From Hymenobacter taeanensis (lineage in GTDB: Bacteria > Bacteroidota > Bacteroidia > Cytophagales > Hymenobacteraceae), in contig NZ_CP053538.1 in the NCBI RefSeq assembly GCF_013137895.1, positions 4,743,001-4,807,000 of the forward strand: 64,000 nt of DNA, in the 5' to 3' direction. Positions 1 to 64,000 of this stretch are shown one piece after another. How positions within the stretch are numbered: position 1 is the first letter of the stretch; each line of letters begins with the position of its first letter. A program made the translations under genes and the position numbers. The notes under the pieces are model-generated. The model made no database searches, was not told where the DNA came from, and saw nothing but the letters and a program-made list of their open reading frames with translations.

Positions 1-516
1 GAGCGCATCGCGGAGGCGCACGGCCCCGGCCCGGTCGTACTTGGCCAACTGGTAGCCATCGAAACGGTTGAAGCTCTGGGCTAAACCTTTCTGCAGCTGC
101 TTGGAGAGTCGGTTGAGGACTTTGGTCCCGCTCCGGCCGTTAGCATGCGCATAGTAGGCCAGTAACTCCGTGATTTCATCGGCGCGCTGCACCACGCGGG
201 CCACCAAGCGGCTCACGAGATTGTCGCCGCGGTGTAAGCGGGCCAACTCCACGCACAGCACCAGGGGTACCGAGCGTAAGTAGAGCCGTTCACGGGCATA
301 TACGGCCAGGCGAGCCACAAATAAGGCATCGTTTTTCGCTACCAACTCGCGCAAACGCACCAAGCGGGTATCGGCCTTTTCGTAGTTCTGGTCCTGCAAG
401 GCCGCCGTGGCAACGGCCGCGTAGAGCTCCAGGGCCGGCGTGAGGGTGTAAGCCGCCGCCCCTTCGTGGTTTAAGGTATCAGGTTGAGGAATGCGAGGGG
501 TAGTATTGAAGCGCAT
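1..516 (-). CDS. TROVE-domain (Ro60/Rsr-like) RNA-binding protein, N-terminal part
   Basis: The reverse strand is open for 172 codons from an ATG at 514-516 to the window edge, so the gene is truncated by the window, not broken. The translation reads as the start of a TROVE domain: an EGAAAYTLTPALELYA stretch near residue 18, then LVAKNDALFVARLAVYARE, LRSVPLVLCVELA, RADEITELLAYYAHANGR and SKQLQKGLAQSFNRFDGYQ, in the family's usual order. TROVE proteins form a HEAT-repeat ring that binds Y RNAs and misfolded RNAs; bacterial versions (Rsr) work in RNA quality control and 3' processing. The C-terminal von Willebrand A part would lie outside the window. No Y RNA is recognised with certainty, but the gene-poor kilobase upstream has a structured candidate. 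The family call is from recognised sequence pattern; function in this organism is inference. Confidence 0.85.
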   Translation of the reverse strand, partial: MRFNTTPRIPQPDTLNHEGAAAYTLTPALELYAAVATAALQDQNYEKADTRLVRLRELVAKNDALFVARLAVYARERLYLRSVPLVLCVELARLHRGDNLVSRLVARVVQRADEITELLAYYAHANGRSGTKVLNRLSKQLQKGLAQSFNRFDGYQLAKYDRAGAVRLRDAL

Positions 517-782
517 AAGATGAGGTATAAAGCGGGTGGGTAAGTAGTAAGTAACAGCAGAGCAAGAGGCTGAAGCCTACCCTTAAGAGGTTTTTATTTC
601 CTGATTGGCAGCAGGCAGGGGCTCTTCCTCCGTAGGCCAGTTTATTGCTAGCTCATATTCGGAAAGGCGGAATAAATCGTACATACAAGCAATAGTTTAA
701 CAGTGAAAAAAGAATTAAGTATTACCGCAAAGTCATAGCAATTCCAGCACGAATAAATTAATTATTTATTCGAATAATGGAT
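517..782. other. gene-poor spacer upstream of the TROVE gene
   Basis: No convincing reading frame is seen on either strand. Base composition falls from GC-rich to AT-rich towards 720-780. The stretch must hold the promoter of the TROVE gene on the reverse strand, but no clear TAnnTTTG box is visible. A short AGGCT-GA-AGCCT hairpin lies near 572-584. Confidence 0.4.
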
Positions 783-785
783 ATG

Positions 786-821
786 AAAAAAGCCCGGCCT
801 TTCGAGAAGCCGGGCTTTTTT
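786..821. terminator. bidirectional intrinsic terminator
   Basis: A perfect 13-bp inverted repeat (arms 786-798 and 809-821, AAAAAAGCCCGGC against its complement) with a 10-nt loop ends in T6 on both strands. It can stop transcription in either direction. No gene ends next to it on either side, which suggests an unannotated transcript. Confidence 0.85.
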
Positions 822-975
822 CAGGGATACGTCACGAAGAATTTACCTACGTGAATTGTCCAACGAAAAATCCCGGTCGCGCCACTTCCCCTCACGGCTG
901 ATGGGCCGTTTATCCTGGGGCTGGCATAGAGCGCAATTCAGATATGACTGCATGACCGTGGGGATGGTATAGGGT

Positions 976-1080
976 GAAAAACAAGCGACCCGAACCTGTG
1001 GGGCTCGGGTCGCGGAAGTGTCAGAGGAGGCCTACTGCTACTTAGCTATACCGAACCGCGCATGAAACCCGCGGTTTCAT
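976..1080 (-). ncRNA. candidate structured small RNA ending in an intrinsic terminator
   Basis: On the reverse strand two hairpins follow each other. The first has arms ATGAAACC/GGTTTCAT (1062-1080). The second is a 9-bp GC-rich stem (985-993 with 1005-1013) followed directly by TTGTTTTTC, the layout of a Rho-independent terminator. No protein gene ends here. The first hairpin has an alternative pairing, AACCGCG (1054-1060) with CGCGGTT (1070-1076), that excludes it. The CGCGGTTCGG segment resembles the 3' strand of group II intron domain V, but the matching 5' strand is poor, so a decayed intron remnant is an alternative. A Y RNA partner for the nearby TROVE gene is possible but only by position. 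The 5' end is not defined. Confidence 0.35.
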
Positions 1081-1464
1081 CTCGTCTTGGCTGATGGTAA
1101 AGTTTGAGTGGCGTAGCATGGCGTTGTGTTGTTTTGGTGAGACAAATATGAAAGGAGTTTTACTATATACCAAATACATGTAGAAAATATTTTTAAATAT
1201 TTTTTTTACACGAGCACACAGATCAACCCATCAAACCACTTAAATCCACATCTAATTAATTTAAACAGCATTTACACATATTATTTAGAACGATATAAAT
1301 TTTTAATTTATTCAATTGCCCTAAAGCCAGCCTTAAAGACTTAAAGCTTTCGGTAGCTGTTAGCGCCTCACCCCAACTTCCAGACACGCCGGAGGAATCA
1401 AGCGGCTCGGTCGATAAATCAGGGGCATTAGTAGATCATAGTTCCGGGCGGTGGTGAGACGCGG

Positions 1465-1472
1465 TAGGTTTG
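1465..1472 (+). promoter_or_regulatory. -7 box of a Bacteroidota promoter
   Basis: TAGGTTTG matches the Bacteroidota -7 consensus TAnnTTTG and lies 50 nt before the ATG of the CpxP-like gene. The -33 region has no clean TTG at the usual distance, so this is a moderate call. Confidence 0.4.
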
Positions 1473-1522
1473 GAAAGAAGTAGCCTGGGAAGCGGGCTGC
1501 ATTCCCTTAACTCCTTTCTATT

Positions 1523-1987
1523 ATGCGTAAGCTACTTGCCGCCTCTCTGTTCGCTGCTGCCTTGGCCGGGGCCACCCTTTCGGTACCTGCTCAGGCCCAG
1601 ACGGCGCCTTCTGCCCAGAAGGTTAAAACCAAGAAAGACAAAACAAAAATCAAAGGCGACGACGACACCGCTGCTCGCCCCGAAGGCCATAGGCCCGGTG
1701 GCCCTGGCAACATGCTCGTCGAAATGACCAAGACCCTGAACCTGACGGCCGATCAGCAAACCCGCGTAAGCGCTATTCAGCAGGAGCAAATGCAGCAGAT
1801 GCAGACCCTGCGAGAACAAAGCTCGGCGGGCACCGACCGGCAGGCCATGATGACGCAGATGCGCAGCCTAGACGAAACCACCGACACCCAGCTCAAAGCC
1901 GTGTTGACGCCGGAGCAGTTTCAGAAATACCAGGCCCAGAAGCAGGAGCGCATGCGCAACCGTCGGCTGCCCGGCGCCAACCAGTAG
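1523..1987 (+). CDS. small secreted Spy/CpxP-like (LTXXQ-type) protein
   Basis: 154 aa. Residues 1-26 form a standard signal peptide (MRKLL, a hydrophobic AAALAGATL core, cleavage after AQAQ). The mature part starts with a low-complexity basic stretch (KVKTKKDKTKIK) and continues as Gln- and Met-rich helices. Two LTADQQTRV / LTPEQFQKYQ motifs sit about 65 residues apart, the spacing of Spy/CpxP-like periplasmic chaperones. It probably works in the periplasm or on the outer membrane face as a stress chaperone or sensor; Bacteroidota carry many such small proteins of unproven role. It is a single-gene unit, with a -7 box upstream and a strong terminator downstream. An overlapping frame from 1470 lacks these features and is a shadow. 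Confidence 0.75.
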   Translation: MRKLLAASLFAAALAGATLSVPAQAQTAPSAQKVKTKKDKTKIKGDDDTAARPEGHRPGGPGNMLVEMTKTLNLTADQQTRVSAIQQEQMQQMQTLREQSSAGTDRQAMMTQMRSLDETTDTQLKAVLTPEQFQKYQAQKQERMRNRRLPGANQ

Positions 1988-2031
1988 CATCCGCTCGTCT
2001 TACTGATCAGGCTGCACCCCAGGCGGCCCCT

Positions 2032-2097
2032 AAGGATCTTATCACGCCTGCACCACTGGCCTAGCCAGGTTTTGACTGGTCTGATAAGGTCCTTTTT
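2032..2097 (+). terminator. intrinsic terminator of the CpxP-like gene
   Basis: A long stem pairs AAGGATCTTATCA (2032-2044) with TGATAAGGTCCTT (12 of 13 plus one G-T wobble) and is followed by T5. A smaller CTGGC-CTA-GCCAG hairpin sits in its loop. It separates the CpxP-like gene from the two-component operon. Confidence 0.7.
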
Positions 2098-2181
2098 GCG
2101 TTGGGCCAACCAGCTACTCGTACTGCATACCGTATCCTTATCTCCCTTGCTGAGCGTACATCAAGCTAATTTGAGCCCCGA

Positions 2182-3288
2182 ATGGCAGCCCAACTCCCCA
2201 TAACGAAACCTAAAACTACCTGGCGCCGCATCTGGAAGGTGGTCATCCACGTAGCCTCGTGGGTGGGCGTGGCCTCTATTCCGCGGCTGCTCTCCACCAA
2301 CCCGCCCCCGTTTCATCTCACTTCCCTGGTCCCTCCGCTCCTGCTGGCGGGCTTCTTCTACCTGAACTACCATATTCTAATTCCAAGGCTGTTTGCTAAG
2401 CGGCGGTTTCTGGCGTATTTTGGGGTGGTGCTGGTGCTGCTAGGCCTCTTTTACTGGCCTTTTATTTCGCGGGCCACGGGCATCACGAAACGCCCTTCGC
2501 GCCCACACCGCACCGAAATTGTAGTGGGCAAGCCTGGTCAAACCACCGTTCAGCTCCAACACTCCCGGCCACCACAGGGCATCTGGATGATCGGGATTCT
2601 GGTATGGATTATCAGCAGTGGCCTACGCATAACCAGTGAGTGGTTTGAAACGGAGCGGGCCCGGCGGGAGCTTCAAAACAACCACCTCACCGCCGAGCTG
2701 GCGTTCCTGAAATCGCAGGTCAGCCCCCACTTCCTGTTCAATACGCTCAACAACATTTACTCCCTGGCCCAGCTCAAGGCCGATGAAGCACCGGAAGCCA
2801 TTCTGCAGCTTTCCCAGCTGATGCGGTACATGCTATATGAGTCGGCGGCGCCGCGGGTACCGCTGGACCGGGAGGTGGCCTACGTGCGCACCTACATGGA
2901 TCTGCAGCGCCTGCGCCTCACCCCTGAGCAGGTAGCTATCAGCTTCATGGTGGAAGGCAACCTCTCTGGCTGTATGATTGAGCCCATGCTGCTGATTCCG
3001 TTAGTGGAAAACGCTTTCAAGCACGGTATCAGCGCCCGGCACCCTTCTAAAATTGCCGTGGAGCTGGCGGTGGCGGGGCAGCAGCTTCAGTTTAACGTGA
3101 CCAACACGCGGTTCCCGGAAGCCAAAGCCGACCACGACCCTAACTCGGGCATTGGGCTGCCCAACGTGCAGCAGCGCCTGGCCCTGCTCTACCCCGACCG
3201 CTATACTCTCCAACTAGATCAAACGCCCACTGAGTATTCGGTGGCCTTAACCCTGACCTTAGCCCATGCTCCGCTGCCTGTTAGTTGA
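2182..3288 (+). CDS. LytS-family membrane sensor histidine kinase
   Basis: 368 aa. The first ~150 residues hold about four hydrophobic membrane segments with only short loops, and a further one lies near residue 135-150. The cytoplasmic part starts with a coiled stretch (FETERARRELQNNHL), then the His_kinase domain with the phospho-acceptor motif SQVSPHFLFNTLNNI (about residue 180), and a HATPase region with the N box VENAFKHG and a GIGLPNVQQRL G box. This architecture is the LytS/YehU class that pairs with LytTR regulators. The gene overlaps the regulator that follows by 23 nt, so the two are translationally coupled and form one phosphorelay. The stimulus is unknown; there is no extracellular sensor domain, so it probably senses the membrane or a small ligand. 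Confidence 0.92.
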   Translation: MAAQLPITKPKTTWRRIWKVVIHVASWVGVASIPRLLSTNPPPFHLTSLVPPLLLAGFFYLNYHILIPRLFAKRRFLAYFGVVLVLLGLFYWPFISRATGITKRPSRPHRTEIVVGKPGQTTVQLQHSRPPQGIWMIGILVWIISSGLRITSEWFETERARRELQNNHLTAELAFLKSQVSPHFLFNTLNNIYSLAQLKADEAPEAILQLSQLMRYMLYESAAPRVPLDREVAYVRTYMDLQRLRLTPEQVAISFMVEGNLSGCMIEPMLLIPLVENAFKHGISARHPSKIAVELAVAGQQLQFNVTNTRFPEAKADHDPNSGIGLPNVQQRLALLYPDRYTLQLDQTPTEYSVALTLTLAHAPLPVS

Positions 3289-3994
3289 TGATGAACCTCT
3301 AGCCCTGCGCCTGCTCACGAGCTACGTGGAGCGCGTGCCCTTTTTGGAGCTGGTAGGCACCTGCCGCAGCGCTCTGGAAGCCATGACGGTACTCCAACAG
3401 GAAAGCGTGGATGTGCTCTTTCTGGATATTCAAATGCCTGACCTCACGGGCGTGGAGTTTGTGCGCACGCTCCGCCCGGAGGCCCTGGTCATCTTCACCA
3501 CAGCCTACGAGGCCTACGCCCTGGAAGGCTTTAACCTCAACGCCGTTGATTACCTGGTGAAGCCCTTTGCCTTCGACCGCTTTGTGCAGGCTGCCCAAAA
3601 AGCCCAGGACCGCCTGCAGGCGCGTCGGCCCACTGAGCCAGTAGCTGCGCCACCCGCGCCAGCACCGGCCGATGATTTCATCTTTGTTAAGGCCGACTAT
3701 CACACTCAGCGCATCAACCTGCGCGATATCCGCTACCTCGAAGGCCTCAAAGATTACATCAAGATTTACACGGGAGCTGGCAAGCCTGTCCTCACGCTTA
3801 ACTCCCTGAAAGCCTTCGAAGACCGCCTCCCCTCCCAGGATTTCGTGCGCGTGCACCGCTCTTTCATCATAGCTCTCAGCTGGATCGACTCCATCCGCAA
3901 AAACCGCATCTACCTCGGCGAGGCCATCATCCCCATCGGCGACTCCTACGCCGATGCTTTTCACAAGCTCATCGAAGAGCGCAACATGCACTAG
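3266..3994 (+). CDS. LytTR-family response regulator
   Basis: 242 aa. N-terminal receiver domain: acidic pair DD at residues 8-9, phospho-acceptor Asp in DVLFLDIQMPDLTG (about residue 55) and the conserved Lys in YLVKPF. A Pro/Ala-rich linker (residues ~125-140) leads to a C-terminal LytTR DNA-binding domain (YLEGLKDYIKIYT ... FVRVHRSFII). It is the output partner of the LytS-type kinase whose 3' end it overlaps. Its stop codon TAG (3992-3994) lies inside the CACTAGTG end of an inverted repeat, so the last residues and the stop may have been supplied by an inserted element. Confidence 0.93.
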   Translation: MLRCLLVDDEPLALRLLTSYVERVPFLELVGTCRSALEAMTVLQQESVDVLFLDIQMPDLTGVEFVRTLRPEALVIFTTAYEAYALEGFNLNAVDYLVKPFAFDRFVQAAQKAQDRLQARRPTEPVAAPPAPAPADDFIFVKADYHTQRINLRDIRYLEGLKDYIKIYTGAGKPVLTLNSLKAFEDRLPSQDFVRVHRSFIIALSWIDSIRKNRIYLGEAIIPIGDSYADAFHKLIEERNMH

Positions 3995-4256
3995 TGGTGA
4001 AATAGTGAATGCTTGATGAGGTGTATGGAAAAGGACGGCAGCGCAGCCATAGAGTTTATAGTCATAAAGTCGGTTGCAGGCTGTAGACTGCTTAGCAGCG
4101 CAAAAGAGACTGAGCTGATGCTTTTTACTTCCTTACGCAATGCGAACCAGTATGGGGTTGGCTGTGCTGCTGCCCTACGGCGTGCTGCTGCCGCTTTTTT
4201 CCGTATACCCCACTTCGCATCCACCTATTCACCACTTCACAATTTCACCACTAGTG
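3989..4256. repeat. MITE-like element with 21-bp terminal inverted repeats
   Basis: Left arm 3989-4009 (CACTAGTGGTGAAATAGTGAA) and right arm 4236-4256 are inverted copies with one mismatch. The outer 8 bases CACTAGTG are themselves palindromic. The left arm contains the stop codon of the response regulator and the right arm supplies a GTG that is the best start for the next gene. The inside shows further imperfect inverted similarity (GGAAAAgGaCGGCAGC against its complement) but no convincing gene. Size and structure fit a non-autonomous element or a palindromic intergenic repeat. No target duplication could be defined. Confidence 0.55.
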
Positions 4257-5156
4257 CCCTGCCTTGCCTCTTCGGAACGCTACAGTATTTCCTTGCCCAA
4301 CGGCCACCGCTTCCCTATCGCCAAGTATGAGCTCATTCGGGAGCAGCTGCTGTGGCAGGGCATTGCTCCGGCCAGCGACATCTACGACCCAGGCCTAGCC
4401 GCCGAAGATGACATCCTACGAGTGCATTCCCCAGACTACTGGTACCGTGTGCGGGACCTACAGCTGACGGCCGCCGAGGTGCGCCGGCTAGGCCTGCCCC
4501 AAAGCCCGGAGCTAGTGCGCCGCTCATTGAGCAGCGTGGCCGGTACGGTAGAATCGTCGCGGCGGGCCTTGCGCGATGGTATTGGCATGAGCCTGGCCGG
4601 CGGCACCCACCACGCCTTCCGCGACCGGGGCGAGGGGTTTTGCGTGCTCAACGACATTGCCGTAGCTGCCGCCCGCCTGCTCCACCACGGCGAAGCCCGG
4701 CAGATTCTGGTGGTAGACCTCGACGTACACCAGGGCGACGGCACAGCCAGCATCTTCCAGAATGAGCCACGCGTGTTCACCTTTTCCATGCACGCCGGTG
4801 CTAACTACCCGCTGCGCAAAGAGCAGTCTGACCTTGACATTCCGCTAGAGCTGGGCACCGAGGACGCCACCTATCTGCAGATTCTCGGTAATACGCTGCC
4901 GAAGCTCATAGGCCAGGTGCAGCCTGATTTCCTCTTCTTCCAGGCCGGAGTTGATGTGCTGGCTACCGACAAGCTGGGCAAGCTTGCCCTCACCCAGGAA
5001 GGCTGCCGCCAGCGCGACGAGCTAGTGCTCCGGCTTTGCCAGCAGCGTCGTATTCCCGTAGCCGTAAGCATGGGCGGCGGCTACTCTGAACGCTTGTCAG
5101 ACATCGTTGATGCTCATTGCAACACATTCCGGGTGGCCTACGAGGTATTCGGGTGA
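4254..5156 (+). CDS. histone deacetylase / AcuC-family deacetylase
   Basis: About 300 aa from a GTG at 4254; the frame stays open up to an ATG at 4140, but those 38 residues come from the inverted-repeat element and are not conserved in character. Family signatures are present in order: GHRFPIAKYELI near the N-terminus, GGTHHAF with the catalytic His pair, VVDLDVHQGDGTA with zinc-binding Asp and His, FQAGVDVLATDKLG with the second zinc Asp, and SMGGGY. These enzymes remove acetyl groups from lysines or small amides such as polyamines. The length from the GTG matches the family. It stands alone after the two-component pair. Odd: its start region has been remodelled by the upstream element, so expression may depend on it. 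Confidence 0.88.
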   Translation: MPCLASSERYSISLPNGHRFPIAKYELIREQLLWQGIAPASDIYDPGLAAEDDILRVHSPDYWYRVRDLQLTAAEVRRLGLPQSPELVRRSLSSVAGTVESSRRALRDGIGMSLAGGTHHAFRDRGEGFCVLNDIAVAAARLLHHGEARQILVVDLDVHQGDGTASIFQNEPRVFTFSMHAGANYPLRKEQSDLDIPLELGTEDATYLQILGNTLPKLIGQVQPDFLFFQAGVDVLATDKLGKLALTQEGCRQRDELVLRLCQQRRIPVAVSMGGGYSERLSDIVDAHCNTFRVAYEVFG

Positions 5157-5170
5157 GTTGAAAGCTAGTA

Positions 5171-5317
5171 GTCATTCCGAGTGAAGCGAGGAATCTGGGG
5201 TCCTAACTCTGTGACAAACCTTACCGCCTTCGCCTCCTTGGTAGGGATAAAGGTGCGTTCTGACAAAGTTGTTGAGGTCGTCTGGCCCCCCCTCTCCCAG
5301 AGGGGCAGGGGGTGGGG
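5171..5317. repeat. two dispersed-repeat fragments in a spacer
   Basis: 5171-5200 reads GTCATTCCGAGTGAAGCGAG and continues GAATCTGGGG, a type of repeat common between genes in Hymenobacter-like genomes (from general knowledge). 5284-5317 is a degenerate copy of the C-rich/G-rich palindrome (CCCCCCTCTCC...GGGGGTGGGG) that recurs at 17.3, 18.0 and 21.4 kb. Confidence 0.5.
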
Positions 5318-5338
5318 TTACCCCAGTCACTTACACCC

Positions 5339-5346
5339 TACCTTTG
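5339..5346 (+). promoter_or_regulatory. -7 box immediately before the J-domain gene
   Basis: TACCTTTG is a perfect TAnnTTTG box. Its last base is 5 nt before the ATG at 5351, so the predicted transcription start falls at or next to the start codon. If used, the mRNA would be leaderless. The -33 element is weak (TTA). Confidence 0.55.
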
Positions 5347-5350
5347 CTAT

Positions 5351-6373
5351 ATGAATCTGCATAACCCCACCACCGACTTACCCGCCGCCAACTCACTGCC
5401 CACGCTGGCCCCTGCCGAAGCACCCGGCACCCCAGCGCAGCAGGCGTTTCGGGCGGCCGTAGCACAGGTAGAAGGCTTGCGGCAACGCCTGCAGGAGTTG
5501 AAAGTGGAGCAGGCGGAGGCCCGGCGGCGCTACTGGCAACAGGTAGGTCCGGCGGCGGAAGCCGTAGTGAAAGTGCGGCAGCGGCTGTTTGTCCCCCTCG
5601 AAGATGCCTTGCTGCTGGGCTTTTTCAGTCGCGCCGAGGAGCATCAGATTACGGCCGTGATTGTGGGCAATGCCCGCTCCCTGCAAGACCGGTTTGGAGA
5701 AGATGCCGCCGATATCTTGCGAAAATACGCCCCCCGCCGTCGTGTTGATCTGGAAGACGATGAGGAAACAGCTCCAGCTGTTGAGGCCACCCCCCAGCCC
5801 GATATCGACCCTACCTTGCCGCCCCATGAGCAGGCAGCCCAGGCCGCCCGCGCCCGGCGTAAAACCAAAACCCAAAAGGCCCAGGAAGCCGCTGAGAAAG
5901 CAGCCCGCGACGAGCAGCAAAGCCTCCTTTCCAACACCAAAACGCTCTATCGCCAGCTAGCCCGCACTCATCACCCCGACCTGGAGCGCGACCCGGCGGC
6001 TCAGCAGCAGAAAACCCAACTGATGCAGCGCATCACGGAGGCCTACGAAGCCAACGACCTCTACACCCTGCTTCAGCTGCTCTCTGAGTCGGCGCCCACC
6101 TCTGCCACCGATGACACCGTGCTAGCCCGCTACACCCAGGCCCTGCACCAGCAACAAACGGAACTGAAGCAGCAACTCAACGCCCTCAAGTACGGCGACA
6201 ACGGCTTCTCTGGCAGCACGGGCAAGAAGCGGGAGCAGGAAATCCGCCACCTCAAACGCCACCTGCGCGCCGAGGCTGAGTACCTGGAGCATATCTTCCA
6301 CCTCATCCAGGAGCCTACTGGCCTACGCGAGGTGTTGAAAGAACTGGCGGCAGAAGGCCACGAGTCGATATAG
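5351..6373 (+). CDS. J-domain (DnaJ-like) protein
   Basis: 340 aa from the ATG at 5351; an upstream ATG at 5312 would run through the promoter and a C-rich repeat and is unlikely. Residues ~40-75 form a coiled segment, then a globular part, an acidic stretch (EDDEETAPAVEA), an Ala/Lys-rich linker and a C-terminal J-domain whose helix II/III loop holds the diagnostic HPD (RTHHPDLE, about residue 215). A last helical part (LKRHLRAEAEYLEHIF) follows. J-domains recruit and stimulate Hsp70 (DnaK). The client part is not recognised, and unlike DnaJ there is no zinc finger or G/F region, so it is a specialised co-chaperone. Confidence 0.75.
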   Translation: MNLHNPTTDLPAANSLPTLAPAEAPGTPAQQAFRAAVAQVEGLRQRLQELKVEQAEARRRYWQQVGPAAEAVVKVRQRLFVPLEDALLLGFFSRAEEHQITAVIVGNARSLQDRFGEDAADILRKYAPRRRVDLEDDEETAPAVEATPQPDIDPTLPPHEQAAQAARARRKTKTQKAQEAAEKAARDEQQSLLSNTKTLYRQLARTHHPDLERDPAAQQQKTQLMQRITEAYEANDLYTLLQLLSESAPTSATDDTVLARYTQALHQQQTELKQQLNALKYGDNGFSGSTGKKREQEIRHLKRHLRAEAEYLEHIFHLIQEPTGLREVLKELAAEGHESI

Positions 6374-6410
6374 CCATTCCTCCGCCCTGCCCCTGCTACT
6401 TGTTTACCGC

Positions 6411-6509
6411 GTCATCCTGAGCGGAATGAAAGATGATGTACCGTCTGCACGAGTCGCTCTAGGTCAGTCTTGCTAGTTTGAGAAAACCCTTTGCCCCGCT
6501 CAGGATGGC
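6411..6509. repeat. ~99-bp palindromic intergenic element
   Basis: Arms GTCATCCTGAGCGG (6411-6424) and CCGCTCAGGATGGC (6496-6509) are inverted copies with one mismatch. The element lies between convergent genes (J-domain protein and FAD oxidoreductase) and could fold as one long hairpin that ends both transcripts. Repeats with the ATCCTGAGC core are widespread in Bacteroidota genomes. Confidence 0.55.
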
Positions 6510-6611
6510 ATATTAGTGTGGTGGAGTATTGACCAGGCACGATACGTTGGGTGTGAGTAGCCGCAGATTCTCACTACCTGCGACATCTACTTCCCAAACC
6601 AGCAGAGCAGG

Positions 6612-8069
6612 CTACGTTCCTTCCTGATACAGCGGCGGCACGGGCAGCTTAAATACATCGCGCAGGGCGCGGCTGGCGGCGTGGTAGCCACACATGCCGT
6701 GCACGCCCCCACCGGGCGGTGTGGAAGACGAGCACAGGTACAGCCCCGGCGCCGACGTGCGGTATGGTGATGCCCGCAAGGCTGGGCGCGTAAACAGCTG
6801 GCCTAGATCGAGTGTGCCCCCGTTGATGTCACCGCCTATGTAGTTGGGGTTGTGCGCTTCCATTCCAGCAGTATCGAAGGTATGCCGGCCGATAATTCGG
6901 TTGCGGAAGCCGGGCGCGAAGCGCTCTACCTGGCGTTCAATGGCATCGGTCATGTTCACGCGGGAGCCGTTGGGTACGTGGCAGTAGGCCCAGGCAGTGT
7001 GCTTGCCAGCGGGGGCGCGGGTAGCGTCAAACAGGCTCTGTTGGGCCAGTAGCACGAAAGGCCGCTCTGGGTGCTGCCCCTGTGAAATGGCATGCTCCCC
7101 GGCCTGAATTTCCTCCAGTGTATTGCCCAGGTGTACGGTGCCGGCCTGGGCGCACTCGGGGGCAGTCCAGGGAATAGGCCCATCCAAAGCCCAGTCAATC
7201 TTATACACGCCCCAGCCGTAGCGGTAGCGCCGCAACTGCCACTGGTAGATTGCCGATAACCGGTGACCGGCAATCTGGAGCAGCTGAGCCGGCGTCACGT
7301 CAAACAGCACTGCCTTGGCCGATGGTAGTTGACTCAGGCTCTTAATGTACGTGTTGGTTTCTACCTTGCCGCCCAGGGCTTTGAAATGGGCTGCCAGCGC
7401 ATCGGTAATAGCTTGGGAGCCGCCTTTGGGCAGGGGCCAGCCGTGGCGGTGGGCCGCAATCAGCAGCACTAGGCCAATAGCGGCGGTGGTGGGGTTGGTG
7501 AGGGGCTGAATGGAATGGGCCGCCATGCCCGCAAAAAGCCCCCGCGCCTCCTTGGTCCGGAAGCGCCCCGCCAGCATGGTAGCCGGCTGCAGCGCCGATA
7601 ACCCAAACCTAGCCATATCCAGCGGGTGACGTGGAAAGCTGAGCGGGGCCAGTACATCGGGGGCAAGGCCGGGCCACGCCTGCACCAGCGGCTCAAGCAA
7701 CTGCTGGTAAGCGCGCGCATCCTGGCCCAGGCTTCGGGCTGTTTCAGCTAGCGAGGCTACTGCCGCCGCAGCCGTGCCATCATCAAAGGGGTGGGCGGCG
7801 GCTACCGGGGGCGTAATGTACTCTAGGCCGTATTGGGCCAGCGGCAGCGTCTGAAAATAGGGAGAGGCAGCAGCCAGCGGGTGAATGGCCGAACAGATAT
7901 CGTGGTGGAAGCCCGGCAGCGTCAGCTCCGCGGTGCGTAGGCCACCTCCCAACGTTTCCTTGCCCTCCAGCAGCAGCACCGACAGCCCCGCTTGCTGCAG
8001 TACAATGGCGGCAGCCAAACCATTCGGCCCCGCGCCTACTACTACTGCGTCATACTCTGGCTTATTCAT
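6612..8069 (-). CDS. FAD-dependent oxidoreductase, phytoene desaturase-like
   Basis: 485 aa from the ATG at 8069 (an upstream ATG at 8123 adds 18 unlikely residues). The N-terminus YDAVVVGAGPNGLAAAIVLQ is a Rossmann FAD-binding motif, followed by LLLEGKETLGGGLRT. Near the C-terminus TSAPGLYLCSSSTPPGGGVHGMCGYHAA is the second FAD-binding signature of CrtI/PDS-type amine-oxidase-fold enzymes. The family oxidises or isomerises polyprenoid or similar hydrophobic substrates, but this NAD(P)/FAD branch has many members of unknown substrate and no carotenoid genes are nearby. No membrane segment is seen. Single gene, convergent with the J-domain gene. Confidence 0.82.
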   Translation of the reverse strand: MNKPEYDAVVVGAGPNGLAAAIVLQQAGLSVLLLEGKETLGGGLRTAELTLPGFHHDICSAIHPLAAASPYFQTLPLAQYGLEYITPPVAAAHPFDDGTAAAAVASLAETARSLGQDARAYQQLLEPLVQAWPGLAPDVLAPLSFPRHPLDMARFGLSALQPATMLAGRFRTKEARGLFAGMAAHSIQPLTNPTTAAIGLVLLIAAHRHGWPLPKGGSQAITDALAAHFKALGGKVETNTYIKSLSQLPSAKAVLFDVTPAQLLQIAGHRLSAIYQWQLRRYRYGWGVYKIDWALDGPIPWTAPECAQAGTVHLGNTLEEIQAGEHAISQGQHPERPFVLLAQQSLFDATRAPAGKHTAWAYCHVPNGSRVNMTDAIERQVERFAPGFRNRIIGRHTFDTAGMEAHNPNYIGGDINGGTLDLGQLFTRPALRASPYRTSAPGLYLCSSSTPPGGGVHGMCGYHAASRALRDVFKLPVPPLYQEGT

Positions 8070-8202
8070 GCAAGAAAATTCAATATTGACGTACTGGCCT
8101 AACACCAGAACCCGCGGGTACACACAAGCCGTGGTTATGTAAAGGCATCCTCACACATACGCAGCCGAGGCCTACGGTGCCTGTAGTGAGCTCACTGATT
8201 AG

Positions 8203-9084
8203 TTAAGACAGAAATTCTACCAGCTGCTTTAGCACCCCTGCATCGCGCATAACCCCATTGTGGCCTAGGCCAGTGGTAGGCCTGAAATCCAGATTAGGCC
8301 AGCTATTGGCAATTTCCTGTGCTTCAGCAAACGGAATACTCTCATCGTTGAAGTCGTGCACGAGCATGGCCCGATCTGCGGGTAGCGTGTGGCCCATCTG
8401 AATCAGGCTGAAGCTTTCGGCATCGCGGCCGTGCTGCTCCTGAATGTACCGATGCATGCGCTGCACCACCGCTTCAGGCAAGTGCAGAAACTGAGCAAAC
8501 CGCTGGGCTACGGCCGTAGTGCTGCCCGGGGCAGCCAGCAGCACCAGTCGGGGCAGCCGCCCGTTGCCAGCACGGTTAAACTCTACGGGTATGCCGGCGG
8601 TAGCAGCGGCGCCCAACGAGTGCGCTACCGCCGCGTACACCTCCCCTACCTCATCGGCTACGGCCTGCACGGCCCGGGCAAAAGCTGGAAGTGTAGTGCG
8701 GCGGCCAGCGGAAGCCCCGTGGGCAGGACCATCAAGAGCAACCACCCGAAAGCCAGCCCCCACTAACCCGCGCACCATTACACCCCAGAAGCTAGCCCGG
8801 TGTTCCCAACCGTGCACGAGCAGCACTGTGCGCGAGCCCTGAGGGTTCCATTCATAAGCCGCAATGGCCCCGCGCGCTGAGTTTACCCAGAACTGCCGGG
8901 CTTCTGCAACAGCAGCGGCCTCCCAGCTTTTTTCAGGCAGCTTTCGTGGGGTTGTAAACAACCGCCAGGCTGCCCCAAACGCCAGCTCAGTGGAGAACCC
9001 AGACAGTAAGCGAAACTTCAGACGCAACAGCCGGATGCTACGTGGCACGGCCGTTTGGGTGGCGACTATGGTGGGGTTGCTCAT
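8203..9084 (-). CDS. alpha/beta hydrolase
   Basis: 293 aa from the ATG at 9084; a longer frame to 9177 crosses the promoter box. Oxyanion region VLLVHGWEHRASFW, nucleophile elbow AHSLGAAA (Ser in the G/AxSxG position, first Gly replaced by Ala), acid in MLVHDFNDESIP and base in GLGHNGVMRD match the usual Ser-Asp-His triad. DGPAHGASAG is typical of esterase/lipase-like members. Substrate unknown. A TACTTTTG -7 box sits 8 nt before the start, so the transcript may be leaderless. Confidence 0.85.
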   Translation of the reverse strand: MSNPTIVATQTAVPRSIRLLRLKFRLLSGFSTELAFGAAWRLFTTPRKLPEKSWEAAAVAEARQFWVNSARGAIAAYEWNPQGSRTVLLVHGWEHRASFWGVMVRGLVGAGFRVVALDGPAHGASAGRRTTLPAFARAVQAVADEVGEVYAAVAHSLGAAATAGIPVEFNRAGNGRLPRLVLLAAPGSTTAVAQRFAQFLHLPEAVVQRMHRYIQEQHGRDAESFSLIQMGHTLPADRAMLVHDFNDESIPFAEAQEIANSWPNLDFRPTTGLGHNGVMRDAGVLKQLVEFLS

Positions 9085-9091
9085 TATAAAG

Positions 9092-9099
9092 CAAAAGTA
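9092..9099 (-). promoter_or_regulatory. -7 box next to the hydrolase start codon
   Basis: On the reverse strand TACTTTTG fits TAnnTTTG and ends 7 nt before the ATG at 9084, placing transcription start at about the start codon. A TTG lies 15 nt upstream, shorter than the usual 19, so the -33 assignment is doubtful. Confidence 0.45.
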
Positions 9100-9377
9100 C
9101 ACATAGACATTCTGCAACAGGCAGTTACCAGCACTAGTACGGTTTAGCCTGAACGCTACATAGGTACTCCTGGCCAAGATTCACCTCTCATTATATTATT
9201 TTATTGAGGATAATTAAGTTTTACTTATACTCACATCCTAAAGTTCACTATTCCCCTTTGCAGCAGCCTTTTCATGCCTTATTCGCATTTAAAATTGGCT
9301 TTAAATTTGATAAGGCATTAAATCCAGTTTTAAATCTTGCTCGTACATCGTCTCTTTCGTCTACTTCTCCTTTTTGC

Positions 9378-9848
9378 ATGATTTTAACTTTACCCGCTAT
9401 ACGGGCTCAGTTCTTGGCTAGCCCTTCCTTACTCCGTTTTCAATGGAACACCACTTGCACCAACCCGCAAGCGTTCCGCCAAGGCATGGACTCCGTGGCG
9501 CAGCTCATTGAGCAAAAAAACATTCGCCAGGCGCTGGTTGACATGAACGACCTCCCAAGCATGGGCCTCGATGACCAGGCCTGGGTAGCTACTACCTGGT
9601 TGCCTCGTGTTGCAAAGGGGGCCGTGCAGCGTGTGGCCTTGGTGCTGCCTATGCACAATATGTACAACCAATTGGTAGTGGAAAGCCTGGTACGCACCGA
9701 GCGCGCTTTCATGAATTACGATATCCAGTTCTTCTCCAACACCGCCGAAGCGGCCGACTGGCTTTTAGGTGATGAGCCGCCCATGCTGGCCGCCCTTCAT
9801 TCTGAATGGCCGTATTCCAACACCGTAAGCAGTGCCTTGGCGAGCTAG
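9378..9848 (+). CDS. SpoIIAA/STAS-like small cytosolic protein
   Basis: 156 aa from the ATG at 9378; upstream codons to 9204 are AT-rich and lack protein character. The core (LLRFQWNTTCTN, then a helix with QLIEQKNIRQALVDMNDL, then TTWLPRVAKGAVQRVALVLP and a C-terminal SNTAEAADWLLGD) has the alternating strand/helix order of SpoIIAA-like proteins found in many copies in Hymenobacter. A clear relative occurs at 63291-63683 in this window. Role unknown; such proteins may bind partners in signalling. No catalytic motif is visible. Confidence 0.6.
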   Translation: MILTLPAIRAQFLASPSLLRFQWNTTCTNPQAFRQGMDSVAQLIEQKNIRQALVDMNDLPSMGLDDQAWVATTWLPRVAKGAVQRVALVLPMHNMYNQLVVESLVRTERAFMNYDIQFFSNTAEAADWLLGDEPPMLAALHSEWPYSNTVSSALAS

Positions 9849-9936
9849 CGGAGTGGGCGATAATGCGCTGGCTGTTGCCTGATGAGGGTAGGCGGCATGG
9901 TAAAACGTGAGGTGGTTGGCCAACTACTTGTGTGGC

Positions 9937-11109
9937 TTAGTTGGCAGGATGTGCCGCTGCTTGAGGAATGGAGGAATGGCTGCTAACGGGAAATTCAGAA
10001 TATAAGAGCAACGCTTCGGCTAAAGGGCTAACGGCTAAATCCACGAACCGCACCCCGTAGTGCAGTTCCGTAGGCGTTTCAATTTCGCGGCGGCCAAGGC
10101 CTATCAGGCGCTGCAGCCTACGCGCGTTACGCAGGTCACCAAGGGCCACCGCATCGGCAAAAGCAAAGGCATTGGCAGGAATGCTGTAACCCAGTATCAA
10201 GGGCCCGCTGTCAAGGTCGCCGTAACTACTGGTGTAGTTTCCGGCCCGCTCCCGGTACAGCCTTACCAGGCCTAAATTGGTACTGAAGTGCTGCTGATAG
10301 CGCGCATATTGCTCTTGGGCAAAAGCAGGGTCAAAGCGGGAGAGAAACCAGATACTCCAGCCCACCATTGAGCCGCGTGGTTCTTCCAGGGGCGCGCCCT
10401 GGGTATCAACCTGCGAAACCAACACCCCTGTTTGCGCATCGAGATACTGGTGTTTTGCACGCAGCACCCATTGGCCACCAGCCGCCGCATATTTGCTGCC
10501 CGTCAGGCGGCTGTGCAAGGCTAGTGAGGCGAGAGCCGCTGTATTATCAGGTATCCAGCGCAGCTTCGGGTACGACTCCAAACAGCCACTCTTCTCGCGG
10601 TTATACCGCCGAAATAGTGCCCCCGATAGCATATTGTGCAGCTTCGTGCGCGCTGCAGCTGGGGCAAGCTCCCGCAGGCAACCCAGCATCAAGTTAAGAT
10701 GCCCCAGGTACAATACAGAGCCAGTTGTATCAGGGAGGGAGCCATTTACCGCTGCTGGCTCAAACGCGCTGCGCACCGGCAGGGCTAATGCCTGCTCAAT
10801 GGCAAGGTCAATATACCGGGCGGCTTCTGCCCGAAAAGCCGGCTGCTGCGCCGCCCGGTTGGCAAATGCGTATGCTGAGAACGACAGCGAGAATAATTCC
10901 CACTCAGGATTTTGTTGGCCAATGGCTGCCAGCTCAGTATCTGGCCCAGTGCCCTCTTGCAGTACACGCTCCAGGTAGGCCACTCGCTTGTGCTGCTCCT
11001 GCTGCGTGGGCGGCTCATACTGCCGCCGCCCCAGCAGCACAAACCCCGCTACTAGCAAGGCCAGTAGGGCAATGCGTTTCCGTGAGTTTATGAGCGAGGC
11101 AGCCGTCAT
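9937..11109 (-). CDS. membrane-anchored protein, probable (alpha/alpha) barrel
   Basis: 390 aa. A basic N-terminus and one hydrophobic segment (residues ~12-26) anchor it in the inner membrane or act as an uncleaved signal. The rest is rich in paired helices with repeated aromatic and small-residue patterns (LRWIPDNTAALASLALHS, GSMVGWSIWFLSRFD, SSYGDLDSGPLILGYSI), which look like an (alpha/alpha)6 toroid as in glycan-active or linalool dehydratase-like proteins. I do not recognise the family with certainty and see no assigned active site. It starts 16 nt after the XRE/LexA-like gene on the same strand, so the two probably form an operon. Confidence 0.65.
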   Translation of the reverse strand: MTAASLINSRKRIALLALLVAGFVLLGRRQYEPPTQQEQHKRVAYLERVLQEGTGPDTELAAIGQQNPEWELFSLSFSAYAFANRAAQQPAFRAEAARYIDLAIEQALALPVRSAFEPAAVNGSLPDTTGSVLYLGHLNLMLGCLRELAPAAARTKLHNMLSGALFRRYNREKSGCLESYPKLRWIPDNTAALASLALHSRLTGSKYAAAGGQWVLRAKHQYLDAQTGVLVSQVDTQGAPLEEPRGSMVGWSIWFLSRFDPAFAQEQYARYQQHFSTNLGLVRLYRERAGNYTSSYGDLDSGPLILGYSIPANAFAFADAVALGDLRNARRLQRLIGLGRREIETPTELHYGVRFVDLAVSPLAEALLLYSEFPVSSHSSIPQAAAHPAN

Positions 11110-11125
11110 TCGGGAGTATAAAAGG

Positions 11126-11893
11126 TTAGCCTAATCTGGCCAGCACGGCTTCCAGCTGCCGCTCCAACTGAGTTACACGCTCCTCTAATAAGGCGGGTGC
11201 CCGCAAGTGGGTACTGAAGCTGCCGTGTACTTCCCAGATTTCGAGCGCGTCGGTAAGTAGTAGATCCTGCACGGGGTAATCGGGGTTGTCGGCTCGTAGT
11301 TTGAGCAACCCACCAGTTTGCTGCTCGCTAAGGCGGCGAACCAGCAAGCGGCTTTGGGTTACAAAAGCGTAGAGGCGCCCCATGTGCAGGCGGGGGCTGG
11401 CTTTGTCAACGTGGCAGCAAAGCACTACGTCCTGATGGCGTAGGGTGGGCTGCATATCAGCCCCGCTCACCTCAAAAGCCCGCGTAGCTGGCCCTAGGCT
11501 ATGCGGAAACGTGAGCGTAGTAAGGGCATCAATAAATGTGGTGTCGTGGTGCTGCACAATATACTCCAGAATGCGCGCAGCCGGCACGTAGGGCGTCAGG
11601 TGCTGCTGGCGGTCAGCTTCGGCTTGCGGCGCTGAGGCAGGCTCGGCATTTTTTTGCTTATACAGGTCAAAATTGTACAGCTCATTTACGGTTAGCTCTT
11701 TCGTAAGTAGCAAGTCTACTGACAAGCCAAAATGTTGAGCAATCTGAATCAGAGTTTCCATTTTCGGCTCCGACCTCCCCTCCTCGTAAGCGCCTACGCT
11801 AGGTCTGGCTAACCCAAAAAGTTCGGCAAAAGCGGCCTGACTGAGCTTCTTTACCGTTCTCAGCTTCCGAATGTTTTTTCCAACGTTCGACAT
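11126..11893 (-). CDS. XRE/LexA-like repressor with altered S24 peptidase domain
   Basis: 255 aa. Residues 3-60 are an XRE helix-turn-helix (IRKLRTVKKLSQAAFAELFGL and SVGAYEEGRSEPK). Residues ~125-220 are an S24/LexA-type fold (FEVSGADMQPTLRHQDVVLCC, GRLYAFVTQSRLLVRRL). The usual nucleophile in (D)SMxP is Asp here (ADMQP) and the general-base Lys of VKRL is Arg (VRRL), so self-cleavage is not expected; the fold may serve for dimerisation or ligand sensing. A C-terminal coiled coil (LLEERVTQLERQLEAVL) follows. Two palindromes just upstream suggest autoregulation. It leads the operon with the membrane-anchored barrel protein. Confidence 0.85.
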   Translation of the reverse strand: MSNVGKNIRKLRTVKKLSQAAFAELFGLARPSVGAYEEGRSEPKMETLIQIAQHFGLSVDLLLTKELTVNELYNFDLYKQKNAEPASAPQAEADRQQHLTPYVPAARILEYIVQHHDTTFIDALTTLTFPHSLGPATRAFEVSGADMQPTLRHQDVVLCCHVDKASPRLHMGRLYAFVTQSRLLVRRLSEQQTGGLLKLRADNPDYPVQDLLLTDALEIWEVHGSFSTHLRAPALLEERVTQLERQLEAVLARLG

Positions 11894-11911
11894 ATGGCAA
11901 AAATATTTTTA

Positions 11912-11947
11912 GCTCAAACTTTGAGCAATATGTAAACTTTGCTTACA
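11912..11947. promoter_or_regulatory. tandem operator candidates upstream of the XRE regulator
   Basis: Two palindromes lie side by side 19-54 nt before the repressor start: GCTCAAACTTTGAGC (11912-11926, 7-bp arms) and TGTAAACTTTGCTTACA (11931-11947, 5-bp arms). Both share the core AAACTTTG at an 18-bp step, close to two helical turns, as expected for two repressor dimers on one face. The region also lies upstream of the forward gene at 12093. Confidence 0.55.
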
Positions 11948-12092
11948 ATTGCATCGTAAAGCTACTACATTACTGCCAAGCACCCTGTACAAGCCTCTAT
12001 TTTTTTGAGCAGGACTAGCCTTACTCACCAACTGTTCAGCTCCTCTTCCTTTTAGTACCTTATCCGCCGCTACTCATTTACATTTCACTTCA

Positions 12093-12488
12093 ATGGCCCA
12101 CTCTTACTTTACCAAAATCAAGACCTTCTTATTAGAGCTCGGTTTTGACATCCGGCATCAGGAAGAAGCATCCAATCTGCTGGTTGTCAGCAAGCCAGAG
12201 CTGGGCATTGAGCACCTGGTTATTGGGTGTGGAGAGCCGCTTCTGATTATGGAGCAGCATCTGCTGGATTTACCCGGCCCCAGCTGCGAGGTGTATCAGC
12301 AACTGCTTCAGAAAAACCGCGACATCATTCACGGCGCTTTCGTGCTCGACGAAACAGGCCGCAAAGTCATCTTCCGCGACACGCTTCAGCTGGAACACCT
12401 AGACCGGCCCGAGTTGGAAGCGGTGTTCAACTCGCTCAGCCTGCTGCTCAGTGAGTTCAGCGACGAGCTGATTGCTTTTTCCAAATAA
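12093..12488 (+). CDS. YbjN / CesT-Tir-chaperone-like protein
   Basis: 131 aa. The pattern (IKTFLLELGFDIRHQEEASNLLVVS, GIEHLVIGCGEPLLIMEQHLLDL, then a helix KNRDIIHGAFVLDETG and a final LSLLLSEFSDELIAF) fits the alpha-beta fold of YbjN and type III secretion chaperones. Bacteroidota often place such a protein directly before pspA, as here (155 nt upstream). It may act as a chaperone or sensor for the PspA/flotillin membrane-stress group. No signal peptide. The family call is from pattern; the role is inference from neighbours. Confidence 0.65.
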   Translation: MAHSYFTKIKTFLLELGFDIRHQEEASNLLVVSKPELGIEHLVIGCGEPLLIMEQHLLDLPGPSCEVYQQLLQKNRDIIHGAFVLDETGRKVIFRDTLQLEHLDRPELEAVFNSLSLLLSEFSDELIAFSK

Positions 12489-12643
12489 CGTTTTGGGTAT
12501 CAAAAGCTGAGCAGCATTGACTCATGTCCTACGTATCGCGCGCGCAGCGCACACGCAGTACGCGAGAAAGCTACCTCAAGCTCAAAGCCCCAACTACCTA
12601 GCCCTACGTCCCGAAGCCTTTCAGTCCATAAGCCCCCTAAGCC

Positions 12644-13348
12644 ATGAACATCTTCAACCGCATCTTCAAAGTTGGCCAAGCCGAAGCTCATTCCGCCATA
12701 AATCAGCTCGAAGACCCTATTAAAATGACGGAACAGGGCCTGCGAGACCTGCGCCAGGACCTTGACAAGAGCCTGCAGGGCCTGGCCGAAGTAAAGGCTA
12801 TGGCCATCCGGGCCCGTAATGATGCTTCGGCCTCCCGCGCCAAAGCCCTCGATTATGAAAGCAAAGCGGTGCTCCTGCTTCAGCGTGCTCATAAGGGTGA
12901 GCTGGCCGCAGCTGAGGCCGACCGTTTAGCCAGCGAGGCACTCGTGAAAAAAGCCGAGAATGAGGCGCAGGCTACCCGCTCGGCGGCAGAGCAGGAGAAA
13001 TTTGAAGGCTCAGCCAGTCAGCTTGAGCAAAATGTGCAGCAGCTAAAATCTACCATCAGCCAGTGGGAGAATGAGCTCAAAACTCTGAAGGCCCGCGTAA
13101 CGGTAAGCACCGCTACCAAAACCATTAACCAGCAATTAGCCCAGCTAGATTCCTCGGGCACAGTGGCTTTGCTGGAGCGCATGAAGGAAAAGGTGGCCGT
13201 GGAAGAAGCCCTGGCGGAATCTTACGGGCAGCTAGCCCACGAAAGCAAAACCATTGACCAGGAGATTGACAAGGCCCTAGGCCACTCGGGGCGCGGCCAG
13301 GCCACGCAGGAGCTGCAGGCCCTCAAGACCAAGCTGGGGCTAGAGTAG
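12644..13348 (+). CDS. pspA: PspA/IM30-family membrane-remodelling protein
   Basis: 234 aa, almost wholly helical coiled coil. The N-terminus MNIFNRIFKVGQAEAHSAINQLEDPIKMTEQ matches the amphipathic helix and first hairpin of PspA/Vipp1, followed by a long Ala/Lys/Glu-rich hairpin and a C-terminal helix ending LKTKLGLE. PspA proteins form ESCRT-III-like rods and rings that bind stressed inner membranes. No PspF or PspBC genes are present; instead its partners here are YqiJ-like, flotillin-like and AAA ATPase proteins, an association known from comparative genomics of the phage-shock system. Confidence 0.9.
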   Translation: MNIFNRIFKVGQAEAHSAINQLEDPIKMTEQGLRDLRQDLDKSLQGLAEVKAMAIRARNDASASRAKALDYESKAVLLLQRAHKGELAAAEADRLASEALVKKAENEAQATRSAAEQEKFEGSASQLEQNVQQLKSTISQWENELKTLKARVTVSTATKTINQQLAQLDSSGTVALLERMKEKVAVEEALAESYGQLAHESKTIDQEIDKALGHSGRGQATQELQALKTKLGLE

Positions 13349-13388
13349 TCTGCCGCCCGCAACTACCTACTTCCTCCTATTTCTACCC

Positions 13389-13599
13389 ATGGATATCCAG
13401 CCAAAACTCCTAAAAACCCTGGCTTTTGTGGTGCTGCTGTGTGGGGTGCTGCTCCAGCTTTTTCACCTGCTGCCCCCCCGGCATTGCCCGAGTGCTGGCA
13501 ATTATTGGCTTCGCCGGTATCATTAGAGCCTATAGAATACAATTCCGGCAGCTGCAAGCAGAAAATACCCAACTACGGCAGCAGCTGGAGCTTCGTTAG
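13389..13599 (+). pseudogene. small membrane protein broken by one extra C in a C7 run
   Basis: The ATG at 13389 opens a frame with a hydrophobic stretch (TLAFVVLLCGVLLQLFHLL). At 13473-13479 there are seven Cs; reading six instead restores a frame to 13599 that gives a second hydrophobic helix (ARVLAIIGFAGIIRAY) and a coiled C-terminus (QLQAENTQLRQQLELR). The restored protein is 69 aa with two membrane segments. As given, frame 1 stops after 42 codons. It sits between pspA and the YqiJ-like gene. The break may be real, phase-variable or a homopolymer sequencing error. Confidence 0.6.
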
Positions 13600-13697
13600 T
13601 GGGCCTGAAAAGGGGGTAATTGCATCGCATTATTTTCTGTTTTTATTACCCCACTTGGTGGTGGGCTCCGCTCCTCCCCGATTAGTTTTCCCTTGCC

Positions 13698-14351
13698 ATG
13701 ACTGAACTTCTACACGCTGCGGTTTCAGCGCCCAACCTTGCCCCCACGGCCCTGTTGGTGTTCGTTCTACTGTACTGGCTCACGATTCTGGCAGGCATTC
13801 TTGACCTTAAAACCGTTGATCTGGACATTGACCACGACGTGGACCTCGGCCACCACGCCGAAGCGCATCCCCCCGAAATGGGTGTCAGCTGGCTGAACCA
13901 TGCCCTGACCTTCTTTAATCTGGGCCGCATTCCGCTGATGGTGTTTCTCAGTTTTGTAGCCCTCCCCCTTTGGGCCGGCAGTATACTTCTGAATTACTAC
14001 CTCCACAATGAGTCGGGGCTGCTGGGCCTGGCTTTACTGCTGCCGCTATTGCTAGGGAGCCTGCTGCTGGCCAAAGTCCTGACGCTGCCCTTCGTGCATC
14101 TGTACGCAGCTATGGAAAAAAACCACGACGGCGGCGTCCGGCCGCTGGGCAAGGTGTGCACTGTACTGCTACCCGCTACTGCCTATCGCCTAGGCCAGGC
14201 CCGGGTGCAAACGCAGGCAGGGGCTCCACTGATGCTGAACGTGCTGGCGGCTTCCCCAACTGCCGAGCTACGCAAGGGCGACACGGCCCTGGTAATTGAT
14301 TATGACGAACAGCGCCGCTGCTATTTGATTGAGCCTTACGAAGTCTTTTGA
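13698..14351 (+). CDS. YqiJ-like inner-membrane protein (DUF1449/OB-fold)
   Basis: 217 aa. About three membrane segments: residues ~15-33, ~75-95 and ~108-130. Between the first two is an acidic/His-rich loop (DLDIDHDVDLGHHAEAH). The cytoplasmic C-terminal ~70 residues (GKVCTVLLP...ARVQTQAGAPLMLNV...GDTALVIDYDEQRRCYLIEPYEVF) read as an OB/NfeD-like domain. In E. coli yqiJ stands directly before the flotillin yqiK, and the same partner follows here at 15156. It probably helps anchor or regulate the flotillin assembly. Confidence 0.78.
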   Translation: MTELLHAAVSAPNLAPTALLVFVLLYWLTILAGILDLKTVDLDIDHDVDLGHHAEAHPPEMGVSWLNHALTFFNLGRIPLMVFLSFVALPLWAGSILLNYYLHNESGLLGLALLLPLLLGSLLLAKVLTLPFVHLYAAMEKNHDGGVRPLGKVCTVLLPATAYRLGQARVQTQAGAPLMLNVLAASPTAELRKGDTALVIDYDEQRRCYLIEPYEVF

Positions 14352-14384
14352 GGCTCTCGCACCACCAGAGGTCCTACATTACTG

Positions 14385-14792
14385 ATGAGTATGAACCAGG
14401 TCTTTCCCTCTAAAATCAGCTGGTGGCTGTTTGCACCCGTGCTGAGTAGTCTGGGCTTCTTTTTACTCTTATCTTTCGTGCAGCAACGGTGGGGTGCCAG
14501 CGTTGTGGTGCTGGCAGTGGGTGCTTTTTTAGGGTACCTGCTGGCAAACACTCGCTATACACTCACACCGCAGGAGTTATTAATTACCTCAGGTCCTATT
14601 CATAAACGGGTGCCTATCACCAGCATTACCAGCGTTAAGCCAACGCGGAACCCCATCAGCTCCCCGGCCCTGTCGCTCAACCGACTGGAAATTCGCTATG
14701 GCAAGTATGACTCGGTATTGATTTCCCCGGCTAATCCCAAGGGCTTTCTTACCACCCTGCATCAACTCAACCCCGCCCTGCGCCATGATTGA
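14385..14792 (+). CDS. two-helix membrane protein with bacterial PH domain
   Basis: 135 aa. Two hydrophobic helices (residues ~12-32 and ~36-52) precede a beta-rich domain starting at TRYTLTPQELLITSGPIHKRVPITSITSVKPT, the layout of bPH-domain membrane proteins. Start at 14385 or the second Met at 14391. Lies 33 nt after the YqiJ-like gene and overlaps a 37-codon frame at its 3' end. Possibly a membrane-associated accessory of the PspA/flotillin cluster. Confidence 0.7.
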   Translation: MSMNQVFPSKISWWLFAPVLSSLGFFLLLSFVQQRWGASVVVLAVGAFLGYLLANTRYTLTPQELLITSGPIHKRVPITSITSVKPTRNPISSPALSLNRLEIRYGKYDSVLISPANPKGFLTTLHQLNPALRHD

Positions 14793-14898
14793 TCTGTTGC
14801 TGAACTTAAAAGCTTTTCTGCATTGGCTAGGCCAGTTTCTATTTGATGGAGCCCTGGCAGAATTTTTCGACCGCATTGCAGAGCTGCTCTTTCCCTGA
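14785..14898 (+). CDS. 37-aa amphipathic peptide
   Basis: ATG 14785 overlaps the last 8 nt of the PH-domain gene (a coupling arrangement) and TGA ends at 14898. The product is rich in Leu, Phe and Trp with regularly spaced Asp, Lys, Arg and Glu, and reads as one or two amphipathic helices (MIDLLLNLKAFLHWLGQ). It could be a membrane-surface peptide of the cluster. No homologue is recognised; support is the overlap, the composition and the lack of another gene before 15156. Confidence 0.4.
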   Translation: MIDLLLNLKAFLHWLGQFLFDGALAEFFDRIAELLFP

Positions 14899-15155
14899 AC
14901 CACTGTTCCAGGCCCCCTCGCCGAGCTACCTTCATGAAGCAAGATTGATCTTGTGCTAGGCTGCTCGGGCCAGTGTATACATCAGCAAACTACTATCTCT
15001 CTTCCTATTATACTACCATTCTATACGTACCCCTGCATTGCCCGTGGCGGCTAGCGCACAAGCGGCATATCGCCTTTGTCTTACTGTACTGGCCTAGAAG
15101 GCTGGTTTCTCACATTTCCCCTTCCCGATAGAATTAACTTCTACTTCCTACTTCC

Positions 15156-17330
15156 ATGTTAGAACAACTTTCCCTGGCGGTGATAATCATCGCTGCCATC
15201 CTTGTGTTGGGTTTTCTGGCCATTGTGGCCCGTATGTACCAGAAGGCTGTGCAAGGCGAGGCCCTGGTGCGCACCGGTATGGGCGACACCCAGGTATCCT
15301 TCAGCGGCATCTTTGTGGTGCCCGTGCTCCACAAGCTGGAGGTGATGGACATTAAGCTGAAAACCATTGTTATTTCTCGCGCTGGCTCTGAGGGCTTGGT
15401 TTGCAAAGACAACCTGCGGGCCGATGTGAAGGTGAATTTCTTTGTGCGGGTAAACAAAACCGAGCAAGACGTTATCAACGTGGCCCAGAGCATTGGCGCC
15501 CACCGGGCCTCTGACCCAGCCGCCCTGGAAAGCCTCTTCGACGCTAAGTTTTCCGAAGCCCTGAAGACCGTAGGCAAGCACTTTGACTTTATTGAGCTTT
15601 ATAACTCCCGCGAGCAGTTCAAGCAGGAAATCCTGCGCATCATCGGTACCGACCTCAACGGGTACGTCCTCGACGACTGCGCCATCGACTACCTGGAGCA
15701 AACCCCACTCACGGCCCTGAATCAGGACAACATCCTCGACGCTGAGGGCATCAAGAAGATCATTGCCCTCACCTCGGAGCAGAAGATTCAGGCAAACTCT
15801 ATTCAGCGGGAGCAGCAGAAAACCATCAAAAAGCAGGATGTGGAGGCTCAGGAAACCATTCTGCAGCTTGAAAAGCAACTGATTGAAAACCAGGAAAAGC
15901 AGAAGCGCGAAGTAGCCAACATCAGAGCCCGCGAAGTAGCGGAAGCGGCCAAAGTGCAGCAGGAAGAAACCCTGAAGTCGGAAAAAGCACGCATTGCCAC
16001 CGAGGAGGAAGTGCGTATTGCCGAGCAGAACCGCGACCGGCAGGTACTGGTAGCCGAGCGCAACAAAGAGCGAACCGATGCCGTGGAAACGGAGCGCGTA
16101 GCCCAGGCCAAAGCACTGGAAGCCAACGAGCGGGAGCGGATTGTAGCTCTGGCACAGATTGAAAAGGAAAAGGCGCTGGAGGAAGAGAAGAAAAATATCC
16201 AGACCATCATCCGCGAAAGAATTACGGTGGAAAAAGCCACGGTAGTCGAAGAGGAAAAGATCAAAGACACTCGCGCCCAGGCCCAGGCCGACCGCGAAAA
16301 GCTGGTAGCCGTAACTGCTGCCCAGCAGCAAAACGACACGGCCACGATTAACTTTGTGGGCACCGCCGAAATGGAAAAGCAAGGTGCCGAGTTCCGGGCC
16401 AAGCAAGCCCTCATCGACGCGGAGGCCGAGAAAGCTGCCGCTGAGTTTAAAGCTCAGGCCATCCGCACCCTGGCCGAAGCCGAAGCCAGCAAAGCCGCCG
16501 CCGTAGGCCTGGCCGAAGCCCAGGTGATGCAAGCCAAAGCCACTGCCCGCCAGAAAGAAGGTGAAACCCAGGCCAACGTGCTCCAGCTCACTGCCGCCGC
16601 TGAGGCTCAGGCCATCCAGGCCAAAGCCGGTGCCCAGGCCGAAGCCGACGAGAAGCTGGGCCTGGTAGCCGCCAAAGTCAACCGCGAAAAAGGCCTCGCC
16701 GACGCTGACATTATCCAAGCCAAAGCCGACGCCGACCAAAAGAAAGGCCTGTCCGAAGCCGCCGTATCGGAGCAGAAATTCGCGGTGGAAGCCAAGGGCA
16801 TCGAAGCCAAGGCCGACGCCATGAAAAAGCTCGACGGCGTGGGCAAAGACCACGAGGAGTTCAAGCTGCGCCTCGACAAGGAGAAGTCGGTAGAGCTGGC
16901 CCAGATCAGCATCCAGAAGGATATTGCCGCCTCCCAGGCCGACGTTATTGGCGAGGCCCTCAAAGCCGCCAAGATCGACATTGTGGGTGGCGAAACGATG
17001 TTCTTCGACCAGATCATCGGCTCCATCACGAAAGGCAAAATGGTAGACCGCGCCGTGCACAACTCTGAAGTGCTGGGCACCGTGAAAGACGCCTTCTTCT
17101 CCGTGGACGGCAACGGTGGGGGCGACTTCAAAACCAACCTGCGCCGCTTCGTAGATCAGTTCGGCCTGAGCTCCGAGGACATGAAGAACCTGAGCGTTTC
17201 AGCCCTCCTGCTGAAGATGATGAACCAGGCCGGCGACGACGCAACCCGTGCCACGATTACGCAACTGGCCGGTACCGCTACGGCGCTAGGCATCAGTGAC
17301 AAGCCGGCGAAGATGCTGGAGCTGAAGTAA
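15156..17330 (+). CDS. flotillin/YqiK-like SPFH-domain protein
   Basis: 724 aa. Residues ~5-27 form one membrane segment, followed by an SPFH/band-7 domain (EALVRTGMGDTQVSFSGIFVVP ... NFFVRVNKTEQDVINVAQ) to ~200. Residues ~210-560 are a long Glu/Ala/Lys coiled coil with degenerate AEA(x)KA repeats, and a flotillin-type C-terminus (GSITKGKMVDRAVHNSEVLG) follows. Flotillins form large membrane-bound cages and organise lipid domains. With PspA, YqiJ-like and AAA ATPase neighbours it belongs to a membrane-integrity module. A 633-codon reverse frame beneath it comes from codon bias. A palindromic repeat begins at the very next base after the stop codon. Confidence 0.92.
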   Translation: MLEQLSLAVIIIAAILVLGFLAIVARMYQKAVQGEALVRTGMGDTQVSFSGIFVVPVLHKLEVMDIKLKTIVISRAGSEGLVCKDNLRADVKVNFFVRVNKTEQDVINVAQSIGAHRASDPAALESLFDAKFSEALKTVGKHFDFIELYNSREQFKQEILRIIGTDLNGYVLDDCAIDYLEQTPLTALNQDNILDAEGIKKIIALTSEQKIQANSIQREQQKTIKKQDVEAQETILQLEKQLIENQEKQKREVANIRAREVAEAAKVQQEETLKSEKARIATEEEVRIAEQNRDRQVLVAERNKERTDAVETERVAQAKALEANERERIVALAQIEKEKALEEEKKNIQTIIRERITVEKATVVEEEKIKDTRAQAQADREKLVAVTAAQQQNDTATINFVGTAEMEKQGAEFRAKQALIDAEAEKAAAEFKAQAIRTLAEAEASKAAAVGLAEAQVMQAKATARQKEGETQANVLQLTAAAEAQAIQAKAGAQAEADEKLGLVAAKVNREKGLADADIIQAKADADQKKGLSEAAVSEQKFAVEAKGIEAKADAMKKLDGVGKDHEEFKLRLDKEKSVELAQISIQKDIAASQADVIGEALKAAKIDIVGGETMFFDQIIGSITKGKMVDRAVHNSEVLGTVKDAFFSVDGNGGGDFKTNLRRFVDQFGLSSEDMKNLSVSALLLKMMNQAGDDATRATITQLAGTATALGISDKPAKMLELK

Positions 17331-17524
17331 CCTCACCCCCGGCCCCCTCTCCTCGGGGAGAGGGGGAGCCACGGCGACGTAGGACCGTATTTTTATTTGG
17401 TATATACCTTATTCTACTTCACTTATGCCCTCAGAAGATATCAATGATAATCTCAGTTCAGACGGCATAGAATATAGTCGTCAGGCTCCCCCTCTCCCTG
17501 AGGAGAGGGGGCCGGGGGGTGAGG
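17331..17524. repeat. composite palindromic element (repeat-spacer-inverted repeat)
   Basis: 17331-17370 reads CCTCACCCCCGGCCCCCTCT and continues CCTCGGGGAGAGGGGGAGCC; 17484-17524 is the inverse (GGCTCCCCCTCTCC ... GGGGTGAGG). They bracket a 113-nt AT-richer spacer and together form a MITE-like unit with ~40-bp terminal inverted repeats. Each arm can also fold on itself (CCCCCTCTCC/GGAGAGGGGG). It abuts the flotillin stop codon and precedes the DUF559 gene by 13 nt. Confidence 0.75.
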
Positions 17525-17537
17525 TACCCCCTACCGC

Positions 17538-17924
17538 ATGTTTACCACCGATGCCATTCGCTGGACACAACACCTAAAAAACTACGCTCGCACCAACCGC
17601 AAAAAGCCTACTGAAGGTGAAGACCATCTTTGGCAAGAATTGCGCAACCAAAAGCTAGGGATACGCTTCCGTCGTCAGCATGCCATCCAAAAATTTATCG
17701 TCGATTTCGTCTGCCTGGAGGCTTGGTTGATTATTGAAGTCGATGGTAGCATTCATGATGAAGCAGGGCAAGTCGAGTATGACGACGGCCGCACGCACGA
17801 CTTGCAGGAGGCCGGCTTTCTAGTCCTGCGCTTTGCCAATGAAGATGTGCTGCACAACACGCCTCAAGTTCTGCAAACCATCAAGGAGCACCTGAAAACG
17901 CTTCTACCAACCTACTCAAGGTAA
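17538..17924 (+). CDS. DUF559 (Vsr-like) endonuclease-fold protein
   Basis: 128 aa. It shows the whole DUF559 signature: an N-terminal KNYARTNRKKPTEGEDHLWQELRN helix, then LGIRFRRQHAIQKFIVDFVCLEAWLIIEVDGSIHD with the catalytic Asp/Glu/Asp pattern of the restriction-endonuclease-like fold, and DDGRTHDLQEAGFLVLRFANEDV. The D...ExD residues look intact, so it may be active. It lies exactly between two copies of the C/G-rich palindromic repeat (17484-17524 and 17968-18009). DUF559 genes are often scattered in genomes next to short repeats; a role in moving or repairing at those repeats is inference. It is not obviously part of the envelope cluster it interrupts. Confidence 0.88.
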   Translation: MFTTDAIRWTQHLKNYARTNRKKPTEGEDHLWQELRNQKLGIRFRRQHAIQKFIVDFVCLEAWLIIEVDGSIHDEAGQVEYDDGRTHDLQEAGFLVLRFANEDVLHNTPQVLQTIKEHLKTLLPTYSR

Positions 17925-17967
17925 TTAGCCTAGCCCTTACCCCACATCAAACCATCCGCGCCGCCGT

Positions 17968-18009
17968 GGCTCCCCCTCTCCCCGAGGAGAGGGGGCCGGG
18001 GGGTGAGGT
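17968..18009 (-). repeat. single palindromic repeat arm between DUF559 and ATPase genes
   Basis: GGCTCCCCCTCTCCCCGAGG and onward to GGGTGAGG, same orientation as the arm at 17484. It ends 8 nt before the ATPase start codon at 18017, so the leader of that mRNA would fold into a strong hairpin. Confidence 0.75.
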
Positions 18010-18016
18010 CCCACCC

Positions 18017-21000
18017 ATGGAACAACTCGAAACCGGCACCTACGAAATCCTGCGCAACCGCCTGCTCAAGAGCAGCTCCGACTTGCGTCAGCGCCTCGAC
18101 GCACTGAATACCGAGCGCAAGCAGGTGTTTGGGGCGGTGGATACCCGCCTGCTAGGCACCGGCCGCGTTACTACCGAAAACAACTGTGTGCCCTGGGACA
18201 TGGTGCCGGCAGGCCAGCGGTTTATCTTCGGGTACAATGTGGTGCTGGGGCTGAAGGCCGAGCCGGATCTGGCCGATGTGTTTGGGGTGTACGAATATGC
18301 CGAGCACGACTTTCGGCCGCTGGGGCTGGAGCTGCTGCAGAATCCGCAGTTTCTGGAGGAATTCCGCAACCTGTACCGCTACTACAAGAACACCCAGTTC
18401 GTGAAGTTCGCGGTGATTGGGGCGCACCTGTTCATGGTGTTTCGGGTGGGCAAGAGCGCCTCGGATGTAAAGACGTTCAAATGGCTGATACAGGGCGACA
18501 CGCTCACCTACCTTGATAACCGCTCCGACCACGAGTACACCTTCCCGCCCCAGCACGAGTTTCAGTGGAAGCGCGCCACCCGCGACATGCAGCGCGGCGG
18601 CAAGCACCCCCACATCAGCATTGAGGACAAGGTGTTCGTGGAGACGATTGGCGGCGACCTGACCATCAAGGTGGAGGACAATACCAGCACCGGGCAGGGT
18701 ATTCTGAGCGAGCCGGTAGACGATAAGGACCAGACCCTGGACGACTCGGAAATCTACTTTGCGGTGGTGGGCAACCTGATTCTGCTCAAAATCCGGCCTT
18801 ATCAGGAGCAGCAGTACCGCTACTTCATCTTCAACTTCAAGCTTAAAACCGCCCAGCGCCTCGATGCGCTGGCCGATGCCTGCGTGCTGCTCCCCGACGG
18901 ACAGGGCCTGATTTTCCCGCACGGCTTCTACCTACAAACCGGCGACAACAAGCTCTTCGACAATGGCCTGCGGGAGATGCTGTTTGAGAAGCGCGTCGTG
19001 TCGCCGAACGGGGAGGATTTTCTGTACGTGTTCTACAACAAGGACCAGGGCACCTACCTGCTGCTGAGCTACAACCGCATTGCTCAGCGCGTAGATAACC
19101 CGATTGTGTGCCACGGCTACGCCCTGTTTGAAAATGGGGAGCTGTGCTACTTCCGGGCCGATGACGAACCCAAGAAGCACCACGCCGTGCAGATCTGGCA
19201 GACGCCCTACACGGCCCCGGATTTCGAGCTACCCGTCACCTCCGATTCCTACCTCTACAAGCTGGGCAACAAGGAGATTGTGCGGGCTATGAGCGAAGTG
19301 CAGGAAGTCCTGACGCTGACCAGCAAGGACGACTCTTACGCCGGCCTCTACCTGGATTTAATCCGCCAGACGACTAGCCTCACCGACGCCTACCACTGGC
19401 TGCGTGAGCCGGCGGCTCAGGCCCTGGCCGAGCCGCTGGGCGAAATTCGGCAGACGGCTACAGCGGCCGTGGAGGAGTTTGAGAAGGTGCAGAGCATCCG
19501 CAAAAACACCGCTCAGCAAACCCAAACCGTTTTCCAGAAGGCCGACGAGCTAATCGGCCGCATCCGCCGCTCGGCGCCCGATACTGTGACGGAGTTTGTG
19601 CAGCTATTGGGCGAGCTGCGCGGGGTGCGGGGCGAGGTAATTTCCCTGAAGGAGCTGCGCTACGTGGAGCTGCCGGCTGTGGAGCAGCATGCTACTGGCC
19701 TAGAGGAGCTGAGCAAGGAAGTAGCCACTCAAACGGTGAACTTCCTGCTGAAGCCCGATGCCCTCACGCCCTACGCCCAGCGCGTGCAGGCCATTGCCGA
19801 CGGCGTGGAGCAAGTGCAGAAAACCGTGGAGGCCGACCAGCGCGAGCAGGAAGCCACCGCCGTGGCCCGGGAGCTAGAGCTGCTGATTGAAGTAGTGAGC
19901 AACCTGCCCATCCCCGACCCCACCCAGACCACGGCCATCATCGACAACATCTCGACGGTGTACGCCCGCTTCAACCAGATTCGGGCGGCGCTGAAAAGGC
20001 GGCGGCAGGCCCTGGCCGGCACTGAGGCCCAAGCCGAGTTTACCGCCCAGCTCAAGCTGCTGGAACAGGCCCTCACCAACTACCTTGACCTAGCCGACAC
20101 CCCCGCCAAGTGCGACGAGTACCTAACTAAGCTCATGGTGCAGTTGGAGGAGCTGGAAGGCAAATTTCCCGACTTCGACCAGTTTATTGAGCAGCTCACT
20201 AGCCGCCGCGAGCAGGTAGTAGAAGCTTTTGAATCGAAGAAAACCGCGCTGGTAGCCGCCCGCAACCAGCGCGCTACGGCCCTGCTGCAAAGCGCCGAGC
20301 GGCTGCTGAAAGCAGTACAGAGCCGTCTCACCCGCCTGGAATCAGTAGCGGATATCAATGGGTACTTTGCTGCCGACGTGATGGTGGAAAAGGTGCGCCA
20401 GACTGCCCAGGAGCTGCTTAACCTCGGCGACTCAGTGAAGGCCGACGACGTGCAGAGCCGCCTGAAAACCCTGCGCGAAGACGCCGTGCGCCAGCTCCGC
20501 GACCGGGCCGACCTGTTTGCCGACGGCGGCCAGACGCTTAAGTTCGGTCCCCACGCCTTCACCGTAAATACCCAGCCCCTGGAGCTGACCGTGGTGCTGC
20601 GCGACGACGCCCTGCATTACCACCTCACCGGCACCAACTTCTTCCAGAAGATAACCGACCCTACCCTGCTGGCTGCTAGACCAGTCTGGGAGCAAAACGT
20701 GTTGTCGGAAAACCAGGATGTGTACCGGGCCGAGTTCCTGGCTTGGCGCATTCTGCAAGCAGCCCAGCACCCCGCGCCGGCCGATGCGGAAGCGGGCCGC
20801 CCCGCCGTGCTGTCGGTTACCGAGCTAGGCCACCTCAGCGCCGCCGAGCTACTGGCCTACGTGCAGCAGTTTATGGCCGCGCGCTACCAGGAAGGCTACC
20901 TCAAAGGCGTGCACGACCACGACGCCGCCCTGCTGCTCACGGCCCTGGTGCGCCTCACTCGCACGGCAGACTTACTTCGCTACCCCGCCGACACCCGCGC

Positions 21001-21754
21001 TGCTGCGGCCCTCTACTGGCTTCGCTTCGCTGACCCCGACCAGCGCGCCCACTGGGAGCGGCAGCTGCAGGGCATCGGGGTGCTGCTGCAGGTATTCCCC
21101 GATTCGCAGGAGTTCGATGAGTTGAAAACCGAGCTGCAAGCCGCCGTGGATACCTTTGCCCAGCAAACCGGCCTCTTCACCCTAGGCCAGGTAGCGGAAG
21201 CCGGCGACTACCTCTTCCACGAGCTGACGCACACCGGCACCTTCATCATTGCCGCCGAAGCCGCCGAGCTGTACCAGCAGTTCCAGAAGCAACTGCAGGA
21301 ACGCCAGGCCACGGAGCTGTTTCAGCAGTCCATCGACCAGCTTCGCGACCAGCCGGTAGCGCAGTTCAATTTGGTGCGGCAGTGGGTGCAGGCGGTGCAC
21401 CTCACCCCCCCGGCCCCCCTCTCCTCAGGGAGAGGGGGGAGCCAGCCGTCAGCAAATGGCAGTGGCCTAGCCCAAAGAGAAAATTACAATCTATCGAACA
21501 ACAATCGTCAGGCTCCCCCTCTCCCCGAGGAGAGGGGGCCGGGGGTGAGGTTGCCGTCCTCCTGCTCACCCAAACCTACGACCCGGCCCGCGTCGTCCAC
21601 ACTCCCACCCGCGAAACCCTCACTGGCTTTCAGGGCAGCCACGCACGCCTCACCGACGACCGCAGCTACCACCTCAACTTCCCTGATTTCCGCCGCCGGC
21701 TCTTGCACCACGACCGGGTGCTGGTGCCGCAGTTCGACCAGTTTCAGGAGCTGA
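18017..21754 (+). CDS. DUF3686-type DNA-repair ATPase, N-terminal part of split gene
   Basis: Start ATG 18017 (MEQLETGTYEILRNRL); an earlier in-frame ATG at 17966 lies in the repeat. Up to about residue 1128 (nt 21399) the frame encodes the large N-terminal region of the Bacteroidota 'DNA repair ATPase' family (about 1,600 aa): a beta-rich DUF3686 part with YNVVLGLKAEPDLADVFGVYEY, then ~600 residues of coiled coil. After 21400 the frame enters a palindromic element and reads ~118 residues of low-complexity Pro/Ser/Thr in the wrong frame. The AAA domain continues one frame over from 21551. Removing about 155 nt (21397-21551) gives an uninterrupted frame. As it stands the product lacks its ATPase domain unless ribosomes or polymerase slip at the C7 run (21405-21411). 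Confidence 0.85.
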   Translation: MEQLETGTYEILRNRLLKSSSDLRQRLDALNTERKQVFGAVDTRLLGTGRVTTENNCVPWDMVPAGQRFIFGYNVVLGLKAEPDLADVFGVYEYAEHDFRPLGLELLQNPQFLEEFRNLYRYYKNTQFVKFAVIGAHLFMVFRVGKSASDVKTFKWLIQGDTLTYLDNRSDHEYTFPPQHEFQWKRATRDMQRGGKHPHISIEDKVFVETIGGDLTIKVEDNTSTGQGILSEPVDDKDQTLDDSEIYFAVVGNLILLKIRPYQEQQYRYFIFNFKLKTAQRLDALADACVLLPDGQGLIFPHGFYLQTGDNKLFDNGLREMLFEKRVVSPNGEDFLYVFYNKDQGTYLLLSYNRIAQRVDNPIVCHGYALFENGELCYFRADDEPKKHHAVQIWQTPYTAPDFELPVTSDSYLYKLGNKEIVRAMSEVQEVLTLTSKDDSYAGLYLDLIRQTTSLTDAYHWLREPAAQALAEPLGEIRQTATAAVEEFEKVQSIRKNTAQQTQTVFQKADELIGRIRRSAPDTVTEFVQLLGELRGVRGEVISLKELRYVELPAVEQHATGLEELSKEVATQTVNFLLKPDALTPYAQRVQAIADGVEQVQKTVEADQREQEATAVARELELLIEVVSNLPIPDPTQTTAIIDNISTVYARFNQIRAALKRRRQALAGTEAQAEFTAQLKLLEQALTNYLDLADTPAKCDEYLTKLMVQLEELEGKFPDFDQFIEQLTSRREQVVEAFESKKTALVAARNQRATALLQSAERLLKAVQSRLTRLESVADINGYFAADVMVEKVRQTAQELLNLGDSVKADDVQSRLKTLREDAVRQLRDRADLFADGGQTLKFGPHAFTVNTQPLELTVVLRDDALHYHLTGTNFFQKITDPTLLAARPVWEQNVLSENQDVYRAEFLAWRILQAAQHPAPADAEAGRPAVLSVTELGHLSAAELLAYVQQFMAARYQEGYLKGVHDHDAALLLTALVRLTRTADLLRYPADTRAAAALYWLRFADPDQRAHWERQLQGIGVLLQVFPDSQEFDELKTELQAAVDTFAQQTGLFTLGQVAEAGDYLFHELTHTGTFIIAAEAAELYQQFQKQLQERQATELFQQSIDQLRDQPVAQFNLVRQWVQAVHLTPPAPLSSGRGGSQPSANGSGLAQRENYNLSNNNRQAPPLPEERGPGVRLPSSCSPKPTTRPASSTLPPAKPSLAFRAATHASPTTAATTSTSLISAAGSCTTTGCWCRSSTSFRS

Positions 21755-23013
21755 AGAAGCAGCTGCTGGTGCGGGCCGCCCAGGATATGCGCCTGGAGGA
21801 TTTCCGTCCGCGTGTGCTTACCTCGTTTGTGCGCAATCAGCTAATTGATAAGGTGTATCTGCCGCTGATTGGAGCTAACCTGGCCAAGCAGATCGGGACG
21901 GCGGGAGAGGGCAAGCGCACCGACCTCATGGGCCTGCTCCTGCTCATCTCGCCGCCCGGCTACGGCAAAACCACGCTCATGGAGTACGTGGCCAACCGGC
22001 TAGGCCTCATCTTCATGAAGATCAACGGGCCGGCCATTGGGCACGCCGTAACCAGCGTAGACCCCGCCCAGGCCCCCAACGCCGGGGCGCGGCAGGAGCT
22101 GGAGAAGCTGAACCTGGCCTTCGAGATGGGCGACAACGTGATGATTTACGTGGACGACATTCAGCACTGCAACCCCGAGTTTCTGCAGAAGTTCATCTCG
22201 CTCTGCGACGCCCAGCGCAAGATTGAGGGCGTATACGAGGGCCGCGCCCGCACCTACGACTTCCGCGGCCGCAAGGTGGCGGTGGTGATGGCCGGCAACC
22301 CCTACACCGAAAGCGGTGACGTGTTTCAGCTGCCCGACATGCTGGCCAACCGCGCCGACATCTACAACCTCGGCGACATCCTGAGCACCGGCTCCGAGGA
22401 AGCCTTCCGCCTCTCCTACCTCGAAAACGCCCTCATCAGCAACGCCGCCCTGGGCCGCCTCGCCACCCAAAGCCCCCAGGACGTGCCCGCCCTCATCCGC
22501 CTCGCCGAAACCGGACAGCAAGACGGCTTGAGCTTCGAGGGCAACCACTCGCCCGAGGAGCTAAACGAGTACGTGGCAGTGCTGCAAAAGCTGCTGCGCC
22601 TGCGCGACGTGGTGGCCCGGGTGAATGCGGCCTACATTGCCAGCGCCGCCCAGGCCGACGCCTACCGCACCGAGCCGCCGTTCAAGCTGCAGGGCTCCTA
22701 CCGCAACATGAACAAGCTGGCCGAGAAAGTGCGCCCCGTCATGAACGACCAGGAAATAACCGACTTGCTGGCCGCCCACTACGAAAGCGAAGCCCAAACC
22801 CTAACCAGCGCCACCGAGGCCAACCTGCTCAAGCTGCGCGAGCTGCTGGGCTGGCTCACCCCCGCCGAGGAAACCCGCTGGCAGGAAATCAAAGCCACCT
22901 TCCGCGACAACCTCCGCAACTCCGGCGCCGGCCAACTCCTGCAGATGCTGGACAAGCTGGAGAACATTGCCGGCGGCCTGAGTGGGATTCGGGAGGCGTT
23001 GAAGCGGGAATAG
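21382..23013 (+). CDS. DUF3686-type DNA-repair ATPase, C-terminal AAA part
   Basis: The frame is open from a GTG at 21382, but authentic family sequence starts only at ~21555 (VLLLTQTYDPARVVHTPTRE). It holds the AAA domain: Walker A SPPGYGKTTLMEY (near nt 21950-21985), Walker B VMIYVDDIQH (near 22140), a sensor-like VAVVMAGNPYTESGD and an arginine-containing MLANRADIYNLGD. The C-terminus (LLGWLTPAEETRWQEI ... LLQMLDKLENIAGG) is duplicated twice downstream. It is the second half of the gene beginning at 18017. Whether it is translated alone is unknown; the first plausible starts lie in the inserted repeat. Confidence 0.85.
   Translation: MGAGGAPHPPGPPLLRERGEPAVSKWQWPSPKRKLQSIEQQSSGSPSPRGEGAGGEVAVLLLTQTYDPARVVHTPTRETLTGFQGSHARLTDDRSYHLNFPDFRRRLLHHDRVLVPQFDQFQELKKQLLVRAAQDMRLEDFRPRVLTSFVRNQLIDKVYLPLIGANLAKQIGTAGEGKRTDLMGLLLLISPPGYGKTTLMEYVANRLGLIFMKINGPAIGHAVTSVDPAQAPNAGARQELEKLNLAFEMGDNVMIYVDDIQHCNPEFLQKFISLCDAQRKIEGVYEGRARTYDFRGRKVAVVMAGNPYTESGDVFQLPDMLANRADIYNLGDILSTGSEEAFRLSYLENALISNAALGRLATQSPQDVPALIRLAETGQQDGLSFEGNHSPEELNEYVAVLQKLLRLRDVVARVNAAYIASAAQADAYRTEPPFKLQGSYRNMNKLAEKVRPVMNDQEITDLLAAHYESEAQTLTSATEANLLKLRELLGWLTPAEETRWQEIKATFRDNLRNSGAGQLLQMLDKLENIAGGLSGIREALKRE
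21400..21550. repeat. palindromic element inserted inside the ATPase gene
   Basis: Left arm 21400-21443 (CCTCACC ... GGAGCC) and right arm 21511-21550 (GGCTCC ... GGTGAGG) flank a 67-nt spacer, the same layout as 17331-17524. Both right arms are preceded by TCGTCA. C and G runs are longer here (C7, C6, G6 instead of 5). The element is free of stop codons in two forward frames, so both halves of the host gene read through it. The interruption changes frame. Confidence 0.85.
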
Positions 23014-23027
23014 ACACCATATACGTC

Positions 23028-23429
23028 ATGAAGAGTACTGATATCGTAGGTTTCATTCTTGTAGCGGTTCCTTGTGTGATTATTACACTGGTTTCCTTGT
23101 ACAGAGTGCGTCAAAAGTTTCGACTACAACGAACCGGCAAAATCGCGGCCGGCACAGTAATTTGGATTGAGCACGAAGCAGGCAAGTCTCCGGCTTTCTA
23201 TCCGGTAGTCCGCTTCCAGAATGCTCAGCAGAAATTGATAACAGTCCGCTCGAGCTTTGGCACCACGGCGGACCGCTACAAAGAAGGCGACGAAGTCACA
23301 GTGCGTTTTGATCCGGCCGACTCAAACAGCGTGAGTATTGATGGAGAGAGACTAAGCTTCGGCGACTGGATGACTGTTGCCTTCAGTATTAGCGGTTTGG
23401 TATACGCCGTATGGAAATATTTCCCTTAG
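23028..23429 (+). CDS. DUF3592 membrane protein
   Basis: 133 aa. N-terminal membrane segment (residues ~6-24), then a beta-rich DUF3592 domain (TGKIAAGTVIWIEHEAG ... FYPVVRFQNAQQKLITVRSSFG ... YKEGDEVTVRFDPADSNSVSI) and a second hydrophobic segment near the C-terminus. Proteins of this type are often accessory genes of unknown role, some next to toxins. It starts 14 nt after the ATPase stop and is followed 4 nt later by a duplicated fragment of the ATPase 3' end, so it looks like inserted cargo. Confidence 0.75.
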   Translation: MKSTDIVGFILVAVPCVIITLVSLYRVRQKFRLQRTGKIAAGTVIWIEHEAGKSPAFYPVVRFQNAQQKLITVRSSFGTTADRYKEGDEVTVRFDPADSNSVSIDGERLSFGDWMTVAFSISGLVYAVWKYFP

Positions 23430-23433
23430 ATAG

Positions 23434-23536
23434 CCTCCGCAACTCCGGCGCCGGCCAGCTCCTGCAGATGCTGGATAAACTGGAAAACATTGCCGGTGGC
23501 CTGAGCGAGATTCGGGAAGTACTAAAGCGGGGGTAG
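23434..23536 (+). pseudogene. second copy of the ATPase 3' end (fragment B)
   Basis: 103 bp matching 22911-23013, the last ~34 codons of the ATPase (LRNSGAGQLLQMLDKLENI ...) with its own TAG stop. By eye it differs at about one base in eight, mostly in third codon positions, so the fragment derives from a diverged homologue, not from a recent copy of the neighbour. No start codon or upstream part. Confidence 0.8.
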
Positions 23537-23543
23537 CGAACCT

Positions 23544-23614
23544 ATGTTGCGGAGAATAAGCGCTATATTCACCGCATCTTATGCGGAGAATAAATACATA
23601 TATTCATCAGCTGG
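23544..23614 (+). repeat. imperfect tandem repeat over the Fic start codon
   Basis: ATGTTGCGGAGAATAAGCGC (from 23544) and ATGCGGAGAATAAATACATA (from 23581) are two ~37-nt copies. Each goes on to TATATTCA and contains a GAATA ... TATTC inverted repeat. The second copy carries the Fic start codon. They could be paired operator sites or a duplicated 5' end; the first ATG is out of frame with the gene. Confidence 0.5.
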
Positions 23615-24690
23615 CCGACTGGCCGCAGTTCACCTGGCAAGCTACCGCGTTAGAATCCCTGTTAGGGACCGTGCGTAACCAACAGGGCCGCCTACTAGGG
23701 CGGCTCGATGGCTTGGGCTTAGACTTAAGGGCCGAGGCCACGCTTCAGACGTTGACCCTGGACGTGCTCAAGTCCAGTGAGATTGAGGGGGAAATACTGC
23801 CCCCGGCGTCGGTGCGTTCGTCGCTGGCGCACCGGCTGGGCTTGGAACAGGGCGGCCTCCCTCCAGCAGACTGCCGCGTAGAAGGGGTTGTGGCGATGAT
23901 GCTGGACGCTACCCAGCAGGCCGAGCAGCCGCTCACCGCGGAGCGGCTGTTTGCCTGGCACCACGCGCTATTTCCTACCGGTCATAGCGGCTTGTATGCG
24001 GTGCAGGTCGGGGCGTGGCGCACCGGCCCTATGCAGGTGGTTTCGGGTCCGTTGGGGCGGGAGCGGGTCCACTACGAGGCCCCCCCCGCCGACATGATGG
24101 TGGCGCACATGCAGCAGTTCCTGGAGTGGTTCAATGCGCCCCTCGACCTGGATCCGGTGCTGAAAGCCGCCGTGGCGCATTTTTGGTTTGTGACAATCCA
24201 TCCGTTTGATGACGGCAACGGGCGCATTGCCCGCGCCATTGCCGACCTGCAACTCACCCGCGCCGATGGCACCGGACAGCGGTGCTACAGCATGTCAGCG
24301 CAGATTCAGGCCGAGCGTCAGGACTACTACCACTTACTGGAAACCAGCCAACGCGGCACGCTGGACCTTACGCCCTGGCTCACGTGGTTTCTGAGCTGCC
24401 TGGGCCGGGCCCTCACCAGCGCCGAACATACCCTGGGGCAGGTGCTGACAAAAGCCCGGTTCTGGGAGCGGCACCAGCAGACGCCTCTCTCGGAGCGGCA
24501 GCGGCACTTGCTGACCCGCTTGCTGGATGGCTTCGAGGGCAAACTGACCACGTCTAAATGGGCGCGCATAGCCAAATGCTCGCAGGATACCGCCGGCCGC
24601 GACATCACGGACTTAATCAGCAAAGGCATCATCGTAAGGGAAAGTGCCGGCGGCCGGAGCACCAGCTACCGTCTGGCCCCCGAGGCGTAA
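23581..24690 (+). CDS. Fic-family AMP transferase with DUF4172 and C-terminal HTH
   Basis: 369 aa. Residues 1-85 match the DUF4172 N-terminal domain (INTYIHQLADWPQFTW) and include the inhibitory helix motif SSEIEG (SxxxEG) of self-inhibited class II Fic proteins. The Fic core holds the complete catalytic motif HPFDDGNGRIAR (about residue 203). The C-terminal ~80 residues (LTTSKWARIAKCSQDTAGRDITDLISKGII) read as a winged HTH. Fic proteins transfer AMP to target hydroxyls; chromosomal class II forms often act as regulated modifiers or toxin-like factors. It is bracketed by two extra copies of the ATPase 3' end, marking it as cargo. Confidence 0.92.
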   Translation: MRRINTYIHQLADWPQFTWQATALESLLGTVRNQQGRLLGRLDGLGLDLRAEATLQTLTLDVLKSSEIEGEILPPASVRSSLAHRLGLEQGGLPPADCRVEGVVAMMLDATQQAEQPLTAERLFAWHHALFPTGHSGLYAVQVGAWRTGPMQVVSGPLGRERVHYEAPPADMMVAHMQQFLEWFNAPLDLDPVLKAAVAHFWFVTIHPFDDGNGRIARAIADLQLTRADGTGQRCYSMSAQIQAERQDYYHLLETSQRGTLDLTPWLTWFLSCLGRALTSAEHTLGQVLTKARFWERHQQTPLSERQRHLLTRLLDGFEGKLTTSKWARIAKCSQDTAGRDITDLISKGIIVRESAGGRSTSYRLAPEA

Positions 24691-24705
24691 GACACACTTG
24701 AAAAA

Positions 24706-24933
24706 GTGTCTACCTTTCTGTCCTACCTTCACCACGAAAGCGAAGCCAACCTGCTCAAGCTGCTGGGCTGGCTCACCCCCGCAGAAGAAACCCGCTGGCA
24801 GGAAATCAAAGCCACCTTCCGCGAAAACCTCCGCAACTCCGGTGCCGGCCAGCTCCTGCAGATGCTCGACAAGCTCGAAAGCATTGCTGGTGGACTAAGT
24901 GGGATTAGAGAGGCGTTAAACTGTGATAGTTAG
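24706..24933 (+). pseudogene. third copy of the ATPase 3' end (fragment C)
   Basis: From about 24733 the sequence matches the last ~65 codons of the ATPase (HESEANLLKLLGWLTPAEE ... LLQMLDKLESIAGG), with a shorter linker than the copy at 22.8 kb and an altered last few codons (ALNCDS). A GTG at 24706 would open a 75-aa frame, so a short protein is possible, but no domain function remains. A small ACACTT-GAAA-AAGTGT hairpin lies just before it. The AT-rich operon begins 14 bp after its stop. Confidence 0.75.
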
Positions 24934-24947
24934 GTCAAGCTTCTTAA

Positions 24948-26279
24948 CTAACCACCTGCTTTTTTAAGCAGTTGAGAAGACAAATAACTCACGCGTTTTC
25001 TATTGCCTTTTACACTATCGTCTAACAATTCTCGCACTGTCTTTTCCTCTATATTAGAGGATATATCACTTATCTTATCGCTACCTTGAATGAATTCAAA
25101 CCATCTATTGGAAATAGAAGTACTATCAGAATTTAACTTGTACAAAATCCTTTCATCATAAGGAAAGCTTTCATTGAAGTAATATTCCCATTGTTCAGAA
25201 GTAATATTGCTTAACACTTCATTCGCAGATTCTTGTGCTGCCCAACTTGTTCCAAAGTTATTACCAATTTTAACTGAAAGTGCAGCAGTAATACAAACTG
25301 GTAAAGCCGGAGTTGGTATACTGCTCCCCATTTTGGCCAGATTACGCATTGGTATAGGTTCATTGTAGAAGTTATTCATACCCTCATGAGCCTGAAGCAC
25401 TTCACTAGCTGCCTTAATAAAAGCTGTAGAGCGTAGATTTTCTGGAACAAAATCAAACCCCTTTGTAGCCAGAAGTACTTGACGAATGCTGCTAGCTGCT
25501 TTAGTGCTCCCATCAGCTATTAGTTCCGCATAACTTCTACCAATTTGATACTTCTCAGGTTTTTTCAGCTTACCCCATAATTGCGGTAATATAATTACAG
25601 TGTTAGATAACACATTATCTAACTGAGCGCCTAATGATGATTTAATTAAACCTAAAAGAATTCTTACAATAGCTCTTATAAAAAAATATGGACTAATCGA
25701 TATATTTTCTATTCGTTCATCATTTTTTTGAAGAACTTTTTCTTCAAGATTATCTCTAAATTCCTTAAAATCGAGAGCAAATTCTATTTTTTCGTGGCCA
25801 AGAATATTTTCAATACAATTTCTTATTACTGCAATTGCTTCTTCCGGACGCATTTCATTTTCATCCGCTTCTTCTGCATCCATGCTACCAAAGTGAAACA
25901 CTAGGTCCATAGATTGCCTTAGACGAAAAGCACTTGTGCCGTTAATTGCACCTAAATCCTCAGCGAGTTTAATAGCATCAAAATCTGTTATGACTTGCTG
26001 AAGATTCACCCCTTCCTTTATATCAGGACGATCTAGCATCTCAGCTATAAAACCAGTCCCAATACGACCTAGTTGAGCCTTTAGAGCAGATAATGCACGA
26101 GTCCATATGAAGCTACTGACCATCTCATAATTATGTGCTAAAAAGCCATTAACTATCTGTTTTTGGTCTTTAGCACTTAATTGCGAGCCGGCGGATACTA
26201 TTGCATTCATAGAATCGCTGCCAATGGAAAGAGGAGAAACCTGATTTTTCCAGCCGTGTATCTGTACCTCGTTACTCAT
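24948..26279 (-). CDS. unrecognised protein, partner of the DAC-like gene
   Basis: 443 aa from ATG 26279. An upstream in-frame ATG at 26327 exists, but 26279 forms the tight overlap ATGAGTAA with the preceding stop. No family is recognised. It is mostly helical, with an acidic patch near residue 135 (DAEEADENEMRPEEA), a central segment of hydrophobic helices (FFIRAIVRILLGLIKSSLG, NVLSNTVIILPQLWG) that could meet a membrane, and a second hydrophobic patch (TPALPVCITAALSV). Codon use and base composition are far AT-richer than the surroundings. Because of its coupling to the DAC-like gene it may be the effector or partner of that sensor; this is inference. Confidence 0.7.
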   Translation of the reverse strand: MSNEVQIHGWKNQVSPLSIGSDSMNAIVSAGSQLSAKDQKQIVNGFLAHNYEMVSSFIWTRALSALKAQLGRIGTGFIAEMLDRPDIKEGVNLQQVITDFDAIKLAEDLGAINGTSAFRLRQSMDLVFHFGSMDAEEADENEMRPEEAIAVIRNCIENILGHEKIEFALDFKEFRDNLEEKVLQKNDERIENISISPYFFIRAIVRILLGLIKSSLGAQLDNVLSNTVIILPQLWGKLKKPEKYQIGRSYAELIADGSTKAASSIRQVLLATKGFDFVPENLRSTAFIKAASEVLQAHEGMNNFYNEPIPMRNLAKMGSSIPTPALPVCITAALSVKIGNNFGTSWAAQESANEVLSNITSEQWEYYFNESFPYDERILYKLNSDSTSISNRWFEFIQGSDKISDISSNIEEKTVRELLDDSVKGNRKRVSYLSSQLLKKAGG

Positions 26280-27321
26280 TTTCAAAGAATTTAATTGCTC
26301 CATCTTGTGATTGCATAAAGACTGCACTCACTTTTGACTTCGGGAGTTTGCACAAATATTCAAAAGCTCTAGTCCTCGCTCCTCCCGAAGCCTTTTGAAC
26401 AGTTTTTTTCTGACTTGATTTATCTTTTATAAAGACATTATAAGCTAGCACAGAACCTGTAGTACTAAAAATTGTAATACCATCACTTAACATCATACCA
26501 ACAATTAATTGTATATAACTATCCAACTCACTATTATTTTTCAATAAAGGTTGACCATTCTGATCTATTTCTAATCTAAATTTTTTTAGTTTATCTATCA
26601 AATTTATAGGCTTAGGCAGTATTTGTCCGTCTTTAAATTCGTTTGTTTTAGTAATATTTTTACCACTGTATATTGCCGATATAGTTCCATGCTTTTTCTG
26701 CGTAACCGTATTTAACAATTTAAACAACAAACTACTGTATTGCTCTTGATATTTAAGATCTGATTTAAAGACTAATGCTTTAACAAAACTTTCTATTTTC
26801 TGACTTGGGGACTCTATATTATCTTCTATACCAAAACTCACCAAGAGCTGAGTATTATTCCAACTTTTTAATTCAATAAGCCCTTCGCTTACCTGTTGCA
26901 AAAAGAAAGCAGGTTGTTCCTTTTGACCATTTTTAATCAGGAGTTCCCAGGGCGATACTGATATTATAGATTCTCCACTTCGAAACAAGCCATACTCAAC
27001 AGTTGATTCATCTCTTTTAAAGTAAATATTCCAACTGCCTAATGCCAAAGGAGCTATCTTTTTCAGTCCCTCGGTAAAAGTGCTTGCTTCTCGCGGACCA
27101 CATCCGATATAAAATTTATCGAAATAGACAAGAGAATTTAATATCTCTTCATTGTCGAAAACATATATTTTAGGAAATAAAACCTGCCCTTCCTCTGTAT
27201 ATCTTGAAAGAGAATGTATAAGCTTTACAACCCCTTTTTGAGTAGCAAGGCATTCCATATTAGACTTCTGCAAGAAATCTACAACACTTCCTGCGAGGGA
27301 ACTTTGTAATGATAAAAACAT
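26272..27321 (-). CDS. protein with C-terminal DAC-like (DisA_N-type) domain
   Basis: 349 aa. The first ~200 residues are not recognised (mixed alpha/beta, e.g. IYVFDNEEILNSLVYFDKFYIG). Residues ~205-345 follow the order of diadenylate-cyclase domains: KHGTISAIYSGK (strand), a variable loop, LIVGMMLSDGITIFSTTGSVLAYNV (matches DGA), GGARTRAFEYL (matches the RHR-containing G-T-R-H-R-A segment, His replaced by Thr) and AVFMQSQDGAIKF (matches SEExGxI). The Asp and both Arg are kept, but DGA is DGI and RHR is RTR, so it may bind nucleotide more than make it. DAC-derived sensor domains have been proposed in prokaryotic conflict systems. First gene of an AT-rich operon; the next gene overlaps by 8 nt. 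Confidence 0.65.
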   Translation of the reverse strand: MFLSLQSSLAGSVVDFLQKSNMECLATQKGVVKLIHSLSRYTEEGQVLFPKIYVFDNEEILNSLVYFDKFYIGCGPREASTFTEGLKKIAPLALGSWNIYFKRDESTVEYGLFRSGESIISVSPWELLIKNGQKEQPAFFLQQVSEGLIELKSWNNTQLLVSFGIEDNIESPSQKIESFVKALVFKSDLKYQEQYSSLLFKLLNTVTQKKHGTISAIYSGKNITKTNEFKDGQILPKPINLIDKLKKFRLEIDQNGQPLLKNNSELDSYIQLIVGMMLSDGITIFSTTGSVLAYNVFIKDKSSQKKTVQKASGGARTRAFEYLCKLPKSKVSAVFMQSQDGAIKFFENE

Positions 27322-27630
27322 ATTTCAAATACAGGTAAGATGTCACTAAAGCGAGACGAATCTTGGTGTGATTATAGCTTTTTTTATAAAAAAATACCTT
27401 TACAGAGCATCACTTATCAATCAGAGCTTTCTTATATTCAATTTGCAATGCATATCCTATAAACATCTTATTTTACAACTTATTATTGGAGCCTGATTTA
27501 TACGCAGACTAGGTGAAAGAGGGCGAAATGCACATTCTGCAAGGCATAGCTTGTGACTGGCTACGAAAGTAAAGTTTAATGTCGAGACTCAACATTACTA
27601 CCTTGCTACCCTGCCAAAACTCTCTCGCTC
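27322..27630. other. right edge of the low-GC island, no gene
   Basis: Base composition is AT-rich up to about 27490 and then returns to the local GC-rich level, so the island boundary probably lies there. The stretch must hold the reverse-strand promoter of the DAC-like operon, but no clear box is seen. A forward TACCTTGC at 27598-27605 is a possible -7 box for the gene at 27631. Confidence 0.4.
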
Positions 27631-28167
27631 ATGGGCAAGCAATACCCTACCATCAGCGCCGACACTCAAGCCTTTATCGAGCAGCAGCACATATTCTTCG
27701 TGGGTACGGCCGCTGCGGATGGGCGCGTCAAAATCTCGCCCAAGGGCCAGGATACCCTGCGCGTGCTAGATGCCAACCGCGTGGCCTGGCTCAACCTGAC
27801 CGGCAGCGGCAACGAAACCGCCGCCCACCTGCTGGAGGTAAACCGCATACCCCTGATGTGGTGCGCCTTCGAGGGCAAGCCCAACATCCTGCGCCTCTAT
27901 GGCACCGCTACGGTGTACCACCCCCGCGACGCGGAGTGGGCTGAGCTGCTGCCGCTGTTCCCGCCCCTGCCCGGCTCCCGGCAGATAGTGGTGGTAACGG
28001 TAGATTTGGTGCAAACCTCCTGTGGCATGGCTGTGCCCTCCTTCGACTACCGGGCCGAGCGCGACGAGCTGAACCACTCCATGGAACCGCGCGGCCCCAA
28101 ACAGGTAGCGCAGTACTGGCACAACTGCCACGTCCGCAGCCTTGACGGCAAGCTCACCAGTATCTAA
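27631..28167 (+). CDS. pyridoxamine 5'-phosphate oxidase-family protein
   Basis: 178 aa. The split-barrel FMN-binding pattern is clear: FFVGTAAADGRVKISPKG, RVAWLNLTGSGNETAAHLLE and PLMWCAFEGKPNILRLYGTATVYH. The C-terminal part (VQTSCGMAVPSFDYRAERD) is typical of the group that acts as flavin or F420-type reductases of unknown substrate. It is not PdxH. Followed closely by the DUF4241 gene. Confidence 0.88.
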   Translation: MGKQYPTISADTQAFIEQQHIFFVGTAAADGRVKISPKGQDTLRVLDANRVAWLNLTGSGNETAAHLLEVNRIPLMWCAFEGKPNILRLYGTATVYHPRDAEWAELLPLFPPLPGSRQIVVVTVDLVQTSCGMAVPSFDYRAERDELNHSMEPRGPKQVAQYWHNCHVRSLDGKLTSI

Positions 28168-28177
28168 CTTAGCCGTC

Positions 28178-28810
28178 ATGCTGCCTTCCGCCTTAACCCG
28201 TCTCTTCTCCGCTCCTGCCCTGCCTGCGGGCTTACAACCGCTGCTTGTCACGGAGCTATTCTTGCCCACCGGCCGGCTTATCGCCTGCGACCCAGTGGCA
28301 TTTTCCCAACCGCAGCCCTTCCGCCAGACCTGCCCGCCCGGCTATTACCCGGTGTACGTGCACGTGATGCCCGAGGAAGACCGTATCGCCTACGCCGAAA
28401 TGCGGCTGCGCGAAGCCCCGGTAAGCCGCTGGGAACTGGCCGTAACAGCCCAGCAAGACCCCGCCTCCCTGGGCTCTGATGAACTATTCGGCTACCCCGT
28501 ATCGGCGGGCTTGGGCTGCTTCATGGACTACGCCACCCTGGCCCAGATAGATCAGCACGACGCCGACCTGCAGGCGGAGCTAGGCGACGAGTACATCAGC
28601 TACTACGATGACTACGTCGATGGTTTGCTTTACTCAGCGGATGGTAGCCACCAGCACTACGTGTTGCAGCCCTACCCCGACAAAGAAAACAATGTGGCCG
28701 TGTTTCAGTCGGGCTACGGCGACGGAGTGTATGCCACTTACGTCGGCCTCGACGATCAGAACCAGCCGGTGAAGTTCGTCACCGAGTTTATCGACGCCGA
28801 TAACGCGTAA
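28178..28810 (+). CDS. DUF4241-domain protein
   Basis: 210 aa from ATG 28178; the frame is open to 28142, but that start would overlap the upstream gene by 26 nt. The DUF4241 domain spans most of the protein (FLPTGRLIACDPVAF, YPVYVHVMPEEDRIAYAEMRL, SAGLGCFMDYATL, NVAVFQSGYGDGVYATYVGLD). Some members have been considered immunity proteins of polymorphic toxins; no toxin gene is adjacent here. Cytosolic, no catalytic motif identified. Confidence 0.82.
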   Translation: MLPSALTRLFSAPALPAGLQPLLVTELFLPTGRLIACDPVAFSQPQPFRQTCPPGYYPVYVHVMPEEDRIAYAEMRLREAPVSRWELAVTAQQDPASLGSDELFGYPVSAGLGCFMDYATLAQIDQHDADLQAELGDEYISYYDDYVDGLLYSADGSHQHYVLQPYPDKENNVAVFQSGYGDGVYATYVGLDDQNQPVKFVTEFIDADNA

Positions 28811-29357
28811 TCTGGTGCCGCGCTGGTTACCTTGCTCATGCGCGCCAAGCTTCAAGGGGTTAGGTTGTACAACGCGTACCACGGCGCTACTGTAGCTGCG
28901 GGTTAGGCAGCTCTAACAAAGGGTTACCACAGCCCCATCTAGTTGTTGTCAGCATTCCCGATGTGCTCAAATTCGCTGTAGCCGGTGCTCGTGGTAATAT
29001 TCAGGATCAAATTTTCGGCTAGTGACGTGTTGGCGCAACAGCTCTTTGACAATACCAGAGGCTCCGCGCTTGATCTGCTGTCGGATACACTAAGCCAGGA
29101 GTTGTTGAGGCCAAGCGTTTCGCTCAGATTAGGGGCCTTGCGTTTCTTTCTGCACAATGCCCTGAACTAGCTAGTGAGTAGGTGTTGGCGCATCCGCTCA
29201 GGCCCTATGCTGTAAACTATCAGTGGGTAGCTTCAGGGGCCTGAACTGTGTGCACACTGCGTAGGCCACCTTCTTAGCGGAGTAGTACTCCCCCGGAATT
29301 CAAAGGCTTAGTCACCTGCAACTTGTTGTCTGCTGGCAACTTACTTACAAGGGTGAG
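28811..29357. other. 547-bp spacer without a convincing gene
   Basis: Short frames occur on both strands near 28939-29170 but have no conserved character. One reverse frame (72 codons, TTG start) is rich in Ser, Thr, Cys and Asn and slightly recalls a peptide precursor, but no modifying enzyme adjoins it. The MNIO gene ends at 29358 and no strong terminator was found. Confidence 0.35.
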
Positions 29358-30515
29358 CTACTGCTTCCACTTTTGGGCAATACTGATAGCCGTTTCCAGC
29401 ATGTGCGGTTCCCACTCTTCAATTTTCCAGTCGGTGTGAGCTAGGGCTGAGGTCTGCAGTAGCTGCCGGGCTTCCGCATAAGAAGGCGCTGTTTCCAGGA
29501 TATGAGAAAGCTGCTGCTGTTGCGTGTGCAGCTGCGCATCTTCTGCCACTGGGCCAGCCGAATAAGGCTGCTGTGGCAAAAACAACTGGCTGGCTTGGCG
29601 GTGAGTAGTGCTACGGTAATGGTTAATCAGCTGCTGCATTCGGCGGAAATCGGCGCGGAATTGAGCTTGGCTGGATTCCGTTTTTAGGCCAGTACCCAAC
29701 TGCTCCAGCACCACGAATTTCAGGTTGGGACAGCGCGGCAGAGTTTGTTCCAGCAGTTGAAACACCTCCTCCGGCACCGCCTCGTCGTGGGTGTCGCGCC
29801 GGATCTGGCGGCCCGGCACCTGACCCGAGGCTTCCCAGCTGCCGCCCGAAATGTGAATTTCGCGCACCCGCTCTAGCGGGTACAGGGCAAGTAACGCCTC
29901 ATACGATACGGAGAAGTTATGGAGCTGACAGAACAGGTTGTGCAGATCCAGAATCAGGAAGCCGTTCACCGGCTCCACCAGCTTCTCCAAAAACTCGCCG
30001 TGCCGCTTCACCTCATCCAGGGAGTAGGCAAAGGCCAGGTTCTCCAGTCCCACCGGGCACCGGCAGGCCTCCTGCATGCGGTGTAGCCGGTCTTGCCCGA
30101 GGCGCAGCGTGGTGCTGGTGTACGGGATGGGCAACGGGGCCCCCGAGTGGAAGTTCTGGCCCGTAAAGAACCCAAAGTGCTCGGTTATGTGGTCAAAGGC
30201 AAACTGCCCGGCCAGAGCCTTCAGGTGCTGCAGCCACTGCTGCTGCTCGGCCGTCCAGCGCCCCGAGAGCAGGGAGAAATACACGCCGTGGCCTACCAGG
30301 CGGTTCTGCGCTGCATACGCCTGCAGCAGCGCCGTAAACCACTCGGGCACCTGCTCTGCCCAGAACAGCGTATCAAACGACCACTCCAAGGCCTCCACCC
30401 GCTCGTCTTCCAGCAACGGAAAGGCCGCCGTGAGAATATTGGCGTCGAGGTTGCAGGCAATAGACGAGAAGATGCCGGGAGCATCAGCCTTGGCTAGCTG
30501 GGTGGGCGTGCTCAT
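29358..30515 (-). CDS. MNIO (DUF692) peptide-modifying iron enzyme, ChrH-like
   Basis: 385 aa. The TIM-barrel DUF692 signatures with metal ligands appear in order: LVGHGVYFSL (His), ITEHFGFF (Glu-His), CPVGLENLAFAY (Glu), LILDLHNLFCQ (Asp-His), VREIHISGG (His), RRDTHDEAVPEEVF (Asp-His) and VVLEQLG (Glu). Such multinuclear iron oxidases modify Cys or Asp residues of ribosomal peptides. The last ~90 residues form a helical extension not part of the barrel, which may stand in for the usual partner protein. The start lies 3 nt after the stop of the 54-aa precursor at 30519-30683, and that peptide ends CPGCGMG, as in chryseobasin-type systems. No transporter or separate partner gene adjoins. Confidence 0.88.
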   Translation of the reverse strand: MSTPTQLAKADAPGIFSSIACNLDANILTAAFPLLEDERVEALEWSFDTLFWAEQVPEWFTALLQAYAAQNRLVGHGVYFSLLSGRWTAEQQQWLQHLKALAGQFAFDHITEHFGFFTGQNFHSGAPLPIPYTSTTLRLGQDRLHRMQEACRCPVGLENLAFAYSLDEVKRHGEFLEKLVEPVNGFLILDLHNLFCQLHNFSVSYEALLALYPLERVREIHISGGSWEASGQVPGRQIRRDTHDEAVPEEVFQLLEQTLPRCPNLKFVVLEQLGTGLKTESSQAQFRADFRRMQQLINHYRSTTHRQASQLFLPQQPYSAGPVAEDAQLHTQQQQLSHILETAPSYAEARQLLQTSALAHTDWKIEEWEPHMLETAISIAQKWKQ

Positions 30516-30518
30516 GGC

Positions 30519-30683
30519 TTAGCCCATGCCGCAGCCGGGGCAAGCGTCTGGCGTTTTAGGGCTTTTCGTGCTGGTTTCGCCCTGCTTCTCCTTCGGCGTA
30601 GGATCGTCTTTCTTAATGCAGCTAGTGGTTTGAACGGCTAGGCCAACCAGAACGGCCCCGAGTACTGCCTGCGATAGTTTCAT
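30519..30683 (-). CDS. chryseobasin-like RiPP precursor peptide, 54 aa
   Basis: Reverse-strand ATG at 30683, stop TAA at 30519-30521. The N-terminus MKLSQAVLGAVLVGLAVQTTSC is a signal peptide with a lipobox-like TTSC; a hydrophilic Lys/Asp/Thr/Pro spacer follows and the C-terminus is PDACPGCGMG. The C-terminal CxxCGMG core is characteristic of substrates of ChrH-type MNIO enzymes, in which the cysteines are oxidatively modified. The MNIO gene follows 3 nt later, so both are co-transcribed. The predicted role is a modified, possibly metal-binding, exported peptide; the product is not known here. An internal TGGCCTAG octamer lies in the signal-peptide codons. Confidence 0.85.
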   Translation of the reverse strand: MKLSQAVLGAVLVGLAVQTTSCIKKDDPTPKEKQGETSTKSPKTPDACPGCGMG

Positions 30684-31074
30684 AGGAGTAGAGATGTGTT
30701 TGAGATAGTGACAAGCTTGTTGGTCGGTTGATTACATGGGTGACAGAGCTAAGCGGCTTCGGGCAGGGGGGCTTACAGTCATCGAAACCGAAGCCGGTGG
30801 CCCTATGCAATTTGCCTGGCCACCCACGTACTTAGCAAGAGCCCTTTGCCAACAGGATGGTTGCATCAGGGACAAAACTTCAACCCAAGTGCTTAAGGGT
30901 CTCTTGCAAGCGTAATGCTGCAATCCTTTTTGATAAGCACTGCAAAAGGGTTTTGGTATCTCTGCCGGTGGTACTAGGATTGCCCAAGTAGCCTGTGTTA
31001 TTTGTTGGTGGCAAGCTACCAGTGGCCCTGTAGCCGCCGGGCTTTACTATCACCACTTATACCCCTCCACCTTC
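30684..31074. other. divergent promoter region of the RiPP operon and the DinB gene
   Basis: About 390 bp without a gene. It must hold the reverse promoter for the precursor-MNIO operon and a forward one for the DinB gene. No perfect TAnnTTTG box with TTG at 19 bp was found on either strand. Confidence 0.4.
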
Positions 31075-31557
31075 ATGGATCAGAACTCGCGAAAAGGTAT
31101 TGTAAAAGAGCTGACGGAACTCCTCACTAAGGGCAACGCCCATGTTACGCTGGAAGAAGCCTGCGCCGATATTACGGTGGCCCACCTGAACCAGCATGTT
31201 TCAAACCTCCCCTACACCGTGTGGCAGCTAGCCGAGCACATCCGTATTGCGCAGTGGGATATTATGGAGTTCTGCATCAACCCCAAGCATCAGTCGCCGA
31301 AGTGGCCTGATGAATACTGGCCCACTCCTGAGGCTACCGCAGACGAAGCCAGCTGGCACCGCACGCTTACCCAAATCCAGCACGACCGCGACCGGTTTAT
31401 TCAGCTGCTTCAAGACCCACAGCAGGATTTGCTGGCTCCTCTCCCTCATGGCACGGGGCAAACCTTGCTGCGTGAAGCCTTTCTGATTGCTGACCATGCC
31501 GCCTACCACACCGGCCAAATTATTCTGGTACGGCGACTGCTCCAGGATTGGGAGTAA
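31075..31557 (+). CDS. DinB-family protein
   Basis: 160 aa, four-helix bundle pattern. Metal-ligand histidines of the DinB/YfiT fold are visible: AEHIRIAQWD near residue 60 and ADHAAYHTGQIILVRR near residue 140. DinB proteins often act as thiol-dependent transferases or damage-induced proteins; the substrate here is unknown. Single gene. Confidence 0.85.
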   Translation: MDQNSRKGIVKELTELLTKGNAHVTLEEACADITVAHLNQHVSNLPYTVWQLAEHIRIAQWDIMEFCINPKHQSPKWPDEYWPTPEATADEASWHRTLTQIQHDRDRFIQLLQDPQQDLLAPLPHGTGQTLLREAFLIADHAAYHTGQIILVRRLLQDWE

Positions 31558-31789
31558 AACAGTTCCTAGGCCAGTCTGGGCGCCGCTAGGCCACTAGCTC
31601 GCTCGGGCTGGCCTACGGCCTCTTATTGCTTGGAGTAAACGCAACCGCAGTTGTGCTCCGAAGCCATAGGCCTGGCGGGAAACATCCTGAATAAGCAGGG
31701 CACTACGGAAGCCGGAAGAATTGGAAGGGTGAGCGGCAGAGCCCTGCACAGGAGTGGCTTGGAGTAACAAGGGGTAGTAGCCTTGCCTT

Positions 31790-31809
31790 TATATACTTAA
31801 AAGTATATA
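31790..31809. promoter_or_regulatory. perfect AT-rich palindrome upstream of the beta-lactamase-fold gene
   Basis: Arms TATATACTT (31790-31798) and AAGTATATA (31801-31809) with a 2-nt centre, 57 nt before the ATG at 31866. Its AT-rich perfect symmetry in a GC-rich spacer suggests a repressor operator overlapping the promoter. The rest of 31558-31865 holds no gene, only two TAGGCCA octamers near 31565 and 31590. Confidence 0.5.
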
Positions 31810-31865
31810 TTATTCATCGGCAAACGCTTACCTTCCTGGCTACACAGTAACTGTAAGTCTTATTC

Positions 31866-33752
31866 GTGAAGAAGCTATTCCTGTTATTAGCAGTGCTAAG
31901 TTTCGCTGCCCCGTGCTTTGCCCAATTGCAACGCCCAAAATCAACTTTCAGGCCTGTTATCACGCTGCAGCAGCTCACCGATAGTATTGAGCGCATCATG
32001 CACCAAGAGCACATTCCGGGCCTGATGCTCACCCTCGTCTCACCCGACTCATCACAGCGGTTTGTGGGTGGCCTGGGCCTGGCCGAAATAGAACACAAGA
32101 AGCCTGTGACGGCTAACACCCTATTCCGCATCGGCTCAGTCACCAAAACGTTTGTGGCCGTAGGTCTGATGCAGCTGGTAGAGCAGGGTAAGCTCAACCT
32201 CAATGATGAGGTGCGCAAGCTGGCCCCCGAAATACCCCTTGATAATCCCTGGGAAGCCACCGACCCCGTGCGCGTGGTGCACCTTCTGGAGCATACCGCC
32301 GGCTTCGATGATATGCACTTTAACCACGTGTACAACACCACAGCCACTGACCCACAAGGCACCGCCGTGGTGGAGGTATTTCGGCAAGAGTTGCGCTGCC
32401 GCTGGCGCCCCGGCGAGCGAATGTCGTACTCTAACCCCGGCTATGAGGTGGCGGGCTACCTGCTAGAGAAGCTCAGCGGCCAGCCTTACCAGCAGTATCT
32501 GGCTCAGCACCTGCTACGCCCCCTGGGTATGCCCGATGCCACTGCTACGCTACGCCCTGGTACTAATCCTCAATTAGCGCAGGGCTACGATTATGAGAAT
32601 AACCACTACCAGCCCGTGAAGCCTTGGCCGATTTATGCGGGGCCGGCAGGCTCCATGAGTGCCTCGGCGCGGGACATGGCCCGCTGGGTGCAGTTCTTCC
32701 TTCATGGTTTCCGCGCTGCTGATGGCACCGCCCTGCTGCAACCCGCCAGCCTGCGTGAGATTGAAACGCCCCACAGTCCGTTGGATGCACGGGCAGGCCT
32801 GCCCACCGGGTATGCCTTGGCAAACTCCATTGTTAACTGGAAGGGCAAAGCCTCCTTTCGGGGTCACGGTGGGGGTATTGGGGGTTTTACGTCGGCGTTT
32901 GCGTACAATCGCGCACTTGGCCTGGGCTATGCCATGTCAAACAACGGCGGCCAGAGCTTAAGCGCCATTGAAAAACTGGTACGCGAGTTCCTGCTGGGCT
33001 CAGCTTCCGTTGCCACCATACCCGCCCCTGCTGCCCTTGATGTGGAGGCCGTTGCGCCTTACCTGGGCCACTACCAGAACGCCGCCCCGCGCAACCAGCT
33101 CCTGGGCATTGTTGACTATCTAACCGGCGACAAGCAGCTGGTGCAAGCTGGCCAGATGCTTCTTCTGCGGCCTCTGTTTGGCTCCCCTGACACCTTGCTT
33201 CCCGCTGGCGCCCTTACCTTCCGCCGCCCAAATCAGGTGCTGCCCAGCGCCGTACTAACTCATACCCGTGACGGGCAGCGCATGCTGGTTTTCGCGGGCA
33301 GTTACTACCAGGAGGCTAGCTCCGGCTGGTGGTGGTTGCGGCCGGCCTTACTTGGCTTGAGCGTACTTCTTATGTTGACTTCTGCGGTAGCTGGGCTGAT
33401 ATGGCTTATTTATGCCGTGCGCCGCCAACTGCCGCGGGCTCAGGTTCTGCCGCGGTTACTGCCCTTGTTCGCCACTATAGCCTTAGTGACTAGCATTGTG
33501 GCATTAGTTACTGTGGCTACTCAGATTGAGAATGTGGGCCGGGTAAATACTCCTACCGTTTTACTTAGCCTTGCCCCATTAGCCTTCGTAGTTTGTACCC
33601 TGGCGGGGCTGCTGCTAACGATGCGCACCTTTCGCCATTTCCGCAGCCGCGCGGTGGCCTGGTACTTGCTGCTCACCTACGGGGCGCTGGGCTGGCTGGC
33701 CGCCACACTAGCCTCCTTTGGTTGGATGAGCCTACAGCTGTGGAGTGTGTAG
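31866..33752 (+). CDS. serine hydrolase (beta-lactamase fold) with C-terminal membrane domain
   Basis: 628 aa. Signal peptide MKKLFLLLAVLSFAAPCFAQ. The penicillin-binding fold has SVTK (SxxK, in FRIGSVTKTF), YSN (in RMSYSNPGYEVAGY) and HGG (in FRGHGGGIGGF) in the right order, so the active site is intact. After ~residue 400 comes a beta-rich linker, and from about residue 490 four hydrophobic helices (e.g. LLGLSVLLMLTSAVAGLIW) anchor it. Members act as esterases, D-amino-peptidases or cell-wall hydrolases; true beta-lactamase activity is not implied. The active domain faces the periplasm. Confidence 0.85.
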   Translation: MKKLFLLLAVLSFAAPCFAQLQRPKSTFRPVITLQQLTDSIERIMHQEHIPGLMLTLVSPDSSQRFVGGLGLAEIEHKKPVTANTLFRIGSVTKTFVAVGLMQLVEQGKLNLNDEVRKLAPEIPLDNPWEATDPVRVVHLLEHTAGFDDMHFNHVYNTTATDPQGTAVVEVFRQELRCRWRPGERMSYSNPGYEVAGYLLEKLSGQPYQQYLAQHLLRPLGMPDATATLRPGTNPQLAQGYDYENNHYQPVKPWPIYAGPAGSMSASARDMARWVQFFLHGFRAADGTALLQPASLREIETPHSPLDARAGLPTGYALANSIVNWKGKASFRGHGGGIGGFTSAFAYNRALGLGYAMSNNGGQSLSAIEKLVREFLLGSASVATIPAPAALDVEAVAPYLGHYQNAAPRNQLLGIVDYLTGDKQLVQAGQMLLLRPLFGSPDTLLPAGALTFRRPNQVLPSAVLTHTRDGQRMLVFAGSYYQEASSGWWWLRPALLGLSVLLMLTSAVAGLIWLIYAVRRQLPRAQVLPRLLPLFATIALVTSIVALVTVATQIENVGRVNTPTVLLSLAPLAFVVCTLAGLLLTMRTFRHFRSRAVAWYLLLTYGALGWLAATLASFGWMSLQLWSV

Positions 33753-33838
33753 GCCTGCCTGCAGCATTAAAACATTTCGTTCTTATCTGACCTTAGCCCC
33801 CTGCTTGCGTATTCCTTCTCACACTAACCTTCGTGACG

Positions 33839-34717
33839 ATGAATACTGAACAGAACGAACCACGCCCTACCAATAGCGAAATCAACCCCAAGCCTACCGC
33901 CTACCCCACCAGTGAGGAGGGCATGCAAGAGCAACCCGACTGGGATATGTCGAGCTACCAGCCGGCGGGTAAGCTCAAGGGCAAGGTGGCGCTCATTACG
34001 GGCGGCGACTCCGGTATTGGGCGGGCAGTAGCCCTGGCCTACGCCATGGAAGGGGCTGATGTAGCCGTTATCTACCAGACCAACGCCGAGGATGCGGCCG
34101 TAGTTGGCCGCGCCGTTCAGGCCCAGGGCCGTAAGTTTCTGGCCATCCAGTGCGACGTGCGCTCCGCCGATGCCTGCCGCGAAGCCGTGCGCCAGACCTA
34201 CGCTGAGCTGGGCGGCTTCAATATTCTGGTAAATAATGCGGCCTACCAGATGGGCTACGAAAACTTTGAAACCATTCCGGAGGAAAACATCCACCGCACC
34301 TTTGACACCAATATTAAAGGCTACATTTTCATGGCGCAGGCAGCCATTCCGTTCCTGAAGGAGGGCGACTCCATCATCAATACGGGTAGCATAGCGGGCA
34401 TTGTGGGCAACCCCCACCAAATAGACTACGCCGCCACTAAAGGAGCCATTCACACCTTCACCAAGAGCCTGGCGGCTTACCTGGGCGAGAAGAAGATCAG
34501 GGTAAATGCCGTGTTGCCTGGCCCCATCTGGACGCCCCTCATCCCCGGGACTATGCTGAAGGAAGACCTCAAGAAGTTCGGTGACTCTACCATGCTGGGG
34601 CGCCCGGGCCAGCCAGAGGAGCTTGCCCCTGCTTACGTATACTTTGCCTCACAAGATGGCAGCTACTCTACGGGCAGCCTGCTGGAAGTTACCGGCGGCA
34701 TGCCCAAGGGTAGCTAG
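33839..34717 (+). CDS. SDR-family oxidoreductase (YhdF/general stress protein 39-like)
   Basis: 292 aa from ATG 33839 (a GTG 6 nt earlier also fits). A ~40-residue N-terminal extension (PTAYPTSEEGMQEQPDWDMSSYQPAGKL) is typical of the Gsp39/YhdF subgroup. The Rossmann motif GGDSGIGRAVA, NNAAYQ, catalytic Ser in NTGSIAG and YAATKGA (Tyr-x3-Lys) are intact. NAD(P)H-dependent alcohol/aldehyde reductase, probably stress-linked; the substrate is unknown. A hairpin terminator follows. Confidence 0.9.
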   Translation: MNTEQNEPRPTNSEINPKPTAYPTSEEGMQEQPDWDMSSYQPAGKLKGKVALITGGDSGIGRAVALAYAMEGADVAVIYQTNAEDAAVVGRAVQAQGRKFLAIQCDVRSADACREAVRQTYAELGGFNILVNNAAYQMGYENFETIPEENIHRTFDTNIKGYIFMAQAAIPFLKEGDSIINTGSIAGIVGNPHQIDYAATKGAIHTFTKSLAAYLGEKKIRVNAVLPGPIWTPLIPGTMLKEDLKKFGDSTMLGRPGQPEELAPAYVYFASQDGSYSTGSLLEVTGGMPKGS

Positions 34718-34750
34718 GCCTGTCTGGGCCAGCATAGGCGTATTACCAAC

Positions 34751-34795
34751 ACCCAACTCTGCACCTTATTTTATGAGGGGTGGGGTTGGGTTTAT
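34751..34795 (+). terminator. probable intrinsic terminator after the SDR gene
   Basis: ACCCAAC plus CACC (34751-34764) can pair with GGTG plus GTTGGGT (34778-34791) across an AT-rich loop, followed by TTATG. The stem is imperfect and the T run is short. Confidence 0.4.
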
Positions 34796-34948
34796 GCTGC
34801 CCCTGCACCATTAGTACACCAATTGAAGTAGCCCATGCGAAGCAAATGCATTGGCTTGACTTAGGTAAGGCCAGAGCTCTATGCAAAAGTTACCTACTTG
34901 GCGCGGGTTATAACGCCAATGTTGGGCAATAGCTCATTAACAATAAGC

Positions 34949-34978
34949 TTGACTTAATCCAAATCTCACTTATATTTG
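34949..34978 (+). promoter_or_regulatory. textbook Bacteroidota promoter (-33 TTG, N19, -7 TATATTTG)
   Basis: TTG at 34949-34951, exactly 19 nt, then TATATTTG at 34971-34978: a full match to the TTG-N19-TAnnTTTG promoter of Bacteroidota sigma factor. Transcription would start near 34985 and leave a ~215-nt leader before the glycosyltransferase at 35201. A 68-codon frame in the leader (from 34998) has no protein character. Confidence 0.75.
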
Positions 34979-35200
34979 TTCAATATTAATATCCGCGTTG
35001 TCTTACTTTATTTCAGCCCTATGCACTTCTGTCCGACCTGTTGCCTCTCTCCTACGAGCTAGCTTAAGCCGTGGCTTTACGCTACTCCAGTATAAAGCCA
35101 CCGCTCGCCTAGACCACTTTTCAGTGATTTACGGTTGTCACTGTCCCACCCTGTTGTGTGCGCTTTCTGAACTCCAGGAGCAGCCCGGACTACCCCAGCT

Positions 35201-36382
35201 ATGAATTTCGTTTTTGTCAGCCTGCAGCGCATTAACACCGAGCGTGAATCAACGTCTACTAATTTGGCGCGGGAGCTTGCCCGCCAGGGCCATAACGTGC
35301 TGTACGTCAACTCCCCCGTTAATCGCAAAGACTATTTCATTACGCCTGAGTCGCCGTTTGTGGCGGCGCATTTGCACGCCATTAAGTCAAAGGCAGCTCC
35401 GCTACAGGAGTTAGCGCCGCACCTATGGGTGTTGTATCCTACCCAGCCGCTAGACTCCTTCAACTGGGTGCCATATACCCCTTTGTTTCTGTGGTTGATA
35501 AAATTCAACAACCGGCGGTTTGGCCACGAGATTCAGAAGGCCACGCGAGATCTGGGCTTTGATGAGTTTATCCTGGTAAACGATAAGGATATCTTCCGTA
35601 GCTTTTACCTCAAGGAAATTCTGCGCCCCCAGCGGTACATTTACATGGACCGCGACTACACTGTGGGTGCCCCATACTGGCTGCGGCACGGCCCTAGCCT
35701 GGAGCCGGAAATTATGCGCAAAGCCGATGCCGTAGTGTGCAACTCGCTTGACTTCACTAAGCGCGCGCAGCATTTCAACCCCAACAGTTTTTATATCGGG
35801 AATGGCTTTGATGTAAGCCAGTTCAACAACACCCATACCCTCGATATTCCCGAAGACCTCGAGCGTATTCCCGGGCCCCGCATTGGGTACGTAGGCGCCC
35901 TCATTACGCTACGCCTTGATCTGAACCTGCTCATAGAAATAGCCCGGGCCCGTCCCGCCTGGAGCTTTGTGCTAATCGGGACTGAGGATGAAGCTTTTGC
36001 GCAGAGCACCCTGCATAGTTTGCCCAACGTGTTCTTCTTGGGGTATAAGCACACCCGAGATATTCCGGCTTACCTGCTGCATTTTGATGTGTGCATCAAC
36101 CCACAGGTACTCAACGATTTTACCCGCAGCAATTTCCCCCTCAAGATTCTGGAGTATCTGGCCCTGGGCAAACCCGTAGTAGCCACCGAAACCAATACCA
36201 TGAATGAGGTTTTTGCTGACCATACCTACCTGGCCACCGGCTCAGCTGAGTATCTGGTTCAGATTGATAAAGCCCTGGAAGAAAACACAGCAGCCCTTGC
36301 TGATGAGCGAGTGGCCTACGCCAAGCAGTTCAGCTGGGAAAACATTGCGGCGTTATTTATCCAGCACCTGCAAACGCTCTAG
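35201..36382 (+). CDS. GT4-like glycosyltransferase
   Basis: 393 aa, GT-B fold. N-terminal NFVFVSLQRINTERESTSTNLARELARQGHNVLYVNSP acceptor domain; the C-terminal nucleotide-sugar domain has RIGYVGALITLRLDLNLL, FVLIGTEDE, NVFFLGYKHTRDIPAYLLHFDVCINP and the sugar-nucleotide motif LKILEYLALGKPVVAT. No membrane segment. Transcribed from a strong promoter with a long leader. With the following transferases and ABC exporter it belongs to a surface-polysaccharide locus. Confidence 0.88.
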   Translation: MNFVFVSLQRINTERESTSTNLARELARQGHNVLYVNSPVNRKDYFITPESPFVAAHLHAIKSKAAPLQELAPHLWVLYPTQPLDSFNWVPYTPLFLWLIKFNNRRFGHEIQKATRDLGFDEFILVNDKDIFRSFYLKEILRPQRYIYMDRDYTVGAPYWLRHGPSLEPEIMRKADAVVCNSLDFTKRAQHFNPNSFYIGNGFDVSQFNNTHTLDIPEDLERIPGPRIGYVGALITLRLDLNLLIEIARARPAWSFVLIGTEDEAFAQSTLHSLPNVFFLGYKHTRDIPAYLLHFDVCINPQVLNDFTRSNFPLKILEYLALGKPVVATETNTMNEVFADHTYLATGSAEYLVQIDKALEENTAALADERVAYAKQFSWENIAALFIQHLQTL

Positions 36383-36405
36383 GCCACCAGTAGGCTGGTA
36401 CGCAG

Positions 36406-37353
36406 CTAGTAGTGGTGCGCAATAAAATTGAATATATCTTCTTCTGATTTTGCGTGGTAAATATCGGCTCCTGATAATTTCGGGAATATGGTGGCAAACT
36501 CATTGAGCGCGTGCTCAACTCCGCGTTTTGAGAAAATAATGTTCTTCCCGCCAAAATAGCTAGCCAGCGTAGCTGTGCCGCCATGTACTGAAATAAAAGC
36601 CGACGCATTGGCATACACCAGTAACTGAAAATGATTAAAGCTATTTACCAAAGCCTTACACTCTTGGTATACATCTTCCATTAAAATTACCTCCGGATGG
36701 TGTGTTCTCAGCCATTCGTGCTCATTTAATTCCAGTATCTCACTATTATCCAACACAATACTGGAAGCCGATGGGCGGTTGTATAGGATGGTGTATTTCT
36801 GATTAAGCGCCTTAATTAATTTAGCTAATACTTCAATGCTAAAATAATTAATGGGAGGCTCTCCCCACTCAATATTGAATTTATTAGCTATTACCAATAT
36901 TGGCTTTTCATACACAAACAGCTCATTTTGGTACGTAGCTTTCAGGGGTACGGCAGCCCACTTGCGGTAATCGAAGGAGTTGCAGTGGGTCATGTTCGGA
37001 ATCTCATAACTCTCGTCATTAGATTCCCACTCACGCTCGTCAAATTTTTCTTGGTGGTTGGGGCTGAAATAGTATAGCTCCTGGGTGTTCTTACAGGATG
37101 CCGTGCCTAGCAGGGTGCCATTCAAATGATGCCAATAGGCAAAGGGCAGCACAAACAAGAGTTCCTGCTGAAACTCACCGTGGTACTCAATTACTTTATA
37201 CGGCTTCTTAACGAGCGTATCCTGCACCACATACTTAGTTTGCAATAGCCGGGCAAAGTAATTGTCGCGAATAAAATAGTGGTTGTCGCCGCTTACCTGC
37301 CGGTTCTTTAGTACTGAGTACAACCGCAGCAACCGTAAAACTACTCGCTTCAT
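36406..37353 (-). CDS. probable glycosyltransferase-like protein, family unrecognised
   Basis: 315 aa from ATG 37353 (an in-frame codon at 37380 is less likely). C-terminal SVHGGTATLASYFGGKNIIFSKRG resembles the nucleotide-binding end of GT-B enzymes or of capsule-related transferases, and IVIANKFNIEWGEPPINYFS-like strands precede it. The N-terminus has basic residues and no signal. Sits opposite to its neighbours in the polysaccharide locus. Base composition is more AT-rich than the window average. The upstream 37354-37762 spacer (409 bp) shows no gene or clear promoter. Confidence 0.55.
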   Translation of the reverse strand: MKRVVLRLLRLYSVLKNRQVSGDNHYFIRDNYFARLLQTKYVVQDTLVKKPYKVIEYHGEFQQELLFVLPFAYWHHLNGTLLGTASCKNTQELYYFSPNHQEKFDEREWESNDESYEIPNMTHCNSFDYRKWAAVPLKATYQNELFVYEKPILVIANKFNIEWGEPPINYFSIEVLAKLIKALNQKYTILYNRPSASSIVLDNSEILELNEHEWLRTHHPEVILMEDVYQECKALVNSFNHFQLLVYANASAFISVHGGTATLASYFGGKNIIFSKRGVEHALNEFATIFPKLSGADIYHAKSEEDIFNFIAHHY

Positions 37354-37762
37354 AAGGGCTGGTTGGTAACCAAAATACAAGCCTGTAACTTCTGGCTAAG
37401 CTTATAGCCACAAGTTTAGACTGCTATGCTTTATCAGGAACCCAAAGATAGAGCTTAAGTCTGCCCACACCTGCTACCCATTCATAACTAGGCCGCTCCA
37501 ACTAAATACGTATATCACCTGCTTGTAGGCTAGAGCACAGTTGCACTGTGATGACCCTAGCTTGTCAGTTTATTGCAATAACATTTTAGGGTATCTTGCA
37601 TAACCCAGAAGGCGAGGCGAAAGTATGAGGTGTGCTGATGCCGATTGGCAAGCAGCTACCTACCCCTGCTAATAAATATAACTGTAAAAGCCTACTGTCA
37701 ATACGTACGCGTTACGGCTACTCCTGCGCAACTGCAACTGGTGTTTTTTGTTGCGAACTACT

Positions 37763-38743
37763 ATGTCCCGAATTCCTTCGTCGCCCCCAGTTATAGCCCC
37801 CCTGGAAACCACTGCCCCCCGCCCCTTATGGTCGGTTATGATTCCGGTTTATAACTGTGCGAATTACCTGCCTGAAACGCTCCACAGCGTGTTGCAGCAG
37901 CAGTTACCGGAACACCTCATGCAGATTGAGGTGATTGACGACGCCAGTTCAGATGCCGATGTTGAGGAAATAGTTAACCGCATTGGAAAGGGACGGGTCA
38001 AGTATTACCGGCAGTCCGAAAACGTGGGCAGCTTGCACAACTTTGCTACCAGCATCAGGCGGGCACAAGGCCAGTTGATTCACTTGTTACATGGCGATGA
38101 TCGAATTCGTCCTGGCTATTATCAGGAAATAGGAGCACTATTCAATCAATACCCAGAGATTGGAGCAGCATATTGTAGGTTTGGATACATTGATGAGTAT
38201 GGCAAACTCAAATACACCCAAGCGCCTGAAATGCGCCAGTCGGGTATATTAGAAGATTACCTACTGCGCATTGGCGAGCGTAATCGTATACAGTATGCTT
38301 CTATAACTGTTAAGCGCGAGACCTACGAAAAGCTAGGAGCGTTTTATGGTACGACATACGGTGAGGATTGGGAAATGTGGGTTCGGATTGCGCAAAACTA
38401 TTCTATAGGATACTCACCCAACATATTGGCTGATTACCGACATCATACTAATTCCATCTCAGGCAATAAACATGTACGCGGTGAGTATCTCATAGATTTA
38501 ACTAGCGTTATGAATCAAATCCAACAATATCTACCGCAGTATAAGAGAGCAAGCGTTCTGAAAAGATCAAAAATATTTTACAGCCATTACGCTATCCGTC
38601 AAGCTAATAATTTATGGCACCTGCGTCATGACAAGGAGTCAACGTTCGTATATATCCGGCAGGTATTACTTATGCATCGGGATTTGAGCCTCTATTTAAA
38701 AATTTTAAAACTATTAGTTAAGGTAGCTATCAATAGACGTTAA
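37763..38743 (+). CDS. GT2-family glycosyltransferase
   Basis: 326 aa from ATG 37763 (a TTG-started extension to 37748 is unlikely). GT-A motifs: PLWSVMIPVYNCANYLPETLHSVL at the N-terminus, VIDDASSDADVEEIV (first Asp pair), LLHGDDRIRPGYY (DxD-like) and YGEDWEMWVRIAQ (catalytic ED). The next gene is a close paralogue with the same motif string, so the pair arose by tandem duplication. The AT-rich third positions, especially in the C-terminal half, suggest acquisition with the rest of the locus. Confidence 0.9.
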   Translation: MSRIPSSPPVIAPLETTAPRPLWSVMIPVYNCANYLPETLHSVLQQQLPEHLMQIEVIDDASSDADVEEIVNRIGKGRVKYYRQSENVGSLHNFATSIRRAQGQLIHLLHGDDRIRPGYYQEIGALFNQYPEIGAAYCRFGYIDEYGKLKYTQAPEMRQSGILEDYLLRIGERNRIQYASITVKRETYEKLGAFYGTTYGEDWEMWVRIAQNYSIGYSPNILADYRHHTNSISGNKHVRGEYLIDLTSVMNQIQQYLPQYKRASVLKRSKIFYSHYAIRQANNLWHLRHDKESTFVYIRQVLLMHRDLSLYLKILKLLVKVAINRR

Positions 38744-38788
38744 AGGTTATTAAAGCTTAGCACATTTTACCCTTGCGCACTTTATATA

Positions 38789-39766
38789 ATGGAAAGAACT
38801 CCACAATCTCCCCCTACTATTCCTCGCCTAGCGCCGGGCACCAAGCGGCCACTGTGGTCGGTTATGATTCCAAGCTATAATTGTTTAGGGTATTTAAAGA
38901 TAACGTTAGAAAACGTATTACAGCAGGCACCTGATGCAGATAAAATGCAGATTGAGGTGGTAGATGACTATAGCACTGATGGCGATGTGCAGGCACTGGT
39001 AGAGGAAATAGGTCAGGGCCGGGTGCACTTTTTTCGGCAGGAACAGAATGTAGGCAGCTTACGCAATTTCGAAACCTGCATCAATAGAGCGCAGGGCCAG
39101 CTAGTACATATTCTGCACGGAGACGACTTTGTAGCCGAAGGTTTTTATGCCGAAATAGAACGTTTATTTGAAAGCTTTCCTGATGCCGGAGCAGCGTTTA
39201 CCGACTACATCTATGTCGACGAATATGGTAATCTGATTCAGTCGGCAAAGAAGCTACTAGAGGAGCCAGGACTGCTTCCTAACTGGGTCACGACCTTAGC
39301 CCAGGGACAATGCGTGCAATTTCCGGCTATGGTAGTGAAACGCTCAGTTTATGAAAACTTAGGCGGGTTTTACGGCGTGCACTATGGTGAGGACTGGGAA
39401 ATGTGGACTCGAATTGCGGCTCATTACCCTGTAGCGCATTCTCCCAAAGCCTTAGCTATGTATCGGGTTCACGGGACCAACATTTCTAGCAATACCTACC
39501 TAAGCGGCCAGTGCATACGCGACACCAGCAAAGTAATTGACTTAATTCAGCAGTACTTACCCATGGAACAGCGTGCCCAGCTCCGGGAGCAGTGCCGTAG
39601 GAACTATGCCATTTATTACGCTAAAATGGCTAATAAGCTTTATAAAGCCACCAAAAACCGTAAGGCTGCACTCAAACAGGCCTACGATGCTTTACGGCTA
39701 CATGCTAACTCTGATACTATAAAGCTCTTCTCAAAAATTTTCATCAAAACACTAATCCGGTATTAA
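38789..39766 (+). CDS. GT2-family glycosyltransferase, paralogue of the preceding gene
   Basis: 325 aa. RPLWSVMIPSYNCLGYLKITLENVL, VVDDYSTDGDVQALVEEIGQGRVHFFRQEQNVGSL, ILHGDDFVAEGFY and YGEDWEMWTRIAAHYPVAHSPKALAMYRVH repeat the motifs of the preceding gene in the same places. 45 nt separate the two. Probably adds a different sugar in the same glycan. Confidence 0.9.
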   Translation: MERTPQSPPTIPRLAPGTKRPLWSVMIPSYNCLGYLKITLENVLQQAPDADKMQIEVVDDYSTDGDVQALVEEIGQGRVHFFRQEQNVGSLRNFETCINRAQGQLVHILHGDDFVAEGFYAEIERLFESFPDAGAAFTDYIYVDEYGNLIQSAKKLLEEPGLLPNWVTTLAQGQCVQFPAMVVKRSVYENLGGFYGVHYGEDWEMWTRIAAHYPVAHSPKALAMYRVHGTNISSNTYLSGQCIRDTSKVIDLIQQYLPMEQRAQLREQCRRNYAIYYAKMANKLYKATKNRKAALKQAYDALRLHANSDTIKLFSKIFIKTLIRY

Positions 39767-39780
39767 TTACTACAGGGCTA

Positions 39781-41355
39781 CTACGTTGTTACTCTAATTG
39801 TATGCATAACCTGGTATTCCGGATCATGATAGCTCAATTTATTCTGATCGACTGAAGTCAGCTCTAACCCATAGAGATACGCAACTGCCACATCAGCATT
39901 CCCTAGTGACTCTAGTTGCACTGATCCTTCTGAGAATATTTTGACCAATAACCGGCGTATTTCGTCGGCAGTAAACGACCAGTACCAAGGATTATTCCAC
40001 TCGCCCTTACCTGGGACTGTTAAAAAAAGTGTGCCTCCGGGTTTCAACACACGACGGCAATGGTGCATCACCGTTTTAAAATTATAAGCCGTGTGCAAGG
40101 AGTGAGTGAATACAATACAATCAAACGTATTACCTGGTAACTCTTTTAGGGTAAGTAAATTGCGTTTATAATATACTTGTGCATTGTTTGTTGCTCCTGT
40201 TAATTCGAGCGCATCTGTTAGCGTGCTTTTCTCTGGTAAATCTTTATAAGTAGAATCTTGTAAATCGAGCACTACACCATTCAGATCCTCTACTATTTGC
40301 TGCCGAAATTGCTCAATATATCCGCGCTCAACCGGCCAGCGCAGGTCATAGCCGAATCGGGACTCAAAAGGCAATAAGTAATTAATAGCTATGGCCATAG
40401 CTCGCCTTATTTGAGCAGCCAGCGGAACTGCTGGTTGTACAAGCCGGGAGCTGCCTTTCGTTAGGGTATATGAATTACGCTCTACCTTGGTATGCTCATG
40501 GCGTACTGCATATGCTTGGACTGCTTGCGGGGCGAAACGCTCAAAAAACTGTATAGTCTGCTGATAATCCGGTAAGGGGCCGGCTTCCAGCTTATAATCA
40601 GACCTGCCTTCATAATAGGTAATCCAGCAGTGCATACCGCGTGAGTAGCCCTCAATCTCCAACGGACTTCTCAGGTTCGTACGCTGCCGGTCAAGAACCT
40701 TTTGCACTCCAATGAGCATCTTGTCTATATCAGCTGACATAGAAGCTCTATGAATTCGATAGGCCGCTATTGAATGCTGATGCTGTACGATAGGATACCG
40801 TCGGGTTAGGTTTAGATATAAGTCATAGTCCTCGCAGTTGCGCAAAGAAGTATCAAAGTGAAAGGCTGAGAGAGCCCACCTCGTAAACATCACTGCGGAA
40901 ATCATACCGATATAATTTCCCAACGATAATAACCGATAGTAGGGGTTAGGAGCATAGGATAACGGTTTATCCTCCTCTTTCTGCCCATCCGTATACACGC
41001 GCTTATGAGAGCCCGCTACAAAGGCGGCCTGCGGATGGTGTCTTAAATAAGGCACACCTATGCTCAACGCATTAGGCAGAAGCCAGTCATCAGCATCCAG
41101 GAACACCAGGTACTGTCCTTTACTACTACGTATTCCGGTGTTACGTGCAGCCGAAAGGCCCTGATTATGCTGGTAGATGTACTTTACGCCGGGGTAACGC
41201 AGCGCTACTTCGCGGGTGTTATCCGTTGAGCCATCATCTACCAGTACAACTTCTTTGTACTGATAGGTTTGTTGGAGTGCACTCTCAATAGCCTCCGCTA
41301 AGAAATGGCCATAATTGTAGCACGTAATAATAATTGATACTACCGGCCGAATCAT
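39781..41355 (-). CDS. GT2 glycosyltransferase fused to a SAM methyltransferase domain
   Basis: 524 aa. Residues 1-~230 are a GT-A transferase (VSIIITCYNYGHFLAEAIESAL, VLVDDGSTDNT, FLDADDWLLPNAL, LRNCEDYDLYLNLTRRYP). A linker of ~110 residues follows. Residues ~345-524 look like a class I methyltransferase with a degraded N-terminal SAM loop (GVVLDLQDSTYKDL) but a clear DCIVFTHSLHTAYNFKTVMHHCRRVLKPGGTLFLTVPG region. Fusions of this kind cap or decorate a glycan chain. Last gene of a four-gene reverse operon with the ABC exporter (10-nt gap). Confidence 0.85.
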   Translation of the reverse strand: MIRPVVSIIITCYNYGHFLAEAIESALQQTYQYKEVVLVDDGSTDNTREVALRYPGVKYIYQHNQGLSAARNTGIRSSKGQYLVFLDADDWLLPNALSIGVPYLRHHPQAAFVAGSHKRVYTDGQKEEDKPLSYAPNPYYRLLSLGNYIGMISAVMFTRWALSAFHFDTSLRNCEDYDLYLNLTRRYPIVQHQHSIAAYRIHRASMSADIDKMLIGVQKVLDRQRTNLRSPLEIEGYSRGMHCWITYYEGRSDYKLEAGPLPDYQQTIQFFERFAPQAVQAYAVRHEHTKVERNSYTLTKGSSRLVQPAVPLAAQIRRAMAIAINYLLPFESRFGYDLRWPVERGYIEQFRQQIVEDLNGVVLDLQDSTYKDLPEKSTLTDALELTGATNNAQVYYKRNLLTLKELPGNTFDCIVFTHSLHTAYNFKTVMHHCRRVLKPGGTLFLTVPGKGEWNNPWYWSFTADEIRRLLVKIFSEGSVQLESLGNADVAVAYLYGLELTSVDQNKLSYHDPEYQVMHTIRVTT

Positions 41356-41365
41356 AGTATGAAGG

Positions 41366-42640
41366 CTACTGATTATGTGATTGGGAGGGCTGGTTACGAT
41401 GCTCGTAATAATATTTCAGGCCATTAACGATACCTTTCAGCTCTGCCCATAGTGTGCGATTACGGAAGGTAAAGCGCGGAAATCCGGCTCTAAGCAGAGA
41501 GCCGTAATATTTTGGTATGTGCCAGTACAATTGCTTGGCGTACCCAGCCCGTGGATGATGCTTCTGCTGAATGAGTGCGGCCGTAGTGAAACCACTCATA
41601 TAAGTGAATATCTGCCTTTTCAGATCCTTCACCTCCCGACGATGCGTATGGTATACTACTGCTCGAGGATTGTATTGAATTGTACAGCCGCCCACCAGAA
41701 CGCGAAACCACATCTCGGAATCATCGTTGCAGCCGGCTGCCCCAGGCCCTAAGCGCTCATCAAACAGGCCTACCCTATTAAATACTTCTTTACGGAAGGC
41801 AGTGTTGGCACCAGCCCCAATCTCCCACACGGGTGGCCCTGCCGACTCCACTCGCTTAAAGTAGGCTTGATCGTAAGCAATATCCTGGTAGCCCCTATTG
41901 AAGCTCCAGTGTTTCTCAAATATCTGCTGTGCTTCTGTATCTAACTCAGCCGCAATGATTAATCCGGTCATGGCGAATACTGACTTATCCAGAAAGGTTT
42001 CCCAGACCCGGTATACCCATTCCGGATGCACCAGCACGTCGTCGTCGGTGAAGGCCACAATGTCTGACGTGGAGTTCCTAACACCCGCGTTTCGGGCATA
42101 TGACAGGCCTACTGAAGGCTCCATAACATACCGGACGTTGGCGAAGGACTCCGCAACTTTTTTGGTGCTATCATCAGGAGGCGCATTGTCAACCACTATA
42201 ATTTCTGCTGGTTGGCAGGTCATACGGTTTAATGCCTCTATACATAACTGCAACGATGCTGCTCGATTGCGGGTACAGATAATTACAGAAACAGGAACTT
42301 GTGGCTGTATAGTGTCAGGGGCCCATGGCTTTAACAGCGTACCCAGCCATTCACTCCAGCGGCTAACCTCCTCCTGCGTTACCCATACCTGCCACTGAGC
42401 AGTATCAACACCAGCTTTAGCAGCATAACGCGCTACTGCTGGCTCAATAGCTTTCAATATCACGTTCGGCCACTGCGCTGAGCTAACTACTTGATTAGGC
42501 TCTATAAAGGAGTGGCCTAGCGCTACATTCTTCCACCAGAACACAACATAGTTGCCTTGGCCCTGATACGTCAGGGCAGGAAGTTGCGGCTCTTTATCTA
42601 GATGAATATGCGTGATGACATACGGAGGGTATGACGACAT
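41366..42640 (-). CDS. GT2-family glycosyltransferase with N-terminal extension
   Basis: 424 aa. About 115 N-terminal residues of unknown fold (YVVFWWKNVALGHSFIEP) precede a GT-A domain: VPVSVIICTRNRAASLQLCIEAL, IIVVDNAPPDDSTKK, VAFTDDDVLVHPEW and GAGANTAFRKEVFNRVGLFDERLGPG with AAGCNDDSEMWFR. The C-terminus ends in basic helices. Nine nt downstream of the Wzt-like gene, in the same operon. Likely assembles the exported polysaccharide. Confidence 0.88.
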   Translation of the reverse strand: MSSYPPYVITHIHLDKEPQLPALTYQGQGNYVVFWWKNVALGHSFIEPNQVVSSAQWPNVILKAIEPAVARYAAKAGVDTAQWQVWVTQEEVSRWSEWLGTLLKPWAPDTIQPQVPVSVIICTRNRAASLQLCIEALNRMTCQPAEIIVVDNAPPDDSTKKVAESFANVRYVMEPSVGLSYARNAGVRNSTSDIVAFTDDDVLVHPEWVYRVWETFLDKSVFAMTGLIIAAELDTEAQQIFEKHWSFNRGYQDIAYDQAYFKRVESAGPPVWEIGAGANTAFRKEVFNRVGLFDERLGPGAAGCNDDSEMWFRVLVGGCTIQYNPRAVVYHTHRREVKDLKRQIFTYMSGFTTAALIQQKHHPRAGYAKQLYWHIPKYYGSLLRAGFPRFTFRNRTLWAELKGIVNGLKYYYEHRNQPSQSHNQ

Positions 42641-42649
42641 ATGGGTGAA

Positions 42650-43936
42650 TTAATGTAGTACAGGTTCTTGTAAAGCAACAGGAAAAGGAATGAGTGGCCG
42701 TACTGTCCCCCACCATTTCCCCTTCCAGCCAGACTCATCGCCCCGATAATCTTCTAACTCAAAGGTTAAGCAGCTATCTAAGTCAAAAACCGGAGCAGTG
42801 CCAGCAAGCACAAACAAAGAAATACAGTAGGCGCCATCGTTAAGCAGGTTACCCGGAATTGTACACTCTCCGGCTAATATGCCTTCCCTGTATACAGTAG
42901 CTGCAGAGGGAATTGTGAGCACGCAGTCACCATTACTATTATATAAGCCCAGGTGAACATTGAGTAGCGCTTTATCTACTAAGTTCCTCATTTGAAAGCG
43001 CACAGTTAATGGCACCCGAACATCCAGGGGCATATTTTCAGTAAAGAAGTGCGGTATTAACTCTACTGACTGAAACCGCACAAACTCATTACCTGGTGCC
43101 TTGGCAGGGGTATCTCCCCAATACTGCTTTGTAACATTTTGCTGCGTTGCCAGCAAAAACTTATTTACAATTCTGCTCACTTCGCCCTGTTCTTGTACTA
43201 ACCCCTGGTTTAACCATAGGGCTTGTTGACACAGATTGGCTACAGCCTGCATGTTGTGACTCACAAAAATCACGGTGCGCCCATCTGTGTGCGACACTTC
43301 CCGAATTTTACCAAGGCATTTTTTCTGAAACTCAGCGTCGCCGACAGCTAGCACTTCATCCAGAATGAGTATATCTGGCTCTAGATGTGCGGCAACAGCA
43401 AAAGCCAACCGCACATACATACCTGATGAGTAACGCTTTACAGGCGTATCAAGAAACCGCTCTAACCCTGAAAACGCTACAATTTCGTCGAACTTCTGCC
43501 GTATTTCATGTTTGTTCATCCCCAGGATGAAACCACTCAGGTACACGTTTTCTCGACCAGTTAACTCAGGATTGAAGCCGGTACCTACTTCCAACAGGCT
43601 ACTAATTGTTCCCTTGCCCCGTACCGTACCGCTAGTGGGGCGCACAATGCGGGAAATGATTTTAAGCAGGGTGGATTTGCCGGAGCCATTGCTACCGATA
43701 ACCCCCCACACTTCACCCTGCTTTATTTCAAAGTTCACATCATGGAGCGCCCGGAATAATTGATTCTGACCGTAACGATGATTGTCTGCGCTGGGCGCTT
43801 GAAAAAAAGGATCTTCCTTTTTTAAAATGGATGTCGTCCACCAATGTTGCAAATCCTGGCGTAAAGAACCAGTGCCTGTAGTGCCCAGTCGATAAACTTT
43901 CGATAGGCCCTCTGCTTTTATTACTACATCTGACAT
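42650..43936 (-). CDS. Wzt-like ABC transporter ATPase for polysaccharide export
   Basis: 428 aa. ATPase: Walker A GSNGSGKST, signature YSSGMYVRLAF, Walker B LILDEVLAVGD and a switch His in FVSHNMQ. Residues ~280-428 are a beta-rich Wzt C-terminal carbohydrate-binding domain (VRFQSVELIPHFFTENMPLDVRVPLTVRFQMRNL), which recognises the finished, often terminally modified, O-polysaccharide. This fits the GT-methyltransferase fusion in the same operon, which could make the end cap. It follows the permease by 5 nt. Confidence 0.92.
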   Translation of the reverse strand: MSDVVIKAEGLSKVYRLGTTGTGSLRQDLQHWWTTSILKKEDPFFQAPSADNHRYGQNQLFRALHDVNFEIKQGEVWGVIGSNGSGKSTLLKIISRIVRPTSGTVRGKGTISSLLEVGTGFNPELTGRENVYLSGFILGMNKHEIRQKFDEIVAFSGLERFLDTPVKRYSSGMYVRLAFAVAAHLEPDILILDEVLAVGDAEFQKKCLGKIREVSHTDGRTVIFVSHNMQAVANLCQQALWLNQGLVQEQGEVSRIVNKFLLATQQNVTKQYWGDTPAKAPGNEFVRFQSVELIPHFFTENMPLDVRVPLTVRFQMRNLVDKALLNVHLGLYNSNGDCVLTIPSAATVYREGILAGECTIPGNLLNDGAYCISLFVLAGTAPVFDLDSCLTFELEDYRGDESGWKGKWWGTVRPLIPFPVALQEPVLH

Positions 43937-43941
43937 ACTCT

Positions 43942-44799
43942 TTAAATTACATCAACGAGTTTGTCGCCTTGCTTGTTGAAAACCAACAACCCTGCAACGA
44001 ACACAATGCTGATAAACGCAACGCTATATAAGAGTTGCCCAGGCGTGACTAACCCTTTCCCTAATACCAACAAGCGAAACAATTCAAATAATGAAGTGAG
44101 AGGATTGAGTTGAACTATCCAGCGCCATTTTACATCAACGTAATTAATAGGGTACACAACCGGAGTCAGGAACATAAGCAAGCGAATACCTAACCCAATA
44201 ATATAACTCAAGTCGCGGTACTTACCGGTAAGTACTGACACTATCATGCCCAACCCCAGGCTCAAACAAGCAACTAATACAACAATTAGTGGAATGATAA
44301 TAAGTTGCAAAAGACCAGGAGCCTGCCATGAAGTAAAGAGAATATAATAGGTTGTTATCAGGAGCAATAGAAATAATTGAATAAAGAACCGGATAAGTTG
44401 ACTCATCATTTGAGCCAAGGGTACTACCATTCGCGGGAAATACACTTTACTGAAAATGTGAATATTATCTCGAAAAATAGATGAGGTATTCAGGAAAGAC
44501 TCATTGAATAAATTCCAGAGTACAATGCCTGTGAGATAAAAAAGTGTAGGAGGAATTCCATCGGTAGAAATTCCTACCAGCTTTCCAAACACAAGTACGT
44601 AAGTTACCAGTGTCATTACTGGCTGAAACAGCATCCAGAGCGGGCCTAATACTGTTTGCTGGTAGCTCAGTAGAAAGTCGCGGCGTACAAGCCCTGCCAC
44701 TAAGTGGCGGTACGACCAAAGTTCAGACGCACTAGACCCCAGCCAAGTGGTTTGGGGCACAATTTCCCAATCCCAAGTGCTCTTCGTATTACTAGACAT
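43942..44799 (-). CDS. Wzm-like ABC-2 permease for polysaccharide export
   Basis: 285 aa from ATG 44799 (a start at 44838 is possible but adds an unlikely basic tail). Six membrane helices of the ABC-2 type are visible (e.g. WMLFQPVMTLVTYVLVFGKLVG, LFLLLLITTYYILFTSW, LIIIPLIVVLVACLSLGLGMIVSV), and the characteristic LVRRDFLLSYQQTVLGPLW precedes the first. First gene of the operon permease - ATPase - GT - GT/MT. Confidence 0.92.
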   Translation of the reverse strand: MSSNTKSTWDWEIVPQTTWLGSSASELWSYRHLVAGLVRRDFLLSYQQTVLGPLWMLFQPVMTLVTYVLVFGKLVGISTDGIPPTLFYLTGIVLWNLFNESFLNTSSIFRDNIHIFSKVYFPRMVVPLAQMMSQLIRFFIQLFLLLLITTYYILFTSWQAPGLLQLIIIPLIVVLVACLSLGLGMIVSVLTGKYRDLSYIIGLGIRLLMFLTPVVYPINYVDVKWRWIVQLNPLTSLFELFRLLVLGKGLVTPGQLLYSVAFISIVFVAGLLVFNKQGDKLVDVI

Positions 44800-45077
44800 A
44801 AAGCTGATGAATTTGACGCGAGGTAAACTTACGCGCACAATATTTTCCTTGAAAAGGTATAGCTTTTAGCCCATAATTCATAGTTTGCCTTGGAAATAGG
44901 CTACTAGAGGCTAAAGAAAACTGAGCATTAAAATATAAGTATTCCTCTCTTACCCAGAAGATTGATTCGACAATTACTGCCAATTTCATTTCAGCTAAAC
45001 GTGTGCGCTGTCTGAATTTAGGGGCCATATGGCCTATACGTATAGAGCACCGCTAGCTCGGTACTTTTCAGGTGAAG

Positions 45078-45608
45078 TTACGGGCTTAGCAACTCCAGGT
45101 GACCCACATGATGACGCCCATGCCAGCTGTACTGCACCAGTGCCTGATCAAGGGTGTACGTTTGCTGATAGGCGGGGTGATGGAACGTGCGCTGCCACTG
45201 CTCCTCGGTGAGGTGCCAGAGCAACGTAACCCAGCGCGAGTGCACAGCCTCCAGTAAGGCCAGTGATACGGTAACTGGGGTAGCATCGTTGTCGGGGAGA
45301 GCAGCAGAGGCGTTCAGGTCGAAGGGCCGAATGGTGGGGTTGTCTTCCGTGAGTGCCAGGCGATACCTCAGGTAGAAGTTCAGGTGCACATCGGCCACGT
45401 GGTGAATAACCTGCCGACCCGTCCAGCCGCCGGGGCGGTAAGAGTTTTCCAGCCGTACGCCGCCAGCTTGGCGAGCTGCTGCCGTAAGCTGCCCGGGCAA
45501 GGCCGCTAGCTGATTGATATAGGCAGCTCGCTCCTGCGGCGTAAGCGGTTGGGTAGGCAGCACAGGCCTACCAATTGGGTACTGCAAGTCAGAAAGAAGA
45601 GTCTCCAT
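45078..45608 (-). CDS. YfiT/BstA-like DinB-superfamily transferase
   Basis: 176 aa from ATG 45608. YPIGRPV, PGGWTGRQVIHHVADVHLNFYLRYRLALTEDNPTIRPFD and HGRHHVGHLELL are typical of YfiT, in which three histidines bind the metal. Members transfer thiols (bacillithiol) or hydrolyse; they often detoxify electrophiles. A second, more distant DinB protein is at 31075. Confidence 0.87.
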   Translation of the reverse strand: METLLSDLQYPIGRPVLPTQPLTPQERAAYINQLAALPGQLTAAARQAGGVRLENSYRPGGWTGRQVIHHVADVHLNFYLRYRLALTEDNPTIRPFDLNASAALPDNDATPVTVSLALLEAVHSRWVTLLWHLTEEQWQRTFHHPAYQQTYTLDQALVQYSWHGRHHVGHLELLSP

Positions 45609-45862
45609 GTGGCGCAAAATAAGGCGTACCACATAACTCCTGTTCTACTGTGTGCACTCTCCGCTGCATTAACCGGCGCGAGGAGCTGACAAGGGTGTTT
45701 CACACAGCTACCCACAGCTTAAGAACGCGTGGCCTGGTGGCCCAGACCACATTGATTAGCTTAAGGCCTGTGCGTGGGCCAGAACCTAGCTGCTGACCGG
45801 CACATGTACGTAGCGAGTTGCTTACTGCCGTGTGAGCCTACGCAGAGTATACAAGCACTGGC

Positions 45863-46165
45863 TTAGGGCTTGTTTTCAGTGGTGCCCGGCTCATGTACAT
45901 CCCCCTGCACACTGAAGTTACTGCCCGAATCATTACGGGGCAGCTCGGTAGCTACTACATCATGAACATGGCCATTCTCCGGAGTGGGCTTCTGGAGTTC
46001 CTTGTGGTCGGGAGCCGTAGTAGAGCGAGGCGGCTTAGGAGCATGAAGCTGGGCTTCCAGGGCTTCGAAGCCCTTATACCCTTCTTTATTCTTCTTCCAG
46101 AAGACAAATGCGGCCGCTGCAGCGGCTAGCCCGCCAACCAACACGGTAGTGGATTTCTTTTTCAT
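45863..46165 (-). CDS. small single-pass membrane protein
   Basis: 100 aa from ATG 46165. MKKKSTTVLVGGLAAAAAAFVFWKKNKEGYKG gives one N-terminal membrane helix with positive ends. The rest is polar and Pro/Thr/His-rich without recognisable domain, probably disordered (NGHVHDVVATELPRNDSGSN). Function unknown. Confidence 0.6.
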   Translation of the reverse strand: MKKKSTTVLVGGLAAAAAAFVFWKKNKEGYKGFEALEAQLHAPKPPRSTTAPDHKELQKPTPENGHVHDVVATELPRNDSGSNFSVQGDVHEPGTTENKP

Positions 46166-46298
46166 ACAACAACAGACGATAGTGATGCGAAGCAGCACGT
46201 TCCGGTAAACAGAGCAGACCTGCGGCCAGGAACGCGCTTAGTGTACGCGGCCCAGGGAAAGACGTTTTGCGCTGGCCGCCACGTTGCCGCTCGCAACG

Positions 46299-47498
46299 CT
46301 AGGCCACCATCGGCAGATAAATCCGGAAGGTTGTACCCTGGCCTACTGTGCTATCAACTTCCACTCGCCCTCCGGCCTGGTGCACTAATCGGTTTACCAG
46401 GTACAGGCCCATCCCTAGCCCTACCACCTCGGGGTGGAAGCGCCGGAATAGCTGAAAAAGCTCTCTCCGATGGCGGCTTAAATCAATGCCGCGGCCGTTG
46501 TCCTGCACACTAAGCACGGCCAAACCCTCCTGGCGGGCGGTGCTTATGCTTACGTGCGGCTTACGCCCTGGCTGGGCGTATTTGAGCGCATTCGAGAGCA
46601 AGTTGTACAACATACTGTGCAAGCTGGGCCGGGCCAGCCGCAGGGTTGGCACGGCGCTGAAATCTAGCTCGAAGGTGGCCTCCTGATCGGAGATTTGGGG
46701 CTGCAGGCTCCGGATTATTTCTTCGGTGAATGGCTGCAGCTCCACCATTTCTAGGGGCACTTGCTCTAGCTGGCGCTGCTGCTGCACCACCTCCGTGAGG
46801 CCCGCAATAGTACTGAGAATTTGCTGCAGCGCCTCCTCAAACATGCCCATCATACTGGCCGCCTCGGGGTCGTGGAAAGTGGCAGAACGCTGCAGCTCGG
46901 CAAACAGGCCTACCATGTTGTCAATGGGCTGGCGCAGATCATGCGAGGCGGTATACACAAAGCTGTCGAGCTCGGCATTGATGCGCGTGAGCTGCCCGTT
47001 CTGGAGCGTGAGCTGCTCATTGGCGCGCGCCAACTGTTCCCGCCTTTCCTCTGCCTGCGCCTTGGCCCTGATCAACTCCTGCTCATACTTACGGCGCTCC
47101 GTGATATCAAACAGGGTTACGCGCACCACCAGGGGCTGGCCATCGGTGTCGCGCAGCAGCACGGCATTCATGAGCACGGGCAGCGTAGAGCCATCTTTAC
47201 GGCGGAGGGTGTAGCTGATTTCCCGCACGTGGTTTTGCAGCAGCAGCAGCGGGGCACAATGGGTTTCATAATGCAGGCGCCCACCCATAACCAGCAGGTG
47301 CTGCAGGCACTGATTGGCCACCAGTTCCTCACGGGTGTAGCCCAGCCAGCTAAGCAGGGTTTGGTTAAGCTTCACCAGCGTACCATCGGGTAGGCAGGAG
47401 CAATAACCACACGGAGCGTACTCGTACAAGTCTTCCAGGTTTTCCTGGGTCAGGCGCAGATCCAGTGCGGGCAGGGCCCTTTTCTCCGGGCCACTCAT
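46299..47498 (-). CDS. PAS-domain sensor histidine kinase
   Basis: 399 aa. N-terminal PAS domain (residues ~18-135: LYEYAPCGYCSCLPDGTLVKLN ... VVRVTLFDITERRKYEQEL), coiled linker, HisKA with the phospho-acceptor His in TASHDLRQPIDNM (~residue 185) and HATPase with NALKYAQPG, VQDNGRGID and GLGMGLYLVNRLV. No membrane segment, so a cytosolic sensor. Its ATG overlaps the stop of the upstream RsbQ-like hydrolase by 4 nt (ATGA), so the two are made together. Confidence 0.92.
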   Translation of the reverse strand: MSGPEKRALPALDLRLTQENLEDLYEYAPCGYCSCLPDGTLVKLNQTLLSWLGYTREELVANQCLQHLLVMGGRLHYETHCAPLLLLQNHVREISYTLRRKDGSTLPVLMNAVLLRDTDGQPLVVRVTLFDITERRKYEQELIRAKAQAEERREQLARANEQLTLQNGQLTRINAELDSFVYTASHDLRQPIDNMVGLFAELQRSATFHDPEAASMMGMFEEALQQILSTIAGLTEVVQQQRQLEQVPLEMVELQPFTEEIIRSLQPQISDQEATFELDFSAVPTLRLARPSLHSMLYNLLSNALKYAQPGRKPHVSISTARQEGLAVLSVQDNGRGIDLSRHRRELFQLFRRFHPEVVGLGMGLYLVNRLVHQAGGRVEVDSTVGQGTTFRIYLPMVA

Positions 47499-48307
47499 AC
47501 AGCTTTGGCGGGAACCTCGCCTAAAAATTGCTTGATGGCTGCCGTAGTGGCTACTGGTGCGCTTAGGTGGGGGCAGTGGCCAGATACTTCCAGCACCACC
47601 AGCGTGCTGTTGGGCATGTGCTGGTGCATGTAGCTACCCACGGCCAGGGGGGCAATCATGTCGTAGGCGCACTGCAGCAGCAGAGTGGGCTTATGTAGAA
47701 GCGGCAAATCGGCGCGGTTATCAGAAAGAAACGTTACGCGGGCAAAATGACGCGCCACTACGGGGTCGGTGCTGCAGAAGCTTTGGTTTAGCTCCTCGGT
47801 AAGCTCAGGCCGGGTGGGGTTGCCCATTATTACGGGGGTAATAGCTCCTGACCAGCCCAGGTAATTGTTATCCATGGTTTCGAGCAGCTCCTCAATATCG
47901 GCGGGCTCGAAGCCTCCGGTGTAGCCCTCATCATTGATGTAGCGCGGAGAAGGTGCCACCAGCACCAGCTTAGCAAACCGGGCGGGTTCTTTAATGGCGG
48001 CCAATACCCCAATCATACACCCTACCGAGTGGCCTACCAGAATAGCATCGTGCAGGTTCAGCGCGTCCATAATGGTCAGCACATCATCGGAGTGCGCGGC
48101 CAGGGTGCTGTAATGCGCCAGATTATACGCAGACGCGTCGGAATGACCGGCACCTACCAGATCTAGCAGCACCACCTGGTAATGCGCCTCAAAGGCCGGA
48201 GCCACGAGCCGCCACATACCCTTATTGCAGCCAAAGCCATGTACAAATACCATAGCCTGCTTGCCTGTTCCGGAAACTGTGACGTTGCTTCGTTTAAGAA
48301 TATCCAT
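47495..48307 (-). CDS. RsbQ/KAI2-like alpha/beta hydrolase
   Basis: 270 aa. RsbQ pattern throughout: VFVHGFGCNKGMWR, VVLLDLVGAGHSDASAY, nucleophile Ser94 in VGHSVGCMIG, VLVAPSPRYINDEGYTGGF, acid in CAYDMIAP and base in EVSGHCPHLSAP. RsbQ in Bacillus makes or traps a small ligand for the PAS sensor RsbP; plant KAI2 and D14 are relatives. Here the gene overlaps a PAS histidine kinase by 4 nt, the same partner logic with a kinase in place of the phosphatase. Confidence 0.9.
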   Translation of the reverse strand: MDILKRSNVTVSGTGKQAMVFVHGFGCNKGMWRLVAPAFEAHYQVVLLDLVGAGHSDASAYNLAHYSTLAAHSDDVLTIMDALNLHDAILVGHSVGCMIGVLAAIKEPARFAKLVLVAPSPRYINDEGYTGGFEPADIEELLETMDNNYLGWSGAITPVIMGNPTRPELTEELNQSFCSTDPVVARHFARVTFLSDNRADLPLLHKPTLLLQCAYDMIAPLAVGSYMHQHMPNSTLVVLEVSGHCPHLSAPVATTAAIKQFLGEVPAKAV

Positions 48308-48512
48308 ATGCGTATGAGTATAGTCGACTCACAGCAAGATCAGCGTTGTGAAGTCTTGCCTTGAGAAGCGCGCGAAGCCGTTGCTAAGATAGCTCTGGCA
48401 CTTAGGAGAGCTACGTTGGCTAACATGGCACTTCCTCATGATCCAGAACAAGTTAACAAGGCCTGATACAATGCCAGACTTTTTTAACGATAGACGGGCA
48501 AGTGACCTGAGT

Positions 48513-48794
48513 TTACTCCTTAAGGTTGCGATTGGAGTAATGCTCATCGATAGACTGGTCCATTGCTGCCTGGAAGGCTAACAGCAGCTTGCTCCGCTCC
48601 GACTCTGGCATACTCTGTAGTGCCTGCTCAAACGTCGTTCGGTACACATGCGCCATAAAATGGGCCCCGTAGGTGGTAAAGAATCCGTCGTGAATTTTAC
48701 TGAAAGCTACTTTCTCGGCAGAGGAAATAGACAGCGAAAGGGCCAGCCATTCTTTGGCATTATTGGCTAAGCTAAGTTGCAGGTCTTGGTCCAT
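48513..48794 (-). CDS. small helical protein of unknown function
   Basis: 93 aa from ATG 48794 (the frame is open to 48872). All-helical pattern (QLSLANNAKEWLALSLSISS, FEQALQSMPESERSKLLLAFQ). No signal peptide, membrane segment or known motif. Conservation cannot be judged. Confidence 0.45.
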   Translation of the reverse strand: MDQDLQLSLANNAKEWLALSLSISSAEKVAFSKIHDGFFTTYGAHFMAHVYRTTFEQALQSMPESERSKLLLAFQAAMDQSIDEHYSNRNLKE

Positions 48795-48913
48795 AGTAAG
48801 GTTGTCAGAGAGAGGAGAATATTCTCGGTTGATGATTTGCTGGTAAGCCGGTAGGCCTATTGCCCTGAACACCCTGGTAGAACTGGTGGCCTAGCTCGGT
48901 ACGGGTATTCCCC

Positions 48914-49183
48914 CTATGGAGCCGGGGGTGTTTCGGCGGCCCAGTTAACCTGCCGCAGCAACACACGCCACTCTGATTCTGAAGCTACCCGGCCTTGGAA
49001 GCTGTAGAGCAGCTGCCCATCTACAACTTCCAGTAGCGTCATTTCGTCGTCGGCGTAGAGCACAATGGTTTCCTGCCCACAGTCAGAAGGCCGGCTATAG
49101 CGTGCCTGACCGGGAGGGGCACTGTACCGGACAAAGCCGCACGCCTGCAGAAGCTCGGCAGAAGGCTGAAAATAAGATGGCAT
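48914..49183 (-). CDS. small protein of unknown function
   Basis: 89 aa. N-terminal helix (AELLQACGFVRYS) and a beta-rich end (ETIVLYADDEMTLLEVVDGQLLYSFQGRV). The pattern resembles small Bacteroidota proteins of unknown role. Cytosolic. Confidence 0.5.
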   Translation of the reverse strand: MPSYFQPSAELLQACGFVRYSAPPGQARYSRPSDCGQETIVLYADDEMTLLEVVDGQLLYSFQGRVASESEWRVLLRQVNWAAETPPAP

Positions 49184-49760
49184 AGAAGGGGGTGGTGAGA
49201 TGCAAAGCCGAGACGCCGGATGGTGTGCTGGTCCGCGTAGAACCTTTCACACCGTTAACAGTCAGTAGCGTGGCAGACGGCGCTACGGCAAGCTTTTGAG
49301 GAGGCGCTTGCTCAGTAAGGAAGTATGGGTGTTGTAGACCCGCGGGTATGGCCGGTTTGTGGGGCACCCCTACAACGCATGCCTGGCTCCTGCTTTAAAG
49401 GTACGAGCTTTAGCACGAAACCGTTGAGCCCGGCCGTAATCTGCTTGTTGCCCCGAGGTGATAAGCCATAGAGGACTTATTCTTCCCGTGCACCGCAGTT
49501 CTATAGCATGGTTGTCCGGCTTGGATGAGGCCATAAAAGACGGCTGACCTGTGCTGGCTGGATGTACTGCGCGGGAGCACTGGCCGGAATTTCCGACTGC
49601 ATTCAGGGACAAGTACGTAGTTGAAAATCAGTATTTAGACCCTTCATAAGCTGCAGCGTAGTGAGTAGATTTATGTTGTGTGACTGCCTTCCCAGAAAAG
49701 CCCCACTTGGTTTGCTTTCGATATCTCCCTTCTGTTCCACACTCCCTTGCTCCTACGCCT
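49184..49760. other. 577-bp spacer without a recognised feature
   Basis: Only short frames without protein character are present on both strands. It must hold the promoters of the divergent genes at 49183 and 49761, but no good -33/-7 pair is visible. Confidence 0.35.
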
Positions 49761-50090
49761 ATGCCATTCCTGCACCAACACGTAGTATCAGATACCTCTC
49801 TCACTTCTGGCTTCACGCCCAAGTCCATTAACCTGGATGTGGTGGAAGCCACACAGGTAGCCCGAGCATTAGCGCGCGACGCCACGCAGACTCATCCCCA
49901 ACTCATCATCGACTGCAGCCATCTGAAGTGTTTGCGCACCCTGGGCGTTAGTCATGTTATTTCGGAGCTGCTGGTGTTGCACAAGGCCGGTGCCAATATC
50001 TGGCTCCGTAACGCAGATCCTGCCTTGCTGCACTGCCTGGCTCTGCTCAAGCTCACGCACATATTCAGAGCCTCGCCAAAACTGGCCTAG
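49761..50090 (+). CDS. STAS-domain protein
   Basis: 109 aa from ATG 49761. The pattern (an acidic strand, a helix VEATQVARALARDA, PQLIIDCSHLKCLRTLGVSHVISELLVLHKAGANIWLRNADPALLHCLALLKLTHIF) follows the anti-anti-sigma/STAS fold; the conserved phosphorylatable Ser after DCSHLKCL is Thr (RTLG). It may be part of a partner-switching or kinase-linked path; a receiver and PAS kinase follow on the other strand. A strong terminator follows. Confidence 0.75.
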   Translation: MPFLHQHVVSDTSLTSGFTPKSINLDVVEATQVARALARDATQTHPQLIIDCSHLKCLRTLGVSHVISELLVLHKAGANIWLRNADPALLHCLALLKLTHIFRASPKLA

Positions 50091-50146
50091 GCACCATACA
50101 GAAGCTCACGCGGCAGAGCGCCCGTTTATATCACAGCTCACTCTAC

Positions 50147-50182
50147 AACCGCCACGCTGCCTGCAGCGTGGCGGTTTCGTTT
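50147..50182 (+). terminator. intrinsic terminator of the STAS gene
   Basis: A perfect 14-bp stem AACCGCCACGCTGC (50147-50160) with its complement (50163-50176) and a 2-nt loop, followed by TCGTTTG. It lies between convergent genes. Confidence 0.7.
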
Positions 50183-50206
50183 GTCCGGAAGCAGGATGGG
50201 CTGGGT

Positions 50207-50605
50207 TCAATTTCTATACTGCCCATTAGCCTCGGCTTTAATTACGGCTAGCTCCGACTTGTCTAGCGGTTTATGAATCAGGCGCATTACCAGCGGGTTT
50301 TCCTCCGCCCGCAGCCTATCGGCCTGCGCCAACGACGACGTGAGGATGTAAATGCAACAATGACTGAGTTGCTCACTGCCCTCAACTTTTAGGGCATCAA
50401 GTACATCCCACCCGCTCATGACCGGCATATTCAGGTCAAGCAGTATTACCTGCGGAATTTGGTCTGGGGCGGCAGTTTGCAAAAAGCCCAGGGCTTCTTC
50501 CGGCGACTGAAAAGCCGTAATGGTTTCAGCAAATTCCTCGCGCTGTAATAGCAACCGCATAAGAAAGATACTGGTTGAGTCATCATCAATCAGAACGATA
50601 TGCAT
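50207..50605 (-). CDS. single-domain response regulator
   Basis: 132 aa, receiver domain only: IDDDSTSIF acidic cluster, phospho-acceptor Asp in VILLDLNMPVMSGWD (~residue 60), Thr/Ser in ILTSSLAQ and Lys in LIHKPLDKSEL. No output domain. Starts 12 nt after the PAS kinase at 50618, so they form an operon and a CheY-like relay. Confidence 0.92.
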   Translation of the reverse strand: MHIVLIDDDSTSIFLMRLLLQREEFAETITAFQSPEEALGFLQTAAPDQIPQVILLDLNMPVMSGWDVLDALKVEGSEQLSHCCIYILTSSLAQADRLRAEENPLVMRLIHKPLDKSELAVIKAEANGQYRN

Positions 50606-50617
50606 AGAGTTAGTGCG

Positions 50618-52048
50618 TCAGGATAAATACAGCTTGAATCGGGTACCTACGTTCACTTCACTTTGCGCCTCAATGCGGCCACCCATGGCGTCTACGTGAT
50701 TTTTCACCAGGTAGAGGCCCAAGCCTCTCCCCGCCGGCTCACTATGAAAGCGTTTGTAGAGCTTAAACACATCATTGCCTGCTTTTTCCAGGTCAAACCC
50801 AATACCATTATCTTCCACCACAATCTGCACCCCGGGGCCCGACGGGCTCTTACTGGCGCTAATTCTGACCTGCAAAGGCCTGTTAGGGGAACGGTACTTG
50901 ACGGAGTTTGACAGCAGGTTGAAAAAGATGCTGTAGAGGTACGCCCGATTACCGCGCACACGCAGGTCAGCGGGCACGTTTATCCTTACCTCGGCGCTGC
51001 AATGCTGCAACATCTCATGCAGGTTTTGCAGCACTTGGTCAAGCACTTCGGCCAGGGGCACCTGCTCCGACGCGGCTACCTCCTGCTTGTCGCGAATGGT
51101 CAGGATGGTGTTCATATCGCGCATCACGGAGTCGAGCTGCTCGGTGCTTCGGCGCAGGTGCGAGAGTAGCTCGTCATACTGAGGCGCCTGTTTATCCAGC
51201 GACGTGAGCAGATCTACTATCCCGAGCATGTTAGTGAGGGGTGCCCGCAGGTTATGCGACACGATGTAGCCAAACTGTTGCAGGTCTTTGTTTTGACGAT
51301 ACAGCTCCTCATGTGCCTTCACCTTGTCGGTAACATCGGAGAAGTACACTGACAGGCCTTCTTCAGAGGGGAAGGCCTTCACATCCAGCCACAGCTTCCG
51401 GGGTTCAAAAAAAGCCTCAAAGTGCACGGCCTCTCCCGAGGCCATGGCCTGCTGGTACTGCTGAAAAAAATGGTTTAAGACCCCACTCCCAAACACCCGC
51501 CAAATGCTATGCCCAAGCAGCTCCTGCCGGCTCACGCCCAGTAGCCGTTCTACTTCGGTATTAACTGAAGTGAAGTTCCATTGCTTGTCCAGCAGGAAGA
51601 AGGCATCCGTGATACTCTCAAAAATGGTGTTGAGCTTCCTGGCTTGCTGCTGCACCAAGGCTTGTGAGGCCACTATATTAGTAACGTCGCGGCCTACCAT
51701 GTGCACGCCTGCTACCCGCCCCTCTTCCCACAAAGGCACCTTAATGATGTCAAGCACTCGTGGTTCCGGAGTTCCATAAAACTGCACCTCAACCTCAAAC
51801 TGCACTTTTCGGCCCGTGAAGGCTTCTTCCAGTTTCTCCTGAAACAGCGCTGCCTTATCGGCGGGTAAAAAGTCGGATATGGGCCGATTGAGTATTTCCT
51901 CCTTTGTTCGGTTGAGCAGCTGCAAAGAGGCTGGGTTGGCATCCAGAATGGTGCTTTTTATATTTTGAAAAAGAACGGCGTCTGGGTTATTATCAAACAA
52001 GGACCGAAAGCGTAGGTCGCTTTCCACGTGCTGATTACCGTCTTGCAT
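50618..52048 (-). CDS. multi-PAS sensor histidine kinase
   Basis: 476 aa from ATG 52048. Two PAS domains (SLFDNNPDAVLFQNIKSTILDANPASL, and SITDAFFLLDKQWNFTSVNTEVERLLG), then HisKA with IVSHNLRAPLTNMLG and HATPase with NLLSNSVKYRSPNRPL, VEDNGIGFDLEKAG and GRGLGLYLVKNHV. No membrane helix. Operon with the receiver protein downstream. Confidence 0.92.
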   Translation of the reverse strand: MQDGNQHVESDLRFRSLFDNNPDAVLFQNIKSTILDANPASLQLLNRTKEEILNRPISDFLPADKAALFQEKLEEAFTGRKVQFEVEVQFYGTPEPRVLDIIKVPLWEEGRVAGVHMVGRDVTNIVASQALVQQQARKLNTIFESITDAFFLLDKQWNFTSVNTEVERLLGVSRQELLGHSIWRVFGSGVLNHFFQQYQQAMASGEAVHFEAFFEPRKLWLDVKAFPSEEGLSVYFSDVTDKVKAHEELYRQNKDLQQFGYIVSHNLRAPLTNMLGIVDLLTSLDKQAPQYDELLSHLRRSTEQLDSVMRDMNTILTIRDKQEVAASEQVPLAEVLDQVLQNLHEMLQHCSAEVRINVPADLRVRGNRAYLYSIFFNLLSNSVKYRSPNRPLQVRISASKSPSGPGVQIVVEDNGIGFDLEKAGNDVFKLYKRFHSEPAGRGLGLYLVKNHVDAMGGRIEAQSEVNVGTRFKLYLS

Positions 52049-52183
52049 ACAAAAAATAGAGCTATATTTTTTGTAGTTACGCCAATACACGCTTGGCAGA
52101 TGCACACAGGATTAAATTTTTACTTGGGTTTATACAATCTGCACAGCTACTCCAATTCGGCGCGTGGCCGTGGGGCAGGCCAG

Positions 52184-53167
52184 TTACACGTACCAGATAC
52201 TTTCAGGGGCCAGTGCAACTACCACTTCCGCTTGGGCTGCTACCGGAGTGGCGGCCGTCTTTAGCCGAATTGACCCGCCCCGCAAGGCAACCTCTACCTC
52301 TGAGTAGCTCCCAAAAAACCGGACGCCGATTACCGTACCCGTTAGGCCGGGGCTGCCCGCGGGTGCCAGGGTAAAGTTCTCGGGGCGTACCAGCATCTTC
52401 CTGTTTTGCTTCCGAATGCCTGCCTGCTTGGCAAAAGCCGCTACCAGCGGGCCCTCCAGCAGATTGTAGTCGCCGAACAGCGCGGCGGCGTATTCGCTCA
52501 CGGGCTGGCGGTAAATCTGCTCGGGGGTGCCACGCTGAATGATTTCACCACGCTGCATTATTAGCAGTTCGTCGGCCCATGAAAGCGTATCGTGGGGGTC
52601 GTGAGAGATAAGGATGCAGGTAATGCCTAGCCGCTCCCCTACTTCTTGAATGATTGTTTTGAGGATGTTCTTGTGCGCAATATCGAGGTTGGAGAAGGGC
52701 TCATCAAGCAGCAGCAGCTTGGGGGCAGCCAGCAGCAGGCGGGCCAGGGCAATGCGCTGCCGCTCTCCGCCCGAGAGCTGGTTGGTTTGGCGCTGGGCTA
52801 AGTGGCTGATGCGGCAGACCTCATAGAGCGTGTCGGCGTCTTGCTGGCTTTGCTTGTTGGCGTAGCGCAGCACCTGTTCTACCCGCAAAAACTTGGGCAG
52901 CTCATACTGCTGCGAGAGGTAGGCAATGCCAGGGTTTCCCGGAATAAGCTTCTCAGCGGGGTCTTTCATGAGTTCCCCCTCGAAGAAGACTTGGCCCGCA
53001 TCAGGCCGAACCAACCCGGCTACTACCTGCAGCAGGGTACTCTTGCCGGCCCCGGTTTCGCCGGCAATAGCCAGCTTCTGAAACTGCTGCTGGGTAAAGC
53101 TGATGTTTTGCAGTGCGTCGTTTCCTCTTTCCTGCAGGCTGACACCCGTAACCTCTAAAAAACTCAT
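52184..53167 (-). CDS. orphan ABC transporter ATP-binding protein with TOBE domain
   Basis: 327 aa. Walker A GETGAGKST, signature LSGGERQRIAL, Walker B LLLLDEPFSNLD, switch His ISHDPHD. Residues ~240-327 hold a TOBE-like end (MLVRPENFTL ... GVRFFGSYSEVEVAL), as in Fe3+, spermidine or sugar importers (FbpC/PotA/MalK type). No permease or binding protein is adjacent, so it may serve an unlinked transporter. Confidence 0.85.
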   Translation of the reverse strand: MSFLEVTGVSLQERGNDALQNISFTQQQFQKLAIAGETGAGKSTLLQVVAGLVRPDAGQVFFEGELMKDPAEKLIPGNPGIAYLSQQYELPKFLRVEQVLRYANKQSQQDADTLYEVCRISHLAQRQTNQLSGGERQRIALARLLLAAPKLLLLDEPFSNLDIAHKNILKTIIQEVGERLGITCILISHDPHDTLSWADELLIMQRGEIIQRGTPEQIYRQPVSEYAAALFGDYNLLEGPLVAAFAKQAGIRKQNRKMLVRPENFTLAPAGSPGLTGTVIGVRFFGSYSEVEVALRGGSIRLKTAATPVAAQAEVVVALAPESIWYV

Positions 53168-53250
53168 AGTCCTCGAAAACGTGTTACTGCCGTGTAGGCC
53201 ACCCCAGCACGGGGTGTTAGGCCTGTTCTGTCAGGCCTTGAGCAGGCAAG

Positions 53251-53673
53251 TTAGCTGCTAGGCCACTCTACTACCTCCGGCGCAGGTGCCCAGTGCGGCG
53301 GTACCTGCGCGGTACTCAACACCGGCCCCCTGGCACTGGCCCCACCCAAATACGCGCTACCCTGGCCATACACCACTCGCCGAATACGGTGATACCGAAT
53401 GGCGTAAGCGCACATCACGCAAGGCTCATGGGTGGAGTAGAGCGTGCACTCGGATAGATTGGGGTGGCCTAGCGCCTCTCTGGCAGCCTGCAGGGCCAGC
53501 AGCTCTGCGTGAGCCGTGATGGCGCCCTGGCTTTGAGTAGCTTCTGCAGCCGCCGCCACCACCTCACCCGCCCGCACTACCACCGCACCCACCGGGCTCT
53601 CACCTGCGGCGGCAGCTTGCGCCCCTAGCTGCTGGCACAGGGCAAGAAAGAAAGCATCGGGGTTATCTGACAT
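53251..53673 (-). CDS. CMP/dCMP-deaminase-fold nucleoside deaminase
   Basis: 140 aa. Zinc motifs ITAHAELLAL (HAE) and STHEPCVMCAYAI (PCxxC) are complete and the length fits guanine- or tRNA-adenosine-type deaminases. The substrate cannot be set from sequence alone; TadA is possible but usually carries a longer C-terminal helix. Confidence 0.88.
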   Translation of the reverse strand: MSDNPDAFFLALCQQLGAQAAAAGESPVGAVVVRAGEVVAAAAEATQSQGAITAHAELLALQAAREALGHPNLSECTLYSTHEPCVMCAYAIRYHRIRRVVYGQGSAYLGGASARGPVLSTAQVPPHWAPAPEVVEWPSS

Positions 53674-54023
53674 GGCGGGCTAGTATGGCAGCGTAAAGCT
53701 AGAGAGTTTACGAGCGTCGGCAGGCAAGGCCAACCATAAAGGATGCTTTTCAAGCGTCGCCCAGGCCACTGCTGTACCACTGGTCATAAAGCAGGTTAAA
53801 GCCAGGAGGCAGTTCCTTTCCTGGAAAGAAGGAATTGATCAGGAGTGGCTGAGGTAGCCTGGCAAGTGCTTAATAAAACAGCCTACTAGCCCGTCATGCT
53901 TGATCTGGCGTCCGCGCAGCCGTAGCATGACGGGAGGGTGTGAAACGTGATTGCCTATTGTTTTAAGCCACCCTTACTCCTTCTTCAATTTGAACCAAGT
54001 ACGGTCAGGATGGCTGGCTTGCG
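53674..54023. other. spacer with a palindromic repeat
   Basis: No gene. It carries an 11-bp inverted repeat, CCCGTCATGCT (53890-53900) with AGCATGACGGG (53924-53934), a short dispersed-repeat type that could fold as a hairpin. Confidence 0.45.
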
Positions 54024-54031
54024 TACCTTTG
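54024..54031 (+). promoter_or_regulatory. -7 box of the SulP gene
   Basis: TACCTTTG, a perfect TAnnTTTG. It would give a ~125-nt leader before ATG 54165. No TTG stands at the proper -33 distance. Confidence 0.45.
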
Positions 54032-54164
54032 CGGCTGCTTATGCAACATTCCGCTTCTGCTATTTTCAAGCTCACCCCACCCTGAGGACTGGCCTAGAGT
54101 ACCCCGTGCCGCCGCTTCCTGCCCCGAAGCGTGTGGCTTTTCTTTTGCCTTTTCTTAGCTCACT

Positions 54165-55709
54165 ATGTCACAAGTCCTGCCCTACTTCGCGCAGTATACA
54201 CACAACGTCAAAAACGAAATTCTAGCCGGCCTTACCACGGCGCTGGCTTTGGTGCCCGAGGTAGTAGCCTTTGCGCTGCTGGCCCATATCAGTCCACTGG
54301 TGGGCATTGGCTCGGCCTTCATCATCTGTATTATTACCAGCGTATTTGGTGGCCGGCCGGGCATGATTTCCGGTGCCGCCGGCTCGGTAGCGGTAGTTAT
54401 TGTAAGCCTGGTAGTGCAGCACGGCGTGGAATATCTCTTTGCCGCCGTGGCCCTGATGGGTCTGATTCAGGTGGCCATTGGATTGCTGCGGTTCGGCAAG
54501 TTCATTCGGCTGGTGCCGCAGCCGGTGGTGTACGGGTTCGTGAACGGGCTGGCCCTCATCATTTTTATGGCGCAGCTAGAGCAGTTTAAGGTGCGCGACG
54601 CGGCCGGCGCTGAGCACTGGCTGGCGGGGGCTCCCCTCCTGCTCATGCTGGGGCTGGTCGCGCTGACCATGGCCATTGTTTACTTCCTGCCGAAGCTCAC
54701 GAAGGCCGTACCGGCATCTCTGGCGGCTATCATCGTAGTATCGGCGCTGGTGATATTGGGAGGCCTGGAAACCAAGTCGGTGGGTGATATTGCTTCCATT
54801 GCGGGCGGCCTGCCCTCGTTTCATCTGCCGCAGGTGCCGCTGGAGTGGCATACGCTGGTGGTTGTGTTTCCCTATGCCGTGATTATGGCGCTGGTAGGCC
54901 TCACGGAAAGCCTACTGACGCTCACGGTGGTAGATGAAATGACCGACACCCGCGGCCGGGGTAACCAAGACTGCGTGGCCCAAGGCCTGGCCAACATCAC
55001 CTCGGGTTTCTTCGGGGGTATGGGTGGCTGCGCCATGATTGGGCAAACCATGGTAAACCTGGAATCCCGGGGGCGGGGGCGCCTGTCGGGGGTAGTGGCG
55101 GCGCTGGCCCTGGCGCTGTTTGTGGTGGTAGGCTCGTCCCTGATTGAACGGCTGCCGCTGGCCGCGCTGGTGGGCGTGATGTTTATGGTGGTAATTGGCA
55201 CGTTTGAGTGGGCCAGTCTGCGTATCCTGCGCCGCATGCCCCTTACCGACGTGCTGGTGATGTTGTTGGTAACGGCCGTTACGGCCATTTCGCAGAACCT
55301 AGCCCTGGCCGTGCTGCTGGGGGTGGTGGTGTCGGCGCTGGCGTTTGCCTGGGAAAATGCCAAGCGTATTCGGGCCCGGAAATACGTTGATGCTGCTGGC
55401 GTAAAGCACTATGAGATTTACGGGCCGCTGTTCTTCGGCTCGGTGCAGGCGTTCGGGGAGAAGTTCGACGTGCAGAACGACCCCATCGAGGTCATTATTG
55501 ATTTCAAGGACAGTCGCGTAGCGGATATGTCGGCCATTGAGGCCCTGAGCAAGCTCACGGAGCGCTACCATCGGGCCGGCAAAACCCTGCACCTACGCCA
55601 CCTCAGCCCCGACTGCCGCCAGCTGCTGCGCAATGCCGGCTCCATCATCGACGTAAACATCCAGGAAGACCCACTCTACACCGTAGCCGGTGCTAACACC
55701 TACTACTAG
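54165..55709 (+). CDS. SulP-family anion transporter with C-terminal STAS domain
   Basis: 514 aa. About ten or more membrane helices from residue ~15 to ~400, with the SulP signature LAGLTTALALVPEVVAFALLA and a GMGGCAMIGQT loop. From ~residue 415 a STAS domain (YEIYGPLFFGSVQAFGEKFDVQNDPIEVIIDFKDSRVADMSAIEAL). Transports sulfate, bicarbonate or related anions with Na+ or H+; the exact anion is not clear. Its own promoter and terminator make it a single-gene unit. Confidence 0.93.
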   Translation: MSQVLPYFAQYTHNVKNEILAGLTTALALVPEVVAFALLAHISPLVGIGSAFIICIITSVFGGRPGMISGAAGSVAVVIVSLVVQHGVEYLFAAVALMGLIQVAIGLLRFGKFIRLVPQPVVYGFVNGLALIIFMAQLEQFKVRDAAGAEHWLAGAPLLLMLGLVALTMAIVYFLPKLTKAVPASLAAIIVVSALVILGGLETKSVGDIASIAGGLPSFHLPQVPLEWHTLVVVFPYAVIMALVGLTESLLTLTVVDEMTDTRGRGNQDCVAQGLANITSGFFGGMGGCAMIGQTMVNLESRGRGRLSGVVAALALALFVVVGSSLIERLPLAALVGVMFMVVIGTFEWASLRILRRMPLTDVLVMLLVTAVTAISQNLALAVLLGVVVSALAFAWENAKRIRARKYVDAAGVKHYEIYGPLFFGSVQAFGEKFDVQNDPIEVIIDFKDSRVADMSAIEALSKLTERYHRAGKTLHLRHLSPDCRQLLRNAGSIIDVNIQEDPLYTVAGANTYY

Positions 55710-55736
55710 GCTTATCTGGCCTACCCCTAACCACCA

Positions 55737-55775
55737 GTAAAAGCCTGGCCGTTGAATGAGCCGGGCTTTTTATTT
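55737..55775 (+). terminator. intrinsic terminator of the SulP gene
   Basis: AAAAGCCTGGC pairs with GCCGGGCTTTTT (one mismatch) over a ~10-nt loop, then TTTATTT. Works in both directions between convergent genes. Confidence 0.75.
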
Positions 55776-55792
55776 ACTCAGGCAAGCGCATT

Positions 55793-56353
55793 TTATGAAG
55801 ACAGCGGCGCATACACCAGCACGTAAGCCGGGGGCACGTTGAGGAGCACATGCGCCTCACTAATCGGCCGGAAGAAACGCTCAAATAACCGTTTGTTGAG
55901 CAACGTGTACTGGAACAATACCAACTGCCCAGCCGGCTGCAGCAGGCGCTGGGTGTGCTCCAGAATTCGCCACCCCAGGCGCCGCGGCAACGACGAAAAC
56001 GGCAGGCCACAAACTACATAATCAACCTGCTCAATTCCCAGGGGTTGCAGGTACTCCTCGGTTTTCTCAGCCGTGCCGTGGATGATGTGCACGTTGGTGT
56101 GGCTGGCGTACCGCTCCTGCAGCAGCTGGCTGAAACGGCGGTTGGTTTCTATTAACACCAGTACGGTCTCGGGGCGGCGCCGCTTCATTAGGGCATCGGT
56201 GAATACGCCCGTACCGGGGCCGTACTCCACAATGCACCGGGCCTGCGTGAAATTAATGGGCTGCATTACTTTCTCGGTTAGCTCAGGTGAACTGGGTACC
56301 AGTGAGCCAACCATGGCTGGGTTGCGGAAGAATTCTTCGACGAAGGAAGGCAT
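55793..56353 (-). CDS. class I SAM-dependent methyltransferase (phospholipid or RNA type)
   Basis: 186 aa from ATG 56353; the frame runs on to 56485, but that part has no signal of coding. SAM motif I IVEYGPGTGVFTDALM, then ETNRRFSQLL and VDYVVCGLPFSSLP (the NPPF-like motif of rRNA adenine/phospholipid methyltransferases). The opening FFRNPAMVGSLVPSSPEL is typical of the bacterial phospholipid N-methyltransferase group. Cytosolic or membrane-attached. Confidence 0.8.
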   Translation of the reverse strand: MPSFVEEFFRNPAMVGSLVPSSPELTEKVMQPINFTQARCIVEYGPGTGVFTDALMKRRRPETVLVLIETNRRFSQLLQERYASHTNVHIIHGTAEKTEEYLQPLGIEQVDYVVCGLPFSSLPRRLGWRILEHTQRLLQPAGQLVLFQYTLLNKRLFERFFRPISEAHVLLNVPPAYVLVYAPLSS

Positions 56354-56487
56354 GACAAGGAAACGACTACGAGATAGGGGCACCTGTTGGAAAACAGGCC
56401 GACCCACGCTTGTACGGCAGTTTTTTGTGACGGATGCTACAGTTCTGCTGAGCGCCGCCATCCTGCTATGCGGTAAAATATCCAACG

Positions 56488-57411
56488 CTAACTCAAGAAC
56501 GACTGCCGAAACTGCGTCGGCGACACCTGAGTTTGGCTTTTAAAGAGCTTGCTAAAGGCCTGCGGGTGTGCAAAGCCCAGACTGTAGGCAATTTCGTTGA
56601 CAGTAAGCGTAGTGGTAGACAATTGTTCCTTCGCTGCTTCCACCACCTTGGCAAGAATAAACTGCTTGGTGCTTTGGCCGGTTAGCGTGCGGAGCAGCCG
56701 ACTGAGGTAGTTAGGCGACAGGTGCAGGGCTTCGGCTAGATACGTGACGGGTGGCAACCCTTTATCTGACAGTTGTGGGTCGGTGAAGTATGCCTTCAGC
56801 AACTCCTCCAGGCGACCAAGCAACTGATGGTTTGCCGTACGACGGGTATGAAACTGGCGCTGGTAAAACCGCTCAGCATAAGTAAATAGCAGTTCCAGCT
56901 GCGCTACCATCACGTCGCGGCTAAGCCGGTCTGGCGGCGCGCAGGCTTCGTGATTGAGTTGCTTCAGCAAGCCTATCAGCAGGTGTTCTTCGAGATCTGA
57001 AACGTGCAGGGCTTCACTCACACGGTAATCGAAATACTCGTACTGCCTGATTTTTTTTGCCAGTGGGGTTTGCTGCAGCAGATCGGGGTGCACGAGCAGC
57101 AGCCAGCCTCGGTGACTGGCTGCTGTTTCGGAGGGGCCTTCAATGGCCAGGAGTTGCCGCGGCGCCATACATAGCAACAAACCTTCGTTGAAATCAACTT
57201 CCTGCTGGCCGTATTTGAGCCGGGCATGAAACGATTTCTTTAGGGCAAGGCTGTAGAAGTGGTGCACCACCGCCTGGGGAACGCCGGTTTGCGGAAAAGG
57301 CATGTCCTCGAACCGGACTACGCTCACCAGCGGGTGCGCGGGTGGGGGCAGCCCGAGTCGGCGATGGTAGTCGGCAATGGTGAAAATATGAACCGGAGCG
57401 GGCGCTGTCAT
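56488..57411 (-). CDS. AraC-family transcriptional regulator
   Basis: 307 aa. N-terminal ~190 residues are a cupin-like sensor part; residues ~205-307 hold two HTH motifs of the AraC type (YLAEALHLSPNYLSRLLRTLTG and NEIAYSLGFAHPQAFSKLFKSQTQVSPTQFR). Adjacent to the NmrA-type oxidoreductase gene, which it may control; both read leftwards. Confidence 0.9.
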   Translation of the reverse strand: MTAPAPVHIFTIADYHRRLGLPPPAHPLVSVVRFEDMPFPQTGVPQAVVHHFYSLALKKSFHARLKYGQQEVDFNEGLLLCMAPRQLLAIEGPSETAASHRGWLLLVHPDLLQQTPLAKKIRQYEYFDYRVSEALHVSDLEEHLLIGLLKQLNHEACAPPDRLSRDVMVAQLELLFTYAERFYQRQFHTRRTANHQLLGRLEELLKAYFTDPQLSDKGLPPVTYLAEALHLSPNYLSRLLRTLTGQSTKQFILAKVVEAAKEQLSTTTLTVNEIAYSLGFAHPQAFSKLFKSQTQVSPTQFRQSFLS

Positions 57412-57496
57412 TACGTAAAGCTAGCGAGGGGGTAGCAGTCGACCAGGCATACGGCCGTGCGCAGCCCCGAGCCTCGTGGTTAGCTCCAGCTTGAAT

Positions 57497-57551
57497 GGCC
57501 CTGCACCCGTTACTACCCGGCGGGGGTAGCAAGCGATACGGGTGCAGGGCC
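57497..57551. terminator. strong 14-bp hairpin between the oxidoreductase and AraC genes
   Basis: GGCCCTGCACCCGT (57497-57510) is perfectly complementary to 57538-57551. A second small hairpin (CTACCC ... GGGTAG) forms in the loop. No T run follows, so it may be a stabilising or processing hairpin; termination is only likely from its position after the oxidoreductase stop. Confidence 0.5.
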
Positions 57552-57577
57552 TGGCGTGTTTGGAATGCACTATCGCC

Positions 57578-58459
57578 CTACACCGCTGTGGGCTGCAGTA
57601 GGTCGGCGAGAACGTCGCGCAGGGTGCGCGGACGGCGGCCCAGTATTCGTTCGAGGGTGGGGTCGACGGTGGCAAACTCGCCCCGACGCATGGCCCGGTA
57701 GCTGCTCAGCAACAGCTCCACGAAGTGCTCAGGTACGCCCTGCGCTTGTTTTTCTTGTGCCCACTGTTTATCGCTAAGGAGCACGTGCTTTATCTCGCGG
57801 CCGGTCAGCTCAGAAGCAATGGCGGCCACTTCGGCAAAGGTGAAGGTTTGCAGGGCCGTTAGGGGGGGCGTAATGCCATCGAGCAAGCCTTCCTGGGCTA
57901 TGATGCGCGCGTCAGCCTCCGCTAGGTCGGCCCGGGTGGTCCAGCTCACCGGACCATCTTCGGGCACCCTAATTTCGCCCGTTTCCAGCCCCCGGCCCAG
58001 GTGGTGCAGGGCACTTTCGGCGTAGTAGCCGTGGCGCAGGGCCGTGTAGGGCAGCCCGGCCTGGGCCAAGAAACCTTCAATAGCGGCGTGGTCCTTAATA
58101 AAGGCCTGGTCCTGGGTTGGAGAATCGGCCTGCGCACCCATGTGACTGGTATACAGCACCCGGCGGGCCCCAGCTGTGCGGGCTGCCTCAATTGCCGTGC
58201 GGCTGAGCCGGCGGCCTTCTTCGCCGAGCTTGTCGGGCGATATCACCAGCACCTGCTCGGCTCCGGTAAAAGTGTGGGGCAGTTGGGTAGAGTTAGTGAA
58301 GTCGCCGGCCCGGACTACTACGCCCCGCCCAGCCAATGCCGCGGCCTTCTCCGGGTTACGGACACTGGCCACAATGCGCCCGGCGGGAACCTGAAGGCGC
58401 AACAACTCTTCAATGACCTGACTGCCCAGTTGGCCGGTAGCTCCTGTAATAACTAGCAT
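57578..58459 (-). CDS. NmrA-like SDR, NAD(P)H-binding oxidoreductase
   Basis: 293 aa from ATG 58459. MLVITGATGQLGSQVIEELL opens the Rossmann fold, IVASVRNPEKAAAL follows, and LVISPDKLGEEGRRLSRTAIEAA is typical of the atypical SDR / QOR2-like NAD(P)H:quinone oxidoreductase group. Quinone reduction or redox sensing is likely. Precedes the AraC regulator on the same strand. Confidence 0.85.
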   Translation of the reverse strand: MLVITGATGQLGSQVIEELLRLQVPAGRIVASVRNPEKAAALAGRGVVVRAGDFTNSTQLPHTFTGAEQVLVISPDKLGEEGRRLSRTAIEAARTAGARRVLYTSHMGAQADSPTQDQAFIKDHAAIEGFLAQAGLPYTALRHGYYAESALHHLGRGLETGEIRVPEDGPVSWTTRADLAEADARIIAQEGLLDGITPPLTALQTFTFAEVAAIASELTGREIKHVLLSDKQWAQEKQAQGVPEHFVELLLSSYRAMRRGEFATVDPTLERILGRRPRTLRDVLADLLQPTAV

Positions 58460-58610
58460 AGCAAGAATGATTAGTACACCACAAATTTCCGCCAAAAGAG
58501 CTACGGCAACCGGCATTTAACTAGGCATTATGCAAGCAAAATCTATCCTCAACGGCTGGCGAACGAATAATAAAGTACGTCTTATTTCTAAAACCCAATA
58601 CTTAGCGCGC

Positions 58611-58618
58611 TACCTTGA
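58611..58618 (+). promoter_or_regulatory. possible -7 box next to the amidohydrolase start
   Basis: TACCTTGA differs from TAnnTTTG at two positions and lies 3 nt before ATG 58622; like the boxes at 5339 and 9092 it would give a leaderless mRNA. Weak on its own. Confidence 0.3.
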
Positions 58619-58621
58619 GGC

Positions 58622-59977
58622 ATGCAAAAACCTCTATTCTTTCTGAGAAACATCCTAAAGATTTCCACCAGCCTTTTTCTGCTTAGTGGCGGCCTTATCG
58701 TACAGGCACAACCAACACCTAACGCTCCAATTAAAGCGGTGAAATGCGGGCGCTTGCTGGACGTACGTACTGGCCGCGTAACTCCTAACGGCGTGGTGCT
58801 GGTGCAGGGTACTACCATTCTCCAGGTTGGTGCTAATCTGACAATTCCGGCCGGGGCAGAAGTCATTGATCTAGGGAATGCACTCGTGCTCCCCGGCCTG
58901 ATTGACGCTCATACCCACCTGCTGCAAACGTTCAAACCCGAGCTTGGTGGCGACGCTATCAATACGCTGGTGAACGTAGCTACCATGAGTACCGCGCGCC
59001 GAGCCCTCCAAGGTGCGGCTATGGGCCGTGAAGATCTGGAGGCGGGCATCACTACCGTGCGCGACCTAGGTAACAGCGGCCTCAACGGCGACGTGGCCCT
59101 GCGCGATGCCATCAACAAAGGCCAGGTAGTGGGGCCGCGCATTGTGGCTTCTACCCGCGCGCTTTCAGCAGCAGGTGGGCAATTCGGGCAGTTAACTTCC
59201 GAAGCGCAGGCACTGGTGGCGCAGGAGTATGTGGCCATCAGCGGTGTGGAGGAAGCCCGCCGGGCCGTGCGTCAAGCCCTCTACTATGGCGCCGACTGCA
59301 TCAAGGTCATTGTGAATTCTGGCCCACGAGTAATGTCACTCGCCGAGCTTCAAGTTATAGTAGAGGAAGCTCACCGCGTGGGTAAGACGGTAGCCGCCCA
59401 CGCCGTTGGCGACCAAGCCACGCGCATTGCCGCCGAAGCTGGGGTCAACTCCATCGAGCATGCCTACACTGTGCCCGACGACGTGCTGAAGATGATGAAG
59501 GCCAAGAAGATTTTTCTGGTGCCCACCGACTTCACACCCGAAGCCTATGCCCTCATGTTCCCGCCGCTGGCCAGCGCTTCGCCGGAAGTACGCCAGAAAT
59601 TCGCGGCTTATCATCAGGAATTCCCCAGCAGCAACAATAAGCGTCTGGCGCGAGCTGTAAAAGCCGGGGTGCGTATTGCTGCGGGGTCGGACGCTTACGT
59701 CCAAATGGCTGGCAAAACCCGTGGCCAAGCCAGCCTGATCATGTTGCGCGCATACGCGGCGGCGGGCATGAAGCCGCTGGAAATTATTCAAGCGGCCACC
59801 TTGAATGGGGCTGAGTTACTAGGCTTAAAAGACATGATCGGGGCTCTGGAACCTGGCCTAGCCGCTGACCTCATTGCTGTAGACGGCGACCCACTGGCCG
59901 ATATTACGGCCCTCGAAAAGGTCCGCTTCGTGATGAAAGGTGGTCAAGTTATCAAGCAAGTACCCGCCGCGAAGTAA
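58622..59977 (+). CDS. secreted amidohydrolase (Xaa-Pro dipeptidase-like)
   Basis: 451 aa. Signal peptide (SLFLLSGGLIVQAQ). Metal site: LPGLIDAHTHL (HxH), carbamylated-Lys region DCIKVIVNSG, AHAVGDQ (His), SIEHAYTV (His) and AAGSDAYVQ (Asp). This is the imidazolonepropionase-related group that includes prolidase-like and cyanamide-type enzymes; periplasmic peptide or amide hydrolysis is likely. Convergent with uvrA2. Confidence 0.88.
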   Translation: MQKPLFFLRNILKISTSLFLLSGGLIVQAQPTPNAPIKAVKCGRLLDVRTGRVTPNGVVLVQGTTILQVGANLTIPAGAEVIDLGNALVLPGLIDAHTHLLQTFKPELGGDAINTLVNVATMSTARRALQGAAMGREDLEAGITTVRDLGNSGLNGDVALRDAINKGQVVGPRIVASTRALSAAGGQFGQLTSEAQALVAQEYVAISGVEEARRAVRQALYYGADCIKVIVNSGPRVMSLAELQVIVEEAHRVGKTVAAHAVGDQATRIAAEAGVNSIEHAYTVPDDVLKMMKAKKIFLVPTDFTPEAYALMFPPLASASPEVRQKFAAYHQEFPSSNNKRLARAVKAGVRIAAGSDAYVQMAGKTRGQASLIMLRAYAAAGMKPLEIIQAATLNGAELLGLKDMIGALEPGLAADLIAVDGDPLADITALEKVRFVMKGGQVIKQVPAAK

Positions 59978-60015
59978 CCCCCACAATACGCAGCAGATCA
60001 TATCCGGCTACTATG

Positions 60016-60071
60016 ACAGTGCCCATCAGGCTCTCCTACGTTAAGGCAAGGGGGAGCTAGATGGGCACTGT
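60016..60071. terminator. inverted repeat between convergent genes
   Basis: ACAGTGCCCATC (60016-60027) and GATGGGCACTGT (60060-60071) are perfect complements with a 32-nt loop. It lies between the amidohydrolase stop and the UvrA-like stop. No long T run; it may act as a terminator for both. Confidence 0.5.
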
Positions 60072-60093
60072 TCATTTGACCATGGTTCTCACC

Positions 60094-62631
60094 TTACTTC
60101 ATGAAGCGGGCCAGGTAGGGCGCAGTGCGGCTTTCCTTGGACTTGATGATTTGCGCGGGCGTGCCGGCGGCTACTACCCGGCCACCCTCGTCGCCGGCCC
60201 CGGGGCCGATGTCCATCACCCAGTCGCTGTTGGCTACTACGCGCATATCGTGCTCTACTACGATGACAGTGTTACCAGCTTCTACCAAGCCATCTAGCTG
60301 CACCAATAGCTTTTCTACATCGGAGGGGTGTAGGCCAGTGGTGGGCTCGTCGAGGACGTAGAGGGAGTTGCCGCGCTGGGCTCGTTGGAGCTCAGTGGCA
60401 AGTTTGATGCGCTGGGCTTCGCCGCCGGACAGCTCAGTGGCGGGCTGGCCCAGGCGCAGGTAGCCGAGGCCTACTTCACGCAGTACCGTGAGGGCGCGCT
60501 GCACGGTAGGCTCTTCATCAAAGAACTCCCAGGCGGCATCAACGGTCAGGCCCAGTACCTCGGCAACGTTCTTGTCGCGGTAGGTTATTTCCAGGGTTTT
60601 AGCGTTGTAGCGGGCGCCATGGCACACCGGGCAGGGTGCGTACACGCTGGGCAGAAACAGCAGCTCCACCATCACAAAGCCTTCACCCTGGCAATTTTCG
60701 CAACGACCTTTGGCCACGTTGAAGGAGAAGCGGCCAGCATCGTAGCGGCGCTTGCGGGCGGCGGGCGTGGCGGCAAACAGCTTGCGCACGTGGTCGAAGA
60801 GGCCAGTATAGGTGGCCATGTTAGAGCGTGGCGTGCGGCCAATCGGCTTCTGATCGACGCGCACCAGACGCTTGATGTGCTCCAGGCCACTCACAATCTG
60901 CCCGCCTAGTTCCAGCGGCGCCGATTGCTCCAGCGGGTCTCCCTCTTCTTGCTCGGCGGCTACTTCCTGTCCCAAATGTTCGGCCACCAGTTCTACCAGT
61001 ACTTGGCTTACAAGGCTCGATTTACCGGAGCCCGACACACCCGTGACAGTAGTGAAAACACCCAGTGGGAACTCCACCTCCAACTGCTGCAGGTTGTTGC
61101 GTGTGACACCCTGCAGGCGCAGCCAGCCGCTGGGTTTGCGCGGGGTGCGAGTTTCTTGCTCTTCCTTCCCGTACAGGAAGCGGCGCGTTTGAGAAGCTGG
61201 CACGTCGGCTAGGCCACTTGGCGGGCCACTGTACAGAATTTTACCGCCCTGCTCCCCGGCCGCCGGGCCCACGTCCACCAACCAATCGGCCTTCCGAATT
61301 ACATCCAAATTATGCTCGACTACAAACAGAGAATTACCGGCCTGCTTCAGGCTAGCCAACGCCGCCAGCAAGGCCTCCGTGTCGGAAGGGTGTAAGCCAG
61401 CGGAGGGCTCATCCAGCACGTACACCACTCCAAATAGATTAGAATACAATTGCGTAGCTAACCGCAGCCGCTGCAGCTCCCCCGGCGACAACGTGGGCGT
61501 GCTGCGCTCCAGGGACAAATAGCCGAGACCCAGATCAAGCAGCACCTCCAAACGGGCGCACAGATCGGCGGCGATGCGCTGGGCTACAATGGCCTGCTCA
61601 GGGTGCTCGGCGTCGTGCTTTTTGCGGCCGGGGGCCGTGCTGTCGGCGTAGGGCTTCAGGAGAGCCGCCACGCGCTTCAGGGGCAAGCCCGAAAGGTCGG
61701 CAATATCGAGGCCAGCGAACTTCACGGCCAGCGACTCGGGGCGGAGGCGCTTGCCGTGGCAGGTGGGGCACTCGGTGCTGAGCATGTACTGCAGGGCCCG
61801 CTTTTTCATGAGGGGGCTCTGGGTGTTGGCAAAGGTGTGCAGCACGTGGCGCTTGGCGCTGGTGAAGGTGCCCATGTAGTTTGGCGGCTCCTTTCGCTTA
61901 AGGGCCCGCTGGGTTTCCTCGGGTGAGTAGCCGGGGTACACGGGCACTACGGGTTGTTCTTCAGTAAACAGAATCCAGTCGCGGTCCTTCTGGGGCAGGT
62001 CACGCCACGGAATGTCCACGTTATAGCCTATGGTCACGAGGATATCGCGCTGGTTTTGGCCGCCCCAGGCCAGGGGCCAGGCCGCAATGGCCCGCTCCCG
62101 GATAGTCAGGGATGGGTCGGGCACCATGCTTTGCTCCGTTACTTCATAAATTCGGCCCAGGCCGTGGCAGGTGGGGCAAGCGCCTTCCGGTGTGTTGGGC
62201 GAAAAGCCCTCGGCGTACACAATCGACTGGCCTACGGGGTAGTCGCCGGCTCGGGAGTAGAGCATGCGCACCAGGTTGGAGAGCGTAGTCACGCTGCCTA
62301 CCGAAGAGCGCGTAGTAGGCGTGCCGCGCTGCTGCTGCAAGGCCACGGCCGGCGGCAGGCCTTCAATGGAATCAACTTCCGGCACCGCCATCTGGTGAAA
62401 CAGCCGTCGCGCATACGGCGACACCGACTCCAGGTACCGACGCTGAGCCTCGGCGTAGAGCGTGCCGAAAGCCAGGCTGGACTTACCGGAGCCAGATACG
62501 CCGGTAAACACCACTAGGGCATCACGCGGGATGTCTACTTCAACGTTTTTAAGATTATGCTCGCGGGCTCCCCGAACGTGCACGAAGCCGGTAAAATCAG
62601 TGGCGAAAGTTGAGGCAGACGGTTTTGCCAT
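60094..62631 (-). CDS. UvrA2-like excinuclease subunit
   Basis: 845 aa, against about 940 for UvrA. Two ABC ATPase cores: [25 protein letters not shown] at the N-terminus and [13 protein letters not shown] in the second half, ABC signatures LSPGELQRL and LSGGEAQRI, and zinc fingers CPTCHG...CPTCHG and CENCQG...CPVCHG. The shorter length and the altered segment after residue ~125 suggest the class that lacks the UvrB-binding domain, linked to drug or DNA-adduct tolerance. Single gene. Confidence 0.9.
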
Positions 62632-62767
62632 AGAGGGAAGCAGCCAGGAAACAGGAACAGAAGGTGGTTCGCAAGCATACGTATCTGGCGCGGCGGCATC
62701 TAACCTTGCTCCGCAAAAGCGCCATTATCTCTTCATTATAAAATCCTTACAATAAGTTAGCCTACGC

Positions 62768-63223
62768 TTATATCTCCTCCAAACTCAGCCGCACCAAGCT
62801 CTCTGAGTTCATACAGTAGCGTAAGCCGCTGGGCTCAGGGCCGTCGGGGAAGACGTGGCCTAGGTGACTGCCGCAGACGTTGCACTGGGCTTCTATGCGC
62901 TGCATGTGGTGGCTGTCGTCGAAGGCGTAGCGGATGGCGCTTTTGGTAAGGGGCTGCGTGAAGCTAGGCCACCCCGAGATGGCATGATACTTTGTAGTGG
63001 AATCAAAAAGCTTGCTGCCACACCCCACGCAGGCGTAGATGCCGGGCTCGTAGGAGCGGCAATAGGCATTTCGGTAGGGCGACTCAGTGCCCTTTTGGCG
63101 CATGATATGGAATTGGGCCGGAGTCAGCTGTGCCGCCCACGCCTCCTCTGACTGCTCCATTCGGCGGGGTGGCTCGGGGTTGCTGTACTTGGCAAATTTG
63201 ACGATATCACTCCAACGTAGCAT
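62768..63223 (-). CDS. msrB: methionine-R-sulfoxide reductase B
   Basis: 151 aa. The MsrB fold is complete: QKGTESPYRNAY, zinc CVGCGSKLF and CNVCGSHLGHVF, GWPSFTQPL and the resolving/catalytic RYCMNSESL. Reduces R-sulfoxides of methionine using thioredoxin. The short N-terminal extension (MLRWSDIVKFAKYSNPEPP) has no signal peptide. Typical for Bacteroidota. Confidence 0.93.
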   Translation of the reverse strand: MLRWSDIVKFAKYSNPEPPRRMEQSEEAWAAQLTPAQFHIMRQKGTESPYRNAYCRSYEPGIYACVGCGSKLFDSTTKYHAISGWPSFTQPLTKSAIRYAFDDSHHMQRIEAQCNVCGSHLGHVFPDGPEPSGLRYCMNSESLVRLSLEEI

Positions 63224-63290
63224 AGGGTAAAGATGAAACTAGTAACTTTTGGAGCCAACACAACCAGTTGTTCTGCCCTCCGGCCCTTGC

Positions 63291-63683
63291 ATGGAGCACC
63301 TCTACGATACGTCTCCTCTCTCGATCTCCTACGACCCCATGCACAAATGGCTGTACGTGGAGTGGAAAGGCATGCACAACGCTGACTCGGCCAAAACGGG
63401 CGGAGAGCTGGTGTTATCTTACCTGGATGCCCGTCCCTGCAGCAAGATGCTCAACGACAATAGCCTGGTAACCAGTGACTGGGAAGCTGGGGCCCGCTGG
63501 GTAGGTGACCAGTATTACGCCATGCTGGCAGACCGCGGTATGCGCTACGTGGCCTGGGTGTGCCCCCCGCACTGGTCGGCCAGAAAATCCATGGAAACGG
63601 CCATGCATTTCGTAACCAAACCCACCGTCATCCTCTTCGACGACCTGGCCACCGCGTATGCCTGGCTGCAACGGCAGCAATAA
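63291..63683 (+). CDS. SpoIIAA/STAS-like small protein, relative of the 9378 gene
   Basis: 130 aa from ATG 63291 (a start at 63249 adds 14 residues). ISYDPMHKWLYVEWKG, ELVLSYLDARPCSKMLNDNSLVTSDW, YYAMLADRGMRYVAWVCP and TKPTVILFDDLATAYAWLQ match the strand/helix order of the protein at 9378-9848. Cytosolic; role unknown. Confidence 0.65.
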   Translation: MEHLYDTSPLSISYDPMHKWLYVEWKGMHNADSAKTGGELVLSYLDARPCSKMLNDNSLVTSDWEAGARWVGDQYYAMLADRGMRYVAWVCPPHWSARKSMETAMHFVTKPTVILFDDLATAYAWLQRQQ

Positions 63684-63720
63684 GCACCAAAGCGTTACCT
63701 ACCACTTGCATTTGCTTAGA

Positions 63721-64000
63721 TCAAGCGTTCTGTAACACTTCCACCAAGGCGTGCTGAATTTCCGCGAACAGTGGGCGGGCCTCCACCTGTGGCTGCACAC
63801 AACGCTGCTGCAAATTGCGCAGGGCCTGAAACGCGGCTGTATCGGGAGCAGCCGGACAGTGCGCCAACAGCTCTTCCAGCAAACAGCCAAACGCCCGCAC
63901 TTCCAGGCGCTGTAGGGCGTAGGCCACTTGCGGCTCGTTTACATCGAAAAAGCAGGCCGCCCCGAAGTCGCCGAGCAGGCTTTCGCCGGCGGTAGTGTTA
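63721..64000 (-). CDS. C-terminal part of a Ser/Thr protein kinase
   Basis: The reverse frame is open from the window edge to TGA at 63721, so the start lies outside. It begins with ESLLGDFGAACFFD, containing the kinase DFG motif, then LQRLEVRAFGCLLEELLAHC, which matches the xDVxAFGxLLxEL helix after the catalytic loop, and ends QPQVEARPLFAEIQHALVEVL, the usual last helices (RPxFxEI). The activation segment between DFG and that helix is very short and the APE motif is absent. LRR-linked or stand-alone kinases of this type occur in Hymenobacter relatives. Confidence 0.7.
   Translation of the reverse strand, partial: NTTAGESLLGDFGAACFFDVNEPQVAYALQRLEVRAFGCLLEELLAHCPAAPDTAAFQALRNLQQRCVQPQVEARPLFAEIQHALVEVLQNA

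Follow-up and report, generated by a model that had tools for sequence, protein, structure and literature searches.

A mobile gene pair of a DAC-fold protein and a helical partner in Hymenobacter taeanensis as a candidate conflict module

The window analysed here is a stretch of 64,000 nucleotides from Hymenobacter taeanensis (NCBI RefSeq assembly GCF_013137895.1, contig NZ_CP053538.1, positions 4,743,001 to 4,807,000 of the forward strand), and the subject of this analysis is a pair of genes on its reverse strand, called A and B below (Table 1). The pair had been singled out in a sequence-only reading as two overlapping, AT-rich genes inside GC-rich DNA, and both features were seen again: the two genes have ATGAGTAA in common where A ends and B begins, and the GC fraction of the pair is 0.352 versus 0.549 for the whole window. 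With the gene starts as set in this analysis, A and B overlap by 4–11 nt in 10 of 15 pairs from different genomes, the values for the remaining five being 50, 23 and, three times, -1.

Table 1. Genes, domains and repeats at the A–B locus (positions in the window)
Feature	Position	Strand	Description
Gene A	26272-27321	-	349 aa; N-terminal mixed alpha/beta part, residues about 1-170, DACNH-like by profile
Gene A, C-terminal DAC-fold domain	26272-27321	-	residues about 174-349 (position given is that of the gene)
Gene B	24948-26279	-	443 aa, all-helical; AlphaFold2 model pLDDT 86.1
Gene B, parts			N-terminal bundle, which aligns with the part of stand-alone relatives that bears the motif; after it, HEAT/ARM-like solenoid, residues about 166-429
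Overlap of A end and B start	26272-26279	-	8 nt
AAA-ATPase gene	21382-23013	+	Pfam AAA; 3' end (22830-23003) anchors the hotspot on its left; conserved in 14/19 relatives' loci
AAA-ATPase gene end, second copy	23353-23526	+	decayed, 63% identical
AAA-ATPase gene end, third copy	24747-24920	+	89% identical; left border of the A–B insert
Fic protein gene	23581-24690	+	Pfam Fic, E 8.3e-19; separate insert in the same hotspot
Right anchor gene of the hotspot	27631-28167	+	in 20/61 genomes of the genus, the window's included

The pair sits in a genus-wide insertion hotspot bounded on the right by a gene that presumably encodes a PPOX protein. The duplicated gene end and the Fic gene that had been noticed beside the pair are both real; the 174-nt 3' end of the AAA-ATPase gene is in fact present in three copies, which separate three inserts encoding a 133-aa protein, the Fic protein and A–B. 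When the locus was compared in 19 relatives carrying the right-border gene, the ATPase gene end and the border gene were found 435 to 8545 bp apart in 14, and the ATPase was absent from the examined stretch in the other five (L082, L088, L095-L097). Extra copies of the gene end occur in five of the 14 (L086, L092 and L093, with two each in L091 and L094), as if each insert had brought or duplicated a gene end, and L094 also carries a Fic gene of similar kind. PADLOC was applied to 10 hotspot proteins picked by eye, and clear defence-type genes, known and candidate, were found in the hotspot intervals of 5/14 relatives: PDC-M38A and B in L079 (E 1.5e-101 and 2.2e-66), a CBASS cyclase with a 4TM effector in L081 (2.2e-73 and 1.6e-51), a type IIG restriction enzyme in L083 (7.1e-183), a ThsA-like SIR2 protein in L091 (2.2e-23) and PDC-S31 in L094 (5.6e-50). 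The conflict setting suggested by the sequence-only reading is upheld by these copies of the hotspot. L080 gave weak restriction-type matches only, the best at 2e-13, two genes in L084 had no match to PADLOC, and A–B was not seen in the gene lists of the 14 relatives' hotspots.

Two further features of the region recur elsewhere. Small proteins of about 120–140 aa with one or two hydrophobic stretches are encoded in the window (23028-23429) and in L085-L087, L089-L091, L093 and L094. A conserved set of genes, which we take to encode HTH, PspA-like, NfeD-like, flotillin-like, DUF3686 and AAA-ATPase proteins (some of these names being presumptive), occupies window positions 11126-23013 and is found again in L070; L011 (1-5842) has a similar set, at the other end of which its A–B is located.

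Protein A was proposed from its motifs to end in a domain of the diadenylate cyclase type, and structure prediction combined with fold searching did find a DAC fold in it. The motifs themselves are present (SDG at residues 279-281, GARTRA at 314-319 and SQDGAI at 338-343), and so are the deviations that had been pointed out, with DGI in place of DGA in 15/15 A proteins, and RTR in place of RHR belonging to an R-x-R/K motif in which x is T, S, R or K and never His (15 rows). As described in PMC7288161, CdaA of Listeria monocytogenes binds the ribose through Asp71 and the phosphates through Thr102, Arg103, His104 and Ser122, and holds the metal through Glu124. Asp71, Arg103 and Ser122 correspond to D280, R316 and S338 of A, which together with D340 and H211-G212 are invariant (16/16 rows, and again 15/15 rows). 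The Glu124 position is always Asp in A, namely D340 (16/16 and 15/15 rows), the Thr102 position is Ala in 14/15 and Thr in 1/15, and in the 15 rows His104 is replaced by T, S, R or K. In DacA of Mycobacterium tuberculosis, the change of RHR to AAA abolished both ATP binding and activity, according to PMC3328451; A, unlike that mutant, keeps both basic residues of the motif. Judging from these pocket residues, A likely binds a nucleotide, whereas catalysis is doubtful because the His of RHR is lost.

The relation of A to described families was visible at the level of profiles. Neither Pfam DAC (PF02457) nor Pfam DACNH (PF21750) matched A up to E 1, and a sequence search of solved structures gave no match. 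Comparison with DACNH-DAC proteins by hhalign reached a probability of 78, an E value of 1.7e-5 and a score of 44.8, the best of 100 column shuffles being 20.9, and the alignment spanned profile columns 86-347 (140-348 without realignment). By this profile comparison, A is related to the DACNH-DAC proteins over the DAC domain and the part before it.

Protein B had been described as having hydrophobic helices. Its helical nature was confirmed, but membrane-type spans were not: the highest 19-residue hydropathy is 1.66, with no membrane-span signal, and in fold searches the model resembles repeats of the HEAT/ARM type, so that in the model the hydrophobic helices more likely form the core of a solenoid. 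B as a membrane effector was ruled out by hydropathy and the structure model. With the whole of B as query the matches were filled by solenoids aligning with residues 166-429. B matches phrog_27609 (E 7.8e-18); a sequence search of solved structures gave one match at E 0.8, none was found among viral predicted structures at E ≤ 0.001, and phage records held no match for B, for the stand-alone relative L033 or for the prophage A of L019.

Distant relatives of B are found as stand-alone genes on chromosomes, on plasmids and on prophage-like contigs. These stand-alone proteins (phrog_27609 and unnamed hypothetical proteins) resemble B over most of its length and have the conserved NNFYNE region in common with it; paired B differs from them in that they carry the motif R-N-x4/5-H, which we take to be the HEPN RNase pattern, and have no A neighbour in the stretches examined. 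Weak Pfam matches of three B relatives to HEPN_RiboL-PSP and Abi_C (E 0.045 to 0.23) are in line with this, but the stretch matched in L007 misses its motif. The protein of L022 joins a caspase-like domain (Pfam Peptidase_C14, E 1.4e-13) to a B (profile E 3.8e-124). Close relatives of stand-alone B are found in 50/5426 Escherichia coli genomes. One of them, annotated "hypothetical protein", lies near drt3a/drt3b in a satellite-like region (L062, 10001-11431), and another with the same annotation lies on an IncFII-type plasmid (L063, 8001-9431).

Seventeen distinct A genes were found (the window, L002-L006, L011-L017, L019-L021 and L116), and B adjoins 16 of them, as would be expected from the proposal that the two genes work as a pair. 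The exception is L004, where no B match lies within the surrounding 19.5 kb (L045). Behind the lone A of that stretch lies AT-rich DNA of about 0.9 kb (GC 0.345) with no B match, possibly a decayed pair (L045, 8343-10289). Within the family of the window's organism, A is present in 4/204 genomes, the window's included, three of which also have B, and A is in 1/397 genomes of another family, this being a centre genome already known. Both of the A genes among 72,556 plasmid records are accompanied by B. On viral contigs, a first scan with A alone confirmed none; scanning with the A alignment gave three loci, all with B and on the same contigs as had been reached through B. Some pairs are located on plasmids and prophage-like contigs, and Flavobacterium, Mariniflexile, Chryseobacterium, Vibrio, Agrobacterium and Deltaproteobacteria MAGs are among the hosts with a name. 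The sequence distances among A proteins correlate with those among B proteins (r 0.93 over 15 pairs; 0/5000 permutations reach it, their maximum being 0.52), and this correlation of sequences is to be read as joint inheritance and not as contact, because the common ancestry of the hosts contributes to r. B is the more conserved of the two, with a mean identity of 0.40 versus 0.29 for A. A–B is a genuine and ancient mobile pair, and it is under selection.

The presence of the R-N-x4/5-H motif follows the partnership of B. In the first set, R-N-x5-H was found at one place in 16/16 stand-alone and 0/15 paired B proteins. The pattern was picked after this set, and loci from later searches serve as its test: searches with a wide B profile matched 8/395 and 5/320 genomes, two known centre genomes included, and among the new loci the motif was present in 8/8 without A in the stretch examined and absent from the one with A (L116). 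In the tree set, which incorporates nine loci from these later, independent searches, the motif stands at the family's position in 22/22 stand-alone B proteins, once as the R-N-x4-H variant, and in 0/16 A-paired ones, the number of independent lines being somewhat smaller because six pairs of sequences are more than 70% identical. The first 16 stand-alone proteins included the near copies L026 and L028, and the 22 are counted without them. The tally leaves out L027 (a fragment), L029, L030, L032, L034 and L035, the short fragment L111 was unused, and two loci were kept apart: L100, where the contig ends at B so that the A side is cut off and the motif is absent, and L022. A looser R-x4-H without the N occurs near the same place in 3/15 paired B proteins (L002, L005 and L015) and is absent from the rest, and the pattern is also met away from the family's position, at residue 292 of the paired L014 and at residue 465 of L031, L026 and L028. 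The stand-alone proteins fall into a single clade (support 1.000), and the motif rule may for this reason reflect a single change. The B part of L022 has no motif at that place and in the tree lies on the side of the paired proteins, the branch nesting it among paired B proteins having a support of 0.73 only. Paired B seems, from these alignments, to have lost the RNA-cutting motif kept by its stand-alone cousins, and its output may have been taken over by its partners.

The wider neighbourhoods were searched with PADLOC, using 91 proteins encoded around 12 of the pairs (those of L019-L021 and L116 were left out, as was the unpaired A of L004) and, as controls, 128 of the 129 proteins of 12 regions chosen by hand, one protein of 2346 aa being left out. 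CBASS phospholipase and cyclase, restriction, SIR2-pAgo and Dsr2 were among the matches listed for the pair neighbours (25 of 84 families), and Gabija, AbiE and type IIG among those listed for the controls (25 of 103 families). With hits unassigned to loci, the matches near the pairs and in the control regions did not separate, one control (L070) being the same hotspot in a relative. Because this comparison did not separate the two, a defence reading is based here on the hotspot, on the mobile settings and on the family of B, rather than on a general enrichment.

Individual neighbourhoods are described here in their own right. Patatin and nucleotidyltransferase genes lie divergent from A–B in L006, an Agrobacterium plasmid, and a patatin gene lies near A–B in L013. 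The Vibrio plasmid L005 has a BsuBI/PstI restriction system. After A and B it carries a third gene at 3225-3839, which has one base in common with the end of B and encodes a candidate membrane component (204 aa with hydrophobic stretches, peak 19-residue hydropathy 2.02). In L012 a SIR2-pAgo gene starts 28 nt after B, possibly making a unit of three genes (6941-12495), and in L022 (3970-9230) a SIR2-pAgo gene lies 38 nt before the caspase-B gene; the two SIR2-pAgo proteins are related, with 28% identity over 1059 columns. Downstream of most A–B pairs there is no evident effector on which a diffusible signal could act.

Neither A nor B matched a family of PADLOC 2.0.0 up to E 1, the pair had no match to its cyclase models, and no cyclase was seen among the window neighbours. 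CBASS has a CD-NTase gene in its operon, whereas A–B consists of two genes without one. Canonical DisA and CdaA have in common with A the fold, the Asp of DGA, the first Arg of RHR, the Ser and the acid of SEE, but A has no RHR His, has Ala or Thr at the Thr102 position and SQD or SHD in place of SEE, and has no Pfam DAC match. A near arrangement is that of the DACNG-DACNH-DAC proteins (PF21752, PF21750, PF02457), in which, as in A, the C-terminal DAC domain follows a related N-terminal part and HG, DG, GAR and S-x-D-G stand in a common order; A differs from them in its missing Pfam match and DACNG part, in having DGI for DGA and in its partner B. Two such proteins are encoded in addition to CdaA in the same genome (L041, 307-1863, and L042, 217-1839), all three having a DAC match over the Pfam cut-off. 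The DACN* names and the association of DAC domains with CBASS probably go back to Burroughs in 2015 and Galperin in 2023; a text search of papers, with most subscription journals outside its scope, did not find these names.

A functional parallel is the DS-2 antiphage system, which is described in PMC13092281 as a phospholipase, a cGAS-like cyclase and a DAC protein; mutating two predicted catalytic DAC residues removed defence, and 15/30 DAC homologues lay near a CBASS. The statement in the sequence-only reading that DAC-type sensors had been "proposed" in immunity is outdated in its wording, a system that requires its DAC protein being in print. DS-2 and A–B both place a DAC-type protein in a defence setting (compare the patatin and nucleotidyltransferase genes of L006), but no CD-NTase or phospholipase lies beside A–B in the window, and the portion of PMC13092281 describing DS-2 has no B-like partner. 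A DAC in phage defence is already known from DS-2 (PMC13092281), and what is new here is the wider family of B and its motif rule. Among the families and the literature searched, most subscription journals excepted, the A–B pair is probably undescribed.

With about even confidence, A–B is seen here as a candidate mobile two-gene conflict module, most likely anti-phage, in which both proteins form one unit. B would be the part for recognition and relay, itself no longer cutting RNA, and A the output, an assignment favoured because paired B is without the RNase-type motif and because of the caspase-like partner. B would register infection and switch A, the pocket of A would bind ATP or a related nucleotide and either make a (di)nucleotide or use up its substrate, and growth would stop before the phage spreads. 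In the comparison of sequences B seems to stay constant, and A seems to be one partner that can be exchanged for others, since the motif is missing when B is partnered and one B-caspase fusion exists. A more specific version can be offered tentatively, as a possibility on the unlikely side: B would be a shared infection-sensing solenoid whose outputs are a HEPN-type RNase of its own in stand-alone forms, a fused caspase-like protease (L022) or, as a separate protein, the DAC-fold A, and in the last case the RNase would be disarmed and A, as a non-canonical DAC, would make an undescribed nucleotide signal or spend ATP upon infection.

The sequence-only reading had distributed the roles differently. 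Its DAC fold in A and its conflict setting stand, and A and B are an old pair, but the comparative evidence leans away from A as sensor and B as effector. A reading in which protein A, its DAC domain being catalytically dead, senses a nucleotide and holds back or releases B as the effector would agree with the lost RHR His and with DGI and SQD replacing DGA and SEE, with the alignment of A to proteins called probable sensors by Pfam, with the higher conservation of B and with the RNase-like appearance of B relatives; we nevertheless regard it as rather unlikely, since paired B lacks the RNase-type motif, the Asp, Arg and Ser of the DAC pocket and an acid are all retained, and B is also found fused to another effector-like domain. 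That the two genes overlap and lie on mobile DNA, together with the RNase-type motif of B relatives, could point to a selfish addiction pair of the toxin–antitoxin type, one protein being toxic and the other neutralising, with any effect on phage secondary. Such a pair is improbable here: A and B are both large, the partner is a protein with an enzyme fold, and stand-alone B relatives have no antitoxin-like partner in the stretches examined. That A–B is a housekeeping signalling or stress operon and no conflict system at all is very unlikely given the rare and patchy occurrence of A, the AT-rich composition and the plasmid and prophage-like locations of the pair, and the presence of a CdaA of its own in the genome, even though A–B in L011 adjoins a gene set of the PspA/NfeD/flotillin/DUF3686 type like that upstream of the window's hotspot.

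The known roles of DAC-type cyclases lie mainly in the control of potassium and of the cell wall. If the conflict-module reading is true, a DAC arrangement without a CD-NTase and with a helical partner family would widen the set of nucleotide enzymes of immunity. The motif rule gives a way to test a general question, how a single recognition scaffold comes to switch its output as it evolves, and it flags the hypothetical protein carried by 50/5426 E. coli genomes as a candidate RNase-type defence gene.
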